From contig JAFGXR010000098.1 in the NCBI GenBank assembly GCA_016936555.1, forward strand, positions 1-55,729: DNA of 55,729 bases, in the 5' to 3' direction. The notes below the pieces were generated by a model. That model was not told the origin of the DNA. It saw only the letters and a program-made list of their open reading frames with translations, and searched no databases. The position numbers and the translations under genes are program-made. This stretch comes from Spirochaetales bacterium (GTDB taxonomy: Bacteria > Spirochaetota > Spirochaetia > DSM-2461). This document shows, in pieces, positions 1-55,729 of the stretch (position 1 is its first letter; the number at the start of each line of letters is the position of its first letter).

Positions 1-66
1 CAACCCCAGTAAAAATAGTGGTATTCATATCAACCCCGTTGCCTCAGAATAAAGGAGGAAAACCGA

Positions 67-1029
67 TTAGATAATCCGTAGAGCGAATTTCGGGCAGACA
101 GGCACGCAGTAGCCGCAGAGAATACATTTCTCCGGGATAACGACGGCTATTTTATCAATGTTCACGGCAATAGCCGATTGCTCACAGGTTTCTTCGCATT
201 TCCCGCAGCCGATGCACAGCGCGTTGAACACAAAGAGCTTTTTGTCGACGGTACCCAGTCTGTCTTTTATTTCATCGGAAACAGGGCGATTTGAAAAAAC
301 ATCGATATTCATATCGACTTCTTCCCGGGACATCATTCCCAGTGCCACCGCGTCGACCAGCCTGTGGTCTTTCACCCATTTCAGGGCTTCTTCGGCCATG
401 GATTTCAGGTATCCGCCGCCGAGGGGCTTCATGACGTAAAATCCGGCTCCCCTGGCCTTTATTTTCTCGATTGCCAGAATCTGCTCTTCCAGTGTTCCGT
501 CGGTCAAACCGGTTCCCCGGATATTGAACATGAGATGATACCAGTCGATCCGGTTGTCCTCTGCCAGAAGCAGTGCGCTTCGGGTTGAATGGGTGGACAG
601 GCCGACAGCGCCGATCCGCCCCCGACTCTTTGCCTCAATCAGGGCCGAGAGAGCGCCTTCTCTCTCCCGGAAGTCCTCCATGGAGCGGACCGCGTGCAGC
701 AGAAACAGATCGATATAATCGAGATTCATCTCTTCCATGGCTTCGTCGATTGCCCTGTTCATATCTTCATAGCTTTTTACGGCGGATTTGGTCGAGATAA
801 CCAGTTCGTCGCGATCCAGTCCCGACAGTGATATACCTTTGAGAACATGGGGATAGGATCCGTACATCTGAGCCGTATCGATCCAGCGGATACCTTTCTC
901 AAGGGCGTAGGCAATAATATCCCCTCCTTCATCGGGGGACATATTTCTCTGAAGCGGTGCCATGGTCAGCGAACCGAAGATAAGATGGGGAACTTCTTTT
1001 TCCAGAAACCGGACGGTTTTCATTTTCAT
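67..1029 (-). CDS. Aldo/keto reductase with C-terminal 4Fe-4S ferredoxin domain
   Basis: 320-residue protein. Residues 1 to about 250 form an aldo/keto reductase barrel with the expected Asp51 and Tyr56 (WIDTAQMYGS), Lys81 (STKSAV) and a His in the LFLLHAV strand. Residues about 270-318 form a two-cluster ferredoxin with CIGCGKCEETC and CILCGYCVPVC. Family members of this fused type are cytoplasmic NAD(P)H- or ferredoxin-linked oxidoreductases whose physiological substrates are mostly unknown. The start at 1029 is the first of two close ATGs (MKMK) and is preceded by a weak GTGGA. It is divergent from the small basic gene at 1164. The family is clear; the substrate cannot be named. Confidence 0.9.
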   Translation of the reverse strand: MKMKTVRFLEKEVPHLIFGSLTMAPLQRNMSPDEGGDIIAYALEKGIRWIDTAQMYGSYPHVLKGISLSGLDRDELVISTKSAVKSYEDMNRAIDEAMEEMNLDYIDLFLLHAVRSMEDFREREGALSALIEAKSRGRIGAVGLSTHSTRSALLLAEDNRIDWYHLMFNIRGTGLTDGTLEEQILAIEKIKARGAGFYVMKPLGGGYLKSMAEEALKWVKDHRLVDAVALGMMSREEVDMNIDVFSNRPVSDEIKDRLGTVDKKLFVFNALCIGCGKCEETCEQSAIAVNIDKIAVVIPEKCILCGYCVPVCPKFALRII

Positions 1030-1084
1030 TTTTCCACTTTATCCGAATTGAGAGAAAATTCAATAAGAATTGATTATTCATTAG

Positions 1085-1113
1085 TTGAAAGTGTAAAATT
1101 GTATTACTATATT
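1085..1113 (+). promoter_or_regulatory. Sigma70-like promoter for the 37-residue basic protein
   Basis: A -35 TTGAAA (1085-1090) and -10 TATATT (1108-1113) are separated by exactly 17 bases. Transcription would start near 1120, giving a leader of about 44 bases that contains the AGGAGGA Shine-Dalgarno at 1150. Predicted by eye from consensus match only. Confidence 0.5.
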
Positions 1114-1163
1114 ATCTATAAATCTTTTCCGGAAAAAACCAGAATATGCAGGAGGAAATCTGT

Positions 1164-1277
1164 ATGGGCGATAAAGGAAAAAAAGACAAAAGCAGCCATG
1201 AGTCAAGAAAAGAAGCTCAGCATACACTCAAGGAGAAACGCAAACTAAAAAAAGCGAAAAAAGAAGCTACGAGCTGA
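1164..1277 (+). CDS. Small lysine-rich basic protein (37 aa)
   Basis: Short open frame beginning MGDKGKKDKSSHESRKEAQ, with an excellent Shine-Dalgarno (AGGAGGA, 1150-1156), a 17-bp-spaced promoter upstream and a strong hairpin directly after the stop codon. These signals make it a real gene despite its length. About a third of residues are Lys or Arg, and there is no hydrophobic stretch, so it is probably a soluble, possibly nucleic-acid or ribosome-associated protein. I recall similar short MGDK-type proteins annotated as hypothetical in other bacteria, but cannot verify this here. Function unknown. Confidence 0.7.
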   Translation: MGDKGKKDKSSHESRKEAQHTLKEKRKLKKAKKEATS

Positions 1278-1282
1278 TTAGC

Positions 1283-1306
1283 GAAGACCGCCGGAAGGCG
1301 GTCTTC
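1283..1306 (+). terminator. Hairpin between convergent genes
   Basis: Perfect 10-bp stem GAAGACCGCC (1283-1292) / GGCGGTCTTC (1297-1306) with a GGAA tetraloop. It lies 5 bases after the stop of the 37-residue gene and 5 bases before the stop of the convergent hydrolase gene, so it may end transcription both ways. The U-tract is poor on both sides. Confidence 0.6.
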
Positions 1307-1311
1307 CATAT

Positions 1312-2160
1312 TTATAAGGCCTGAACCAATCCCGTATTCATTCCGTGGATTTTCCCGGGGATGCTTTTCCTCATTTTCCTGAAATTCTCCTCACCTGTGC
1401 AGTGACCTGTATAAAAGTCCGTATCCATGTCCCTCAAACCTGCTGTGAGGGCGTTGAGATAATCATCGGGGACTGCGGCTTTTCCTCCGCGGCTGTATAT
1501 GTGAAATCCCCCCAGAACAGCCCGTAACGGTTTTTCCGTTTTTTTATCTCTGACCAGATTCACCATATTCAGAATCCCCGAATGGGAGCATCCCGTTATG
1601 ATGAAAATGCCGGTTTCCTCTTCGAGAGACAGAACGATCTCGTGACGGAAATCATCGGGAATCATGTCTCCTTCTCTTTTCATATAGAGATTGCTGTTCG
1701 TCGCGGGGCGGGGGAAGGTTTCGGGAATATTTTCAAACACGTCCAGTCCGGGGAGAATCTCTTGAGTGGAATCTATGAAATTCAGACGATCTCCGTATTT
1801 ATCCGGAATAGCCGGATCGACACCTATAGGGACAATTCTGCCGTCAGATTTCCGGGAGAAGCGGGGGAGCAGAGCTTCTTTGTGCAGATAGAGCTTCGCT
1901 TTTGAGTTGCACTTGAAAAACTCTTCCAGGCCGCCGCTGTGATCGCTGTGCCCGTGGGAGAGAAAAACCATATCCACCAGGCTGAGATCAATGCCCATCG
2001 CTTCGGCATTCCGGGCAAAGGAGGCATCGGGTCCCGTATCGAACAGGATCTTTTTGTCTTTCCATTCAATGTAGAGAGATAATCCGTGGTCGCATATCAG
2101 GTTGTTTTTGTATGATGACAGTTCATCAATGCTGTTTTCCAGCAGTACGGCGAATTTCAC
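1312..2160 (-). CDS. MBL-fold metallo-hydrolase
   Basis: 282-residue metallo-beta-lactamase-fold protein with the metal-binding motif SHGHSDHSGG at residues 68-77, later ligands in TGCSHSG and LGGFHIYS, and YTGHCTG near the C-terminus. The arrangement matches the archaeal/bacterial branch often annotated as dihydropterin-ribofuranosyl-aminobenzene-phosphate synthase-like, which probably covers several hydrolases. No signal peptide, so cytoplasmic. The start is a GTG at 2160 with AGGAGC just upstream. Substrate unknown; the family call is firm. Confidence 0.85.
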   Translation of the reverse strand: MKFAVLLENSIDELSSYKNNLICDHGLSLYIEWKDKKILFDTGPDASFARNAEAMGIDLSLVDMVFLSHGHSDHSGGLEEFFKCNSKAKLYLHKEALLPRFSRKSDGRIVPIGVDPAIPDKYGDRLNFIDSTQEILPGLDVFENIPETFPRPATNSNLYMKREGDMIPDDFRHEIVLSLEEETGIFIITGCSHSGILNMVNLVRDKKTEKPLRAVLGGFHIYSRGGKAAVPDDYLNALTAGLRDMDTDFYTGHCTGEENFRKMRKSIPGKIHGMNTGLVQAL

Positions 2161-2229
2161 AAGGCTCCTCCGGTAAAAACATATCTGCTTATCTTAACAT
2201 TTTTACCGGATTTCATTAAAGGCTGAGCC

Positions 2230-2403
2230 CTATTTAAGCTCCATAGAGATGGCGGCGCGGAGGCGGCGTATTTTTCTGATAGCTTCCAGTTTGCTCTTTT
2301 CGGTTATGAAAGATCCGTAGCTGCTGATTATTCCGTTCAGCTCGTCCATGCTGCTTTCAATATCTTCAGAATTCTGCACTTTTTTAAAAACTATCGTACT
2401 CAT
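2230..2403 (-). CDS. Small hypothetical protein (57 aa)
   Basis: Frame starting MSTIVFKKVQNSEDIESSMD and ending RAAISMELK. It has a good Shine-Dalgarno (GAGGTG, 5-6 bases before the ATG at 2403). The sequence is predicted to be helical with alternating charged and hydrophobic residues and a basic segment (AIRKIRRLRAA) near the end, suggesting a small coiled-coil or DNA/RNA-associated protein. It lies 70 bp upstream of the MBL hydrolase in the same direction. Not recognised. Confidence 0.55.
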   Translation of the reverse strand: MSTIVFKKVQNSEDIESSMDELNGIISSYGSFITEKSKLEAIRKIRRLRAAISMELK

Positions 2404-2592
2404 GTATCACCTCGGATTTTGAATTCTAGTTTACGCTCTTTAATATTTCCTCAAAAAAATAATAATTTTCTATTAATAATAATGTTCACTAAATAGATGT
2501 TAATACTAGATGAATAAAAATATATAGATTATACTGCCTGTATAGAAGAATTGTGAACTATCATGAATGGACTATGCATAAGAGGTGCGAAG
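2404..2592. other. AT-rich intergenic region between divergent genes
   Basis: This 190-bp stretch separates the 57-residue gene from the ndh2 operon and is strongly A+T rich. A TATACT (2530-2535) could be the -10 element of the ndh2 promoter, but no convincing -35 is visible. No other feature is seen. Confidence 0.4.
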
Positions 2593-4422
2593 ATGGAAAG
2601 GAAAAAACACATTGTTGTTCTTGGAGGCGGTTACGGCGGTGTTCTCACGGCCAAAAAACTGATCAACAAAACAAAGAAAGATAAAAATGTCAAAATCACT
2701 CTGATTGACAAGAAGCCCTATCACACCATGCTGACCGAGCTTCACGAAGTGGCGGCGGGGCGTATCCCCGAAGACGGTATCCGGATCGATTTCGAAACGA
2801 TTTTCTCCCGCAGAAATATCGATGTCGTACTCGACACGGTTCATAATATCGATTTCGACAAGAAAGTTGTTTACGGGAACAATACCTGCACGACTTATGA
2901 TTATCTGGTTATGGGTACCGGATCGAAGCCGGCTTTCTACTGCTGCCAGGGAGCGAAGGACAACGCCTTCAATCTCTGGTCTTATGAGGATGCCCTGAGA
3001 ATCAGGCATCATATGCTGGAAGTATTCGGTAAAGCCAGCGTGGAAACCGATCCCTTCAAGAGAAAAAGGCTTCTCACTTTCGTGGTTATCGGATGCGGTT
3101 TCACGGGAATCGAAATGGCCGGTGAGCTGGCCGAGTGGCGTGCGGAGCTTTGCCGTGAGTTCTCCATAAAGGAACAGGAAGTGCGGATTATTATTGCCGA
3201 CCTTCTCCCCGAAGTTCTTCCCGCTTTCGACGACAAGCTGAAGAAGAAAACAGTCAAAAGACTTCAGAAAATGAATGTCGAAATCATGCTAAAGTCCGGT
3301 ATCGACAATGTGGGCGAGCACCATATCGATATTACCGGAGCGGGAAAGATCGATTGCGATACAGTCATCTGGACAGCCGGTGTAGAAGGTTCGGAAATCG
3401 TCGAGAATCTCGGTGAAAATGTGGCCCAGACTAAACGCCATCAGATAGAGACCGACAAATATCTCCACGCCAAAGATATGGAAAATGTCTATGTCGTCGG
3501 CGATAACATTTTCTACATTCCCGAAGGCCATGACAAGCCGGTTCCCCAGATGGTGGAGAACGCCGAGCATTCCGCCGATACGGTCGCCAGAAACATCTAT
3601 GCCGATCTTCACAATAAGAAAAAATCGGAATACAAGCCGAAATTCCACGGAGCGATGGTTTCCATCGGCGGACGTTACGGAGTCGCCCAGATCAATATGG
3701 GTAAAACCAATATGGTCTTCTCCGGCTTTCTCGCCATGTTTATCAAGCACTTTATAAATTTTATCTACTTCGTGCAGGTCGCGGGATTCAACAAGCTGTG
3801 GAACTACATGCAGCACGAGTTTTTCCATGTGGAAGAGAGAAGAAGCTTCGTCGGTGGGTACTTTGCAAAGAGGTCTCCCAACTTTTTCCTGGTTCCTCTC
3901 AGGATGTTTCTCGGCGGTATGTGGGTTTACGAAGGTTGGGAGAAGCTGCTCCGTGTGTTGGAAAATCCCTATGATATTTTCCTTATCGCCTCTAAGGTCG
4001 CGACATCCAGCGCTTCAGTTGCAGAGGAAGCCGCATCCTGGGGTGAAGCCCTGCCCGTTCCCGAATTCATCACATCTATCGTCGACTGGTTTATGAACCT
4101 TATGTTTTATTTCCCTTCCGGCGAATTTACCTATATGGCTGTCGTTTTCCAGACGGGAATGGTCATTGCCGAAATCGTAGTGGGGCTGTGTCTCCTCGGC
4201 GGATTGTTCACATTGCTGGCCTCGCTCCTGTCAATCGCCATGGGCCTTATGATCTGGTCGTCGGGTATGGCTCCTTTCGAGATGCTCTGGTATATTTTCG
4301 GAGGCATCGCCATGATCGGAGGAAGCGGATCCACATTCGGAATGGACTATTATGTTCTGCCCTGGCTTAAAAGGCAGTGGAAAAAGATTCCCTTCGTAAA
4401 AAAATGGTATCTTTATACATAA
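2593..4422 (+). CDS. ndh2: Type II NADH dehydrogenase with C-terminal membrane domain (EET-type Ndh2)
   Basis: About 609 residues. The N-terminal 400 residues are an NDH-2 flavoprotein: FAD-binding VVLGGGYGG at the start, NADH-binding VVIGCGFTGIEMAGE near residue 170, and the closing VYVVGDN motif. It oxidises NADH and reduces quinone at the cytoplasmic membrane face. Unlike ordinary NDH-2 it continues for about 200 residues with several hydrophobic helices resembling DoxX. Listeria Ndh2, which feeds extracellular electron transfer, has a similar extra membrane region (from memory). ATG 2593 is preferred over ATG 2563 because GAGGTG lies five bases upstream. It is followed after 13 bp by the prenyl synthase. 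Quinone linkage is supported by the neighbours; the EET role is inference. Confidence 0.85.
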   Translation: MERKKHIVVLGGGYGGVLTAKKLINKTKKDKNVKITLIDKKPYHTMLTELHEVAAGRIPEDGIRIDFETIFSRRNIDVVLDTVHNIDFDKKVVYGNNTCTTYDYLVMGTGSKPAFYCCQGAKDNAFNLWSYEDALRIRHHMLEVFGKASVETDPFKRKRLLTFVVIGCGFTGIEMAGELAEWRAELCREFSIKEQEVRIIIADLLPEVLPAFDDKLKKKTVKRLQKMNVEIMLKSGIDNVGEHHIDITGAGKIDCDTVIWTAGVEGSEIVENLGENVAQTKRHQIETDKYLHAKDMENVYVVGDNIFYIPEGHDKPVPQMVENAEHSADTVARNIYADLHNKKKSEYKPKFHGAMVSIGGRYGVAQINMGKTNMVFSGFLAMFIKHFINFIYFVQVAGFNKLWNYMQHEFFHVEERRSFVGGYFAKRSPNFFLVPLRMFLGGMWVYEGWEKLLRVLENPYDIFLIASKVATSSASVAEEAASWGEALPVPEFITSIVDWFMNLMFYFPSGEFTYMAVVFQTGMVIAEIVVGLCLLGGLFTLLASLLSIAMGLMIWSSGMAPFEMLWYIFGGIAMIGGSGSTFGMDYYVLPWLKRQWKKIPFVKKWYLYT

Positions 4423-4435
4423 GAAGAAGGGATTA

Positions 4436-5401
4436 ATGGTGCATTTGGACAGTCCTTACATTCGGAATCTTCTTTCTGAAGTTGAAGCCAGGATAGTCGA
4501 CAACCTGAAAGAGGGGAATGATTATATAAAAAGTTCCGTCGAGTATCTGTTCAGCTCCACAGGAAAGATGCTGAGGCCTCTGCTGCTGGTAATCGGCAGC
4601 GAGGCCGGTCACCGGAAGGACAGACGCGAAATAATAAATCTGGCTGCGGCGATCGAGACGCTCCATGTGGCGACTCTGATTCACGATGATATTATCGACG
4701 AATCGGAAATGCGCCGGGGAATCCCGTCGATTCAGTCGAAATACTCCAAGGATTACGCTGTTTATATGGGGGATTTCCTTCTCAGCCGGTCTTTTCTGAT
4801 CCTCGCCGAGCTCGATATTCCCCGGGAACTGGGCGTGACCATGGCAAAAGCCGTTTCCCGCATCTGTACCGGGGAGATGCGCCAGTACTCCAACAGGTTC
4901 AATCCCGATATCACTCCCATGGAATATCTGAAGATCGTATCGGGTAAGACCGCCGCTCTTTTTTCCATGGGGCTGAGCGCCGGGGCCTTTATGTGCGATG
5001 CCGGCGAGGATGTCGTAAAAAAACTCAGCCATATAGGATACAGACTCGGACTGGCATTTCAGCTTCAGGATGACCTGCTCGATTATACGGGGGATGACGC
5101 CGTTGTCGGGAAGGAACTGAAAGTCGACCTGCTCAGAGGATACTACGGATTGCCGGTCATTCATGCCCTGAAGGGGAACAGCGGCGCGAGAATCCGTTCC
5201 CTGCTGACCGATGGTTTGACTGAGGACGATCTCGATGAAATCATACATCTTATCCGAGATGGGGGATCCATCGACTTTACCAAGGATCTGGTTACCCGTT
5301 ACAGAGCCAAAACGGAATCGATGATACAGGATCTGCCTGAATCGCCCGCCCGGTCTTTGCTGCTTGAATTTCTACCGCGCTTTTTCGGCCGGATACATTA
5401 A
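4436..5401 (+). CDS. Polyprenyl diphosphate synthase
   Basis: 321-residue trans-isoprenyl diphosphate synthase. The first aspartate-rich motif is in LIHDDIIDESEMRRG (about residues 80-94) and the second in QLQDDLLDYTGDD (about 213-225); both bind the Mg-diphosphate of the substrates. The enzyme elongates farnesyl or geranyl diphosphate with IPP to make the side chain of a quinone. Length and motifs fit the heptaprenyl/octaprenyl class. Shine-Dalgarno AGAAGG precedes ATG 4436. The gene lies between ndh2 and a MenA-like transferase, so its product probably serves as prenyl donor for a demethylmenaquinone-type quinone. Chain length cannot be read from sequence by eye. Confidence 0.9.
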   Translation: MVHLDSPYIRNLLSEVEARIVDNLKEGNDYIKSSVEYLFSSTGKMLRPLLLVIGSEAGHRKDRREIINLAAAIETLHVATLIHDDIIDESEMRRGIPSIQSKYSKDYAVYMGDFLLSRSFLILAELDIPRELGVTMAKAVSRICTGEMRQYSNRFNPDITPMEYLKIVSGKTAALFSMGLSAGAFMCDAGEDVVKKLSHIGYRLGLAFQLQDDLLDYTGDDAVVGKELKVDLLRGYYGLPVIHALKGNSGARIRSLLTDGLTEDDLDEIIHLIRDGGSIDFTKDLVTRYRAKTESMIQDLPESPARSLLLEFLPRFFGRIH

Positions 5402-5413
5402 GGAGAATCACCC

Positions 5414-6346
5414 ATGAATCTCAGATCATTTCTCGATTTTGTCGAGATAAGGACAAAAGTCGCCAGTGTCATACCCTTCGTGTTGGGGCTGCTTTTCACC
5501 TACTACAGATATAATGAGTTCAAATGGGAGAACACCCTCGTTTTCTTTATCAGCCTTATTACGCTGGATATGGCCACTACAGCCATAAATCATTACGAGG
5601 GCTTCAAGAAAGGGGAGGATTACAATCCCGTCGAAGACAGAGATATTCCGAGAGGTACGGCCATCAGCGTCATCGCGCTTCTTCTGGCTGTTTCTATCGC
5701 CGCAGGACTGCTGCTTGTTTACAGGACCGATTATCTGATACTGACTATCGGAGTCATAAGTATGGGCATAGCTGTCCTTTACTCTTTCGGACCCGTCCCG
5801 ATTTCCGGCACGCCTTTCGGTGAGCTGGCTTCGGGCGGACTGATGGGGTTTGTCATATTTTTTATCGCTTCGTATATACAGGTCTTCGATGCGGGATTTA
5901 TCGCCTTCTCATTCAAAGGCGGCATTTTGGCAGCCCATGTCAATTTACGGGAAATCCTTCCGGTGGTCCTTGTCTCACTTCCTCTGGTTTTTATGATAGC
6001 CAATATCATGCTGGCTAATAATATCTGCGATGTAGAGAGTGATATTAAGAACGGGCGCTATACGCTCCCCCAGTATCTGGGGAGGAAAGCCAGTGTGTCT
6101 CTCTGGATTATTCTCTATTGTCTTGCCTATCTTGTCATTGCAGCGGCTGTAGTTATAAAGGTTCTTCCCTTATTCTCTTTACTGGTGCTGTTCTCGCTCA
6201 TTCCCAATATCAAACTGGTCCGGGAGTTTGCCGGAAACCAGGACAAGAGGGTGACCTTTGCCAATTCCATTAAAGTGTTTATGACTGCATCCGGGTTGTG
6301 GATCTTGAGTTTTCTCCTGCAGTTTGTATTTAAGGGATTTTTATAA
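5414..6346 (+). CDS. menA: UbiA-family prenyltransferase, MenA-like
   Basis: 310-residue integral membrane protein with about eight to nine hydrophobic helices. The first substrate-binding motif is the variant NHYEGFKKGED (usual form NDxxDxxxD), and the second is NNICDVESDIKNGRYTLP, typical of 1,4-dihydroxy-2-naphthoate polyprenyltransferases. It would join the prenyl chain made by the upstream enzyme to the naphthoate head group, giving demethylmenaquinone. AAGGAG lies eight bases before ATG 5414, only 12 bp after the previous stop, so the three genes are one operon. No head-group genes (menFDHCEB) are nearby. Family certain; exact aromatic acceptor inferred. Confidence 0.85.
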   Translation: MNLRSFLDFVEIRTKVASVIPFVLGLLFTYYRYNEFKWENTLVFFISLITLDMATTAINHYEGFKKGEDYNPVEDRDIPRGTAISVIALLLAVSIAAGLLLVYRTDYLILTIGVISMGIAVLYSFGPVPISGTPFGELASGGLMGFVIFFIASYIQVFDAGFIAFSFKGGILAAHVNLREILPVVLVSLPLVFMIANIMLANNICDVESDIKNGRYTLPQYLGRKASVSLWIILYCLAYLVIAAAVVIKVLPLFSLLVLFSLIPNIKLVREFAGNQDKRVTFANSIKVFMTASGLWILSFLLQFVFKGFL

Positions 6347-6435
6347 AAGGTTCCATTAGGGCTTATTTGTTTCAGCCGGGTCCCCGGTGGAAATGTAAAT
6401 GGACAGCAGGCTCTTGAATAAAGAGTTCAGATCTG

Positions 6436-6463
6436 CCATATATTTGCGTACGCAAATATATGG
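6436..6463. promoter_or_regulatory. Perfect 28-bp palindrome, probable MarR operator
   Basis: The half-site CCATATATTTGCGT is followed immediately by its exact reverse complement, centred between 6449 and 6450. The core ATTTGCGTACGCAAAT is of the form bound by MarR-family repressors. It ends 11 bases before the reductase start and touches the Shine-Dalgarno of an operon that encodes a MarR protein, so self-control of the operon is the simplest reading. Confidence 0.75.
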
Positions 6464-6474
6464 AGAGAAAAGTC

Positions 6475-7296
6475 ATGAAAATACTGGTAACGGGAGCCGG
6501 CGGAAATGTCGGATCCTATGTTGTCAAATATCTTGAAAAAAGGAACTGTCAGATCGTTGCGCCGAAAGGGAGAGCGGAATTCAGTTTCACCGACAGCGCG
6601 ACCTGGGAGGGGACTCTTGACGGTGTGTCCCGTGTGTTCCTTATGCGGCCCCCTCATATTTCAAATATTAAAAAGGATATGCTCCCCTTTCTCGCCTATC
6701 TGAAGGAAAGGAAGATCGAGAAGATTGTCTTTCTATCGGTCCAGGGGGCGGAAAACAATAAATTGATTCCCCATAATAAAATCGAAAAATGCTGCCGTCT
6801 ACTGGACCTTCCCTGTATCTTTCTGCGTCCTTCTTTTTTTATGCAGAATCTGACGACAACGCATCTGGAAGAGATTCGCGATGATAATATGGTTTTCGTC
6901 CCCTCAGGAGAGGGGAAGACGAATTTTATCGATACAGAGGATATTGGTCAGATGGCTGCTGCCCTGCTTACCGGAAATAATTTAACTCCCGCAGCTTATA
7001 CGGTAACGGGGAGCCGGAGCTACAGCCACAGGGAGATCGCTGAACATTTGTCCAGGGGGCTGGGCCGGGAGATCCGCTTTATAAGTCCCGGTCCGGTCCG
7101 GTTTATCATTCATCATCTGAAGAAGGGAAGATCGTTGGCGATGGCCCTGGTCATGCTCGCCTTATACACAGTTGTAAAGACCGGAAAAGGCGATATTACG
7201 ACTGAAGATTCCCGGCAGCTCCTGGGACGGGCTCCGAAAGAGCTTGATGATTTTATAGAACGACACAAATCTCTCCTTTCCCGGGAGGAGCCATGA
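6475..7296 (+). CDS. NmrA-type NAD(P)-binding reductase (atypical SDR)
   Basis: About 273 residues. It opens with the dinucleotide-binding glycine motif VTGAGGNVGSYV and has the IEKIVFLSVQGAEN and NFIDTEDIG segments of NmrA/YbjT/QorB-like proteins, which bind NAD(P)H and either reduce quinones or small electrophiles or act as redox sensors. ATG 6475 is chosen over ATG 6460 because GGAGAG sits seven bases upstream and 6460 lies inside the palindrome. It overlaps the MarR gene by four bases (ATGA), so translation is coupled. A role in quinone or electrophile stress is inferred from the family and from the MarR pairing. Confidence 0.8.
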   Translation: MKILVTGAGGNVGSYVVKYLEKRNCQIVAPKGRAEFSFTDSATWEGTLDGVSRVFLMRPPHISNIKKDMLPFLAYLKERKIEKIVFLSVQGAENNKLIPHNKIEKCCRLLDLPCIFLRPSFFMQNLTTTHLEEIRDDNMVFVPSGEGKTNFIDTEDIGQMAAALLTGNNLTPAAYTVTGSRSYSHREIAEHLSRGLGREIRFISPGPVRFIIHHLKKGRSLAMALVMLALYTVVKTGKGDITTEDSRQLLGRAPKELDDFIERHKSLLSREEP

Positions 7297-7721
7297 ACCG
7301 GGCCGATGATAGCTTCGGGCGCTCTCTTTCCATAATCAACCGTGCAGCGGCAACCTATTTCCAGAGGGAATTGAAACCCTATGGAATCGGACCGGGCCAG
7401 CAGGCTTATTTACTCTCCATCCGGCCCGGAGAAACACTCATTCTAGATGAACTGGCGGGACGTATGGCCGTGGACAACGCCAATGTCACCAGAGCGGTTA
7501 AAGCTCTGGCTGCATCGGGGTATCTGGAGAAAAAGCTTTCTGAATCCGACAGAAGAGCCTGGAATATTACCCTTACGGAAAAGGGGATCGCCGTCCGGGA
7601 AATAGTACTGGAATCAGCAGAGAAATGGGTCTCGCAGCTCCGTTCCGTCATAGATGATGATCAGTGGAGAATTACTGTGAGAACACTTGACGCCATGGCC
7701 GAATCTCTTACTTCACGGTGA
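7293..7721 (+). CDS. MarR-family transcriptional regulator
   Basis: 142-residue winged-helix protein. The recognition region is LAGRMAVDNANVTRAVKALA with the wing and dimer helices following (SDRRAWNITLTEKG is the characteristic MarR DxRxxxxxLTxxG motif). Such proteins are dimeric repressors released by phenolic ligands or oxidation. No Cys is present, so ligand binding is more likely than thiol sensing. It is translationally coupled to the upstream reductase and probably binds the palindrome at 6436-6463. Its 3' end overlaps the convergent map gene by 14 bp. Confidence 0.9.
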   Translation: MNRADDSFGRSLSIINRAAATYFQRELKPYGIGPGQQAYLLSIRPGETLILDELAGRMAVDNANVTRAVKALAASGYLEKKLSESDRRAWNITLTEKGIAVREIVLESAEKWVSQLRSVIDDDQWRITVRTLDAMAESLTSR

Positions 7722-8454
7722 GTATCTCACAGCCTTCGGAAGTGACGACAACCGTGTGTTCGAAATGGCACGAAGGCTTTTTGTCTGCGGTTTCCACAGT
7801 CCAGCCATCGCCGAGCACATTGACTTCGTAAGTTCCCATATTGATCATCGGTTCAACGGTGATCACCATATTTTCTTTCAGCCGGTTTCTGTAACGGGTG
7901 GAATAGTAATTGAGAACGGTCGGTTCCTCATGGATTTCGTATCCCACGCCGTGTCCGCAGAAATCCCGGACGATACCGTATCCGAACTGGTTTATGTAGT
8001 CTTCGACAGCCCGGCCGATATCGTTTACCCGACCGCCCGCTTTTACGGCATCGATGCCGATATAGAGGGATTTCTCCGTTCTCTCCATCAGCTTCTGTTT
8101 CTTCTTATCGATCGTCCCGACCGCAAAAGTCCGGGCTGAATCGGTCATCAGCCCTTTGATGCTGATCGTGCAGTCCAGACCGACGATATCTCCCTCTTCC
8201 AGTTTTTTCCTGGAAGGGATGCCGTGAATCACCTGTTCGTTGGTGGAAATACAGAGTGTAGCCGGATATCCGTGGTAGCCTTTCTGTTCAGGAACGGCCT
8301 TGTTTCTAATGATGAAGTCCTCAGCCAGTTTATCCAGTTCCAGCCCGGTTATGCCCGGCTTTACATAGGGTTCCAGATATTCATACATCTCCGCGAGAAG
8401 CGTTCCGCATTCGCGCATTATTTTTATTTCGTCATCTGATTTTACATATATCAT
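7708..8454 (-). CDS. map: Methionine aminopeptidase, type I
   Basis: 248-residue M24 metallopeptidase that removes the initiator Met from nascent proteins. The five metal ligands are visible: two Asp in GLDCTISIKGLMTDSARTF, His in GHGVGYEIHEEP (with a second conserved His), Glu in ITVEPMIN and the final Glu in CHFEHTVVV. The true start is ATG 8454 (MIYVKSDDEIK), two bases after the stop of the upstream M50 gene, with AAAGGA as ribosome site; longer frames would run back into that gene. Type I class because there is no insertion and no long N-terminal domain. Confidence 0.95.
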   Translation of the reverse strand: MIYVKSDDEIKIMRECGTLLAEMYEYLEPYVKPGITGLELDKLAEDFIIRNKAVPEQKGYHGYPATLCISTNEQVIHGIPSRKKLEEGDIVGLDCTISIKGLMTDSARTFAVGTIDKKKQKLMERTEKSLYIGIDAVKAGGRVNDIGRAVEDYINQFGYGIVRDFCGHGVGYEIHEEPTVLNYYSTRYRNRLKENMVITVEPMINMGTYEVNVLGDGWTVETADKKPSCHFEHTVVVTSEGCEILTVK

Positions 8455-8456
8455 TA

Positions 8457-9512
8457 TTATTCCTTTTCGCTGACAGGAGAAAGCTCCAGCTCTCTCATAA
8501 GACAGTTTGCGTAATAGGTGCAGTCCAGGCACCTGTCCTCTTCGGGATTTATCGATCTGCCCGGGCATAATCGGGAAAAGCCCGTCGCACCCTTTTCGAT
8601 CCGCTGAACCAGCTTTTCATCAATAACGGTATTGAGATCTCCGGAGTTTTTCTTTTTTAAAAGCATGACAGCCGTTTTTCTGAGAGATTCGTTCCGGCTT
8701 CTCGTCCGGCTTACCTGAGCTTCGAAGATCTCCCCTGTCTGCTCAACCGTACCGAATCTGCTTCGATATCGCACATAGGTGACAGCGTTTTTCAGATAAG
8801 GCAGATAGATCAGCGCTGAGATAAAGAGCAGGAGCAGAAAGGGTATAAAGGCGAAATATATCTTCAATGACAGGAACAGAAAAATCAGAAAATAAGCTTT
8901 CCCGATCAAGGGGCTTAGAATTAATCGGAAAAATCCCGCATAGAGAAGTATGTAGAGTAAAATTCCCCCGTATCGGGATATTTTATCGAAGCGTATCTGA
9001 TTGTCGGCCGATAGCCCGTGCCGGAGAATTTTCGATCCGTCGAGCGGCGGAATGGGCAGCAGGTTAAATAAAACCAGCGATATGTTGATGATGTAATAGA
9101 GCGTAGAGAATTCATAGAGCGAACCCGGTAAAGCCGAACCGGTGAGTCTCGCTCCCCTGTAGAGCAGTCTTATCAGAATTATGGCCATGGAAGCCTGTAA
9201 GAGATTGCTGAGAGGTCCCGCTGCGGCGGAAAGTGCCAATCCTTTCGATTGATGAGAGAAATTCCCCGGATTGACAGGGACCGGTTTCATCCAGCCTATG
9301 ACCGGTATGCCGGAGACAGCCCGGAAAAGGGGAAAGAGAACCGTTCCCAGTATATCCACGTGGGCCGCGGGGTTCATGGTCATCCGGCCGCTGTCATAAG
9401 CTGTTCTGTCTCCCATGATTAAGGCGGAAAAAGCGTGAGCCCATTCGTGAAGGGATCCTGCCAGGATAAAAGCCGTCATATTCATAAGAGTATCGATAAT
9501 ATCTATATTCAT
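8457..9512 (-). CDS. Site-2-type M50 protease with C-terminal Cys cluster
   Basis: 351-residue membrane protein. Zinc-protease motifs are HEWAHAF near residue 22 and NLLPIPPLDG near 155, as in site-2 proteases of the SpoIVFB/Rip-like group, which cut membrane-embedded substrates such as anti-sigma factors. Several hydrophobic helices follow. The last 45 residues form a soluble tail with four Cys spaced C-x11-C-x2-C-x5-C (LCPGRS to ANCLM), a likely Zn or Fe-S site not part of the ordinary family core. The gene is two bases from map, so they are probably cotranscribed. Substrate unknown. Confidence 0.85.
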   Translation of the reverse strand: MNIDIIDTLMNMTAFILAGSLHEWAHAFSALIMGDRTAYDSGRMTMNPAAHVDILGTVLFPLFRAVSGIPVIGWMKPVPVNPGNFSHQSKGLALSAAAGPLSNLLQASMAIILIRLLYRGARLTGSALPGSLYEFSTLYYIINISLVLFNLLPIPPLDGSKILRHGLSADNQIRFDKISRYGGILLYILLYAGFFRLILSPLIGKAYFLIFLFLSLKIYFAFIPFLLLLFISALIYLPYLKNAVTYVRYRSRFGTVEQTGEIFEAQVSRTRSRNESLRKTAVMLLKKKNSGDLNTVIDEKLVQRIEKGATGFSRLCPGRSINPEEDRCLDCTYYANCLMRELELSPVSEKE

Positions 9513-9561
9513 ACAGGGGCAGTATAACAGTTAGGCGGGGCTGTTTCCATTGCCGCAAACC

Positions 9562-10305
9562 TCAGGGGGAGGAATTATATTGTGCAGTAATTTCTTCTAT
9601 TAAACCTTCGGCTCTCACTTCTTCAAAGGCTCTTGTGATTCTTTCTATCAGAACCGGGGATGATTGGCGGTTTAATGCCATATAGGCCATAGCTTCCGTC
9701 TCGAATATCTGCAGTTCCGGGACAATGGTTCCCTCCGGAATATTGAGCTTTTTCAGTTCAAGGGACGTCGCTATCTGATCTCCGGGGAAAAGGTCGATTC
9801 TTCCGGCCAGGAGCATCTGGATGCTGAGATCGGCAGATCTGTTTATGACGAGATTCGTTTCGTGAAAACCTTCTTCTAAGAGCTTCTGATGGGCGTAGTT
9901 GTTGGCAAGAAGGCCGATCGTATAGTTTCTGGCATCTTGAACCGTACTCAGATTTATATCATCCCTTGATTTCAGTTTGTAAAGAAAATGGCGGGGAGCC
10001 GAATTGATGGGGCCGATCCAGAAGAATTTATTTTCCCTCTCTTCATTTCGGTAGATAGTATAGATCAGTGTATCGGGAGTGTTTATTGCTTTGTAATAGG
10101 CCCGGCTCCAGGGGTAAACGTTGAAAATCGGAGTCAGGCCTGCTCTTTCGATGGTCGTTTTTACAATTTCAGTGGATATGCCGGTCAATTCACCGTTCTC
10201 CGTGAAATTATAAGGTTCCCATTCCTCCGTAACAACCTGAAGAGCGACCTGGCCGGAAAGAAGTGAGGAAAGGAAGAGTAAACTAATGATAAACAGGTTT
10301 TTCAA
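9562..10305 (-). CDS. Periplasmic substrate-binding protein, family 3-like
   Basis: 247 residues starting with a cleavable signal peptide (MKNLFIISLLFLSSLLSGQ). The mature part has the family-3 pattern: WEPYNFTENGELTGISTEIV near the start, then YPWSRAYYKAI and a VQDARNYTIGLLANNYAHQ hinge segment. Such proteins bind polar amino acids or small organic acids, but stand-alone copies without ABC genes often have sensory or unknown roles, as here. The start is TTG 10305, with AAAGGA nine bases upstream. It follows msrA by 58 bp in the same direction and could be the last gene of that transcript. Confidence 0.75.
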   Translation of the reverse strand: MKNLFIISLLFLSSLLSGQVALQVVTEEWEPYNFTENGELTGISTEIVKTTIERAGLTPIFNVYPWSRAYYKAINTPDTLIYTIYRNEERENKFFWIGPINSAPRHFLYKLKSRDDINLSTVQDARNYTIGLLANNYAHQKLLEEGFHETNLVINRSADLSIQMLLAGRIDLFPGDQIATSLELKKLNIPEGTIVPELQIFETEAMAYMALNRQSSPVLIERITRAFEEVRAEGLIEEITAQYNSSP

Positions 10306-10363
10306 TTATCAGTCCTTTCCTCAATTCTAATAGCCAATTTCGATTATATCAAAAGAAAAGCCC

Positions 10364-11020
10364 TCACTCTTTCAGCAGAGCCGGAAACATTTCCTCCAGG
10401 TGGCGGAGTTTGGGAGCATCCCAATAGACGATATAGGGGTGATCGGGATTCAGCGCCATAAAATCCTGATGATAATCTTCCGCGGGATAGAAAGCATCGA
10501 GTTCTGTCACTTCCGTCACGATGGGCTGGCCGTACAGTTTCTCCTTCTCCAGCTTGCCGATATAGGATTCCGCCGTTTCCTTCTGCATTTCGCTGTTGTA
10601 GAAAATGGCCGAGCGGTACTGGGGCCCGATATCCGGTCCCTGGTAGTTGAACTGCGTGGGATCATGGGCTACCAGAAAAAAAACTTCCAGGAGCTTCTCA
10701 TAGGAGATGACCGACGGATCGTACTCGACGATGACCGATTCGGCATGGCCGGTCGTTCCCGTTCCCACCATCCTGTAACTGGCCAGCCGGGCCGGGCCGC
10801 CGGAATATCCGGACTGAACATCGGTCACCCCCTTGAGGCTTTCGAAGACCGCTTCCACGCCCCAGAAACAACCGCCGGCGAAGACAGCTGTATCTTTCTC
10901 TCCTTCAGCTGAATAGGGCATGGTTTCTTTCATGTCCTTTTCCGAGCCGGACTGGCCGAAGGCCGCCAGAGGGAAAAGGGACGAAGCTGATAAAATCAGT
11001 ATGAATATTTTCTTCCGCAT
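10364..11020 (-). CDS. msrA: Peptide-methionine (S)-S-oxide reductase, exported, single-Cys
   Basis: 218 residues with an N-terminal signal peptide (RKKIFILILSASSLFPLAAFG), so it acts in the envelope. The catalytic motif GGCFWG is at about residues 48-53, followed by YSGG, GHAESV and FYPAEDYHQDF, which are standard for MsrA. It reduces the S-epimer of methionine sulfoxide in proteins. The catalytic Cys is the only Cys in the protein: the C-terminal resolving Cys residues of E. coli MsrA are missing, so an external thiol must resolve the sulfenic acid. ATG 11020 (GGAG upstream) lies one base past the msrB stop. Confidence 0.95.
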   Translation of the reverse strand: MRKKIFILILSASSLFPLAAFGQSGSEKDMKETMPYSAEGEKDTAVFAGGCFWGVEAVFESLKGVTDVQSGYSGGPARLASYRMVGTGTTGHAESVIVEYDPSVISYEKLLEVFFLVAHDPTQFNYQGPDIGPQYRSAIFYNSEMQKETAESYIGKLEKEKLYGQPIVTEVTELDAFYPAEDYHQDFMALNPDHPYIVYWDAPKLRHLEEMFPALLKE

Positions 11021-11021
11021 A

Positions 11022-11657
11022 TTATTCTCCTTCGAATAAGGGGAGGTACTGTCCATACCCCTCTTCTTCCATCCGCTCGACCGGTACGAATCTCAGCGAC
11101 GCCGAATTGATGCAGTAGCGCAGTCCCGTAGGGCGGGGGCCGTCGTTGAAGACATGACCGAGATGGGAATCGGCGAAGAGGCTTCTCACTTCGACCCGGA
11201 TCATCCCGTAGCTGTCGTCGGTCAGGGAAATGATATTCCCCTCTTCAAGGGGTTTCGTGAAACTGGGCCATCCCGTTCCCGATTCGTATTTGTCCGCGGA
11301 ACTGAACAGGGGTTCGCCCGACACTATATCAACGTATATCCCCTTTTCGTGGTTATCCCAGTATTCGTTGTCGAAAGCCCTTTCCGTATCATCGAACTGG
11401 GTGACCCGGTACTGCAGGTCCGTCAGTTTTTTCTGAAGTTCATCCTCCGGGGGCTTCATATAGGTTTTCCCTTCGTAGCCGGGAGGGGGAACGGCGGGGT
11501 GGGCATCCATCATCATCTGCATGGAGCCTTCCATTTTAGGCGCTTCGCCTGTTCCTGTATTTTGCCCCGTCTCATCGCTGCGACCCATCGCCGCCAGAGA
11601 TATCAGTCCGGCGCCGGCAAGCAGGGCCATGGAAATAATCAGTATACGTTTTTTCAT
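11022..11657 (-). CDS. msrB: Peptide-methionine (R)-S-oxide reductase, exported, single-Cys
   Basis: 211 residues. A signal peptide ([20 protein letters not shown]) is followed by a Met-rich, Pro-rich linker and an MsrB domain (about residues 75-200) with the catalytic Cys in [13 protein letters not shown]. It repairs the R-epimer of methionine sulfoxide. The zinc-binding Cys pairs of many MsrB proteins are absent, and the resolving Cys position reads SGTGWPSF instead of SGCGWPSF, so this is a one-Cys enzyme like the MsrA next door. One base separates it from msrA and 13 bp from dipZ, whose thioredoxin domain is the obvious electron donor. Confidence 0.95.
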
Positions 11658-11670
11658 AAATTACCTCTCT

Positions 11671-13359
11671 TTATCCGAATGTGAAGGCGAATAGGCGGGC
11701 TTTGCCGTCTATCTCGATTCTTAAAATATGTTTTGTTTCTCTGTCCATACGGACAAGGTGATAATGCCGGCTGTCGGAAACTGTAATTTTTCCCTCGATC
11801 AGGTCCACTGTGTCGGTGGAAATCTCTCCGTCGACAGTTACAGTCAGAATCACATTTTCATCGACCGGCTCGATAACCAGGAAAACATCTTTTGCGTCGT
11901 ACAGGAGTTCCAGGGCTCCCGGGCCTTCATTGGTAATGTACTGTTCGGTTACAGCCCAATTCCCTTCAAGAGCCCACCGGCCGTTTTCCCTTACCGCTGT
12001 GGCCCGGAAGTCTCTGTACATATTGCGGTAATCCCCTTCCGGTTCGATGAAGCCTGTGCTTCGTCCGTAACCGAGATAGGTTTCCGGTGTTCCGGCGAGG
12101 TTTTCAACGGGAGTGGGGATGTCCGCTTTCCGCTGCGGATTTTTACCGGTTTCCCCCAGCAGTTCCCTTATAACCGCTTCGGTCTCTTCGTATCCTCCTT
12201 CGCCGAAGTGGCTGTAGCGGATATTTCCCTCTTTATCGATTATGTATTTGGCCGGCCAGAACCTGTTGTTATAGGCCCGCCACTGAAGAAACCGGTTATC
12301 CTGTACAACCGGCCAGAGAACTCCAAGGTCCGCTATCGCTTTTTCGAGGTTCTCAGGCTCTCTTTCAAAGGCGAACTCCGGGGAGTGGACGCCGATGATT
12401 TCAAGACCATCCTCCCGGTATGTTCTGTACCAGGACTGCAGATAGGGAATGGTTCTGACGCAGTTGATGCAGCTGTAGGTCCAGAAGTCGATAATGACGA
12501 CTTTACCTTTCAGCTCTTCCATCGAAAGAGGTGCGCTGTTGAACCACTGACCCTCTGTGACAATCGGGGGAGCCGGAATGGCAATCGTATCGTCCATCAG
12601 CGGTCCGCTCTGATTATTCAGATTGTCATCGAGGGCTTCCCGCACGGGATCGAGCTGTTCGAGAAAAGTCAGACCGTCACCGTAAGAGGGGAATATGTCC
12701 AGAACGGCCTGCTGGAAATCCCTGTCCCAGCCCATGGCAATGGAAAGGCCGGTGAATAGGAGTACCGCGCCGAAAAACCGCTGAATCCGGCCGGTGTTCT
12801 TTAAGAGTGACGGGACTCTGTTGATCAGTTTACGGCCGCCGAACATAATAGCCAGCATGGGCAGCGCCGTCCCGACGGTGTAGGCCAGTGTAATAAGTAC
12901 GGAATGGGCTGTGACGCTCTGCGTTATGGACAGGCTTATGACCGATGCCATTATAGGGCCGGCGCAGGGCGTCCATATCAAGCCGAGGCTGAAGCCCGTG
13001 AGAAGTCCGCCGGAAAAGCCCTGTCTGTTTTTATTCTGTCCCGTTCTCCGCTGAAGCAAAGAGATCGCTTTTTCATAGAATTGATTCAGCCGTGGAAAAA
13101 GCAGAATGGCTCCGAAGAGGAGAATCAGCACAACTGCCGCAACCCGGAGCGAGTCGGCGGAAAAGCCGAATCTCTTTACCAGAGCGGTGAGAAACAAGGT
13201 GAAAAAGGTGAAGCTCACCACAAAGCCGCTGATTATTCCCAGTGGTTTTTTCTTCCCTCCCACAGAGCCGGAGAGAACGATGGGAAGCACCGGCAGAATG
13301 CACGGCGAGAGAATGGTTATGATTCCCGATATAAAGGCAACAATCGTCAATAGTAACAT
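11671..13359 (-). CDS. dipZ: DipZ-type thiol reductase (CcdA membrane domain fused to thioredoxin domain)
   Basis: 562 residues. Residues 1-220 are a CcdA/DsbD membrane domain with the paired redox Cys in LSPCILPVLP and WTPCAGPIM. About residues 265-420 are a TlpA-like thioredoxin domain with CINC as active site (YSCINCVRT). The last 130 residues are a beta-rich domain as in mycobacterial DipZ. The protein carries reducing equivalents from cytoplasmic thioredoxin across the membrane to periplasmic thiols. GGAGGT precedes ATG 13359. It lies 13 bp before msrB, and 66 bp separate it from the histidine kinase upstream. Confidence 0.92.
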   Translation of the reverse strand: MLLLTIVAFISGIITILSPCILPVLPIVLSGSVGGKKKPLGIISGFVVSFTFFTLFLTALVKRFGFSADSLRVAAVVLILLFGAILLFPRLNQFYEKAISLLQRRTGQNKNRQGFSGGLLTGFSLGLIWTPCAGPIMASVISLSITQSVTAHSVLITLAYTVGTALPMLAIMFGGRKLINRVPSLLKNTGRIQRFFGAVLLFTGLSIAMGWDRDFQQAVLDIFPSYGDGLTFLEQLDPVREALDDNLNNQSGPLMDDTIAIPAPPIVTEGQWFNSAPLSMEELKGKVVIIDFWTYSCINCVRTIPYLQSWYRTYREDGLEIIGVHSPEFAFEREPENLEKAIADLGVLWPVVQDNRFLQWRAYNNRFWPAKYIIDKEGNIRYSHFGEGGYEETEAVIRELLGETGKNPQRKADIPTPVENLAGTPETYLGYGRSTGFIEPEGDYRNMYRDFRATAVRENGRWALEGNWAVTEQYITNEGPGALELLYDAKDVFLVIEPVDENVILTVTVDGEISTDTVDLIEGKITVSDSRHYHLVRMDRETKHILRIEIDGKARLFAFTFG

Positions 13360-13425
13360 AGGACCTCCCTCCTGATTGGAAGGTACTATTAAAATATAAC
13401 AAAAGTATCACAAAAGTTCATTAAA

Positions 13426-14871
13426 TCAGTAAACTTTAAAGGGGAGCTCAATTATGAAGGTCGTGCCGCTTTTTCCCGATGATTCGAGTCTTATGGTTCC
13501 TCCGTGGAGTTCGATGATTTCCTTTGTAATGGAAAGCCCCAGCCCCGTTCCTGAAATCCGGCGGTCCCGGCTTTTATCTCCCCGGTAGAACCGTTCGAAA
13601 ACCCTTTCCGCTTCTTCGGGAGGTATGCCCTGTCCCGTATCGCTGACGGAAATAAAAAGCATCTCCTCTCGTTCCTCGAAGTTCAGGATTACCTTGCCGC
13701 CTTCCCCGGTATAGATAATGGCATTTTCCAGCAGATTGGAAAGAGCTCTTTCCAGCAGAGCGATATCTCCGCTGAAAGGACTGTTTCTCCCTCCGTGGTT
13801 CAGGGTCAGGTCGATTCCCCTGCTCTCCGCCCGGGTCTTGAACTTGAGTATGATATCCTGGGCCAGTTCGGCTGGAATAAAGGCTTCGCTGTTTATTTTT
13901 ATCTCGCGGCTTTCAAGCTTGCTCAGTTCAAAAAGCTGCTCGACCAGTTTCTGGAAAGCCGAAACGCTTTTCAGGGCCGATTCCAGGTAGACTTTCTGAT
14001 CGTCAGCTGTCACATCGCCTTTAAGCAGGACAGTTTCGATATTGCCTCTTATGGATGTGAGCGGACTTCTCAGGTCGTGGGAAATATTGGTGATCAGATC
14101 ATTCCGCTGACGTATATTCTGTTCGACAGACTGTGCCATATCGTTGAAGGCCCTTCCGAGAGAAGCGATCTCGTCCGCTCCTTTCACGTCTACACGGTTT
14201 CCGTAATCGCCTTCCTCGAAGCCCTTCACGCTCTTTCCCAGTTTGCGGAGCCGGGAGGTGAGCAGGGAGAAAAGGGAAAATCCGGCAATAAGCGTTACGG
14301 CAAGCGCCAGCAGAAAGGATATGAGCCCCGAGCGGATGTAATAGCTGCTTCTTATCATCCCCAGCGACCGGTCGAAGTTTCTTCCCCGAAGTATAACGTA
14401 GACAAAACCCTGTTTCCCCGCGATTTTCAAAGGGGCGGCCGAAAAAGGTTTGACCTGATCGGTTGTTCTCGGATCATCACCCCGGATCAGTTCGCTGTTC
14501 TGACCGAATACGAAGGCCTTCACCGGCACCATATCGATCTGATGCCTCTTTACCATATCTCCCGGTCCTGTGAAATAGGCCAGAACTTCGCCGTTTCCGC
14601 TGATGAGATAAATCTCCACCATGGGGTTGAGGACCATCATGTACTGGATTCTCTCCATTATCATGTCTGTTTTTATTTCTTCCGTAACGAAAGGCTGGAG
14701 TTCGACGGCCAGGCTCGAAGCGTATTTTCGGTTCAGCTCCTGCTCCACTTCATCGAAGAGGTGTCCCGCCGCCTGAAAGGCAATGAATAGAGTCGATGCC
14801 GCCAGAAGTATGACCAGGAGAAGAAAAAGCAGGGAAAGGCGGCTGTAGAAGGAACGGAATGGCTTAAACAT
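13426..14871 (-). CDS. Sensor histidine kinase
   Basis: 481 residues. Two transmembrane segments (about 13-35 and 180-205) bracket a periplasmic sensor region of about 145 residues, followed by HAMP, HisKA with the phospho-acceptor His in ISHDLRSPLTS, and an HATPase domain with N box NLLENAI, G1 DTGQGIP and G2 GTGLGLSI. The organisation is that of EnvZ/BaeS-type kinases. It overlaps the response regulator by 8 bp. Its gene lies directly upstream of dipZ-msrB-msrA, so the signal may be envelope oxidation, as for E. coli HprS, which controls msrPQ; that is by analogy. The signal itself cannot be read from sequence. Confidence 0.92.
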   Translation of the reverse strand: MFKPFRSFYSRLSLLFLLLVILLAASTLFIAFQAAGHLFDEVEQELNRKYASSLAVELQPFVTEEIKTDMIMERIQYMMVLNPMVEIYLISGNGEVLAYFTGPGDMVKRHQIDMVPVKAFVFGQNSELIRGDDPRTTDQVKPFSAAPLKIAGKQGFVYVILRGRNFDRSLGMIRSSYYIRSGLISFLLALAVTLIAGFSLFSLLTSRLRKLGKSVKGFEEGDYGNRVDVKGADEIASLGRAFNDMAQSVEQNIRQRNDLITNISHDLRSPLTSIRGNIETVLLKGDVTADDQKVYLESALKSVSAFQKLVEQLFELSKLESREIKINSEAFIPAELAQDIILKFKTRAESRGIDLTLNHGGRNSPFSGDIALLERALSNLLENAIIYTGEGGKVILNFEEREEMLFISVSDTGQGIPPEEAERVFERFYRGDKSRDRRISGTGLGLSITKEIIELHGGTIRLESSGKSGTTFIIELPFKVY

Positions 14872-15589
14872 GGCTTATCTCGTTCTCTTCGGCAAAGCGG
14901 TATCCCACGCCCCATACCGTTTTCAGGTATTCCGGTTTCCCGGGGTCGCTTTCGATTTTGGCCCTGAGCCTGTTGATGTGGGTGTTGACCGTGTGCTCGT
15001 AGCCTTCGAACTGATAACCCCAAATAAGACTGAGAAGGTCGCTGCGGCTGTAGGCCCTTCCGGGATTTCTTATGAAAAGCGAGAGAAGGTCGAACTCCTT
15101 GACGGTCAGTTCTATTTCCTTCTTTTCCAGATAGGCTTTTCTTTTCACAGGATCAAGTGTCAGTTTTCCGATTGAAACTGGACTTTCACCGGACCCGTCA
15201 TCGGCATCAGCATCAGTCAAACGGGACCGGCGGAGAAGCGCTTTGACCCGGGCGGTCATTTCCCGGACGCTGAAGGGTTTGGACATGTAATCATCGGCAC
15301 CCAGTTCCAGCCCCAGAACCCGGTCCAGTTCACTGTCTCTGGCCGTTACCATGAGCACCGGCGTGCGGGCATCGGTTCTCCGCAGTTCCCTCAGGAGAGA
15401 GACACCGTCGAGCCGGGGGAGCATGATATCCAGAATGATCAGAGCGAACTGACCGGACCGTGCCAGCTCCAGTCCCTCCTGCCCATTATCGGATATTCTT
15501 GTTTTCAAACCCAGATCTTCAATATTGACGGAGAGGATTTTCGCAATCTCTCTGTCGTCTTCCACTATCAGTACAAAATCCTGTTCCAT
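14864..15589 (-). CDS. OmpR/PhoB-family response regulator
   Basis: 241 residues. A receiver domain (VLIVEDDRE, phospho-Asp in LDIMLPRLDG at about residue 54, Lys in MSKPFSVREM) is followed by a winged-helix effector domain with the YSRSDLLSLIWGYQ and GVGYRF motifs. It is coupled to the kinase by an 8-bp overlap and is the first gene of a run reaching through dipZ and msrBA. No Shine-Dalgarno precedes ATG 15589; instead TATATT ends six bases before it, so the mRNA may be leaderless. Confidence 0.95.
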   Translation of the reverse strand: MEQDFVLIVEDDREIAKILSVNIEDLGLKTRISDNGQEGLELARSGQFALIILDIMLPRLDGVSLLRELRRTDARTPVLMVTARDSELDRVLGLELGADDYMSKPFSVREMTARVKALLRRSRLTDADADDGSGESPVSIGKLTLDPVKRKAYLEKKEIELTVKEFDLLSLFIRNPGRAYSRSDLLSLIWGYQFEGYEHTVNTHINRLRAKIESDPGKPEYLKTVWGVGYRFAEENEISHV

Positions 15590-15595
15590 ATCTTG

Positions 15596-15624
15596 AATAT
15601 AGATTTATTTCTCCGATTTACCAA
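15596..15624 (-). promoter_or_regulatory. Promoter for the two-component/Msr operon, likely leaderless
   Basis: On the minus strand -35 TTGGTA (15619-15624) and -10 TATATT (15596-15601) are spaced by 17 bases. The -10 ends six bases before the ATG of the response regulator, so transcription would begin at or next to the start codon. Confidence 0.6.
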
Positions 15625-15683
15625 ACTTTAATACCGGCTTTACCTTTTTCTAACATCAGGGGCTTATATTCCGATATATAAAG

Positions 15684-15770
15684 TATACAGTCACTGAGAA
15701 AAGCCGATACGGCTGGAAATGCTGGCTGATTTCAATTGCCCCGAGTCATTGTAGCGGGGTTTCTTTTTTT
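15684..15770 (+). ncRNA. Candidate small RNA with intrinsic terminator
   Basis: Between two minus-strand genes the plus strand holds three successive hairpins: AGCCG-ATA-CGGCT (15702-15714), GAAAT/ATTTC (15716-15733) and CCCCG/CGGGG (15739-15759), the last followed by TTTCTTTTTTT, a proper plus-strand terminator tail. No plus-strand protein gene exists upstream to need it. A TATACA (15684-15689) could be a -10 element, but no good -35 is seen, so the 5' end is a guess. Not matched to any RNA family I know. Confidence 0.4.
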
Positions 15771-16626
15771 ATAAGTCCAGCTCTCCAAGGCCCCGGGCTG
15801 TTCCCCCGACTTTGATACCCGTAATATCCTTTCCATTTGCTGTCAGGACGGCTCTGATCTCCGAAGGGCGTTTCATCTCGAATCCCTGTTCAAATTTCAG
15901 GTTCGCCAAATCTGAATTTTCGAGAAGTCCGTGCCTGTGCATATACGAGACCGTTGCTCCCGTCGCCGTTCCCGTTGCCGCTTCCTCGTAGATATCGTAG
16001 AGGGGAGCGAAGTTCCGGCAATGAGCGGTTGAACCGTAAAGCGTCTCCGTTGTGAACAGGTGATAACCCGATACATTGTGCTTCCTGCTGATTTCCCTTA
16101 TCAGATCGAAATCGGGATTCAGGGTTTCCATTGTTTTAAGATTCCCGATCGGAACGATAAGATCGAAAAGTCCGGTCGATACAGCCTGGATCGGAAGACT
16201 CTCAGCCAGGGAATCGCTGCTGATGCCCAGAGACCGGGCAATTAAATCCTTATCGGCAAAATCTCCGAAGAGGGGCAGGGGCTGTTCCATCATGACAGTC
16301 CCCTCATCATCGATTTCTATGCCGAGAATTCCCGCAGCCGTCTCCTGCCGATAGGAACCCGTTCCGATCTTTCCTATTTTGTGCATCAGCGAAAATGTGG
16401 CGATGGTGGCGTGCCCGCAGAGATCCACTTCGCTGACCGGCGTAAAAAAACGGACTTTGAAGTCAACTTTCTCCGAAGGTAAGACAAAGGCTGTTTCCGA
16501 AAAGCCCACTTCGGCGGCGATGTCCTGCATCTCCTTTTCGGTCAGGTTCTCTGTATCTAAACAGATCCCTGCGGGATTGCCCCCTTCCGGTGTCGAGGCG
16601 AAAGCATTCAGTGTGTAAATCTTCAT
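15769..16626 (-). CDS. PhzF-family isomerase/epimerase
   Basis: 285 residues with the PhzF two-fold diaminopimelate-epimerase-like structure: start motif LNAFASTPEGGNPAG, catalytic Glu in EVGFSETAFVLP (about residue 45), FFTPVSEVDLCGHATI in the first half and YEEAATGTATGATV in the second. Only in phenazine producers is the reaction known (isomerisation of dihydro-3-hydroxyanthranilate); elsewhere the substrate is open. No phenazine genes are present. The gene has no Shine-Dalgarno: a well-spaced promoter ends seven bases before ATG 16626. Confidence 0.9.
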   Translation of the reverse strand: MKIYTLNAFASTPEGGNPAGICLDTENLTEKEMQDIAAEVGFSETAFVLPSEKVDFKVRFFTPVSEVDLCGHATIATFSLMHKIGKIGTGSYRQETAAGILGIEIDDEGTVMMEQPLPLFGDFADKDLIARSLGISSDSLAESLPIQAVSTGLFDLIVPIGNLKTMETLNPDFDLIREISRKHNVSGYHLFTTETLYGSTAHCRNFAPLYDIYEEAATGTATGATVSYMHRHGLLENSDLANLKFEQGFEMKRPSEIRAVLTANGKDITGIKVGGTARGLGELDL

Positions 16627-16633
16627 ATTTTGT

Positions 16634-16662
16634 ATTATGAAATCATAAATGTGTCATGTCGA
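16634..16662 (-). promoter_or_regulatory. Promoter of the PhzF gene, likely leaderless
   Basis: Minus-strand -35 TCGACA (16657-16662), 17-base spacer and -10 CATAAT (16634-16639), both one mismatch from consensus. The -10 ends seven bases before the start codon, leaving no room for a ribosome-binding site. Confidence 0.65.
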
Positions 16663-16666
16663 GACG

Positions 16667-16711
16667 AAAAAAAAGACCGCTCCAGAAGCGAAACGCTCCG
16701 GAGCAGTCTTT
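16667..16711 (-). terminator. Intrinsic terminator of the Gly-rich exported protein gene
   Basis: Long hairpin 16672-16711 with arms AAAGAC(C)GCTCC and GGAGC(A)GTCTTT and an inner AGCG-AAA-CGCT stem. On the minus strand it runs into eight U residues (complement of 16667-16674). It sits just after the stop at 16728. Confidence 0.8.
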
Positions 16712-16727
16712 GTGAAGAATCAAGGCC

Positions 16728-17324
16728 TTAGAACGGGCGACCCATCATTCCGCCTGCGGCGGGTCCGCCTTTTCCTCTTGAAGGTCCGCCCTGACCCATG
16801 CCCCGGCCGCCCTGCATGCCGTAGGCCATTTCCACGCCGCCGCGGTATCCCGAACCGTCGGCAACATGGTCGATTACAATTTCCTCACCATTGACAACAG
16901 CTTTGGTGAGCATCAGAACTGTTTCCGAATCATCCCATCTCAGACCGGGGCCGGGAGCTTCATAACCTTCTACGGTAACCGTCATGCCGTCAGTCAGGTC
17001 GATATTCTCCAGATCCGCCAGGGGAGCGGAAATGACATACTTCTCGCCGTTCTCTTCTATATAGGGCAATTCGCCGTTAACCAGGTGCAGAGTCCCTTTG
17101 ACAGTCACCAGTTCCTGATCCTCGATCCAGGCATCGATTTCCGCCTGTCTGTCAGCCTGTCTCTCATCCTGAAACTGCTGGACCGCATCGGCATCGTAAT
17201 TGTAACCTCTTCCCATTCCGTTTCCTCTGCCGAAGAACTCGCTGTTCTCATCCTGCTGTCCATTTGCCGAAAGAGCCGCTGCCATTCCGATAGCCACTGT
17301 TAAAACCAATAATTCTTTTTTCAT
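16728..17324 (-). CDS. Exported Gly/Met-rich hypothetical protein
   Basis: 198 residues. A signal peptide (KKELLVLTVAIGMAAALSA) precedes an acidic, Gln-rich helical stretch, then a beta-rich segment (about residues 70-150, VKGTLHLVNGELPYIEENG) resembling an OB-fold or small nucleic-acid-binding-like barrel, and a low-complexity tail rich in Gly, Arg and Met (GYRGGVEMAYGMQGGRGMG). The tail could bind metal ions, but this is speculation. It has GAGAG as ribosome site and its own terminator, so it is probably monocistronic and well expressed. Not recognised. Confidence 0.7.
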   Translation of the reverse strand: MKKELLVLTVAIGMAAALSANGQQDENSEFFGRGNGMGRGYNYDADAVQQFQDERQADRQAEIDAWIEDQELVTVKGTLHLVNGELPYIEENGEKYVISAPLADLENIDLTDGMTVTVEGYEAPGPGLRWDDSETVLMLTKAVVNGEEIVIDHVADGSGYRGGVEMAYGMQGGRGMGQGGPSRGKGGPAAGGMMGRPF

Positions 17325-17502
17325 TTTTCTCTCCTATGGAAGTTCCTTTATGAACCTCTTCTGTTTCTTTATGTTCCAAAAGGTAAAGGAGAGATGTGAA
17401 GCAAATGTAAATGAAAGCGGTTCCTTTTGTGAAAGATTAAAGAAGATGTTTTTTGCCATTTTTCAGCTGAGCTTTTATAGTGTCTATAGGAGGGTGGCGC
17501 TC

Positions 17503-17982
17503 ATGACCAGAAAGGAATCCTTAAACAGAGCTGAGGAAATTGCGGGGCAGCAGCAGTTCGTCAATCTATCGACAATAGGTCCCGAAGGCTTTCCCTACAG
17601 CCGACTTGTCTTCAATCTGAGAAGCGCCGCGCACTACCCCCATGTCGACCGGATCCTCTTCGATCACGAGAACCGGTTCGTTATGTATTTCGGCACAAAC
17701 GCCTCATCGAGAAAAGTCCATCAGATGGAGAATAATCCGGGGATTTCCGCCTATCTGACCGATCTGGATACCTGGGAAGGCGTTCTTCTGATCGGAAAAG
17801 CCGAGTTCCTCGATGATAGGGATATGAAAGAAAGAGTCTGGAGCGATGACTGGCTGAAATATTACAGCCATGGCGTCTCCGATCCGGACTTTTCTCTTGT
17901 CAGGCTGATTCCCGAAGTAATGGAATTCTACAGTCAGCTGACGGTTTACAGCTTTTCCGGCAGGGATCTGTTGAGATCCTGA
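17503..17982 (+). CDS. Pyridoxamine 5'-phosphate oxidase-like flavin-binding protein
   Basis: 159 residues from ATG 17503, chosen because AGGAGG lies eight bases upstream; a longer frame to 17350 would start with an implausible Phe/Cys-rich peptide. The split-barrel pattern is visible (QQQFVNLSTIGPEGFPYSRL, then FGTNASSRKVHQMENNPGIS and LIGKAEFLDD), as in general-stress-protein-26-type PNPOx relatives, which bind FMN, F420 or haem. The usual PNP oxidase C-terminal motif is absent, so it is not true PdxH. Six bases separate its end from the convergent gene. Confidence 0.8.
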   Translation: MTRKESLNRAEEIAGQQQFVNLSTIGPEGFPYSRLVFNLRSAAHYPHVDRILFDHENRFVMYFGTNASSRKVHQMENNPGISAYLTDLDTWEGVLLIGKAEFLDDRDMKERVWSDDWLKYYSHGVSDPDFSLVRLIPEVMEFYSQLTVYSFSGRDLLRS

Positions 17983-17988
17983 TTTTCA

Positions 17989-19086
17989 CTACTGTAAAAA
18001 ATTCCCATAATACGATGGGGAAGGGGAGAGCACTGATATTTCCGACCATTCGCTGAAACCCTCGGGCTTGAACATGTTGCTCGGATTGACTGCGAACCTG
18101 AGGTAGGGGACTGGTTTTCCCTTTTCATTCAGCTCCCAGGGGTCCCACTGATATTGAAGATCCTCAACCGTCTTTCCATAACTGTCCAGATCTCCCTTCT
18201 CATCGGCTCTGTAGACAATCAGGTCATAGGCTGTGCAGTCCTGCTGTTCCCAGTTGAGGCGGTAATTGTCTGTTTGATTCGGAATGCCTCCCTTGAGTTC
18301 CGGTTCAACGGAAAAGGAATCCATAGGGGCGGGCACAGACATCTCTTTCCTGATTTCACCGAATAATTCGTGCTCGATTTCAATCGAAATAATCTCACCA
18401 GTTTTAAAAACGGGATTACTGCCATTCAGCCGGAAGAAGCCATGTTCTCTGTTTTTCAGAGACATCCCGTTCAGTGTTACTTTTGCATCATTAAACAGGT
18501 CGCTCATGCTGTCATCGTCCAGGTGGAAAAAAGAGCAGAAGGCTCCGTATTCCGCGGTATCCCGGTTAATTTCTTTCAGGGGGTATACCGAGAAGTGAAT
18601 GGCAATATCCTCCTGGCTGTACTCCGTCGTGATTGTTTTTTCTTCCGCGGTCATTCCGATTTTCTGGAAAGGGCTTGCGGAATAGGCGGAGCGGCTGTAA
18701 TAGATGAGTTCCTCTCCCTGATAATAGCATTCCGTATCAGCCTGTTTCGTGTCGTTGGAATAATAAACATAAACCGTGGGATTGAAATCTCTGGATCTGA
18801 GATTACTCAGCACCTCCGATGATTCGTTATTTTCATCGGGAAGAGTGACGACAATGCCTCCGGCGAGGAGATCCAGAAGATCTTCTTTCAGGATGTAGGG
18901 AAGTATCCTTTTGTTCTCCTCCGGGTCGATATTATTGCTTTCTGTTGTATTGCCGGCAATGCGGACGGTATTGTAGTTCTGAACTTCGATTTCATCGGCC
19001 CGACCGGAAGCAAAGGAAAGAAAAGGTACCGCTGCAATCAGCAGCAGAGATGTGATTTTAATATTAATTTTTTTCATGAAGTACAT
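17989..19086 (-). CDS. Exported hypothetical protein (365 aa)
   Basis: Signal peptide (KKINIKITSLLLIAAVPFLSFASG) followed by a mature part that is rich in beta-strand patterns. The middle (about residues 70-250) has no recognised motif. The C-terminal 100 residues (NYRLNWEQQDCTAYDLIVY, then PYLRFAVNPSNMF) look like a fibronectin-III-type fold. Probably periplasmic or surface-exposed. Start at 19086 or the in-frame ATG at 19077; neither has a clear Shine-Dalgarno. No neighbour suggests a role. Confidence 0.7.
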   Translation of the reverse strand: MYFMKKINIKITSLLLIAAVPFLSFASGRADEIEVQNYNTVRIAGNTTESNNIDPEENKRILPYILKEDLLDLLAGGIVVTLPDENNESSEVLSNLRSRDFNPTVYVYYSNDTKQADTECYYQGEELIYYSRSAYSASPFQKIGMTAEEKTITTEYSQEDIAIHFSVYPLKEINRDTAEYGAFCSFFHLDDDSMSDLFNDAKVTLNGMSLKNREHGFFRLNGSNPVFKTGEIISIEIEHELFGEIRKEMSVPAPMDSFSVEPELKGGIPNQTDNYRLNWEQQDCTAYDLIVYRADEKGDLDSYGKTVEDLQYQWDPWELNEKGKPVPYLRFAVNPSNMFKPEGFSEWSEISVLSPSPSYYGNFLQ

Positions 19087-19173
19087 TATTGGATAGTTGA
19101 TAATAAAAGTAAATATTAAAATATTAATTTTTGATAGAGCCGCCCCATGGCCAACATCGGAGGGGAAAATTCT

Positions 19174-19659
19174 TTACATAAAGGATCTGAGCAGACTTTC
19201 CTTCAGACTGACACAGACTTCAAATGGACCGTAAGCGCTGGAGAAGGGGATGACGATAATCGGATTGTTCCGGGGCCACGCTATGGTGTGGTCTTTTCCC
19301 TGTATAACGATCGGAACAGTAATGTTAAGGTTGTATTGGCTGATTTCACTCAGGGCATTTCCGGCGATGACATTGGCAATCTCACCGATCAGAGAGTTGG
19401 TCAGGTCATTAAACTCTTCCATATCATCGTAAAAGATGTTTGATGCATCGAGAAGCCTTTCGACCATATTTCTCGTCATGCGTATGGCGATAATCCCTTC
19501 TGCGTTTCCCGTAACGCCTATGACTCCAGAGACATCCCAGCGGTGACTGTGAAAATGCTGAAGAAGGCTTTTCTGACCGGGTATGGGTATTCTTCCGGTC
19601 ATATTTTCCATCAGATTCAAAGTGGCATTGAGAAAGGGATTGATATGGACTGCTTTCAT
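19174..19659 (-). CDS. cheX: CheX-type CheY-P phosphatase
   Basis: About 161 residues. The key CheX helix is visible in DLTNSLIGEIANVIAGN (about 85-102), where the acidic residue and Asn of the E/D-x-x-N pattern insert into CheY-P to dephosphorylate it. The rest follows the CheX fold (NPFLNATLNLMENMTG at the start, LNITVPIVIQGKDH late). CheX ends the chemotaxis signal and is the usual CheY-P phosphatase of spirochaetes. ATG 19659 is preferred over GTG 19665 because GGAG stands five bases before it. No other chemotaxis genes are adjacent. Confidence 0.85.
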   Translation of the reverse strand: MKAVHINPFLNATLNLMENMTGRIPIPGQKSLLQHFHSHRWDVSGVIGVTGNAEGIIAIRMTRNMVERLLDASNIFYDDMEEFNDLTNSLIGEIANVIAGNALSEISQYNLNITVPIVIQGKDHTIAWPRNNPIIVIPFSSAYGPFEVCVSLKESLLRSFM

Positions 19660-19800
19660 AGACACTCCGGTACTTTATTTATAGCAATATACTGCAAAAG
19701 TTGTGCCACGACCTGATTCTATGACAATTCATGTTTAGAGGGGAAATCGGGTCGACCAGATCGTCGGTTTCGACGGGACGGGCGAGTCCGCTCGGGATTT

Positions 19801-19834
19801 ATAAAAAACAAAAGACCAGCCGAAGCTGGTCTTT
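19801..19834 (-). terminator. Intrinsic terminator of tRNA-Cys
   Basis: On the minus strand a perfect 10-bp stem AAAGACCAGC/GCTGGTCTTT with a TTCG tetraloop (19811-19834) is followed by a T-rich tail (19801-19810). It lies 11 bases beyond the tRNA 3' end. Confidence 0.9.
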
Positions 19835-19845
19835 AGGAATTTTAA

Positions 19846-19918
19846 AGGCGCCGAGCGGACTCGAACCGCTGAATGATGGATTTGCAATCCACTCCCTTAG
19901 CCGCTTGGGTACGGCGCC
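19846..19918 (-). tRNA. tRNA-Cys (anticodon GCA)
   Basis: 73 bases on the minus strand. The 7-bp acceptor stem GGCGCCG/CGGCGCC, D-arm, anticodon loop TTGCAAA with GCA anticodon, T-arm with GTTCGAGTC and discriminator base U73, which is the identity base for CysRS, are all present. The 3' CCA is not encoded and must be added after transcription. It has its own promoter and terminator. Confidence 0.97.
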
Positions 19919-19931
19919 CTGTGCGTTGAAG

Positions 19932-19960
19932 AATATAGCAGAACTGTTTTTTTTTGTCCA
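19932..19960 (-). promoter_or_regulatory. Promoter of tRNA-Cys
   Basis: Minus-strand -35 TGGACA (19955-19960) and -10 TATATT (19932-19937) with a 17-base spacer. Transcription would begin around 19925, about seven bases before the mature 5' end at 19918. Confidence 0.75.
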
Positions 19961-20061
19961 GACTTACGGAAAAATTCATGAATATAAAGGGAATTTAAGA
20001 TTTGGAAGGAGCATAAAGAGTTATATTCAAATAAATACTTTTAATAAACGAAGGAAATGAT

Positions 20062-20271
20062 ATGGATAATTATAATTACAGATGTCCCAAATGCGGGAAT
20101 ACCCGTTATGAAACCGATGAGTTCCGCGCTACAGGAGGAATGCTTACCAAGATCCTGGATGTCCAGAGCAAGCGCTTTACCACGGTCAGCTGCACACAGT
20201 GCCGTTATACGGAACTCTATAAGACCGATTCCAGTATGCTCGGCAATATTTTCGATCTGTTTACCGATTGA
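20062..20271 (+). CDS. Small zinc-ribbon protein
   Basis: 69 residues with two CxxC knuckles (YRCPKCGNT at 7-15 and VSCTQCRYTE at 42-51), the form of the predicted nucleic-acid-binding zinc-ribbon family (COG3478/YpzJ-like). AAGGAAA precedes ATG 20062. The spacing between knuckles and the KRFTTVSC segment fit that family. Function unknown beyond probable Zn binding. It converges with the MOSC gene six bases downstream. Confidence 0.8.
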   Translation: MDNYNYRCPKCGNTRYETDEFRATGGMLTKILDVQSKRFTTVSCTQCRYTELYKTDSSMLGNIFDLFTD

Positions 20272-20277
20272 TAGTAA

Positions 20278-20706
20278 TCAAGAGGTCAGGGTATCGCCTG
20301 TTTTCACCTGGCCGCTCTTCTCTATGGCAGCGAAACGGGCGGCTCCGGGGAGAAGGCAGATCCGCCTGTCATCCGATACGATCAGGCATTCGGGATAACA
20401 CCTTTTCCTTTCTGCGGTAATCCGTATCGCAGTATCGCCCAGCTTATAGGTTTCTCCTTCTTTCAGTTCAGCGGTACTGCCGTCAAGTATGATATTGGCG
20501 GTATACCTTTTTATGCAGAGTCCCCTTTCCCGGTCCTGTTCCAATCCTTTCAGATCCTCTTCGCCCAGAAGCGTAATCTGCCTCTCTCCCGGGCCGCCGT
20601 AGGCGTCTCCTTCCGGACCGAAGTCCCTTATCAGGTTCAACTTTTCCACAGACTTTGATCCGCCCTTCTTTACGGGCTTGATATGCAGTTCTTTTACGGT
20701 CATCAT
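20278..20706 (-). CDS. MOSC-domain protein
   Basis: 142 residues, a minimal MOSC domain (residues about 1-138: VKELHIKPVKKGG, EGDAYGGPGERQITLL, and CYPECLIVSDD with the conserved Cys). MOSC domains carry or transfer sulfur in molybdenum-cofactor chemistry; stand-alone short forms are associated with molybdenum-cofactor biosynthesis or metabolism of thio-compounds. The start is the paired ATGATG at 20706/20703. There is no Shine-Dalgarno and TATTAT ends seven bases upstream, suggesting a leaderless message. Longer frames would need a Cys-rich N-terminus and are rejected. Confidence 0.8.
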   Translation of the reverse strand: MMTVKELHIKPVKKGGSKSVEKLNLIRDFGPEGDAYGGPGERQITLLGEEDLKGLEQDRERGLCIKRYTANIILDGSTAELKEGETYKLGDTAIRITAERKRCYPECLIVSDDRRICLLPGAARFAAIEKSGQVKTGDTLTS

Positions 20707-20713
20707 AATGAGT

Positions 20714-20741
20714 ATAATACAACAGGAAAACGCAGGAGCAA
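20714..20741 (-). promoter_or_regulatory. Promoter of the MOSC gene, likely leaderless
   Basis: Minus-strand -10 TATTAT (20714-20719), 16-base spacer and -35 TTGCTC (20736-20741). The -10 ends seven bases before the first ATG. Confidence 0.45.
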
Positions 20742-20832
20742 ACAGGATATTATTCTGTTCCTCTTTTAAACAATTCACAAATGCTATAAAATAATTCTAA
20801 AACGATCACAAGAAGGTGGAAAACGAACAGAA

Positions 20833-22119
20833 ATGGATGAATTGAAAGAGAAAGCGCTGAAATACCACAGCCTTGATAATAAACCGGGTAAAATCGAAGT
20901 GGTTTCCACAAAGCCCTGCATGACCGCAGACGAGCTGTCTCTGGCCTATACCCCCGGAGTGGCCAAGCCGGTTCTGGAAATCGCGGAACGCGAAGAAGAT
21001 GCCTACCTGTATACGAGCAAGGGGAATCTGGTAGCTGTCGTTTCAAACGGAACGGCAATTCTCGGACTCGGAGACAGAGGTGCGCTGGCCAGCAAACCGG
21101 TCATGGAAGGGAAAGGCGTGCTCTTTAAAAGATTCGCCGATGTCGATGTCTTCGATATCGAGCTCGATACGAAAGACCCGGCTAAAATAATCGAAGTCGT
21201 CAAGATGATGGAGCCCACTTTCGGCGGCATAAATCTCGAAGATATAAAAGCCCCGGAATGTTTTGAAATAGAAGACGCTCTCGTCGAGCTCTGCGGTATT
21301 CCCGTTTTCCATGACGACCAGCACGGAACGGCTATTATCTCTACGGCCGGACTGATGAATGCAGCCGAAATTGCCGGAAAGAAAATGGAGGAGTTGAAAA
21401 TCGTCGTCAACGGAGCCGGCGCGGCGGGAATCCGCTGCACCGAAATGTTCATAGCGGCCGGTGTCAAAAGCGAAAATGTGCTTATGTGCGACTCCATCGG
21501 CGTCATCTACAAGGGCAGAACCGAGCGGATGACCGGATTGAAAGCCAATTTTGCCAGGGAAACGGAAGCCCGCACTCTGGCGGATGCCGTAAAAGGGGCC
21601 GACGCGTTTATAGGTCTCTCCGTTCCCGACTGCCTGACAGCCGAAATGCTGCTCTCCATGAATCGCGACCCCATCGTTTTCGCCATGTCCAATCCCAATC
21701 CGGAAATCAGTCCCGAACTGGCCCATGCCACCAGAGACGATGTCATCATGGCTACCGGCAGAAGCGATTATCCCAACCAGATCAATAACGTTCTCGGTTT
21801 TCCCTTTATATTCCGGGGAGCTCTCGATGTCCGGGCCAGAAAGATTACCGAAGGAATGAAAATGGCGGCGGCTATCGCCCTGGCAAATCTGGCGAAGGAG
21901 CCGGTTCCCCAGTCGGTTAAGGACGCCTATAAAGGAAAGGATCTGGTTTTCGGAAGGGAGTACCTGGTTCCCACGCCCTTCGATCACAGAGTCATTGAGT
22001 GGGAGTCAATCGCCGTGGCCAGAGCCGCCTGCGAAGAAGGCGTCGCGAAGAAGCCGATCTCCGATTGGGAACACTACCGCAGCGAATTGAACCGCAGAAT
22101 GGAAAAGTACTGGAAATAA
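20833..22119 (+). CDS. Malic enzyme (oxaloacetate-decarboxylating)
   Basis: 428 residues, the short MaeB/archaeal-type malic enzyme without the C-terminal phosphotransacetylase domain. It converts malate to pyruvate and CO2 with NAD(P). Characteristic segments are [10 protein letters not shown] near residue 37, [12 protein letters not shown] near 73, the metal-binding [11 protein letters not shown] near 157 and the dinucleotide-binding [12 protein letters not shown] near 190. A distant AAGGTGG (12 bases) precedes ATG 20833. The enzyme supplies pyruvate and reducing power. It lies 42 bp before the DUF47 gene with a hairpin between. Confidence 0.95.
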
Positions 22120-22126
22120 GATCATT

Positions 22127-22154
22127 CTCCCCTCGATAATTATAGAGAGGGGAG
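22127..22154 (+). other. Hairpin that buries the DUF47 ribosome-binding site
   Basis: CTCCCCTC (22127-22134) pairs perfectly with GAGGGGAG (22147-22154), extended by one A-U and one G-U pair, around a 12-base AU-rich loop. The 3' arm is the Shine-Dalgarno of the DUF47 gene (start 22162). There is no U-tract, so this looks like translational control or mRNA processing rather than termination. Confidence 0.65.
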
Positions 22155-22161
22155 AGTATCT

Positions 22162-22812
22162 ATGAGCCTGTTTGTCAGCAAAGTATCAATTATGGAAGGG
22201 GAAATAGAAGCCCTTCTCGATGAGATTTCCCAGGCGGGAATGCTCTTTGTCGCAACCGTCAAAGATTATCTGAAAGGCGACACGGAGAAGTTCATGAGCC
22301 GGCTCGGCACGATTATGCGCCTTGAGAATGATGTCGACGACAAGAGGCGGGAAATCCGTTATAAACTCTATTCCCAGATGCTCATACCCGAATCCAGAGG
22401 GGATGTTCTCAGCATCCTGGAAAACATCGATAATGTGGTGGATGCCATAAAAGACGTTCTGATCCAGTTCGATATAGAAAAGCCCCTTATTCCCGAAGCC
22501 CTACACGGCGATTTTCTCGATCTGTCCGAAGCGTCCAATCAGGCCGTCAGCTATACGGTCAAGGCGGCCCGGTCTTTTTTCAAAGAAATCCACCTCATCA
22601 ACGATTATGTCAATAAAACCTATTTCTATGAACACGAAGCCGACATCTGTGAGTCCTCCATCAAAAGAAAAGTATTCTCTTCTGATGATTACGGCGATCT
22701 GGCCCGAAAAATGCATATCCGCGACTTCGCTGTCCATATCGCCGGGATTTCCGATGAGGCGGAAGCTGTCTGCGAGCGCCTTTCCGTTGCGGCCATCAAG
22801 CGGTCCATCTAG
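22162..22812 (+). CDS. DUF47 (PhoU-like) phosphate transport accessory protein
   Basis: 216-residue all-helical protein of the DUF47/TIGR00153 family, distantly related to PhoU. The segments ENIDNVVDAIKDVL and AIKRSI-type helical ends, and the acidic patches that bind metal in the family, are visible. Such proteins are encoded next to PiT transporters and are thought to control their activity. The stop is nine bases before the PiT start, so they are cotranscribed. Translation start lies just below a hairpin that pairs its Shine-Dalgarno. Confidence 0.88.
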   Translation: MSLFVSKVSIMEGEIEALLDEISQAGMLFVATVKDYLKGDTEKFMSRLGTIMRLENDVDDKRREIRYKLYSQMLIPESRGDVLSILENIDNVVDAIKDVLIQFDIEKPLIPEALHGDFLDLSEASNQAVSYTVKAARSFFKEIHLINDYVNKTYFYEHEADICESSIKRKVFSSDDYGDLARKMHIRDFAVHIAGISDEAEAVCERLSVAAIKRSI

Positions 22813-22821
22813 GTAACTTAA

Positions 22822-23871
22822 ATGGTTACCCTGTTAATCTTTCTTTCGAGCGGTCTTTTTCTCGGTTGGTCTCTCGGCGCAAACGATGCGGCCAATGTCT
22901 TCGGAACAGCTGTGGGGACGAAAATGATCCGTTTCCGTACGGCGGCAATCATTGCCAGTTGCTTCGTCATCCTCGGAGCTGTCATCAGCGGCGCCGGGGC
23001 GTCTCATACCCTGGGGAAGCTCGGTGCGGTCAATGCTCTGCCCGGATCTTTTACAGTGGCTTTTTCCGCCGGCTTTACCGTCTTCTGGATGACCAGGCTC
23101 AAGCTTCCGGTCTCCACCTCTCAGGCCATAGTCGGGGCCATCATCGGCTGGAACTTCTTCTCCGGGAATGAAACGGACCTCTCGGCGCTGACAAAGATCG
23201 TCTCGACATGGGTTATCTGTCCGGTTCTGTCCGCTTCATTCTCCATGGCGATATATTTCCTGGTCCGCTTTGTGCTCAGGCATGCTAAAATCCATATTCT
23301 GAGGCTCGATTTTCTGACCCGCATGGCTTTGGTCGGAGCCGGGGCTTTCGGTGCCTACAGTCTCGGGGCGAACAACATTGCCAACGTCATGGGCGTTTTT
23401 ATTCCCGTTTCGCCCTTCAGGGATGTTTCTGTTTTCGGACAGTGGCAGCTGAACGGCGTTCAGATTCTTTTTCTCACAGGGGGAGCGGCTATTGCTCTGG
23501 GAATCATCACCTATTCGAAAAAGGTTATGATGACTGTGGGAAACAGCATATTCAAGCTTTCTCCCGTTACGGCATTTATTGTCGTTCTCTCCAGTTCTCT
23601 CGTTCTATTCCTTTTCGCCTCGCAGGGGTTGAAATTCTGGCTGGAATCCAGAGGGCTCCCCTCGTTCCCCCTGGTTCCTGTTTCCAGCTCGCAGGCTGTG
23701 GTCGGTGCCGTTCTGGGGATCGGACTGGCCAAATCGGGAAGGAATATCCATTTCGCCGTAATCGGTAGAATCGGTCTCGGGTGGGTCGCCACACCTCTGG
23801 CAGCGGGAATCCTGGCATTCGTTCTGCTGTTTATTATGCAGAATCTCTTTATGCAGCCTGTATTCAATTGA
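22822..23871 (+). CDS. Inorganic phosphate transporter, PiT family
   Basis: 349-residue membrane protein with about ten hydrophobic helices. Both family signature repeats are visible: GANDAANVFGTAVGTK near residue 19 and GANNIANVMG near 184, with PVSTSQAIVGA and PVSSSQAVVGA as the matching second elements. It is an ion-driven low-affinity phosphate (or metal-phosphate) symporter in the inner membrane. Its partner DUF47 gene is directly upstream. No clear terminator follows. Confidence 0.93.
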   Translation: MVTLLIFLSSGLFLGWSLGANDAANVFGTAVGTKMIRFRTAAIIASCFVILGAVISGAGASHTLGKLGAVNALPGSFTVAFSAGFTVFWMTRLKLPVSTSQAIVGAIIGWNFFSGNETDLSALTKIVSTWVICPVLSASFSMAIYFLVRFVLRHAKIHILRLDFLTRMALVGAGAFGAYSLGANNIANVMGVFIPVSPFRDVSVFGQWQLNGVQILFLTGGAAIALGIITYSKKVMMTVGNSIFKLSPVTAFIVVLSSSLVLFLFASQGLKFWLESRGLPSFPLVPVSSSQAVVGAVLGIGLAKSGRNIHFAVIGRIGLGWVATPLAAGILAFVLLFIMQNLFMQPVFN

Positions 23872-24010
23872 ATCGCCTCTTTTAAAAACCGGAATTCTCA
23901 TTTGCTTATGACCGGCTCCGGGCCCTCCTGTGTCGAGATTGAATTATTCTGCCGGTGTTCCCGCAATTTGCCCCGATGGTAAGAACATCCCTCTCTTGAA
24001 AAGTTTTCTG

Positions 24011-24039
24011 TTGACGGCTGAAAAATACCGACATAAGAT
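24011..24039 (+). promoter_or_regulatory. Promoter of the GntR-controlled redox operon
   Basis: -35 TTGACG (24011-24016), 17-base spacer and -10 TAAGAT (24034-24039). The operator palindrome at 24045-24061 begins six bases downstream, across the expected start of transcription. Between the PiT gene end (23872) and this promoter I see nothing else. Confidence 0.6.
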
Positions 24040-24044
24040 AGATT

Positions 24045-24061
24045 TGGTGGTAATACCACCA
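24045..24061. promoter_or_regulatory. Operator palindrome for the GntR/FadR-type repressor
   Basis: Perfect 17-bp inverted repeat TGGTGGTA-A-TACCACCA centred on 24053. The TGGT...ACCA form is typical of FadR-subfamily sites. It overlaps the predicted transcription start of the regulator gene, which begins at 24070, so binding would block its own operon. Confidence 0.7.
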
Positions 24062-24069
24062 GAGGTTTT

Positions 24070-24738
24070 ATGAAGCGGTTAAAAGAAGAGATAGTCGAGG
24101 AACTTGAGTTCCGGATTCTTTCAGAAAAATACAACCCCGGCGAAAGGCTTCCCGCGGAGAGGGAGCTGGCTGAGGAATTCGCCGTATCGAGGCCGGTCGT
24201 TCACGAAGCCCTCCTTATCCTGGAGGGACGGGGACTCGTTACAATGCGGCCACGCCACGGCGTGGTCGTCAATGATTTCCGGCAGATGGGAACAGTCGAT
24301 CTGCTGACGACATTGCTCCTCCATACGGAAGAGGAGAATCTGAATGCTCATGTTCTGGCCAGTCTTTACCGGGTCAGGGCCCTGATGGAAAGCGATGCGG
24401 CCCTTCTGGCCTGTGATCGGGGAACACCGGAAGACTGGGATCAGCTGGAAAATCTCATGAGTTTCGAATCGGCTCTTTCCGATCCCCGGGAGCTGGCGCT
24501 CCGGGACTTCGCGATACATCAGCAGATTGCCCTTATAAGCGGCAATATCGTTTATCCGCTGCTGATCAACTCTCTCAAGCCGGTTTATCTCGAATACCTG
24601 AAGAACTTCTACGGAAAAAAAGGCGACAGTCCTGAAATCCGGAAACGGCAGAGAGAGCTGCTGGACAGTCTCCGGGAAGGCAACGGAGCCAAATCGGGAA
24701 ATATCATGAAAGAACTCAGTTCGTATACGCTGGAGTGA
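24070..24738 (+). CDS. GntR-family regulator, FadR/FCD subfamily
   Basis: 222 residues. The N-terminal winged helix (about 1-70) has the GntR pattern GERLPAERELAEEFAVSRPV followed by EALLILEGRGLV. The C-terminal 140 residues are an all-helical FCD ligand domain (RVRALMESDAALLAC, LRDFAIHQQIALISGN). FCD proteins sense organic acids or sugar acids, usually intermediates of the pathway they control. It starts an operon of five redox/kinase genes and the next start codon is nine bases past its stop. AGAGG precedes ATG 24070. Confidence 0.92.
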   Translation: MKRLKEEIVEELEFRILSEKYNPGERLPAERELAEEFAVSRPVVHEALLILEGRGLVTMRPRHGVVVNDFRQMGTVDLLTTLLLHTEEENLNAHVLASLYRVRALMESDAALLACDRGTPEDWDQLENLMSFESALSDPRELALRDFAIHQQIALISGNIVYPLLINSLKPVYLEYLKNFYGKKGDSPEIRKRQRELLDSLREGNGAKSGNIMKELSSYTLE

Positions 24739-24746
24739 GGAGCTCT

Positions 24747-26447
24747 ATGAATAAATTAAAGAAGGTGACAAAGGAGCTGGCAAAGCTCGGTCTCGGAGGA
24801 GACGTTCAGGCCTCCGAATTCCGCAAGTCGGTCCGTCTGACCGGTCATGTCGGTTCCTGGGATGAGAAAGTCGCGGCGGGATTCGCCGCGGCAAACAGGG
24901 GATACAAAGGGGTCCTCAACGATATCACTGTCGAGGGTGTCGGTGAGGAGAAGATTTACCGCTATGATCCGGGAGACCGGGATCTGGAAGGGCGTTATTT
25001 CGATGTCCTCATCATCGGAGGCGGTATCATAGGCTGCGCGACGGCCCGGGAACTGGCCCGGTATGACATTTCCATTGCCATTCTGGAGAAGGAAGAGGAT
25101 CTGGCCATGCAGACCTCCAGCCGGAACGACGGTATGATCCATCCGGGATTCGCCGCCCATCCGGGATCGAAAAAAGCCCATTACAACATCCTGGGAAACA
25201 GAATGTACACAAAGTGGGCCGAAGAGCTGGGTTTTGAACTGAAACGGCCCGGTTCTCTGGTCCTCTTTCCCTCTAGACTGGAAAAGTACCTGGTTCCCCT
25301 TATGAAGATGAGAGCCCGGAAAAACGGAGTCGACGGCCATTACCGGTACATATCCCGGAAGAAGGTTTTCGAAATGGAACCCAATGTCACGGAAGATCAG
25401 CAGGGGGCGTTCTTTCTTCCTTCGGCGGGCATCATCTCTCCCTATAAAGCGACGATAGCCATGGCGGAGAATGCCCTTCAGAACGGGGCGGATGTCTTTC
25501 TCAACTGCTTTGTCGAGTCCTTTGAGATGGACGGCGGGAGAATTGCCTCTGTCAGGATCGGCAGGGGAACCGTGAAGTGCGGCGCGGTGATCAACTGCGC
25601 GGGAAATTTCGCCGATATCATCGCCGAGCTTGCGGATGACCGTTTTTTCAGTCTCCACGGGCGTAAGGGGACGGAATGCATCCTCGACCGCAATACGGGG
25701 CTGACTCAGCACAGCATTCTCTCCATGCCCCGACTCATCCAGAGAAAATCAAAAACCAAGGGCGGGGGCGTCGTTCCCTGTATCGAGGGCAATATACTGC
25801 TCGGCCCCACGGCGGAGGAGCAGCCCTGGAGAGAGGACTTTTCCACAGACAGAGGCCATTTTCAGGAATTGCTGCAGAAACTGGACCTCAATACAAAACT
25901 GAGCGGCTCTTCGGTCATCACTTATTTCTCGGGGATCCGTCCCGCCTCCTGGGAGGAGGATTTTATTATCGAGCCTTCGGAGCGGGTGGCGAATCTGGTC
26001 CATGGCGCGGCGATACAATCCCCCGGAGTGGCCTCCGCTCCGGCTATAGCTGTCGACCTGGCAAAGATGACTGTTGATATTCTATCCAAAGATAAAACTG
26101 TCGAAGAAAAAACCGGCTTCAACCCCAGGCGAACCGTTTCCTACCATCAGATTGAAACCGTTGAAGAGCGCCGGGAAATGGTCGGGAAAAATCCACTGTA
26201 CGGCAATATCATCTGCCGGTGCGAGACCATTTCAGAGCAGGAGATCCGCGATGTTCTGCGGGGACCCATACCGGTTAATTCCCTCGATGGGGTCAAGAGG
26301 CGGATCCGGGCCGGTGCGGGACGCTGCCACGGCGGGTTCTGCACGCCGAAAATCATGGAGATCATATCCGACGAGCTGGGGATTCCCATGGTTGAAATCA
26401 CCCGGAAAGGAGACAGTTCGCCGGTTCTGTCGGGAGAGGCAAAATGA
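24747..26447 (+). CDS. GlpA-like FAD dehydrogenase with BON-like N-terminus and BFD Fe-S domain
   Basis: About 566 residues. Residues about 20-75 (VRLTGHVGSWDEKVAAGFAA then GVLNDITVEG) look like a BON domain. Then follows a DAO/GlpA flavoprotein with FAD-binding VLIIGGGIIGCATARELARY near residue 92, and at the end a BFD-like [2Fe-2S] domain with Cys in ICRCET and GRCHGGFC. Relatives are anaerobic glycerol-3-phosphate dehydrogenases. ATG 24747 has GAGGAG four bases upstream and is preferred over an in-frame GTG at 24735. It overlaps the next gene by four bases. Substrate not proven; a phosphorylated polyol made by the operon's kinase is likely. Confidence 0.82.
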   Translation: MNKLKKVTKELAKLGLGGDVQASEFRKSVRLTGHVGSWDEKVAAGFAAANRGYKGVLNDITVEGVGEEKIYRYDPGDRDLEGRYFDVLIIGGGIIGCATARELARYDISIAILEKEEDLAMQTSSRNDGMIHPGFAAHPGSKKAHYNILGNRMYTKWAEELGFELKRPGSLVLFPSRLEKYLVPLMKMRARKNGVDGHYRYISRKKVFEMEPNVTEDQQGAFFLPSAGIISPYKATIAMAENALQNGADVFLNCFVESFEMDGGRIASVRIGRGTVKCGAVINCAGNFADIIAELADDRFFSLHGRKGTECILDRNTGLTQHSILSMPRLIQRKSKTKGGGVVPCIEGNILLGPTAEEQPWREDFSTDRGHFQELLQKLDLNTKLSGSSVITYFSGIRPASWEEDFIIEPSERVANLVHGAAIQSPGVASAPAIAVDLAKMTVDILSKDKTVEEKTGFNPRRTVSYHQIETVEERREMVGKNPLYGNIICRCETISEQEIRDVLRGPIPVNSLDGVKRRIRAGAGRCHGGFCTPKIMEIISDELGIPMVEITRKGDSSPVLSGEAK

Positions 26448-27436
26448 AGAATGTCTACGATGTTATTGTCATCGGGGCCGGTCCCGCCGGCATGGCTTCA
26501 GCACTGACAGCCCGTGAAAAGGGTTCATCAGTCTTGATTATAGAGCGGGAGGACCGTCCCGGGGGCATACTCAACCAATGCATACACGACGGGTTCGGGC
26601 TGGTCAAATTCAATGAGAAACTGACCGGTCCCGAATATGCCGACCGCTATGTCCGATGGATTGACGAGGCCGGGATTGAGATTCTGACCAGCACTTTCCT
26701 GCTGGAACTTATAAAGGATGAGGATGAGTTCCGGATGAAACTGGTCAGCGCCGAAAAAGGCGTTTTTTCCCTCCGGGGGAAAGCCGTTGTTGTCAGCACG
26801 GGGTGCCGGGAGCGTTCGGACCGCCAGATCTTTATTCACGGAGACCGTCCGGCGGGTATCTTTACAGCGGGGCAGGCCCAGGCTTTTATCAACCGCATGG
26901 GGTATATGCCGGGCAGGCGGGCCGTTATTCTGGGAAGCGGCGACATCGGGTTGATAATGGCCAGGCGCCTGACTCTCGAGGGGGCGGAAGTGGAGGGTGT
27001 CTATGAGATTCAATCCCGGCCATCGGGTCTTCAGAGGAATATCAGCCAGTGTCTCAACGATTTCTCCATACCCCTTCATCTCGGCCGGACTGTATCCCGG
27101 GTCATCGGGAAAGGGCGCATCGAAGCGGTGGAAGTGGTTTCTGTCGATGAGCGGATGAATCCCGTAAAGGGAACGGAAGCCATTGTTCCCTGCGACTGTC
27201 TCATCCTCTCCGTCGGTCTGATTCCGGAGATCGATATTCTGAAAGATCTGCCTGTGGTTAAGGACGGAAAGACCGGCGGCATCGTGACGGATGACCGGAT
27301 GGAGAGTCCGCAGGTTCCGGGACTCTTCTCCTGCGGCAATGCCCACCATGTCTATGATCTTGTCGATTATGTTTCAGAGAGCGGGGAAATCGCCGGATCC
27401 GCCGCGTCGGAGTTCGCGAGGGAGGCCGCTATATGA
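26444..27436 (+). CDS. NAD(P)/FAD-dependent oxidoreductase subunit
   Basis: 330 residues of pyridine-nucleotide-disulfide oxidoreductase type without the redox disulfide: FAD motif VIVIGAGPAGMASAL at the start, second nucleotide motif VILGSGDIGLIMARRL near residue 162, and the late GLFSCGNAHHVYDLV motif. In Thermotoga, Clostridia and Treponema the same flavoprotein sits between a GlpA-like protein and a DUF1667 protein, which suggests a three-part complex passing electrons from the dehydrogenase to NAD(P) or quinone. Overlaps on both sides (ATGA) indicate tight coupling. Confidence 0.85.
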   Translation: MKNVYDVIVIGAGPAGMASALTAREKGSSVLIIEREDRPGGILNQCIHDGFGLVKFNEKLTGPEYADRYVRWIDEAGIEILTSTFLLELIKDEDEFRMKLVSAEKGVFSLRGKAVVVSTGCRERSDRQIFIHGDRPAGIFTAGQAQAFINRMGYMPGRRAVILGSGDIGLIMARRLTLEGAEVEGVYEIQSRPSGLQRNISQCLNDFSIPLHLGRTVSRVIGKGRIEAVEVVSVDERMNPVKGTEAIVPCDCLILSVGLIPEIDILKDLPVVKDGKTGGIVTDDRMESPQVPGLFSCGNAHHVYDLVDYVSESGEIAGSAASEFAREAAI

Positions 27437-27783
27437 AAAACATGACCTGTATTGTCTGTCCCAAAGGTTGTTCTCTTCAGATCGAAGAAAAGGAAAGCGG
27501 ATTTGAGGTCCGCGGCGCTCTGTGCCCCCGGGGAGAGCGATATGCCCTTCAGGAGATGACCGATCCGCGGCGGACTCTTCAGACGACAATCAGAACAGCG
27601 ATTCCCGGCTGCAGAAGAGCGGCTGTGAGGACGTCGAAGGAAGTTCCCCTCGGGGAGATCTTTTCCTATATGGATGCCATCAAAGGCGTTATTCTGGAAG
27701 AAAAAAAGGAATGCGGTTCCGTCCTGGCCCGGGGACTCTGCGGCAGCGATGTGGACCTGATTCTGACTGAGAGGTTGTACTGA
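27433..27783 (+). CDS. DUF1667 protein
   Basis: 116 residues with a Cys-rich start (CIVCPKGCSL, then ALCPRGERYA), the signature of DUF1667, followed by a small domain of unknown role. The four Cys near the N-terminus suit a metal or Fe-S site. DUF1667 genes regularly follow the two flavoproteins seen here, so it is probably the third subunit of the dehydrogenase. Its stop codon shares a base with the kinase start (TGATG). Confidence 0.85.
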   Translation: MKNMTCIVCPKGCSLQIEEKESGFEVRGALCPRGERYALQEMTDPRRTLQTTIRTAIPGCRRAAVRTSKEVPLGEIFSYMDAIKGVILEEKKECGSVLARGLCGSDVDLILTERLY

Positions 27784-29342
27784 TGGATAAACTGCTCCTT
27801 TCCGTGGACTGCGGAACCCAGAGCCTGAGAACCATTATTTTCGACAGGAGAGGAAACATCATCGAAAAGGCGAAGATGGAATATGAGCCCTATTTCAGCT
27901 CCCGTCCCGGCTGGGCGGAGCAGGACGGCGAGCTGTTCTGGAATTCTCTTGTCGAAGGGTGCCGCCGGCTGAAGGAAATGAACCCTGACGCCTTTGCCGC
28001 GATAGCCGCTGTGGGTATAACGGCTCAAAGGGACACCTGTGTCAATCTGGGCCGCGACGGCAAACCTCTACGCCCCGTCATCTCCTGGCTCGATAACAGG
28101 AAAGCCTCCCGGCAGTGGATTCCCAATCTGCTCTGGAAGATCATATACGGCGTCATCGGCATGACCGAAACGATTGCCAAGGTTCAGTGCGAGGGAAAAT
28201 CCAACTGGATCCGGGAACACGAGCCGGAAATCTGGGAGAAAACCTGGAAATATCTCGGTATTTCCGCCTTCCTCAACTACCGGCTTACCGGGGAGTTCCG
28301 GGACTCCATTGCCTCGACGATCGGCCACTACCCGGTCAATTACAAAAAACTCCGCTGGGAGAAAGCGGGAGGGCAGAACAGCAATCTCTTTCCCGTGGAG
28401 AAGGACAAGCTCTGGGAAATCGTCGAACCGGGAACCGTTGTCGGATATCTTCATGAAAAGGCCGCCGATGCGACGGGATTGCCTGCCGGAACGCCTGTTG
28501 TGGGCTGCGGCAGCGACAAGGGATGCGAAACCCTGGGGATGGGGGTGCTGGACGAGACGAAAGCCTCTCTCAGTTTCGGAACAACCGCCACAGTGCAGAC
28601 CACGTCGCACCGCTACTACGAACCGGTCCGTTTCATGCCGGCTTATCCCGCGTCGGTTCCACGGAAATTCAACCCCGAGCTGATGATCTACCGGGGGTTC
28701 TGGATGATCCGCTGGTTCCGCGATGAGTTCGGCTATGAAGAGCTGAAAAAAGCCGAGAAGACGGGCCGGATTCCCGAAGAGTATCTCAACGCCCTGCTCG
28801 ATGAAGTTCCCGCCGGTTCGCTGGGTCTGCTGGTTCACCCATTCTGGGGGCCGAGCCTTAAGAAACCCTTTGAAAAGGGCTCTATGATCGGTTTCGGCGG
28901 TGCTCACAAGAAATCCCACATGTACCGCGCCATCCTGGAAGGTCTGGGATATGCCCTCAGGGAAGGGTTGGAGAAAATCGAGAAGAAAAGCGGAAAGCAT
29001 GCGGAAAAGATCATGGTTTCGGGAGGCGCCAGCCAGAGCGACCGGATCTGCCAGCTCTCGGCGGATATTTTCGGACGGACCATGGTCCGGGGCAGGACGT
29101 ACGAAACATCGGCTCTGGGAGCGGCTATCAATACAGCCATGGGGATCGGCCTCTATAATTCCTATGAGGAAGCTGTGGAGCATATGGTTCATTACGAGGA
29201 GAAGGAATTCCATCCCGATAAAGAGAACAACGCTCTTTACGAGAAGCTCTATCCTATCTTCCTCAAAATCAATCCCCTGCTGGAAAACATATTCGACGAG
29301 ATTCAGGCCGCCACGGGCTATCCTGAAAAACTCAGCCTTTAA
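27783..29342 (+). CDS. FGGY-family sugar/polyol kinase
   Basis: 519 residues with the two actin-like domains of FGGY kinases: phosphate-1 segment LLSVDCGTQSLRTIIFD at the start, GWAEQDGELFW near residue 44, SWLDNRKA, a GCGSDKGCETLGMGV turn, and a late MVSGGASQSDRICQLSADIF motif. It phosphorylates a polyol or ketose with ATP. Similarity in the N-terminal part is closer to xylulokinase-like members than to classic GlpK (GWAEQD rather than the GlpK pattern), so the substrate may not be glycerol. Next to a GlpA-like enzyme, the product is likely its substrate. Confidence 0.85.
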   Translation: MDKLLLSVDCGTQSLRTIIFDRRGNIIEKAKMEYEPYFSSRPGWAEQDGELFWNSLVEGCRRLKEMNPDAFAAIAAVGITAQRDTCVNLGRDGKPLRPVISWLDNRKASRQWIPNLLWKIIYGVIGMTETIAKVQCEGKSNWIREHEPEIWEKTWKYLGISAFLNYRLTGEFRDSIASTIGHYPVNYKKLRWEKAGGQNSNLFPVEKDKLWEIVEPGTVVGYLHEKAADATGLPAGTPVVGCGSDKGCETLGMGVLDETKASLSFGTTATVQTTSHRYYEPVRFMPAYPASVPRKFNPELMIYRGFWMIRWFRDEFGYEELKKAEKTGRIPEEYLNALLDEVPAGSLGLLVHPFWGPSLKKPFEKGSMIGFGGAHKKSHMYRAILEGLGYALREGLEKIEKKSGKHAEKIMVSGGASQSDRICQLSADIFGRTMVRGRTYETSALGAAINTAMGIGLYNSYEEAVEHMVHYEEKEFHPDKENNALYEKLYPIFLKINPLLENIFDEIQAATGYPEKLSL

Positions 29343-29365
29343 TCAGAAAAAATAGGAGACGTGCA

Positions 29366-31114
29366 ATGGCTAAGAAAAAACTCACAATGCCGGCCTGGAA
29401 TCATCAGGCACCGGAACCGGGAACATACCGGTCTATCTTCAAATGGGGGGATCCCGATGAATTCAAACATCCGAGCGAGCAGCTTTTCGATCTGATCCGT
29501 TCGGAATTCGATCTTCCCGACAGCCATTTTGAAAAAACGGAGAATGAGGGATTTGAAAAGGTTGAGCTCCCCGATCATCCGTCGCTTCTCGACAGAAAGC
29601 ATGTCGAAGCTATAGGGGATATCGTCGGAGAGGAAAATATCTCCCTATCCGATTACGACCGCCTCAACTACTCCTCGGGGTACGCCATGGAGGAGATAAT
29701 GGAGATGCGCCGCGGCGAAGTTCACGAGATCTCCGACCTGGTTGTCCATCCCCGCCATAGCGATGATGTCAGGGCTGTCGTCCGATATTGTAATGAACAT
29801 GGAATTCCCGTCTATGTCTTCGGCGGCGGATCGTCGGTCAACTTCGGCCTCCGCCCGACGAAGGGGGGGATCACCCTGGTCATGTGCACCCACATGAATA
29901 AAGTCGTTGAGCTGAACGAGACGGACAAAACCTGTACCGTTCAGGCGGGCATGATGGGGCCGGCTTATGAAACGGCCTTGAACAACGCGAAAGAGCTCTT
30001 CGGAACGAAGCGGAACTACTGCTGCGGCCATTACCCCCAGTCCTTCGAATATTCCACAGTGGGCGGCTGGATCGTCACGCTCGGGGCGGGGCAGCAGTCA
30101 TCCTATTACGGCGATGCCTACGATATCGTCCTGGGAATGGAGTTCGTCACACCGGTCGGAGATATCAGAACCCATAATTTCAGGGCGACGGCGACCGGGC
30201 CCAAAGTAAACGATATCCTCAAAGGCTCGGAGGGGACTTACGGAATCTGCGTGGAGGTTACCTGCAAAATCTTCTACCATCAGCCGGAAAACTACGTTCC
30301 CATGGGATTCATGTTCAAAACCTTTGAAGAGGGGATCGCCGCGGCCAGAGAAATTTCCCAGGGCGAATTCGGCTTTCCCGGAGTCATGCGGATTTCCGAC
30401 GGCGAAGAGACCTCCATGGGGTTGAAACTCTACGGAATCGAAGGGACCTGGATGGGGACGGCTATCGACCTGTTCGGTTACAAGTCGGGAGAGAGAAGCC
30501 TCTTTCTCATGCAGGCCGAAGGGGAAAGGGGATTCGCCCGCAACGTGGCGAAAAATATCCGCAGGATCTGCCGGAAACACGGGGCCATGTACCTGACAGG
30601 CTATCCCATCAAAAAATGGGAGCACGGGCGGTACCGCGACCCCTATCTGAGAGAGGACCTGGGGGATTACGGTCTGATCATCGACACATTCGAGACATCG
30701 GTCAGCTGGAGCAATCTCCACAATCTCCATCAGAAGTTGAGAGAGTACATCAAGCAGCGCCCTCATACCATGGCCATGTCCCATGCCTCCCACTTTTATT
30801 CCGAAGGGACGAATCTCTACATTATATTCTTCACCCATATGGACCGGCTCGAGGAATACAGAATTTTTCAGAAGGGAATCTTTGAGACTATTGTCTCCAA
30901 TGGAGGATCATTATCACATCATCATGGTGTAGGCCGGATGATTTCTCCCTGGATGGAGGAGCATCTGGGTAAAGTTCAACTTGATGTTCTGAAGGCTTTG
31001 AAACGTCATTTTGATCCCAATAATATCATGAATCCCGGAGGACAGATGGGGGTTGATTTCGAAGCTTCCGATCTTGTCGATCACGAGTGGAGAATTGACT
31101 GGAAGAGTCTATAA
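29366..31114 (+). CDS. FAD-linked oxidoreductase of the alkyl-DHAP synthase (AGPS) type
   Basis: 582 residues. A PCMH-type FAD-binding domain (VYVFGGGSSVNFGL near residue 150, then the YSTVGGWIVTLGAGQQS segment) is followed by a cap domain with the AGPS hallmark SLSHHHGVGR near residue 516 and the TGYPIKKW...DYGLIIDTFET region that matches AGPS catalytic surroundings. AGPS swaps the acyl group of acyl-DHAP for a fatty alcohol in ether-lipid synthesis; bacterial relatives include alcohol and hydroxy-acid oxidases. AGGAGA precedes ATG 29366. It is the last gene of the operon, before a terminator. Reaction not determined. Confidence 0.82.
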   Translation: MAKKKLTMPAWNHQAPEPGTYRSIFKWGDPDEFKHPSEQLFDLIRSEFDLPDSHFEKTENEGFEKVELPDHPSLLDRKHVEAIGDIVGEENISLSDYDRLNYSSGYAMEEIMEMRRGEVHEISDLVVHPRHSDDVRAVVRYCNEHGIPVYVFGGGSSVNFGLRPTKGGITLVMCTHMNKVVELNETDKTCTVQAGMMGPAYETALNNAKELFGTKRNYCCGHYPQSFEYSTVGGWIVTLGAGQQSSYYGDAYDIVLGMEFVTPVGDIRTHNFRATATGPKVNDILKGSEGTYGICVEVTCKIFYHQPENYVPMGFMFKTFEEGIAAAREISQGEFGFPGVMRISDGEETSMGLKLYGIEGTWMGTAIDLFGYKSGERSLFLMQAEGERGFARNVAKNIRRICRKHGAMYLTGYPIKKWEHGRYRDPYLREDLGDYGLIIDTFETSVSWSNLHNLHQKLREYIKQRPHTMAMSHASHFYSEGTNLYIIFFTHMDRLEEYRIFQKGIFETIVSNGGSLSHHHGVGRMISPWMEEHLGKVQLDVLKALKRHFDPNNIMNPGGQMGVDFEASDLVDHEWRIDWKSL

Positions 31115-31164
31115 ATAATTGTATTGTAAATAAATATATAAATAGACATTTCTCGTTTCCTGCA

Positions 31165-31206
31165 AGCCGGCTTAATTTTAAAGCCGGCTGTTCTATTTGT
31201 TTTTTG
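31165..31206 (+). terminator. Terminator of the GntR redox operon
   Basis: Perfect 9-bp stem AGCCGGCTT (31165-31173)/AAGCCGGCT (31181-31189) with a 7-base loop, followed by GTTCTATTTGTTTTTT. It lies 50 bases after the last stop codon and separates this operon from the starch locus. Confidence 0.88.
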
Positions 31207-31265
31207 ATTTAAATATAAAGTAATTTTATTGTACCTGAAAACAGAAAAGAATATGTTTTTTTTTC

Positions 31266-31294
31266 TTGACGGCACTAAAAATCAGATTGATAAT
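31266..31294 (+). promoter_or_regulatory. Promoter of the starch locus
   Basis: -35 TTGACG (31266-31271), 17-base spacer and -10 GATAAT (31289-31294). Transcription would begin near 31301, inside the first operator, leaving an unusually long leader of about 310 bases before the first gene. Confidence 0.7.
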
Positions 31295-31300
31295 TGCAAA

Positions 31301-31316
31301 ATGCAAGCGATTGCAT
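31301..31316. promoter_or_regulatory. LacI-type operator O1
   Basis: ATGCAAGCGATTGCAT, a 16-bp near-perfect palindrome of the form bound by LacI-family repressors such as MalR or CcpA-like proteins. It directly overlaps the expected transcription start and abuts O2. Together the two are embedded in a longer inverted repeat (31297-31309 with 31324-31336, 13-bp arms). Confidence 0.75.
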
Positions 31317-31332
31317 ATGCAAGCGCTTGCAT
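31317..31332. promoter_or_regulatory. LacI-type operator O2
   Basis: ATGCAAGCGCTTGCAT, a perfect 16-bp palindrome immediately next to O1. It shares the TGCAAGCG...TTGCA core with O1 and O3, indicating one common regulator, which is not encoded in this window. Confidence 0.78.
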
Positions 31333-31375
31333 TTTGTGGAGAAAAAGATATCTGTAAAAGTCTTTTATTTTTTAT

Positions 31376-31403
31376 CCCGCAATGCAAGCGGTTGCATTGC
31401 GGG
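31376..31403. promoter_or_regulatory. LacI-type operator O3 within a 28-bp inverted repeat
   Basis: The operator core is ATGCAAGCGGTTGCAT (31382-31397). It sits inside a longer repeat with 12-base arms CCCGCAATGCAA and TTGCATTGCGGG around GCGG. It is 65 bp downstream of O2 (about six helical turns), which would allow a looped repressor complex; in RNA the same sequence would form a stable hairpin in the leader. Confidence 0.72.
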
Positions 31404-31496
31404 CGTTAAAAGTGAGGTTCATTCTTGTGTCTGCTTAAAAGTACTGTTTTTCCAGTCTCCCTGAAGAAAGAGTCGTTTCAGCTCTTTGTTCATTAC

Positions 31497-31523
31497 CCTT
31501 AATCCTTCTTTTCAGGATTAAGG
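31497..31523 (+). other. Leader hairpin upstream of the starch locus
   Basis: Perfect 10-bp stem CCTTAATCCT (31497-31506)/AGGATTAAGG (31514-31523) with a 7-base pyrimidine-rich loop. No U-tract follows, so it is not a normal terminator. It lies about 90 bases before the first start codon; a role in leader stability or attenuation is possible. Confidence 0.45.
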
Positions 31524-31610
31524 AATAAAAAGATCAAAAAAGGAATATCTCACAATTTGGATTTTCCGCTTACGGCGGAGAAAATACCAGGAAATACAAA
31601 GGAGGAATAG

Positions 31611-33596
31611 GTGTATAAAAAGCTTTTTGCTGCTTTTCTGCTGTTAACATTTTCGTTATCCGTTTATGCGGATATTCAGGTTGTTCAGCTGGAAGGTGAT
31701 AGTGTGGAGATCATCTTCACCTATGAAGACGATTCTGCCGCGGCGATGAATGTTATCGGCTCTTTTGACGGATGGATCGTCCCCGGGGACCCTATGGAGA
31801 AAAACGGGCAGGGACTCTGGGAATATCGTCTGACAGCGACAGTCGACGATGAGATTCAGTACAAATTCTATGACGACGGTAACTGGATCACCGATCCCAT
31901 GGCACCGGCGGAAAAAGATGACGGTTTCGGAGGGGCGAACGGCCTGATCATTGTCGCCGATTTGCTGGGTATGAGCGAGGTCGCCGCAGCCGGCACGGAT
32001 GGTTCTGATGCCGAAGAGACCGTCGTTCCGGCTTTTAAAAGCAAGTTGAACTTCGGAATGTATACCATTCTCGGATCCAGGACCACATTTTCAACCCAGG
32101 CTGTAGCTGACAAGACAATAAAAGGCCTTGAAACGGACAGTACGGGAATCTCGGGAAAATCATACTGGAAAATCGGCGGCGATATTACGCCCCGTTCCAA
32201 CATCTGGTTTGAATTAATGGTTCTTGATGGTTATCAGCCGGTTTGGGAGCAGGACGCTACGGGTACCGTAACGACCGCTACTGATACGGGATTGAGCGGA
32301 CTGTTCACCGGATTGTTTGTAAATCCCGTTCATTTTATCGAAGGCGGTGATCCCGCTCTGAATTCAATCAAGGCGGGAATTGAAACCCCCTGGATTGAAA
32401 TCGATTCCGGGTACGGATACGCAAAACCGAGAACCCGTTCATCGGTTCTCTGGGAAACGCTGAACGAAAGAGATGCCAACGACGGCTATGTCCGCTTTGA
32501 TCTGGGATCGGAAATCTCAAAAATCGGTGATGTCGATATCGAAGCCACCTTCGCTCCCAACAAAATGTCGGGAAATCTTGGTCTCTTTTCCTGGATCGGC
32601 GCGGACTTCGGCAAGTTTAAATTCGATTTTCAATACGATGCGAAATCGGTGGCCACCGATTCTCTTGAGAACCTCTTCGAGAAATTGTATCACCAGGATC
32701 TGATCCTCGGACTGAATCTCGATCTCTCTTTCATTGAAATCTCCGCTCAGTCCATGGTCAACCTCTACAGTGAGACCGATTTTGCCTTCGGGGACAATTT
32801 TTCCGGAGAGCTTTTTGTCGAAATGGAAAATGAGAAGCGAAGTCTGGGCGCCAGCGCGGGATACCGCTATGTGGGCTCCGGATCGGAATTCCTCTTTGGA
32901 AATAATGATGATCTCGGCGACAAGGGGACCCAGGTGATCTACGCCTCTCTTTACGGGAAACCCGTAGATATGCTTAAGCTGGGATTCAATACGAGCGCGA
33001 CTCTTGTGACAGACAACCTGGATAACAATGATGTTGAGCTTTACGGGAAAATCTACTCCGATCTTGAATTGACTTCTCTCTTCGGACATACGACATGGTT
33101 CAATGCCTATGCCGACATGAAATATCTGCTGAAGAAAGATTATGTCTATGACGCCAGTCTTTCCAAATACCTTTTCCGGTACTTCGGTATGAAATTCTTT
33201 ATGGATAAACCGGCTGAGGGAATTGATGGGATGGATATCTACTACGGGCTGAATAACCGCGATGAAGAACATGTCTTCAACACTCTGATCTCAAGCTTCC
33301 GGATGTCTAATAATTTCAATGCCGAGCTGGGACTGGGGCTCAGGACTCCCAGATCCGTACTGTCTCAGACAGAAAAAGATTCAACAAACTATTTCGGTTT
33401 CTCCATCGGCGGTTCCTGGCAGATACCGGCGCCGAAAATCAAGTCCCCCGTTCTTTACGGAGCCTTTGTCTTCAATATGGATCCCTACGACGACGGAACG
33501 AACAATCTCAAAATGGAAGATTACACGACAGATGGCGGATCCGATAAATCCGATGGTTCAGCTCAGTTCAGGCTGATGATGAAATGGGACTTCTAA
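31611..33596 (+). CDS. CBM48/E-set domain fused to predicted outer-membrane beta-barrel (paralogue 1)
   Basis: 661 residues from GTG 31611 (GGAGG six bases upstream). A signal peptide (KKLFAAFLLLTFSLSVYA) is followed by a glycogen-binding-type E-set domain, about residues 22-115 (MNVIGSFDGWIVPGDPMEKN, LWEYRLTATVDDEIQYKFY), like AMPK-beta and CBM48. After an acidic linker come about 500 residues of alternating strand pattern ending FRLMMKWDF, a terminal-Phe beta-signal recognised by BamA in outer-membrane proteins. It is paralogous to the 34096 protein. Role inferred: a maltodextrin-binding porin or receptor. I do not know a described family with this architecture. Confidence 0.72.
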   Translation: MYKKLFAAFLLLTFSLSVYADIQVVQLEGDSVEIIFTYEDDSAAAMNVIGSFDGWIVPGDPMEKNGQGLWEYRLTATVDDEIQYKFYDDGNWITDPMAPAEKDDGFGGANGLIIVADLLGMSEVAAAGTDGSDAEETVVPAFKSKLNFGMYTILGSRTTFSTQAVADKTIKGLETDSTGISGKSYWKIGGDITPRSNIWFELMVLDGYQPVWEQDATGTVTTATDTGLSGLFTGLFVNPVHFIEGGDPALNSIKAGIETPWIEIDSGYGYAKPRTRSSVLWETLNERDANDGYVRFDLGSEISKIGDVDIEATFAPNKMSGNLGLFSWIGADFGKFKFDFQYDAKSVATDSLENLFEKLYHQDLILGLNLDLSFIEISAQSMVNLYSETDFAFGDNFSGELFVEMENEKRSLGASAGYRYVGSGSEFLFGNNDDLGDKGTQVIYASLYGKPVDMLKLGFNTSATLVTDNLDNNDVELYGKIYSDLELTSLFGHTTWFNAYADMKYLLKKDYVYDASLSKYLFRYFGMKFFMDKPAEGIDGMDIYYGLNNRDEEHVFNTLISSFRMSNNFNAELGLGLRTPRSVLSQTEKDSTNYFGFSIGGSWQIPAPKIKSPVLYGAFVFNMDPYDDGTNNLKMEDYTTDGGSDKSDGSAQFRLMMKWDF

Positions 33597-33612
33597 AATG
33601 GAGAAAAAGAAA

Positions 33613-34086
33613 ATGAAAAATATAATACAACTTCTTTTTGTTACACTGACAGCTGTCCTTTTTCTCAGCGGATGCGGTTCTGTTCTTCACAACGGAACAG
33701 TCATGGCTCTTGAGGAAGTGACAATCACCGGACTACCGGCCAATCCCTACGGGGAAGGGCAGACAATGGTCTTTTCCTATAACAAAGGAAACGAATGGAT
33801 TCACGACACAGATGATCTGGATAATCCCGTTTATCAGGCTGATGTCACGGCCGACGGTTCTCTGACATTCACCTTTGCGCCCCCTCTGGAAATAACAACA
33901 GCCACTCTCACATTTCTGCTCATAGACCCCGACCTTACTTGGGCTTCCCTGAAGATCGATAAAAAACACAGCGGTCTCAGCGGAGGGGATATCGAACTGG
34001 AAAACAGCTGGGGCGGGCTGGCTTCGCCGGAAACCATTGTCGGAACAGTCGATGGAGACGATGTGGAATGGGAATACCAGGAATAG
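33613..34086 (+). CDS. Small lipoprotein between the two barrel paralogues
   Basis: 157 residues from ATG 33613 (GGAG nine bases upstream; an in-frame ATG at 33598 is possible). A lipoprotein signal peptide ends in FLSGC, so the mature protein is anchored by lipid. The rest is one beta-sandwich-like domain (VTITGLPANPYGEGQTMVFS, then LTFLLIDPDLTWASLKIDKK). The linear pattern resembles a carbohydrate-binding module, with exposed Trp residues (NEWIHD, LTWASL, NSWGG, VEWEY), but no family is recognised. Position suggests an accessory of the barrel proteins. Confidence 0.7.
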   Translation: MKNIIQLLFVTLTAVLFLSGCGSVLHNGTVMALEEVTITGLPANPYGEGQTMVFSYNKGNEWIHDTDDLDNPVYQADVTADGSLTFTFAPPLEITTATLTFLLIDPDLTWASLKIDKKHSGLSGGDIELENSWGGLASPETIVGTVDGDDVEWEYQE

Positions 34087-34095
34087 GAGTAGGTA

Positions 34096-36072
34096 ATGAA
34101 TAAAAGACTAATAGCGGCCTTTGCAGCACTGCTCTGTTTAGGTATGAGCTTGTTTTCCGATGTTAAAGTGACGGACCGCGGCGACGGGACAGTGGATATT
34201 CTTTTCACCACCCCCGATGACGGATACGGGGATCTCTATCTGATCGGTTCCTTCAACAGCTGGGTTGAGCCCGGCGATGCGATGGTTCTCGGTGCGGACA
34301 ATATCTGGGAGATTTCCCTGGAAGCGGATTCTCTCGATGAAATCAAATACAAGTTTTTCTGCGACGGTGCATATATCAGTGATGTCAATGCTCCGGATGA
34401 AGTCGATGACGGATTCGGAGGATTCAACGGACTGGTCGTCGTGGAAGATCTTCTCAATGCAGAACCGGTTGTAGCCGAAGCGGCGGAAAGCGGTGAAGCC
34501 GTTGCGACCGATGTTCCCGTCAAAAGAGAAAAACTGGCATTCGGTACAGTTACCTATATCGAAAGCGAAACAAATTTCAATTCCGATCAAGGAGATTTCG
34601 AGGGAACCGATTCTCTGCTGAATTCAAAATCGGTTTGGACCTTGAAAGGCGATGCCGTCAAAAGGATGCCGGTGCACCTGGAAGTTCTCTTTTTTGAGGG
34701 GTCGGTTCCGGTCTGGGAGAAGGATCCCGCTCCGGCTGACGATACGGTTGATGGCGTGGAACTCGTCGACGGGCTCGAAAAACTCGGTGCCGGTCTGATT
34801 TTCGTGCCGGCTTATTATCTGGGCGGTAACAATCGCCCGGTCCTCGATCAGATCAGTTTCGGCTTCGATACACCCTGGATCAGTTATGAAACGGGTTACG
34901 GCAGTGCAGCCGTTCCTGCCAGGACATCTATTATCTGGGATACGATCGAGGAAGATGGAACCGATGCCGGCGATGGGTACAGTCTTTTCAGATTGGGAGA
35001 GGATCTGAGGGAAATCGGTGATTTTTCACTGGATCTCGCGGTCATGCCCCATAAGAGTCTGAATGATTATTACGGATTGACAGCATACGTTTCAGGGGAG
35101 TATGGACCGGCTGTTCTTGATTTTCAGTATAATCTGAGGACATCGACAACAGATGATCCCAAAGAGCTCTTTCAGGATCCAGCGCGGCAGGACATCATCG
35201 CCGGAGCCGGTGTCTATGTCGGTCCCCTTTCTGTGGAAACCCAGTTCCTCTATTCCATCTATCTCCAGGGCGGTACGGTAAACGCAAGACCCTTTGCCGA
35301 TAAAATGGCCCTGGAAGGACTGCTCGGGTTTGAAAAAGAAGATCTTTTCGGAGCCGAGTTGGGATTTAAATACAGAGGTTTTGCCGCGCAGATGCTTTTT
35401 GCCGACAATGACTCGGTTCTCGGTGAATCAGAAACCATGACTTTCAGCGCCGGCGGCTGGATGCAGTTCGGTAATAAAATCGTTCCGCGCCTGAATGGGG
35501 AAGCGGTCATTCCCAACGGATCGCAAGCCGGAGGGAACGTAGCCATCTCCTTCACTCCCGGTGTCGGAATCGAAATGCCCTTCGGCGAAGCAACCATGAG
35601 TCTCGACGCCTCGGTGACAATGGGTATCGATACGCAGCCCGCTGCGGGAGACAGTTCTTTTTATCTGGCCGATATCGTGGCCGATTTCAGTACCGGTATG
35701 CTTATCCCCGGAGTACTGGAAGGATTGAATATCCATTACAGCCTCGATAACAGCACGACAGATGACCTGTTCAACACCCTTCTGGCCGAAGCGGACTTTC
35801 CCTATGGTCTGAAAGCCCAGCTGGGAGCCGGTCTCCGGACAGGAGATGCTGTTGATAATCCCTTCGGTATTTTCGCCGGAGCGGCCTGGAAAATTGATGA
35901 GGAGCAGGTGTTTTCTCCTGAGCTCTACATCAATTTCACCTTCAATATGGACCCCTATGACGCGGATAACCGTACGGCTTACAAGTACGACGGCGACGGC
36001 CTCCTCGATGAAGGCTCTGCCAAATCCGATGGCAACAGCGCTCTGAGACTGGGCGTTCAGTGGTCCTACTGA
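34096..36072 (+). CDS. CBM48/E-set domain fused to predicted outer-membrane beta-barrel (paralogue 2)
   Basis: 658 residues with the same plan as the 31611 protein: signal peptide (KRLIAAFAALLCLGMSLFS), E-set domain at about 22-115 (LYLIGSFNSWVEPGDAMVLG, WEISLEADSLDEIKYKFF), linker, and a long strand-rich region ending LRLGVQWSY, a terminal-Tyr beta-signal. Matching internal landmarks (ENLFEKLYHQDLI in one, KELFQDPARQDII in the other; FNTLISSFRM and FNTLLAEADF) show they arose by duplication. AGGAGT precedes ATG 34096. Divergence in the barrel suggests different ligand sizes or partner roles. Confidence 0.72.
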   Translation: MNKRLIAAFAALLCLGMSLFSDVKVTDRGDGTVDILFTTPDDGYGDLYLIGSFNSWVEPGDAMVLGADNIWEISLEADSLDEIKYKFFCDGAYISDVNAPDEVDDGFGGFNGLVVVEDLLNAEPVVAEAAESGEAVATDVPVKREKLAFGTVTYIESETNFNSDQGDFEGTDSLLNSKSVWTLKGDAVKRMPVHLEVLFFEGSVPVWEKDPAPADDTVDGVELVDGLEKLGAGLIFVPAYYLGGNNRPVLDQISFGFDTPWISYETGYGSAAVPARTSIIWDTIEEDGTDAGDGYSLFRLGEDLREIGDFSLDLAVMPHKSLNDYYGLTAYVSGEYGPAVLDFQYNLRTSTTDDPKELFQDPARQDIIAGAGVYVGPLSVETQFLYSIYLQGGTVNARPFADKMALEGLLGFEKEDLFGAELGFKYRGFAAQMLFADNDSVLGESETMTFSAGGWMQFGNKIVPRLNGEAVIPNGSQAGGNVAISFTPGVGIEMPFGEATMSLDASVTMGIDTQPAAGDSSFYLADIVADFSTGMLIPGVLEGLNIHYSLDNSTTDDLFNTLLAEADFPYGLKAQLGAGLRTGDAVDNPFGIFAGAAWKIDEEQVFSPELYINFTFNMDPYDADNRTAYKYDGDGLLDEGSAKSDGNSALRLGVQWSY

Positions 36073-36095
36073 GTTCTGAAATTATGACCGGAGAC

Positions 36096-36148
36096 TTCCC
36101 GGGAGTTTCCCGGGAACCGGCATAAAAAAGACTGCGGAAATTCCGCAG
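36096..36148 (+). other. Two tandem intergenic hairpins
   Basis: Stem 1 is TTCCCGGGA (36096-36104)/TCCCGGGAA (36108-36116) with a 3-base loop. Stem 2 is CTGCGGAA/TTCCGCAG around a single base (36132-36148). They lie between the second barrel gene and the three-domain lipoprotein gene, with no strong U-tract after either, so they may be RNA-processing or stability elements that set different levels for the two halves of the transcript. Confidence 0.5.
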
Positions 36149-36165
36149 CCGATAAGGAGTTTTAA

Positions 36166-37374
36166 ATGAAAAAAGTGGTATTATGGCTCTTGGCTCTAAT
36201 AACAACCCTCTCTTTTGTCGCCTGTTCAAATCCGGCCGGTTCCGACGGCACCGATGATACAACAACTGACGGTCTGACTTCGGAATGGTGGATCAAGGGA
36301 AGTTTTGATAACTGGACGGATGATCCTCAACATTTTTTCACAATGGATGAGCTGGATAACAATATCCTTTCTTTTGAAATTACAGATCTCTTTGCACTCG
36401 GTTACGAATTCGTTCTGGTAAACCCCGCCGGTAATGAACTGAAAAGTGATGGCGCCATAACCCTTAACGGGGATGGTGATGCAGAGACAATTACCTATGC
36501 CGTTGATTCGGGTAACAATTTCTACTTTGATGCGGCTTACTCTTCCTACACAGTTCAGATAGATATAACTGATACAGATGCTCCTGTCATGAAGCTTATC
36601 CCCGGAGATACGACAGCTGCAGCTCCTGATTTTGCCACGCTTGCTGACAATCTCAAGATCAAAGGAGATCTTTTTTCTATCGGTTGGACTGATACAGCCG
36701 GTGATGCCGACGATGCAACGAACACTGTTACTTTCCATGTTGTTGCTGGAAGTAAAACAGGAAGTTTCGGTTTTAATTCTCTTGACGGATTCCTGAAAAA
36801 TGCAGCCGATACATCAACATATACAACAGTTGGCGACAGTTCAGGAGCTCTTGCTCTCGCAACTGACGGCAGCAACTGTACTATCGAAAATATTCCTAAT
36901 TCCGATTCGGAATTTGACATTATCGTCACGATCGATCCCGACGGAGCAACCGTTGCGGATAAATACAGCATGGAAATTGTTCTTTCAGTACTTGGAACAG
37001 TTCCTTGGGCATTTGAGGCACCTTCTGATTTCTGGCTTGTCGGAGACATCAAGGATACTGTCCTCGACGGTTGGGATGAAACTGATGCAGGACGTGTCCA
37101 GCTGACGCTCACAGATGATGTAGCCACTTATACCTGGACGGCAACTGCCGATGGCACTGCGGAATTCAAATACGCTGTAGCGGCTGAATCCGGATGGAAC
37201 AATCTCGTCGGTTATTCCGGCATTGACGGATCCGCATCGACAATCGCTGTTTCAGATGTAGGTGGGAATATCACATTTCCGGTTACTTCCGGAACTGAGT
37301 ACACCCTGACGGTAGATTTCTCAGGCACTTATACTGCTACCGGTCTGCCTGAAGTTGATGTTGCGTCAAACTAA
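36166..37374 (+). CDS. SusE/SusF-like lipoprotein with three tandem starch-binding domains
   Basis: 402 residues. A lipoprotein signal ends in FVACS (Cys at about residue 20). Three similar domains of about 110 residues follow, each opening with a hydrophobic-G-D/S-W pattern: EWWIKGSFDNWTDD, LKIKGDLFSIGWTD and FWLVGDIKDTVLDGWDE. This is the domain plan of Bacteroides SusE/SusF starch-binding lipoproteins, though it is recognised here only by pattern. The composition is unusually rich in Asp, Thr and Ala, with little Lys. Anchored in the outer membrane, it would hold starch at the surface. Confidence 0.7.
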   Translation: MKKVVLWLLALITTLSFVACSNPAGSDGTDDTTTDGLTSEWWIKGSFDNWTDDPQHFFTMDELDNNILSFEITDLFALGYEFVLVNPAGNELKSDGAITLNGDGDAETITYAVDSGNNFYFDAAYSSYTVQIDITDTDAPVMKLIPGDTTAAAPDFATLADNLKIKGDLFSIGWTDTAGDADDATNTVTFHVVAGSKTGSFGFNSLDGFLKNAADTSTYTTVGDSSGALALATDGSNCTIENIPNSDSEFDIIVTIDPDGATVADKYSMEIVLSVLGTVPWAFEAPSDFWLVGDIKDTVLDGWDETDAGRVQLTLTDDVATYTWTATADGTAEFKYAVAAESGWNNLVGYSGIDGSASTIAVSDVGGNITFPVTSGTEYTLTVDFSGTYTATGLPEVDVASN

Positions 37375-37482
37375 AAACAGAAAAAATGGTTTTTTTCAAA
37401 TAAGTTGAATAGAGCTGACTGCTGTCTCTGTTCCGGAATCTTCCGGTCTGAACAGCAGTTTAGCTCATTTCCGGGAGGTAGG

Positions 37483-39333
37483 GTGATTCGCTTTATCAGC
37501 AGATATTTATATTTTCTATTTCTCATTATTCTGATCAGTGCATCCGCCTCCTGCTCTATTATCCCCGGAACTCATACCATGCCCGCAGGCTGGGCATACG
37601 GTTCAACTTATTTAAAAACGGAAGGCTTCACCAGATTTGTTCTTTACGCTCCCGGAGCCGACTCCGTCTCACTTTCCGGATCGTTTAACGATTGGGGTGC
37701 AACGGAAATGGAACGAAGCGGCGATAATTTCTGGATCGAAATCGAAGGGGCAGGGCCAGGCGATCCCTACAAATACCGTTCCCTCTCTTTTGAAGGGGAG
37801 TGGATCGCCGATCCCTGCAGCCTTTTCATCACGAATGATTCCTACGGGAACTCTATCATCGTCGATCCTGCGGGATTGAACGCCGCGCACAACTGGTCCG
37901 ATGGATCGTGGTCCCGCCCGGACCGCGATGAGCTTGTTATTTATGAAATGCATGTCATCGATTTCACCTGGAACAACCGGTCCGGTCCGGCTCCCGGTGT
38001 GGAACCGGGGCATCAGGGCACTTTTGCCGGTGTGGCCGACCGGTCTGATTATCTGGCGGACCTCGGCATCAACGCCGTGGAACTGATGCCCGTGCAGGAG
38101 TGGCCCGGCGGTTCCTACAGCTGGGGATATAATCCCTATCTCTTTCTGGCTCTCGAGAGCAGCCTGGGGACAGGGGACGGCAGCTCCGTTATAAAAGAAT
38201 TTAAAGAAATGGTGGATACGCTTCATCAGAAGGGAATCGCCGTTATACTCGATGTGGTCTACAACCATACGACCGGGGATTCGCCTCTTTATAAAATCAA
38301 TAAAGATCAGTTCTTCGATGGAGATACGCCCTGGGGGCCGAAGCTGGACCTGACGGATGATTATGTTTTCAATCATGTCCGGGAAAGTCTGATTCATTTT
38401 ATGGATGAGTATCATGTCGACGGATTCCGCTTCGATTCCACTGAAAATATCGATGGAGAGGCTTTAAGAGATCTTGTCACGGAACTCAGCGACAGCGGGT
38501 ATGACAGTCATTATTACATTTTTGAAGAATTCAACGGAGTCCACAACGCTGCGATTCAGAGCTACAACAGCCTTTACGGTTACGCCCGAATTTCCAGCTG
38601 GGGGACCGGTTTCAAAGAGGGACTCTTCAGCGCCCTGAATGACAGCTATTATGGTTCTCTCGGCGATATCACCTACCATTCCAATTCATACGGTTTTACA
38701 TTCAGCGATTCCGCTATTACTTACGGCAGTTCCCACGATGAGGGAACTCTCTTTTATCATTCCGGTCTAAAGAGCCGATTGACCTTGACAGCTCTGACCC
38801 ATGAACTGACTTCTCTCGGCCTGCCCATGATCTGGATGGGAGACGAAATCATGCGGGACCACCGGGGGAATAATCCGGTTTCCGGCAGCGGTGTCGATGA
38901 ACTGAATAATCAGATGGACTGGGTATCGTTAATGAACTCAAATGAAGATGAATTGCAGTTCGTCCGGGACCTTCTGGCTCTCAGAAGAAATCATCCCTCT
39001 CTGAGACGGGGCCTCTCATCGCCCGATTCGCATCCGGGGAGTTTTTCCGACGGATTCGAATGGAATACCGACTGGGAATCGGGCTTTCTGGGTTACGTGC
39101 TCGGAGAACAGGGCGACAGGCCTTTTGCAATCTTCATAAATTACGGAAACAGTTCCCGAACTTTCAATGCTTTTTTTCCGGAGGACGGAAGCTGGACTCC
39201 CGTTCTCGATTCGTCGCAGCCGAAGGTTCTCGAAACAGGTACCGGACCGGCTCTGGAAGTCGCTTCCGGAAATTCTGAAATAACGGTTCCGGCCGATGGA
39301 GCACTCATATATGCCGGGCCGGTTAATCTATAA
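37483..39333 (+). CDS. Lipoprotein GH13 alpha-glucan enzyme with N-terminal CBM48
   Basis: 616 residues from GTG 37483 (GGGAGG upstream; the longer frame starts with a Cys-rich peptide without ribosome site). The lipoprotein signal ends in ASASC. A CBM48 (about 35-120, FTRFVLYAPGADSVSLSGSF) precedes the GH13 barrel with conserved regions DVVYNHTT, DGFRFDSTENI (nucleophile Asp), YIFEEFNG (acid/base Glu) and GSSHDEGT (transition-state Asp). It resembles branching-enzyme/trehalohydrolase-like members of GH13, but an extracellular lipid-anchored form suggests a debranching or amylase role. The exact activity cannot be told. Confidence 0.8.
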   Translation: MIRFISRYLYFLFLIILISASASCSIIPGTHTMPAGWAYGSTYLKTEGFTRFVLYAPGADSVSLSGSFNDWGATEMERSGDNFWIEIEGAGPGDPYKYRSLSFEGEWIADPCSLFITNDSYGNSIIVDPAGLNAAHNWSDGSWSRPDRDELVIYEMHVIDFTWNNRSGPAPGVEPGHQGTFAGVADRSDYLADLGINAVELMPVQEWPGGSYSWGYNPYLFLALESSLGTGDGSSVIKEFKEMVDTLHQKGIAVILDVVYNHTTGDSPLYKINKDQFFDGDTPWGPKLDLTDDYVFNHVRESLIHFMDEYHVDGFRFDSTENIDGEALRDLVTELSDSGYDSHYYIFEEFNGVHNAAIQSYNSLYGYARISSWGTGFKEGLFSALNDSYYGSLGDITYHSNSYGFTFSDSAITYGSSHDEGTLFYHSGLKSRLTLTALTHELTSLGLPMIWMGDEIMRDHRGNNPVSGSGVDELNNQMDWVSLMNSNEDELQFVRDLLALRRNHPSLRRGLSSPDSHPGSFSDGFEWNTDWESGFLGYVLGEQGDRPFAIFINYGNSSRTFNAFFPEDGSWTPVLDSSQPKVLETGTGPALEVASGNSEITVPADGALIYAGPVNL

Positions 39334-39348
39334 AATGAGGAGATTTTA

Positions 39349-41037
39349 ATGAAATGGAATAAGATAGGGATTGGAGCGGCTTTTCTCTCCGCCGCTGCAA
39401 TCTTTTTTACCGGCTGTGCCAGTCAAACGGAGCTGCCTCCGCCGCCGGCGCCCCGTTCTAGCGAACCGGTGGCCGATATTTCCCCCTACAGAGGAACCTT
39501 CAGTGATCTCAGGCAGAACCACTGGAACGACAGGGTCTTTTATGAGATTTTCGTAAGGAGTTTCAAGGACTCCGACGGAGACGGCATTGGCGATCTGAGA
39601 GGGATTATCGACAGCCTCGACTATCTCAATGACGGCGATCCTTCAACCGGCGATGACCTGGGCATAACAGGTATCTGGCTCATGCCCGTCAATTCCTCGC
39701 CCAGTTACCACGGCTACGATGTAACCGATTACTTTTCCATCAATTCCGACTACGGGACAATGGATGATTTCAGAGAGCTTCTTTCTGAAGCGCATAAACG
39801 GGGGATCATCGTTATCATGGACCTTGTTCTGAATCACACAAGTACGGAGCACCCATGGTTTCAGAAGAGCCGGAGCGGCGATCCCGATTACATCAATTAT
39901 TACAGATGGGCCGATGGAAGACCCGATCTGAAAGGGCCCTGGGGGCAGGATGTGTGGCACGGCGCGGGCGGAAACAGAAGCTACTATGGTTTGTTCTGGT
40001 CCGGTATGCCCGATCTGAACTACAACAATGAAAAGGTGACGGAAGAAGTCTATGATATCATCGATTTCTGGCTTTCCGATATCGGTGTCGACGGATTCAG
40101 ACTGGACGCCATTATGTATCTCATCGAAGAAGGCAATGAGCTGATGAATACCTTTTCGACTCTGAAATGGTTTGAGAATTTTCACAGTCATTACAAAGCG
40201 GTGAATCCCGATGCCTTCACGATCGGAGAAGTCTGGTCGACAACGGAAAACTCCGTGGAGTATGTGGGAGATAAAGTTGATACGGTTTTCGAGTTCGATC
40301 TGGCGTCCTCCATGGTCGGATCGGTTCAGCAGAGCCGGAATTCCGCCATCTACGCCCAGCAGGAAAACGTTCTGGAAAACTATCCCGAAAGTCAGTACGG
40401 CCGCTTCCTCACCAATCATGATCAGGACAGGATCGCAACGGTCCTCAACGGCAGCCGGGACAAACTGAAAATGGCCGCATCTCTGCTTCTGACAGGGCCC
40501 GGCGTCCCCTTTATCTATTACGGTGAGGAGATCGGAATGGAAGGGGGAAAACCCGATGAGAATATCCGCCGTCCCTATCCCTGGACCGGGACGGGCGGTT
40601 TCACATCCGGGAAGCCCTGGGAAGACTACGGTCCCGGTAAAGAGGAAAATAATCTCCAGTCCCAGAGGGGGGTTGAGGACTCTCTCTACGAACATTATAG
40701 ATCTTTGATCTCTCTCAGAAACGAAATCCCGGCGCTCCGTAAGGGCGGAACCTTCCATATCAACACAGACAGCCGGAAAGTCTATTCCTTTGTCCGATAC
40801 GATGAGGAGGAGGCTTACCTGGTCATTCTGAATCTCGGCCGGGAAATGGAAGGCCCGGGATTCTATGCGGAAAAAACTCCCTGGCCGCAGGGTTTCTCTC
40901 TGGTACCGGTGTTCGGTTCGGCAGAAGCGGCGGATCTGGAGAATCCCGATGGAGAGGGAGGATTTTCCCGCTATCAGCCATTGGACAATCTGGAGGCTTA
41001 TTCTACCTATGTCTTCCGTATTGTTCCTCATAATTAA
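39349..41037 (+). CDS. Lipoprotein alpha-amylase, GH13 (MPDLN type)
   Basis: 562 residues. The lipoprotein signal ends in FFTGC, followed by a Pro-rich linker (PPPPAPRSSEPV) and a full GH13 domain: MDLVLNHT, GVDGFRLDAIMYL (nucleophile), FTIGEVWS (acid/base) and FLTNHDQDR. The fifth conserved region reads MPDLN, the mark of the group between oligo-1,6-glucosidases and neopullulanases (GH13_36). It should cut alpha-1,4 links in starch or maltodextrins at the cell surface. GAGGAG precedes ATG 39349, 15 bp after the previous stop. Confidence 0.88.
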   Translation: MKWNKIGIGAAFLSAAAIFFTGCASQTELPPPPAPRSSEPVADISPYRGTFSDLRQNHWNDRVFYEIFVRSFKDSDGDGIGDLRGIIDSLDYLNDGDPSTGDDLGITGIWLMPVNSSPSYHGYDVTDYFSINSDYGTMDDFRELLSEAHKRGIIVIMDLVLNHTSTEHPWFQKSRSGDPDYINYYRWADGRPDLKGPWGQDVWHGAGGNRSYYGLFWSGMPDLNYNNEKVTEEVYDIIDFWLSDIGVDGFRLDAIMYLIEEGNELMNTFSTLKWFENFHSHYKAVNPDAFTIGEVWSTTENSVEYVGDKVDTVFEFDLASSMVGSVQQSRNSAIYAQQENVLENYPESQYGRFLTNHDQDRIATVLNGSRDKLKMAASLLLTGPGVPFIYYGEEIGMEGGKPDENIRRPYPWTGTGGFTSGKPWEDYGPGKEENNLQSQRGVEDSLYEHYRSLISLRNEIPALRKGGTFHINTDSRKVYSFVRYDEEEAYLVILNLGREMEGPGFYAEKTPWPQGFSLVPVFGSAEAADLENPDGEGGFSRYQPLDNLEAYSTYVFRIVPHN

Positions 41038-41077
41038 TGTTTATTTTTGCCCTTCGGGGATTTAAAAGGAGTAAGAA

Positions 41078-41947
41078 ATGAAAAAAACAAGGAAAGTCTC
41101 TTTTTTTACGGGATTGATCCTGCTCATAGGTTCTATGGTATTCGCCTCAGGTGCGAAAGATGATTTCAGCAGGATGAAAGCGCCGGTCAAAGGTTCGGCG
41201 GATACGGATATGTCGGCTGCTGAAATCTACAGTATGTATCCCCTGAATGTTCTGCCGGGGACTCTGGTTTCCATCAGCGGAGACGGTTTCGGAGATACCG
41301 CCGGTATCATTTACATTGACGGCATCGGCATCGATGAATTCTACGGATGGGATAACAACACCATATGGGTCAAGGTTCCCGAAACGGAAAGTTCTGAAAT
41401 GGAAGTGCAGGCGGGTATGTCCGTTGCGGAGGATTTACTCTACAGGGCGCCCGAGGGAAGCATCACGGTTCGCTGGGTTGTCGATGCCGATGCCCTTCAG
41501 GCTGTTGCCGATGCAACCTTTGATAAGTATAAACTGGATTTTGCCCCCATGTGGAAATTCCCTCTTCACATTAAGGGAGAGTGGGTCAAGTCCGGCGACG
41601 GATTCGGAAATAAGAGCGGCAGCTGGGACGGCGGATCGAGACGGCTTATGTGGAACCAGCCTGAAACGGGACTCTGGATTTCCGAAGTTGTCTTCACCCC
41701 TGAAAACATGGAGAGCTATAAACCCGGCGTCATGAAATTCGCTTTCGAAGACAGCGAGGATGAAGCCCGTAATATAGCGACTTTTGAAAGCGATATGGCC
41801 TTTATCCTGAAAAAGGAGTGGGCCAAAGCCGATCCTTTTACGGATATCAGCAGTGACCCCGCCGTTCGGGTGGGAACTACAAGCCGATTTTACAATGAGA
41901 GAAACAACACCATTCAGATCAGCTACCCTGTGGCTGAGTCAAAATAA
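41078..41947 (+). CDS. Exported IPT/TIG-like accessory protein of the starch locus
   Basis: 289 residues with a signal peptide (FFTGLILLIGSMVFASG). Residues about 45-130 (MYPLNVLPGTLVSISGDGFG, then YIDGIGIDEFYGWDNNTIWV) look like an IPT/TIG immunoglobulin-like domain, as in SusE/SusG-associated and other surface proteins. The C-terminal 130 residues have a Trp-rich sandwich pattern (WKFPLHIKGEWVKSGDGFG, WNQPETGLWISEVVF) that could bind glucan. AAGGAG precedes ATG 41078. Not recognised as a whole; position between amylase and pullulanase suggests an accessory role. Confidence 0.68.
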   Translation: MKKTRKVSFFTGLILLIGSMVFASGAKDDFSRMKAPVKGSADTDMSAAEIYSMYPLNVLPGTLVSISGDGFGDTAGIIYIDGIGIDEFYGWDNNTIWVKVPETESSEMEVQAGMSVAEDLLYRAPEGSITVRWVVDADALQAVADATFDKYKLDFAPMWKFPLHIKGEWVKSGDGFGNKSGSWDGGSRRLMWNQPETGLWISEVVFTPENMESYKPGVMKFAFEDSEDEARNIATFESDMAFILKKEWAKADPFTDISSDPAVRVGTTSRFYNERNNTIQISYPVAESK

Positions 41948-41962
41948 AATTACGGAGATACT

Positions 41963-44752
41963 ATGCGGATAATCAAATATGCAACGGGATTTCTCATAAC
42001 GCTGTTTATAATTGCGTCCTGTGCGACCGGGAAGTCCGGCGGCGCACTTGAAGAAGTTCCGGGAACAATCGAAACAAAGGGACATCCCATGATGGATAAA
42101 GTGGCGGCCGTTTCCGGAAAACTGAATATCGCCGATGATGAAATCGTTCTGTACTACTACAGAAATGATGAGAACTATGATCCCTGGGGATTCTGGCTAT
42201 GGGCTCCCGGATCGGGCGACGGCAGCGTGAACTGGGATATTTCAAAAAATATCAAGGTTCTCGACGGAGTGGGATACCTGAGGTTCAAAAAAGACGGCAG
42301 CGACCTGGGACAGAGCGCTGTCAATCCCGCCGGAGAGATAGGATTTATCAGAAGATCCGATAAGGGCTGGGACAATCAGACGCCCGATCTGGTCTGGGAC
42401 ACCGCTGCAAAAGGCAACGAAGTTGTTCTCTTCGAAGACACCCTTGAGCCGGCGGCGCTGGGTGGATACAAACCTTCATTCAAGGCGGTTGTCGCCGATT
42501 CGGCCAATATGATTAAAATGTCTCTTTCGGGAAGGCATGCTCTTGCAGCCGAGCCCTCTGCCAATGGTTTTACCATTACTGACGGAAATGGCAATATCGT
42601 TCCCATCAGCGATATGGTGAATATGAGAGCCATTAATAACAGATCGAAGAATTTTACCAGCAATATCTATATCAAACTCGGGGCCGATCTCGATCCCATG
42701 GGGAGCTATAGGATTTCCCACCCGAAATATCTGGCTCCGGCCAACGTCGATACATCTGCTCTGGCGCTTCTGGCGATTGACAAGATGACACCCGAAGCCG
42801 GGTACACTCTCGGGGCATTGTATAATCCCGACGATTCTTCTGTCGAGTTCCGCCTGTGGTCTCCCTTCGCGGCATCTGTCAAAGCTCTCATTTACTCAAA
42901 AAGCATTGCAGTTACCACTTCTGAAAAGCCTGTGGTTGAAATCGATCTGGATTTTGATGAGACCACCGGTGTCTGGAGCGCCATCTATGGGGATACAGAT
43001 CTGGATGGATATTTCTATGAGTACAAAGTGACTCAGAATGACGGCATGGTTAAAACGGCACTGGATCCCTACGCCAGAAGTATGGATGCCTATATGAACC
43101 AGGGCGGTTCAGGCCGGGCCGCTATTGTCAATCTGAATAAGGCTCTTCCCGAAGGTGGCTGGGAAGGTTTTGAAACGGCTCAGGATAAGGGGTATTATCA
43201 GAAGAGGGAAGACGCCGTTATATACGAAGTCTCGGTCCGGGATTTTACCATCTCTCCCGATTCGGGCGTAAAGGGCGAGCCTGGTACCTATTCAGCTTTT
43301 ATTGAAAAGCTCCCCTATCTGGCGGATCTGGGGGTGACACACATCCAGCTGATGCCCGTACTGAATTTCTACTACACCGATGAAACCGATAAGGCCTATG
43401 TAGCCAAAGGCGGAACGACCAATAATAACTACAACTGGGGATACGATCCCCATAACTACTTCACGCCCGAGGGATGGTATGCCAGCGACGCTTCCGATCC
43501 CTATGCGCGGATGGTGGAACTGAAAGATCTTGTCAAAGCGGCCCATGAGCAGGGTATGAGAGTTCTCCTCGATGTCGTCTACAACCATATGGGCACGACC
43601 AACTTCCTGGAAGATGTCGTTCCCGGCTATTATTTCCGCAAAACGCGGAGCGGGGCGTTCACGTCCAATTCCGGGTGCGGAAACGATGTGGCTACAACCA
43701 GAAAGATGTCGCGAAAACTGATTGTCGACAGTCTCGCCTACTGGGTGGAGGAATATAAAGTGGACGGTTTCCGCTTCGACCTGATGGGGCTGCTCGATAC
43801 AGAGACCGTGGAAGCCGGTTATGCCGCCGCTTCGGCGATCCGTCCCGATGTTCTCTTCGAAGGGGAAGGGTGGTCCATGTATAACGGTCCTTCCGGCACG
43901 AAAGGGACAGAGCAGAGCTATATGACATCAACGGATAACATCACGGTTTTCAATGACGAGATACGGAACATGATGAAAGGCGGCGGTTTCAATGACAAGA
44001 TGAAGGCTTTCCTCACTGACGGAAGCCATGATGCCGAGGCCATATTCATGAATCTGACCGGAAGACCCCAGAACAATTACCGCGCAGATTCTCCCGGCGA
44101 CAGCATGCTTTATATCGCCGCCCATGATAACCTGGCTCTGGCCGATAACATCGCCTATAACCTCAGGCTCGATCCCTCCGACAGCAGGGACCGTATGGAA
44201 ATCGCTCAGCGGGTCAAGCTCGGGAACTTCCTGATTCTCACGGGGCAGGGAATCTCCTTCCTTCACGGGGGACAGGAGAGAGGCCGGTCCAAGCCGAATG
44301 TCATGAATGATTCCAGCGAATCAATCGGCCGCTTCGTCAGCAACAGCTATGACTCGGCCGATGATATCAACCAGTTCGTCTGGAACATTCCCGGCGAGTA
44401 TCAGGCCATTCATGATTTTACGAAAGGCATGATAGAGATCAGGAAAATGCATGATATTTTCCGCCTGGGAGATATGGCTCTCGTGGAGCAGAAAATAGAG
44501 TATCTTCCCCAGAGCGGTGACTTTATGCTGGCTTACAGGCTGGAAGGAGAGGCGGCCGACTACTATGTCCTCGCCAATACTTCGACTGAAGCCAGAACCT
44601 TCGAACTGAAGAAGGATGTGACCGGTGCTGTTGTTCTGGCTGATGGAACGACAGCTTCAAATAGCGGAATCGCATCTCCTTCCGGAGTTTCTGTTTCGGG
44701 AAGCCGTGTCGAGCTGTCCGCGTTGACACCGGCCCTGATTCTCGTGAAATAA
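41963..44752 (+). CDS. pulA: Lipoprotein type I pullulanase
   Basis: 929 residues. The lipoprotein signal ends in IIASC. A CBM41-like starch module (about 45-150: VLYYYRNDENYDPWGFWLWA) and a CBM48 (about 280-370: VEFRLWSPFAASVKALIYS) precede a GH13 catalytic barrel with the pullulanase motif YNWGYDPHNYF, then DVVYNHMG, VDGFRFDLMG (nucleophile), FEGEGW (acid/base) and AAHDNLAL. Type I pullulanases cut alpha-1,6 branches in pullulan and amylopectin. Being lipid-anchored, it would debranch starch at the surface. GGAG precedes ATG 41963. It is the last gene of the locus. Confidence 0.93.
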   Translation: MRIIKYATGFLITLFIIASCATGKSGGALEEVPGTIETKGHPMMDKVAAVSGKLNIADDEIVLYYYRNDENYDPWGFWLWAPGSGDGSVNWDISKNIKVLDGVGYLRFKKDGSDLGQSAVNPAGEIGFIRRSDKGWDNQTPDLVWDTAAKGNEVVLFEDTLEPAALGGYKPSFKAVVADSANMIKMSLSGRHALAAEPSANGFTITDGNGNIVPISDMVNMRAINNRSKNFTSNIYIKLGADLDPMGSYRISHPKYLAPANVDTSALALLAIDKMTPEAGYTLGALYNPDDSSVEFRLWSPFAASVKALIYSKSIAVTTSEKPVVEIDLDFDETTGVWSAIYGDTDLDGYFYEYKVTQNDGMVKTALDPYARSMDAYMNQGGSGRAAIVNLNKALPEGGWEGFETAQDKGYYQKREDAVIYEVSVRDFTISPDSGVKGEPGTYSAFIEKLPYLADLGVTHIQLMPVLNFYYTDETDKAYVAKGGTTNNNYNWGYDPHNYFTPEGWYASDASDPYARMVELKDLVKAAHEQGMRVLLDVVYNHMGTTNFLEDVVPGYYFRKTRSGAFTSNSGCGNDVATTRKMSRKLIVDSLAYWVEEYKVDGFRFDLMGLLDTETVEAGYAAASAIRPDVLFEGEGWSMYNGPSGTKGTEQSYMTSTDNITVFNDEIRNMMKGGGFNDKMKAFLTDGSHDAEAIFMNLTGRPQNNYRADSPGDSMLYIAAHDNLALADNIAYNLRLDPSDSRDRMEIAQRVKLGNFLILTGQGISFLHGGQERGRSKPNVMNDSSESIGRFVSNSYDSADDINQFVWNIPGEYQAIHDFTKGMIEIRKMHDIFRLGDMALVEQKIEYLPQSGDFMLAYRLEGEAADYYVLANTSTEARTFELKKDVTGAVVLADGTTASNSGIASPSGVSVSGSRVELSALTPALILVK

Positions 44753-44758
44753 AATTTT

Positions 44759-44819
44759 GAAGGGGGGGGTGGCAACAGTTCGAAATGGACTTCGAATGCC
44801 ATCATCCCCCGACCCCTTC
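44759..44819 (+). other. Long G-rich hairpin after the pullulanase gene
   Basis: GAAGGGG with a run of eight G (44762-44769) and GGTGGCA pairs with TGCCATCATCCCCC...CCCCTTC downstream, with TTCGAA repeated on both sides of the loop. It starts seven bases past the stop codon. There is no U-tract. It may protect the 3' end of the mRNA or slow polymerase, and a second hairpin, TGTCCGG (44868-44874)/CCGGACA (44893-44899), follows before GGGTTTT and could be the actual end. Confidence 0.5.
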
Positions 44820-44928
44820 TCTGCAGGAAGCAGAGGCGAACCGGAAGCTTGTATCCTGTGAAAAGGATGTCCGGTGTTGACCATCTCCCTTTCCGGACAG
44901 ATTGGGTTTTAACGTGAAAATAAAAAAC

Positions 44929-44957
44929 TGGACATCGTGAATTTTCATTGATATTCT
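44929..44957 (+). promoter_or_regulatory. Promoter of the 123-residue gene, likely leaderless
   Basis: -35 TGGACA (44929-44934), 17-base spacer, -10 TATTCT (44952-44957). The -10 ends eight bases before ATG 44966, so transcription would start at or just before the start codon. Confidence 0.55.
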
Positions 44958-44965
44958 TTTTTAAT

Positions 44966-45334
44966 ATGAATGTAACTTATAATGCCCAACTGTATCTCGG
45001 TCCGGAAGAGAAACAGAATTTCCCGCAAGATCAGATCATCAGAAAAATCGAATCTACTGCCGAATCGCTCAACCTCAAGAGACTTCTCATCTGGGATACT
45101 CATCCTGGTAATCTGACTGAAGAGATCATAAGCTTCTGCCATTCCCGCTCCATTGAAGCCTGGCTCTGGCATCCGGTGCTGGCCGATATGAACAGTTTCG
45201 CCGTAACACCGGATAGGATGGCGGAGGTTCCTTTTTTCAAAGGTTTGGACAAACTGTCGGGCGTTGTCGTTTCATGGAATATTCTCCATATTCCCGATCG
45301 TTATTTTGCGCTTTTAAACCGCCTGAACATTTAA
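44966..45334 (+). CDS. Hypothetical protein (123 aa), possibly a fragment
   Basis: Starts at ATG 44966; no Shine-Dalgarno, but a promoter ends eight bases upstream. The sequence (IESTAESLNLKRLLIWDTHP, then IISFCHSRSIEAWLWHPVLA) has the alternating helix/strand feel of the first units of a TIM barrel, as in the N-terminus of a glycosidase-like or sugar isomerase-like protein. At 123 residues it would be incomplete for such a fold, so it may be a truncated remnant or a small unrelated domain. It is 19 bp from the convergent gene. Confidence 0.5.
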   Translation: MNVTYNAQLYLGPEEKQNFPQDQIIRKIESTAESLNLKRLLIWDTHPGNLTEEIISFCHSRSIEAWLWHPVLADMNSFAVTPDRMAEVPFFKGLDKLSGVVVSWNILHIPDRYFALLNRLNI

Positions 45335-45353
45335 AAGCCGGAGTTATCTTTGA

Positions 45354-46622
45354 CTATTGATCGAGATAATTGCCGATCTCCCCGATCCCCTGCTCAATGG
45401 TGATCCGGCCATTAATGACCAGCCTGATTATCTTTTTCAGAACAAAGCGTAACTTCTCTATCATATCTCCGGAATTGAGCTCGACAGCCTTATCCAGCTC
45501 ATAGAGGAGGATATCCTTCGACCGATTGTTTTCCAGGAGAGAATAGACGCTTTTATCGGCCGGGAGATACCCTGTTTCCGGATCGATCCTCTGCTGAACA
45601 CCGTATCCCGTCAGATAGGCTATAAGATCTTCCGCTGTCTCTTTCGATCCGCTTCCCCGGGGAATTCCCAGCAGAATGGACACTTTCAGGGGGGGGGGAG
45701 TCTCTCCGGGCAGAAGAGGAAATCTCTCTTCAAGGGAGATGGGATTGCCGGGCAGTTCCTTAAAAACAGTGGACATGCCGAAATACCGGTCGGCTCTACC
45801 GGAAATGAAATCCTCCGGGTAATCAGAGGAAATCCTGTAGGCTCCGGCCCTGTAGAGATTGCGAAGATATGTCAAGGTTTCAAAAAGTGCCGGATCATCG
45901 ACGGAAAAAGGTTCTTTCAGACCGTAATGAAGGGCTAGAGGATAAAGCATATTGAGATCGCTGAAGTCGGCGGCGATAATCTGATTTTCCCCATATGTTG
46001 AACCACTCAGATAGACTGTTCTGCTGAATTTGTAGGGGACCGGCTCTTTCTGCCTCTCCTCATTGAGAAGGGGGCTGAGAGCATTCTGCTTTTCTCCGCT
46101 GAATACGATAAGGTCGGGAACCGTTCTATCGTTGAAAATATTGTACTCCAGCAGGGAGACAATACCGGGATCGACGCGGAATTCAATGTCTCTATGGTGA
46201 AGAGCGGCGAAGAGAGATAACTCTCTCTCCATATGGGCATCCCTGCTGTCGAACCAGATAAGCAGAGGATCCGGCTCTCTCTCTTTACCCTCCAGTTCTA
46301 TGCTGTCCGGCAGAAAAAGACTTCCGATTCCCTCTCCTCTCAGGTAGATCTGATCTTCATTGGTCACAACGCGCAGATCTTCTGTCAACTCGGTTTCCAG
46401 TCTGTATTCACCCGAATAGAAACGGAAACCACGCAGGTCCTCCATCAGGGGGAGCAGCTCGTGGAGAAACACTCCCTTTTCCTCTCCGTAGGGCAGCCTG
46501 TAGGATAATTCCCGGAGGCTTTCGTCGCTGTAATTGTCAAAAAAATTGTCGTTGAGACGTATTTCCAGAGCGGGGAGAGGAAGGATGAAAATCAGCAGAA
46601 CAAGGGGTGCTAAACGGTTCAT
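45354..46622 (-). CDS. Unusual extracellular solute-binding protein, family 1-like
   Basis: 422 residues with a signal peptide (RLAPLVLLIFILPLPALE). The C-terminal half carries the maltose-binding-protein pattern: FSGRADRYFGMSTVF-type wall segments, and AEDLIAYLTGYGVQQRIDPE followed by TGYLPADKSV, the classic family-1 ending. The first 130 residues do not match a normal solute-binding protein and may be a separate domain. No permease genes are adjacent. Given the starch locus upstream it might bind maltodextrin, but that is a guess. The start ATG 46622 has no Shine-Dalgarno; its promoter faces that of the next gene. Confidence 0.65.
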   Translation of the reverse strand: MNRLAPLVLLIFILPLPALEIRLNDNFFDNYSDESLRELSYRLPYGEEKGVFLHELLPLMEDLRGFRFYSGEYRLETELTEDLRVVTNEDQIYLRGEGIGSLFLPDSIELEGKEREPDPLLIWFDSRDAHMERELSLFAALHHRDIEFRVDPGIVSLLEYNIFNDRTVPDLIVFSGEKQNALSPLLNEERQKEPVPYKFSRTVYLSGSTYGENQIIAADFSDLNMLYPLALHYGLKEPFSVDDPALFETLTYLRNLYRAGAYRISSDYPEDFISGRADRYFGMSTVFKELPGNPISLEERFPLLPGETPPPLKVSILLGIPRGSGSKETAEDLIAYLTGYGVQQRIDPETGYLPADKSVYSLLENNRSKDILLYELDKAVELNSGDMIEKLRFVLKKIIRLVINGRITIEQGIGEIGNYLDQ

Positions 46623-46630
46623 ACAAAACC

Positions 46631-46659
46631 ATTGTAACTTCTCAATCTGTTCTTTACAA
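46631..46659 (-). promoter_or_regulatory. Minus-strand promoter of the solute-binding protein, likely leaderless
   Basis: -35 TTGTAA (46654-46659), 17-base spacer, -10 TACAAT (46631-46636), ending eight bases before the start codon at 46622. It overlaps the plus-strand promoter of the acyl-CoA synthetase gene. Confidence 0.55.
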
Positions 46660-46667
46660 GTTATACT
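46639..46667 (+). promoter_or_regulatory. Plus-strand promoter of the acyl-CoA synthetase, likely leaderless
   Basis: -35 TTCTCA (46639-46644), 17-base spacer, -10 TATACT (46662-46667), ending six bases before ATG 46674. It overlaps the opposing promoter almost completely, so the two genes probably compete for polymerase. Confidence 0.5.
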
Positions 46668-46673
46668 GATCAG

Positions 46674-48296
46674 ATGAAATTCGGTTTAAGTAAATATACC
46701 ATAGATAGTTTTTTTAAGAGAGTTGTTGAATTGTATGCCGATGAACTGTCCATCGGAACTGTTGAGACGAAAGCCATAACATACCGGGAATTCGGACAGA
46801 GAGTCACTTCATTTGAAAACAGGCTGTTGTCTCTTGGAATAGGGCGGGGGGACCGCGTCGCCATTGTCGGTGTTTCCACTCCCGAATGGGCTATGGCCTA
46901 TCTCGCCGTTATGTCCATTGGAGCCACAGCAGTCCCCGTCATGGAGGATTTCCCTGTTGATGATATCAAATATCTTATCGACTTCGCCGAATCCGATGCT
47001 CTTGTCCTCTCCGGCCAGATAATCTCCAAATTCGGAGAATACGATTTTACCCCTTTTAAAGCCCTTATCCGCATGGATGATTATGAGATCCTCCACAGCC
47101 GGGAGGATAAACCGGCTTCCCGTGAAGAAGTCAGCGAGGATGATCTGGCTGAAATTCTCTTCACTTCCGGCACAACGGGCCACAGCAAAGGGGTTATGCT
47201 CACTCAGAAAAACCTGGTTTCCAATATCTTCGAAGGTCCGGACAGGCTGAAATGCATTACGAAGGATTCGGTGACCCTCAGCATCCTTCCCATGGCCCAT
47301 GCCTTCGGCTCCACTTCGGCTTTTCTGTCCATCATCTATTGCGGCTCCGAACTTTATCTTCTGGGGCGCAAACCGACGATCGGGGCTCTGATGAAGTCCT
47401 TTGAACTGGTCCGGCCTACTATCCTGGGAAGCGTTCCCCTTATTTTTGAAAAAATCTATTCCAAGAAGGTCGCACCCCTGATCGGAGGAAAACCGCTGTT
47501 CCGCTTTCTGGTTAAAAGGGACTGGACGAAAAAGATTTTTTACAGGCTGATCGGCAAAAAATTCAAAGAGGCGTTCGGCGGCCGTCTCGAATGCGCCATC
47601 ATCGGCGGTGCGGCACTGGCTGAGGAAGTGGAGGAGTTCCTCAATATGGGGCAGATCCCCTTCGTTCTGGGATACGGCATGACCGAATCGGCTCCTCTGA
47701 TCACCTTCCAGTCTCTGGAGGATTCCCGCCGGGGATCGGTCGGCAGCGCTATTAGCGATGTGGAGATCGTTATTGAGGATCCTGAAGCGGGTACGGGTAT
47801 CGGAGAAATTCTCGTTAAAGGCCCCAGCGTTATGAAAGGCTATCTGAAAAATCCCGAAGCGACAGCGGAAATGCTCACCGGAGAAGGGTGGCTCAGAACG
47901 GGGGACCGGGGGTATCTCGATGAAGACGGTTATCTCTACCTCAAAGGGCGTAGCAAGAATGTCATCGTCGGCCCCTCCGGTGAGAACATCTATCCCGAAG
48001 TTATCGAGTCATTAATATCCGCTTCTCCCTATGTGGATGAGGTTCTCGTTTACGCGGAGGACCATAAAATCGTCAGCCGGGTCTTCCCCAACAGGGAATA
48101 CGTCGACAAAATGGAGAAAGGTGAGATCGAGGAGCACAAAGGGCAGTGGCTGGAAACTCTGAAGCGCGAGGTGAATGCCAAACTTCCCATGGCCTCGAAA
48201 ATCGTTCATATGATAGAGGAGAATGTTCCCTTTATCAAAACGGCCAGCAACAAGATCAAAAGGGATGAGAATATCAACCGCGATTCCGATTCTTAA
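46674..48296 (+). CDS. AMP-forming acyl-CoA synthetase
   Basis: 540 residues of the adenylate-forming (ANL) family, long-chain acyl-CoA synthetase branch. The P-loop-like motif FTSGTTGHSKGVML is near residue 164, GYGMTESAPLIT near 335, and LRTGDRGYLDEDGYLYLKGR near 405 with the hinge Asp and the C-terminal domain following. It activates a carboxylic (probably fatty) acid to acyl-AMP and then acyl-CoA. No transmembrane segment is seen. The chain-length preference is unknown. Its last 23 bases overlap the convergent metallophosphoesterase gene. Confidence 0.9.
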   Translation: MKFGLSKYTIDSFFKRVVELYADELSIGTVETKAITYREFGQRVTSFENRLLSLGIGRGDRVAIVGVSTPEWAMAYLAVMSIGATAVPVMEDFPVDDIKYLIDFAESDALVLSGQIISKFGEYDFTPFKALIRMDDYEILHSREDKPASREEVSEDDLAEILFTSGTTGHSKGVMLTQKNLVSNIFEGPDRLKCITKDSVTLSILPMAHAFGSTSAFLSIIYCGSELYLLGRKPTIGALMKSFELVRPTILGSVPLIFEKIYSKKVAPLIGGKPLFRFLVKRDWTKKIFYRLIGKKFKEAFGGRLECAIIGGAALAEEVEEFLNMGQIPFVLGYGMTESAPLITFQSLEDSRRGSVGSAISDVEIVIEDPEAGTGIGEILVKGPSVMKGYLKNPEATAEMLTGEGWLRTGDRGYLDEDGYLYLKGRSKNVIVGPSGENIYPEVIESLISASPYVDEVLVYAEDHKIVSRVFPNREYVDKMEKGEIEEHKGQWLETLKREVNAKLPMASKIVHMIEENVPFIKTASNKIKRDENINRDSDS

Positions 48297-49137
48297 GGAA
48301 TTCCTCCCCCGCCCGGTCCCAGATAGGATCGGGTATGGTCAGGGCATCGGTTATGCCTTCACGCTCCATCAGATTCAGGGCGTAATCAATCATCAGCAGC
48401 GAGATATTTTCCCCCTCTCTCAGGCTGTCAATTATGGAACGGCTCCAGTGGGGGCTCGCTTGATAGAGACCGCTATCGTGAAATCGCTTTTCCAGTTCAT
48501 CGAGAGAGTAGGGGACGCTGATCAGTCGGGCTGAAAGCTTTCCTTCGGAAATCGATAAGAGGGCGTACTGGGCGCCTTCTCCCTTATTGAAGTGAATCCC
48601 CGCCGAACCGGGATTGAGAGCCCATTTCCCTTCCTGTTCCAGAAACCACTGATTGTGACTGTGACCGCATATGAGCAGATCCTCCTCCAGGGCGTTCATC
48701 ACCTCTTCGAAACGTTCTCTTTTCCTGTCCGGATAGAGAAGTTCAGAAAGGGAATCCGGTGATCCGTGAGTTATCCGTATCGAGATCCCGCCGATCTCGA
48801 TACGCTTCTGATCGGGAAGGGATTGGATGTAGGCACGATTACTTCGGCCTAACTTATCGAAAGTCCACATGAGGGCGGACATTTGCCTGGCGTGGGTCCA
48901 GTGGTTCAGATGTCCTGCCTGATGATCGAGAAAATACTGTTCCCTATTCCCCTTGATGACAATCCATTCCGATTTTCTGACCAGGGTCAGGACTTCATCG
49001 GAATCGGGGCAGTCTGAAATCATATCGCCGGCGACGATAACTTTTTCTATCCCCCTTTTCCGCAGGTCTGCTTTAATGGCGAGAAAAGCAGGCAGGTTTC
49101 CATGTATATCAGCCATAACGGCAATAGTCTCTTTCAT
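48274..49137 (-). CDS. Calcineurin-like metallophosphoesterase
   Basis: 287 residues. The metal-binding motifs of the family are all in the first two thirds: MADIHGNLPAF, VAGDMISD, VIKGNREQ, ICGHSHNQW and LNPGSAGIH, as in the YfcE/MJ0936-type phosphodiesterases. The last 90 residues (SVPYSLDELEKRFHDSGLY, then MEREGITDALTIPDPIW) form an extra helical region seen in several Firmicute/spirochaete relatives. Substrate unknown. Its start is 49 bp from the divergent DUF2161 gene. The C-terminus overlaps the acyl-CoA synthetase gene on the other strand. Confidence 0.88.
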   Translation of the reverse strand: MKETIAVMADIHGNLPAFLAIKADLRKRGIEKVIVAGDMISDCPDSDEVLTLVRKSEWIVIKGNREQYFLDHQAGHLNHWTHARQMSALMWTFDKLGRSNRAYIQSLPDQKRIEIGGISIRITHGSPDSLSELLYPDRKRERFEEVMNALEEDLLICGHSHNQWFLEQEGKWALNPGSAGIHFNKGEGAQYALLSISEGKLSARLISVPYSLDELEKRFHDSGLYQASPHWSRSIIDSLREGENISLLMIDYALNLMEREGITDALTIPDPIWDRAGEEFLKNRNRG

Positions 49138-49186
49138 CTCTATTAGATCTTAGCAGGTCGGGGCGATACGTGTTAAGCTGAAACCG

Positions 49187-49900
49187 ATGAAAGAAACGGA
49201 TCTGGATGAACCGGTCAGGAAATGGCTGGAAGGGCAGGGCTACGAAGTCTCCTGCGAGGTTAAAAACTGCGACATCGTCGCCCGCAAGGGAGAAGAGCTG
49301 CTGATAGTAGAACTGAAAACCCGTTTTTCACTCGATCTGGTCTATCAGGCGGTCAACCGGAAGGCGCTCTCCGATTCTGTATACGTTGCCGTTCCCGTGG
49401 CACCGGGAAAGAAGACCATCCCCCGGTATAAAGAGGTTAAAAAGCTGCTGAGCCGTCTGGAGACGGGACTGATTCTCGTCCGTTTCATGAAGAGCAAAAC
49501 AAAAGTTGAGGTCGTACTCCATCCTGTCCCCTACGCGCCGAGAAAAGCCCATCGGCGAAGGGCTTCCATCATCCGGGAGATCGACGGAAGGTATTCCGAG
49601 TTCAATAAGGCGGGAAGCGCTTCGGGAGACCGGAAAATCAGCGCCTACAGGCAGCAGGCTCTCTATATTGCTTCGGTTCTGAAAGAGCAGGGACCGCTCT
49701 CGCCTTCGGCTTTAGTGAAAAGCGGTTCGGGAAACAAGACCCAACAGATTCTTTCGGGAAATATATACGGATGGTTTGACCGCATCAGCCGGGGGGTCTA
49801 CGACCTTAATGAAACGGGCCGGGAGGCTCTGGAACTTCAGGCGGAAATCGTCAGCCGGCTGGTGGAATCAAAGAGCCAAGGACGGGAAACCCGAAGATAA
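49187..49900 (+). CDS. DUF2161 protein with PD-(D/E)XK-type fold
   Basis: 237 residues. The N-terminal half carries a nuclease-like core: CEVKNCDIVARKGEELLIVE followed by LKTR, giving the D...ExK pattern of PD-(D/E)XK enzymes. The second half is basic (KAHRRRASIIREIDGRYSEF) and ends in a winged-helix-like segment (LYIASVLKEQGPLSPSALVK). DUF2161 proteins are uncharacterised; a DNA or RNA cleaving or repair role is inferred only from the fold. There is no Shine-Dalgarno; a weak TAAGCT ends seven bases before ATG 49187. Confidence 0.8.
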   Translation: MKETDLDEPVRKWLEGQGYEVSCEVKNCDIVARKGEELLIVELKTRFSLDLVYQAVNRKALSDSVYVAVPVAPGKKTIPRYKEVKKLLSRLETGLILVRFMKSKTKVEVVLHPVPYAPRKAHRRRASIIREIDGRYSEFNKAGSASGDRKISAYRQQALYIASVLKEQGPLSPSALVKSGSGNKTQQILSGNIYGWFDRISRGVYDLNETGREALELQAEIVSRLVESKSQGRETRR

Positions 49901-49943
49901 ACTCATATTTGCTGACAGTTAAAGGATTAGGATCATATGATGA

Positions 49944-50879
49944 TCACTCACCGAACCACTTAAGTATTCTCAATGCCCTCAGGGTATTCCACCGACTCGG
50001 TTTTCCCCCGGGTTCCAGAGAGAAATGGAGTTTCCCGCTGTATTTTTTTTCCAATTTCCAGAAACCGTCTGAGGTCTTTCTGCTCTTTAAAAGATCTAGG
50101 GCGTCAGCCATTCTCTTGTCGTAGGGGTGTCTCACTTTCTGAAAAAAGTCCAGAGCGCGAAGATAATCATAATGCCAGCGGGGTGGAAAGGACATTTTCG
50201 CCATATCTCCATGGACTATTTCTCCGGTTTGGCTGGATTTATAGAGTTTATGATGGAGAAGAAATTCAACTCCTTCACGCTGTTTCATGCCCAGAACTTC
50301 TTTCATATTCTCATCTGAACAGACTTGCGAATATTCATATAGTCCTTCGAGAACAGATATTGTCGTATGAAAAGAGCTGTGAACAGATCCCCTGTATCTT
50401 TCGCAATTCCATCCACCGTCATCCATCTGCTGTTCAAGAAGATAGTCTGCCATTCTCTGCAATCTCTCATCTTTTATGGAAAAGAAGCTCAGCATAGAGA
50501 GTAGCATACCCGTAACACAGGTTTCGCTCTGCTTCCAGGTTTTCCAGTAATTGATACCGCCGTCTTTTTCGAAAAAGCCTTTGTCGAGAAGCAGCATCCC
50601 CGCTGCTTTCAGAGCCGGCGAAGCCTGCGCTTCGAAACGGTAGAACAGGAGCAAAGTGTAAAAAGTAGAGATCCATTTGGGAGAATAGAGTCCCCCGCCC
50701 CAGGTCCCGTCTGGTTCCTGTCGATCAAGCAAAGATTTACCCCATCCTTCAGACAATATCAGTTGCCTTACCCCATCAGTCCTCTCGTCCTGATATCCGA
50801 GAAGATCCCTCATCGTCTGATATCTGATAGAAGGATCACCCTGCATCAGCCATCTGATCTGCAGCGTACTATTATCCAT
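49944..50879 (-). CDS. Alpha/alpha-toroid (terpene-cyclase/prenyltransferase-like) protein
   Basis: 311 residues with repeated helical-pair motifs containing the QxxDGxW / GGI signature of squalene-cyclase- and prenyltransferase-beta-like toroids: LDRQEPDGTWGGGLYSPKW, FEKDGGINYWKTWKQSETCV, LEQQMDDGGWNCERYRG, and LKSRKTSDGFWKLEKKYSGK. It lacks the DxDD catalytic motif of cyclases. Such stand-alone bacterial toroids are uncharacterised, possibly binding proteins or hydrolases. TAATAT ends six bases before ATG 50879 and no Shine-Dalgarno is present. Confidence 0.75.
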   Translation of the reverse strand: MDNSTLQIRWLMQGDPSIRYQTMRDLLGYQDERTDGVRQLILSEGWGKSLLDRQEPDGTWGGGLYSPKWISTFYTLLLFYRFEAQASPALKAAGMLLLDKGFFEKDGGINYWKTWKQSETCVTGMLLSMLSFFSIKDERLQRMADYLLEQQMDDGGWNCERYRGSVHSSFHTTISVLEGLYEYSQVCSDENMKEVLGMKQREGVEFLLHHKLYKSSQTGEIVHGDMAKMSFPPRWHYDYLRALDFFQKVRHPYDKRMADALDLLKSRKTSDGFWKLEKKYSGKLHFSLEPGGKPSRWNTLRALRILKWFGE

Positions 50880-50885
50880 AGTGCA

Positions 50886-50914
50886 ATATTAAACCAGAAA
50901 ACATCTGTCAGCAA
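50886..50914 (-). promoter_or_regulatory. Promoter of the toroid protein gene, likely leaderless
   Basis: Minus-strand -10 TAATAT (50886-50891), 17-base spacer, weak -35 TTGCTG (50909-50914); an alternative -35 CTGACA (50906-50911) would be too close. The -10 ends six bases before the start codon. Confidence 0.35.
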
Positions 50915-50959
50915 ATTTCTTCTTGTGATATCATCATTTAGTAATCAATGGGAGGTTTC

Positions 50960-51568
50960 ATGTTTCAGCTTTTGCCTTTTCTTTCCTATGCTGTGGCCAT
51001 GACCTTCTCTCCCGGCCCGAACAACCTCATGTCCATGTTCAATTCGGGGCGGGACGGCTATGTCAGGACTCTCGGATTTCTGGCGGGGATTTTTACAGGC
51101 TTCTTTTTTATAATGCTTTTTTCTGCCTACCTCAATCTGGCTCTTTACACATATATTCCGCAAATCACATTGGTCATGAAATATATCGGGGCGGCTTATC
51201 TCGTCTATCTGGCCTGGAAAGTTTCCGGGATCCGGATTGTCGGAAAGAAGGGGGGAGATCCGGCAGACGTGAAGAGCGGAACGGTCAATTCCTTCCGGGT
51301 GGGCTTGACGATGCAGCTGGTCAATGTCAAAGTCATTCTTTACGGACTTACCATGCTTTCCGGTTTCGTCATCCCCTATTACAGGGGGCCTGTCCGGCTG
51401 GCGCTCTTTTCTTTCCTGCTCGCTTCCTTTTCCTTTCTCTCCATAAACAGCTGGGCCCTCTTCGGATCCCTGTTCCGGAAAATCATCAGCCGTCATGAGC
51501 GGATTTTCAATCTGCTTATGAGCGTTCTGCTCCTCTACAGCGCGCTGGCTGTAAGTCATGTCATTTAA
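50960..51568 (+). CDS. LysE/RhtB-family amino acid exporter
   Basis: 202 residues with about six hydrophobic helices. The conserved early motif FSPGPNNLMSMFNSGRDGY and the Gly-rich turn between helices 1 and 2 (YVRTLGFLAGIFTGF) are diagnostic of LysE-type exporters, which remove amino acids or their analogues. ATG 50960 is chosen because GGGAGG stands four bases before it; ATG 50948 lies upstream of that site. Its end overlaps the convergent ATC-hydrolase gene by four bases. Substrate unknown. Confidence 0.88.
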   Translation: MFQLLPFLSYAVAMTFSPGPNNLMSMFNSGRDGYVRTLGFLAGIFTGFFFIMLFSAYLNLALYTYIPQITLVMKYIGAAYLVYLAWKVSGIRIVGKKGGDPADVKSGTVNSFRVGLTMQLVNVKVILYGLTMLSGFVIPYYRGPVRLALFSFLLASFSFLSINSWALFGSLFRKIISRHERIFNLLMSVLLLYSALAVSHVI

Positions 51569-52191
51569 TCACGACCATTATTCCGGCAGATGAAAGTACA
51601 GGCTGAGGCGCCATCGACTATTCGCTTTCCGGTTCCGCTTCTTTCGAAAGTAATTTCGTCGGGACGGTAAACGTTGAATATGGCGTTGTCTGTTTCGCAA
51701 AAAACCGTTGTCAGTTCCGGCGCACCCAGAGCGGAAAAAATATTGAAGAAACAGCACTCTCCCCTGATTTCAAAAATATAGTTCCGGTCATTTTCCTCCA
51801 GTATTGTCATTCTGTTCATCCGGGTCGGTCCATCGCTGTTTGTCCGTTTCTGGTATTTTATAAGATCGGTGAAGGATCTGTCCGATTCAACATAGCGGAA
51901 ATTGGCCATCTGGACGGAAAGGGCAAAGGGTATGGCCAGTGCTTTTGTCAGGGCAAGGGCCCGGGGGGAATCCATATGACGCGCATAATAATGATAGATT
52001 GAATAGATCAGAGCACAGACCTTTCGCAGGTCCCGGGGGTCTCTGCCGGTAATTTTCCGGGACAAAGAACCGGTGGAAATCAGAATCTTTAAAAGCGCGG
52101 CAAAAGGCCGGCTTTCATATCCTTTCAACTGTCCGTATAAAATCAGAGGTATGGAAGGTTCGGCTATCCTGTCGATTGTGGTTTTTAACAT
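51565..52191 (-). CDS. ATC-hydrolase family protein
   Basis: 208 residues. The C-terminal third matches the L-2-amino-thiazoline-4-carboxylic-acid hydrolase family: MTILEENDRNYIFEIRGECC and then VFCETDNAIFNVY...FERSGTGKRIVDGASACTF, with conserved Cys, Asp and the RxxT/GxxxC pattern. In Pseudomonas the named enzyme opens the thiazoline ring in L-cysteine synthesis, but most relatives are untested. AGGAG precedes ATG 52191. The gene is 33 bp from the AraC regulator upstream on the same strand. Confidence 0.72.
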   Translation of the reverse strand: MLKTTIDRIAEPSIPLILYGQLKGYESRPFAALLKILISTGSLSRKITGRDPRDLRKVCALIYSIYHYYARHMDSPRALALTKALAIPFALSVQMANFRYVESDRSFTDLIKYQKRTNSDGPTRMNRMTILEENDRNYIFEIRGECCFFNIFSALGAPELTTVFCETDNAIFNVYRPDEITFERSGTGKRIVDGASACTFICRNNGRD

Positions 52192-52224
52192 AAGGCACTC
52201 CTGAATGTGTTTTTTCAGGGTATA

Positions 52225-52995
52225 TCATGAATGGCAGAATGAAACATGAACGAACCTGCTATTGCGGAAAATGCTTTTGAGGCTCGTACCGAAATTTTCT
52301 TTGAAAGTGCGGCTGAAATGAGCGTAATCGGAAAAGCCCGCTTCCAAGGCCGCCATAGTCATCGATTCTCCTTTATCGATAAGCAGTAATCCGTCGAGCA
52401 GACGTTTCCAGAGAAGATAGCGCCTGATGGAAATACCCATTGTTTCCCCGAAGAGATGCATCAGTCTAGACTCGGACAGACCGGCTATACGGGCCAATTC
52501 CGAAACCTGTATCTTTTTATCGGGAACAGACGGTATGTAATCCAGAAGGGCCGTAATGCGTGCATCGGCGCGGCTATTCTTTATCTGTCCGGGAAAAAAC
52601 GATTCCACGATGCGATTCGAAAGCGCCGCTGCGTCAGCGCATCGGTGCTCCTTTTCGGTGAGGAAGGCCTGAATCCCCTTCAGGGTCGTTCCCAGAATAT
52701 CCAGAGGAGCGGTTTGAAGAGAGCCTTCCGGGATAAGCTGAATAAATAAATCTCCCGTAGGTCCTTCCGGATCAATGAAGAGAGAGAGCGAAGGACTACC
52801 GATAAGGCAGCGGTGTTCCACATTGCTGTTTATAAGCATAATATGGCCTTCTTTTTCGGTCCCGTCCTTCAGGCGGGCTTGAAAAGGGGCTTGGGGAGAA
52901 ATCATAATCTGATAGAAATAGTGGCGGTGATAGCTTCTTGAGAAATCCTCCCCGGCAACCAGAAGCCGGTTGTGGAGGAAATAGATATTCATCAC
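52225..52995 (-). CDS. AraC-family transcriptional regulator
   Basis: 256 residues. The last 100 residues hold two helix-turn-helix motifs: VSELARIAGLSESRLMHLFG and the closing MAALEAGFSDYAHFSRTFKE followed by NFGTSLKSIF, the standard AraC signature. The N-terminal 140 residues are a variant cupin-like sensor region (SYHRHYFYQIMISPQAPFQA). It probably controls the ATC-hydrolase gene 33 bp downstream on the same strand, or itself. Start is GTG 52995 or ATG 52992; a distant AAGGA precedes them. Ligand unknown. Confidence 0.88.
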   Translation of the reverse strand: MMNIYFLHNRLLVAGEDFSRSYHRHYFYQIMISPQAPFQARLKDGTEKEGHIMLINSNVEHRCLIGSPSLSLFIDPEGPTGDLFIQLIPEGSLQTAPLDILGTTLKGIQAFLTEKEHRCADAAALSNRIVESFFPGQIKNSRADARITALLDYIPSVPDKKIQVSELARIAGLSESRLMHLFGETMGISIRRYLLWKRLLDGLLLIDKGESMTMAALEAGFSDYAHFSRTFKENFGTSLKSIFRNSRFVHVSFCHS

Positions 52996-53011
52996 CGCGG
53001 ACTTCTGTTCC

Positions 53012-54073
53012 TTAGAGCTGGCCCGCGGTAAATCCCGGATCGAGCGACTTGACCACTTCCAGAGGATCGAGGTCCTTGTTGCACATCTGGTAGACCGACT
53101 GGATGAGAGGCAGCTTCAAGCCGTATTTATCTGCCAGGCGCACAGCGAATTTGGCTGCGACCACACCTTCCGGCAGGTAACCCACTTTTCCGATATTGGT
53201 AATCAGGTCATCGATATCCTTAAACTGATCCAGGATTTTCTTCTCGATTATCTCCGCCCCGAAACGGCGGTTGCGACCGTAGAGTGACCGGCAGGTCACA
53301 TGGAGGTCCCCTACCGCAGCCAGCGATGTAAATGTCTCGGGATGGGTCGCGCCCATGGCCATTCCCAATCTCTGTATTTCATTGAGGCCGACGGCAAAAA
53401 GATAGGATTCCGTGTTGTCTCCGACCCTGTCGGAGATCTCTTTCAGGGCATCGAGCAGTCCGAAGGCTATGGCCACGACGTTTTTTACGGCAGCACTGAT
53501 CTGTACTCCGATTACATCGAGGGATGAAAAAACCTGAACGGTTTCCCCGGCAAGAAGTTCGCGGAACAGGATGGACATCCGGGGATTGGCGCAGGCGCTG
53601 ATGAGTCCCGTTATTTTGCCTCTTGCCACTTCTTCCGCATGGCTCGGTCCGGAAATGTAGACGACATTCCCCTTGTAGAATCCCGGGAGATAGTTTTCTA
53701 TTCTATCCAACAGAAGCTGCGGCCCCTGATCGCTGTCGAGAAAACCTTTGGCGATAACGGCGATTTTGCTCATCCCCTCCATGATATTGGGAACGGAGAT
53801 AATTTCCTTGACCGTATCGAGAATAAACAGCGATGGGCTGGCGAGGATGATATATTCCCGTCCTTCCGCGGCTTCGCGCAGATCCGTAACGGCCCGGATC
53901 GTATCGGGAAGCGTCACGTCGGGGAGATAGCGGTTTATATGTTTCCCGTTGATTTCATCAGCCACGTCCTGTTCGAAACTCCAGAGGGTGACATCTATCC
54001 CCTTTTCCGCGATGATTTTCGCAATGGCAGTTCCGAAAGCTCCGGCGCCCAGAACGCCGACACCTTTATTCAT
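53012..54073 (-). CDS. gpsA: NAD(P)H-dependent glycerol-3-phosphate dehydrogenase
   Basis: 353 residues. The nucleotide motif GVLGAGAFGTAIAK is at the N-terminus, and ISGPSHAEEVARGKITG, AAVKNVVAIAFGLLDA and GDLHVTCRSLYGRNRR follow, as in GpsA. It reduces dihydroxyacetone phosphate to sn-glycerol 3-phosphate for phospholipid synthesis. ATG 54073 shares one base with the ndk stop (TGATG), with AAGGA further upstream, so the two are translationally coupled. It is separate from the GlpA-like degradative operon at 24.7 kb. Confidence 0.95.
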   Translation of the reverse strand: MNKGVGVLGAGAFGTAIAKIIAEKGIDVTLWSFEQDVADEINGKHINRYLPDVTLPDTIRAVTDLREAAEGREYIILASPSLFILDTVKEIISVPNIMEGMSKIAVIAKGFLDSDQGPQLLLDRIENYLPGFYKGNVVYISGPSHAEEVARGKITGLISACANPRMSILFRELLAGETVQVFSSLDVIGVQISAAVKNVVAIAFGLLDALKEISDRVGDNTESYLFAVGLNEIQRLGMAMGATHPETFTSLAAVGDLHVTCRSLYGRNRRFGAEIIEKKILDQFKDIDDLITNIGKVGYLPEGVVAAKFAVRLADKYGLKLPLIQSVYQMCNKDLDPLEVVKSLDPGFTAGQL

Positions 54074-54522
54074 CAGGCCCATCCTTTTAAGGGGTCTTCC
54101 CATTTTGTGATTTCATCTTCAGAAAAGAAAATGGCGATTTCTCTTTCCGCGCTTTCGGGCGAATCCGATGCGTGGATGACATTATTGGGGTTGATGCTGC
54201 CCAGCGCGAAATCTCCTCTGATGGTGCCGGGATCGGCTTTTTCCACAAAAGTACCGCCGCAGAGTTTTCTCATCAGCATTATGGCTTTGGGACCTTCCAC
54301 GACCATGGGGATGACGGGCCCGCTGATAATGAAGTCCTCAACCAGAGGATACCATTCCTGCTCCAGGTGTTCAGCATAGTGTTTTCTCACTGTTTCTCTG
54401 CTGAGAGTCCTCATTTTCATAGCCGTGATCTGAAGACCTTTTTTTTCGATTCTGCTGATAATCTCTCCGGCGATCCGTCTCTGGATAACTCCGGGCTTCA
54501 GCATAATGAATGTTCTTTCCAT
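54073..54522 (-). CDS. ndk: Nucleoside diphosphate kinase
   Basis: 149 residues with the family start RTFIMLKPGVIQRR and the active-site His in NVIHASDSPESAEREI; the nucleotide-binding FVEKADPGTIRGDFA segment is intact. It moves the terminal phosphate between nucleoside triphosphates. ATG 54522 has AGGTGG 7 bases before it; a longer upstream frame would cross a hairpin terminator. It is coupled to gpsA. Confidence 0.96.
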   Translation of the reverse strand: MERTFIMLKPGVIQRRIAGEIISRIEKKGLQITAMKMRTLSRETVRKHYAEHLEQEWYPLVEDFIISGPVIPMVVEGPKAIMLMRKLCGGTFVEKADPGTIRGDFALGSINPNNVIHASDSPESAEREIAIFFSEDEITKWEDPLKGWA

Positions 54523-54542
54523 TTTTATTCCACCTCTGCTGC

Positions 54543-54571
54543 AAAAATTAAAAAGCGGAGCAGGGCTCCGC
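54543..54571 (-). terminator. Intrinsic terminator of the lipoprotein gene
   Basis: On the minus strand the 7-bp stem GCGGAGC/GCTCCGC (54555-54571, loop of three) is followed by TTTTTAATTTTTGC. It lies about 50 bases after the lipoprotein stop, between it and ndk. A second hairpin, ATTCCCG (54597-54603)/CGGGAAT (54609-54615), stands directly behind the stop without a U-tract. Confidence 0.8.
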
Positions 54572-54619
54572 GGGTTCATTGATATTATAGCCGGAAATTC
54601 CCGAAAAGCGGGAATCTTT

Positions 54620-55330
54620 CTACTTGTATGAGAGCGAATACACCAGATCGGTATCGAGCAGGAGTACCCTGATCAGGGGAACTTTGAACTCGACCGTGTT
54701 GCTGTCGATTTTGGTACCGCCTTTCTGGTCCAGAATCGTACCATTGACATTGATCGTCATGTCCAGGCTGGAATCGAGAACTCCCGCCGGACCGTCTTCT
54801 CCGAAAAAGAATTCGATCATATCGAGATATTCGCTCTCTTCCACAACCATATCGGGGTCCGGTGCCAGCGCGGCCATGGTGGGATCGTCCAGATTGGGAA
54901 TGAGATGGGAAAAGGCCCGGTACGTATTCTTGTTAACAGTGAGAGTCAGTTTCATCTGATCGCCCTGATCTTCAATTCTGATCAGTCCTGAACTCTGCAC
55001 ATCTTCTTCAGTCTGGCTGAAAAGTCTTTCCACGCTGCCGAAATCAAAATCGAGAATGATCCTGTTTTTCTGAGGTCTGGACGCCCGGACATTACTGACT
55101 TCGGGATTTTCTTCCATCTGCTCCCTGATCTTGTCGGGATTGAGCATCTCGTCTGGATCTACGTCCGGTGATATTTCCGCCAGATCCTCTATGGTCGGCA
55201 GTACAAAACTTTTCAGGTTTATTTCAACACTGGCGGTTCCAGATCCGTCTTTTTCCAGATTGATTTCATTTTTCATGGAACAGGAAAAGAAGATCAGTGA
55301 GACGAGAATCGCCGCTGCAATTTTTTTCAA
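54620..55330 (-). CDS. Lipoprotein (LppM-like pattern)
   Basis: 236 residues. The lipoprotein signal ends in IFFSCS (Cys at about 16). The mature part starts MKNEINLEKDGSGTASVEIN, the beta-strand pattern common to a group of secreted lipoproteins in spirochaetes and other bacteria (LppM-like), followed by an acidic Asp/Pro-rich segment and a long strand-rich middle. No function is known. It begins at a TTG (55330) with GGAGGG eight bases upstream. Surface or periplasmic location inferred. Confidence 0.75.
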   Translation of the reverse strand: MKKIAAAILVSLIFFSCSMKNEINLEKDGSGTASVEINLKSFVLPTIEDLAEISPDVDPDEMLNPDKIREQMEENPEVSNVRASRPQKNRIILDFDFGSVERLFSQTEEDVQSSGLIRIEDQGDQMKLTLTVNKNTYRAFSHLIPNLDDPTMAALAPDPDMVVEESEYLDMIEFFFGEDGPAGVLDSSLDMTINVNGTILDQKGGTKIDSNTVEFKVPLIRVLLLDTDLVYSLSYK

Positions 55331-55465
55331 AAGTAAACCCTCCTAATAGGTCATCAGGGAATCATACAAAATCATTACAATTAAGAAAAGTCTTTCGTTC
55401 TTCGGCCGTTACAAAAAAACACCCTCTGTGGTAAAGTATAGGCCGAAAAACAGAGGAGAATGCAA

Positions 55466-55729
55466 ATGAATGGAGAAACTCTTGAATTTCCCCTGAGCTT
55501 TACTATAAAAGTATTCGTCGAAAATGTCCTTACAGATAAGGAAAACAAAAAGAATATCGAAGCGGTTCTGCTATCGGAGAATATTAAAGGGTCCGGCTGG
55601 TCGTCAAAGCTGAGCAAAGAAGGGAAATACCTCAGCTACAGTGTGGAAGTCGATATCGAAGATAAAAAACAGATGGACCGTCTTTACGGTAAGTTAAAAG
55701 ATATCCCCTATATTAAATACGCTATCTGA
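55466..55729 (+). CDS. DUF493 family protein (YbeD-like)
   Basis: 87 residues, complete up to the final TGA of the window. The start EFPLSFTIKVFVEN, the GSGWSSKLSKEGKYLSYSVE strands and the closing MDRLYGKLKDIPYIKYAI match DUF493, a small ACT-like regulatory fold (YbeD, and HP0495 in Helicobacter). ATG 55466 is preferred to ATG 55460 because GGAG ends seven bases before it. The ligand and partner are unknown. Upstream (55331-55465) a TAAAGT near 55430 could be its -10, but no clear -35 is seen. Confidence 0.82.
   Translation: MNGETLEFPLSFTIKVFVENVLTDKENKKNIEAVLLSENIKGSGWSSKLSKEGKYLSYSVEVDIEDKKQMDRLYGKLKDIPYIKYAI

Follow-up and report, generated by a model that had tools for sequence, protein, structure and literature searches.

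The window examined here, a 55,729-nucleotide stretch of DNA from a Spirochaetales bacterium, carries on its forward strand two neighbouring genes of a starch operon, whose products, OMP1 (31,611–33,596; 661 residues) and OMP2 (34,096–36,072; 658 residues), join an N-terminal carbohydrate-binding module to a predicted outer-membrane barrel. The OMP1 reading frame begins with a GTG codon with AGGAGG closely upstream, and encodes a putative signal peptide judged by eye (about residues 1–20; 31,611–31,670; MYKKLFAAFLLLTFSLSVYA), a CBM48/AMPK1_CBM domain assigned from Pfam and family matches (residues 22–114; 31,674–31,952) and a transmembrane barrel (residues 145–661; 32,043–33,593). In OMP2, the CBM48 domain covers about residues 23–116 (34,162–34,443; Pfam and family alignment) and a putative barrel occupies 34,516–36,069, as judged from whole-length alignment with that of OMP1. 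An earlier sequence-only reading of this DNA had described two tandem paralogous CBM48-barrel fusions, and this holds, with both full-length reading frames present and sharing 32% identity end to end (E 2e-101). Between them lies lip1 (33,598–34,086), a companion lipoprotein gene with an LSGC lipobox whose cysteine precedes an LHN motif. The genes that follow on the same strand encode a second lipoprotein of SusE/F-like appearance, lip2, which has orthologues in relatives with tandem OMPs (36,166–37,374), a GH13 enzyme with a CBM48 (37,405–39,333; PF00128 1.6e-17, PF02922 3.7e-8), a GH13 lipoprotein (39,349–41,037; PF00128 2.7e-96), a TIG-domain protein (41,078–41,947; PF01833 1.8e-4) and a pullulanase with PUD-CBM48-GH13 architecture according to its Pfam domains (41,963–44,752).

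Upstream of OMP1, a forward-strand sigma70-like promoter is predicted at 31,266–31,294 (TTGACG-17-GATAAT, 10 of 12 consensus positions), directly 5' of three LacI-type operators predicted by pattern match and not assigned a strand, at 31,302–31,315 (TGCAAGCGATTGCA), 31,318–31,331 (TGCAAGCGCTTGCA) and 31,383–31,396 (TGCAAGCGGTTGCA). The operator pattern, TGCAANCGNTTGCA, occurs at just 10 sites in the 4.73 Mb genome, three of them being those upstream of OMP1, and the reversed pattern, used as a specificity control, occurs at none. The genome-wide pattern search places the same operators at genes for MalQ (two), GH13, GH31 and glycogen phosphorylase, as well as at a solute-binding-protein/ABC/LacI operon.

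In the AlphaFold2 model of OMP1, about 24 strands form a closed barrel, modelled with confidence, for which the best fold match is with the 24-strand usher pores PapC and FimD (PapC 7lhh: Z 18.8, 386 residues aligned, rmsd 4.0). The 18-strand OprD/AlgE-type and Wzi barrels reach Z 15–17 and were rejected, as their alignments stop near residue 531 whereas those of the ushers extend to residue 661. The strand alternation of the barrel was reached by none of 2000 within-strand shuffles, and the lipid face is 72% hydrophobic against 30% inside, a difference that is partly by construction since the faces were set by hydrophobicity. Most of the family ends in W-D-F/L, in keeping with a C-terminal beta-signal, which together with the signal peptide and the closed amphipathic barrel bears out the outer-membrane barrel foreseen from the sequence. 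The OMP2 barrel matches the family barrel profile, of which OMP2 is itself one row, at 5.3e-170; no model in Pfam or NCBIfam covers the barrel. On one side of the OMP1 barrel, 12 connections have a mean length of 17.2 residues (sd 4.9 between relatives), while the 11 on the other have a mean of 4.3 residues (sd 0.7; long versus short, p 1e-4), and both the N- and the C-terminus lie on the short-turn side. Given that short constant turns are found on the side of the termini and long variable loops on the opposite one, the CBM48 is predicted to be periplasmic or luminal, and this topology speaks against a surface-exposed starch catcher. The linker between CBM and barrel (residues 123–142) has a pLDDT below 50 in the AlphaFold2 model, so the relative position of the two domains is not fixed by the model and the CBM may plug the lumen.

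The matches of OMP1 and OMP2 to the relevant Pfam models are weak, at 21.6 bits for AMPK1_CBM (cut-off 26.8) and at 18.7 and 15.4 bits for CBM_48 (cut-off 22.4). Among the 24 full-length relatives, CBM_48 is matched by 23 and AMPK1_CBM by 22 (Pfam, E<=0.1; best 1.7e-13). In the alignment register, the glycogen-contact positions of the AMPK beta-subunit, W100, K126, W133 and N150, correspond to W55, K85, W92 and N110 of OMP1, and all four are retained in 24/24 family members, with W or Y at the third. Glucan binding by the N-terminal domain is predicted.

A profile search beyond the source genome, as the sequence-only reading had proposed, recovered full-length CBM-barrel relatives across Spirochaetia, with barrel profile matches in 24 of 347 genomes of the class. 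The family occurs in cultivated Treponema species, its full-length members including those of T. saccharophilum, T. porcinum, T. ruminis and T. socranskii, and in environmental spirochaetes; three genomes of the same genus as the source lack it by the barrel profile, which makes its distribution patchy. In the grouping of the family, OMP2 clusters with the OMP2 of three relatives, separately from OMP1. A GH13 gene is found near 18 of the 22 CBM-bearing loci (17, plus one found by extending the stretch within its contig), the other four having none within the stretch examined, and GH13 is scarce genome-wide, with only 14 matches in the 4.7 Mb source genome. Seven relatives have the same barrel preceded by only a short N-terminal peptide; a GH53 galactanase is found at all seven of their loci and GH13 at none, while GH53/GH35 occurs at 0/22 CBM-bearing loci (Fisher p 6e-7 against the CBM-less loci), counts that do not represent independent events because the CBM-less members form one clade. 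With barrel profile homology, an adjacent lipoprotein and substrate-matched enzymes all found, this looks like a widespread spirochaete family of glycan channels with substrate-specific branches, the CBM-less one residing in galactan loci. CBM48-barrel-like proteins were also observed in Cloacimonadota, Krumholzibacteriia, an uncultured bacterium and Thermotogota, with one or two CBM48 domains and an apparently strand-rich C-terminal region whose last residue is aromatic, the Thermotogota protein being assessed from its sequence only. Profile comparison of the other three with the spirochaete family aligns the CBM only (99.5%); a single origin of all such proteins across phyla was rejected, as the barrels fail to align, and the fusions in other phyla are possibly separate.

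At most loci of the family, a small lipoprotein gene lies directly 3' of the barrel gene. The lip1 orthologues and the galactan-locus companions have in common a C...LHN or LHD motif, such companions being present at most loci, not all. The lipoprotein that the sequence-only reading had placed between the tandem copies exists, but "Trp-rich" overstated its composition, its homologues having only a few invariant Trp residues. No Pfam model matches lip1 above cut-off. Its model is beta-rich, and a starch-binding CBM fold was rejected since its structural matches reach at most Z 6.3, with CBM41, CBM25, CBM26 and CBM20 level with transthyretin and a fimbrial anchor and below a meaningful level. 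Homology of lip1 or lip2 to SusD or SusE/F was likewise rejected, no PDB sequence being recovered with the lip2 profile at E<=1, and only one of six lip2 members has a CBM_48 match, a weak one.

Taken together, OMP1 and OMP2 probably import alpha-glucan chains across the outer membrane as TonB-independent channels, with the CBM48 at the inner mouth. Pfam searches of the source genome, in which the positive controls matched, found neither a TonB-receptor barrel (PF00593) nor LamB (PF02264), and as the genome is 95% complete a missing receptor could fall in a gap; one ExbD homologue is present, and some form of energy coupling is therefore possible. The GH13 enzymes of the operon would release maltodextrins or limit dextrins from starch as cargo for the two channels, single-chain barrels of about 24 strands whose width would admit long or branched dextrins and whose constriction is probably the conserved loop that connects strands 3 and 4. 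The CBM48, at or in the periplasmic mouth, would bind the emerging chain. Taking import as the direction, we infer that it may hold the chain or ratchet it inward for an ABC transporter, and that the LHN lipoprotein may dock on the channel as a lid or receptor, acting as a functional counterpart of SusD. A starch-uptake porin carrying its own starch-binding module, as envisaged earlier, thus survives in part: the genomic context fits and the fusion is real, but the CBM is predicted to be periplasmic or luminal and the barrel is far wider than a maltoporin.

A variant compatible with import, though rather unlikely, is that the CBM48 is a gating plug that sits in the lumen and leaves upon glucan binding. 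TonB receptors usually have an N-terminal plug, and the usher pore, which the present barrel matches in size, is filled by a beta-sandwich plug; the CBM-less relatives, however, keep the same barrel with a short N-terminal peptide, and a plug is therefore not essential. The low-confidence linker favours neither side. It is improbable that the barrel is a Slam-like exporter that surfaces lip1, lip2 and the GH13 lipoprotein while a periplasmic CBM assists in recruiting alpha-glucan enzymes. The lipoprotein gene directly after the barrel gene and an usher-sized pore wide enough for protein would suit such an exporter, yet the CBM tracks the sugar (present with GH13, absent with GH53) whereas the lipoprotein stays either way, the conserved glucan-contact residues would be unneeded for protein export, and 0/24 proteins match the Slam model in Pfam. 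A surface or periplasmic scaffold that tethers both glucan and amylases to the outer membrane and is not itself the route of import, akin to the Bacteroidetes utilisomes in which such parts are assembled on a core barrel (PMC7618045), accords with the CBM, the operon's GH13 enzymes and its several lipoproteins, but is improbable given a 24-strand barrel far bigger than an anchor requires and a source genome in which searches found no further porin for maltodextrin and no TonB receptor.

More broadly, import through OMP1 and OMP2 might tentatively be seen as a further kind of glycan uptake, beside LamB-type porins and the TonB-driven SusCD: an usher-sized, TonB-independent channel with a small lipoprotein, in which a periplasmic substrate-specific CBM traps the chain and gives diffusion a direction, and in which one branch would have lost its CBM on switching to galactan. 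If true, this would introduce a new concept of how passive uptake is given a direction, with a glycan-binding module placed at the inner face of the channel, and outside secretion systems so wide a pore would be unusual. The family offers a natural control, with the CBM present at starch genes and absent at galactan genes. The suspicion that no described family has this plan is supported by Pfam, NCBIfam, PDB sequences and the open-access papers searched, among them a pore survey (PMC4827864) and a survey of T. pallidum outer-membrane proteins (PMC8407342); in the same literature, no spirochaete route for polysaccharide fragments across the outer membrane is established.

Among known systems, SusC/SusD of Bacteroidetes (utilisomes, PMC7618045) resembles this one in that a substrate-specific locus pairs channel and lipoprotein genes and also encodes extra lipoproteins and glycoside hydrolases. 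Unlike SusC, OMP1 and OMP2 have no TonB-receptor barrel or plug match (Pfam, 0/24 members), with about 24 strands in OMP1 instead of 22 and an N-terminal CBM48, and the companion lipoprotein is far smaller than SusD and has no Pfam match above cut-off. LamB shares the proposed passive import of maltodextrin and the apparent co-regulation with maltodextrin metabolism, but has 18 strands, no fused CBM and no PF02264 counterpart in this genome. The PapC/FimD ushers have the closest solved barrel fold, aligned across the whole 24-strand barrel, yet identity is 8%, 0/24 members match the fimbrial usher model (PF00577) in Pfam and the GH13/lipoprotein operon has no chaperone or pilus genes. Slam joins an N-terminal TPR to a 14-strand barrel, where the present proteins have a CBM and about 24 strands. 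With the CBM of the AMPK beta-subunit and other CBM48 domains the family shares the conserved glucan-contact positions, the domain being fused here to a transmembrane barrel rather than to a kinase scaffold or a GH13 enzyme.

Two paralogous reading frames, OMP1 (31611-33596) and OMP2 (34096-36072), are real, as the sequence-only reading had proposed; they share 32% identity across 679 columns (E 2e-101), and they do flank a single lipoprotein gene, lip1 (33598-34086). The source genome is 4.73 Mb and 95% complete, and the nearest named relatives of these genes are Spirochaetia. Taken singly, the window proteins match CBM48 weakly; the assignment is firm because 23 of 24 full-length relatives match CBM_48 and 22 match AMPK1_CBM. 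The glycogen contacts of AMPK-beta, W100, K126, W133 and N150, have W55, K85, W92 and N110 as their counterparts, with the register set by sequence alignments; all four are kept in 24/24 members, the third as either W or Y. Further AMPK-type CBM domains occur in this genome (C126:57796-58266 and C52:104471-104623; L001, L002, L006, L007), on reading frames of 231 and 249 residues without a barrel.

The proposed outer-membrane barrel is supported by modelling. An AlphaFold2 model of OMP1, with 24 relatives as input, has a mean pLDDT of 83 (above 75 in most barrel blocks) and a pTM of 0.73, and DSSP assigns 24 long strands between residues 145 and 660. The PapC and FimD usher pores take the top Foldseek ranks; VIA-align places PapC on residues 137-661 (386 residues, 4.0 A, Z 18.8), and 18-strand porins align only up to about residue 531. 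Strand hydrophobicity alternates between inside and outside with a value of 1.33, against 0.55 (sd 0.08) in within-strand shuffles, exceeding 2000/2000, and nearly all family members end in a beta-signal. Full-length homology with OMP1 suggests the same fold for OMP2.

The earlier reading knew of no described family with this plan, and none was found. The barrel matched no Pfam or NCBIfam model in any of 24 members, save for isolated sub-threshold matches; PDB sequences gave no convincing match outside the CBM, and no description of a CBM48-barrel family was found in the open-access papers searched. The term carbohydrate-binding is absent from a survey of 76 outer-membrane pore families (PMC4827864). 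One or two CBM48 domains with a strand-rich C-terminal region, which ends in an aromatic residue in the manner of outer-membrane proteins, occur in proteins from Thermotogota (L104 2-1393), Krumholzibacteriia (L106 2259-4766), Cloacimonadota (L107 9908-11971) and an uncultured bacterium (L113 7713-9773), possibly separate fusions. In the latter three, the CBMs align with the spirochaete family and the barrels do not, hinting at more than one origin of the fusion.

Connections following odd strands have a mean length of 17.2 residues and differ across relatives (sd 4.9), while those following even strands average 4.3 and are near constant (sd 0.7; p 1e-4 and 2e-4 for the contrast). In known outer-membrane proteins the short-turn side is periplasmic. 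Given an even strand count and short even-strand turns, both termini lie on the short-turn side, and the CBM48 is therefore in the periplasm or the barrel lumen, rather than holding starch outside the cell. The linker joining it to the barrel (residues 123-142) has low model confidence, and the model is compatible with a plug as well as with a hanging domain. Model searches of the genome, with E. coli and other controls positive, found neither a TonB-receptor barrel nor LamB; one ExbD is present. The family would remain in kind an outer-membrane sugar channel, probably one that imports alpha-glucan chains, either passively or with the help of the lipoprotein, the CBM48 meeting the chain on the inner side. 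Chains would move into the cell, the CBM48 could act as a ratchet on the incoming chain and the lipoprotein as a channel lid. Among models of CBM position, a luminal plug, a variant of this import reading, is rather unlikely. A lipoprotein exporter resembling Slam seems improbable, and a scaffold slightly more so.

Whole-genome and named-genome searches have revealed relatives of full length in Treponema saccharophilum, porcinum, ruminis and socranskii, Brucepastera, Rectinema, Gracilinema and numerous MAGs; a profile of the barrel matched 24/347 class genomes (E<=1e-5). Among the genomes analysed in detail, GH13 genes lie within the examined stretch at 17 of 22 CBM48-bearing loci, and an eighteenth (G245) has GH13/pullulanase upstream in its wider flank (L059). 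With 14 GH13 matches in the 4.7 Mb of the window's genome, chance expectation is well below one per locus. The cassette OMP1-lip1-OMP2-lip2 recurs in several other genomes, and OMP1s and OMP2s form separate tree groups; the duplication therefore predates the split of those genomes. Small secreted CBM48-alone proteins have been noted in Treponema (L101 9944-10303, L102 5170-5553, L053 11911-12369), the last sharing its N-terminus with the adjoining full-length protein, as if by partial duplication.

The operon runs OMP1, lip1, OMP2, lip2 (36166-37374), GH13 with CBM48, GH13 lipoprotein, TIG-domain protein and pullulanase, with a promoter-like site and three LacI-type palindromes ahead of it. 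Genome-wide, the pattern TGCAANCGNTTGCA has 10 sites (reversed control, 0), nine of them at alpha-glucan or sugar-transport genes: those outside the operon lie at MalQ followed by GH13 (L205), MalQ (L210), a solute-binding-protein/ABC/LacI operon (L206), glycogen phosphorylase (L207), GH31 (L208) and a GH13 operon (L204). The tenth site (L209 position 3027; C12:41526) lies just upstream of a gene for a chemoreceptor (methyl-accepting chemotaxis protein), with a divergent GntR-type gene on its other side, and may couple chemotaxis to the maltodextrin regulon. At two loci of Treponema (L050 8443-9456, L052 10860-11879), the immediate neighbour of the barrel gene resembles LacI-family regulators, judged from N-terminal sequence. 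Upstream in the window, the genes at 24070-31114 resemble a catabolic operon of glycerol type. They encode a GntR regulator, an FAD-dependent oxidoreductase (DAO plus BFD), a pyridine nucleotide oxidoreductase, an FGGY kinase and, lastly, an FAD-oxidase_C/FAD_binding_4 protein that is perhaps related to alkylglycerone-phosphate synthase.

Seven genomes carry the same barrel with a short N-terminal peptide only, in place of the CBM. GH53 endo-galactanase adjoins it in 7/7 and GH13 in 0/7, with GH35 beta-galactosidase at five; neither GH53 nor GH35 was found at CBM48-bearing loci. The GH53 association is significant (Fisher p 6e-7), although the seven members form one clade and are not independent events. 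At the two loci with the longest upstream reading, ABC-type sugar transport genes, judged from sequence, precede the barrel. In a midpoint-rooted tree, whose root is not established, the galactan clade (100/100) is nested among CBM48-bearing members, beside the GH13-linked L041, which suggests that the CBM was lost upon a change of specificity to galactan. A cysteine-LHN/LHD start is common to lip1, the galactan-locus lipoproteins and several, not all, other CBM48-bearing loci. The accessory domain therefore tracks the sugar while the barrel-lipoprotein pair stays, as would be expected of a channel family with exchangeable specificity. The Treponema-type galactan loci (L163-L166, L200-L202) combine GH53, the barrel lacking a CBM, an LHN/LHD lipoprotein and additional lipoproteins, together with GH35 in five of them; they make up a spirochaete equivalent, apparently without a name so far, of a polysaccharide utilization locus.
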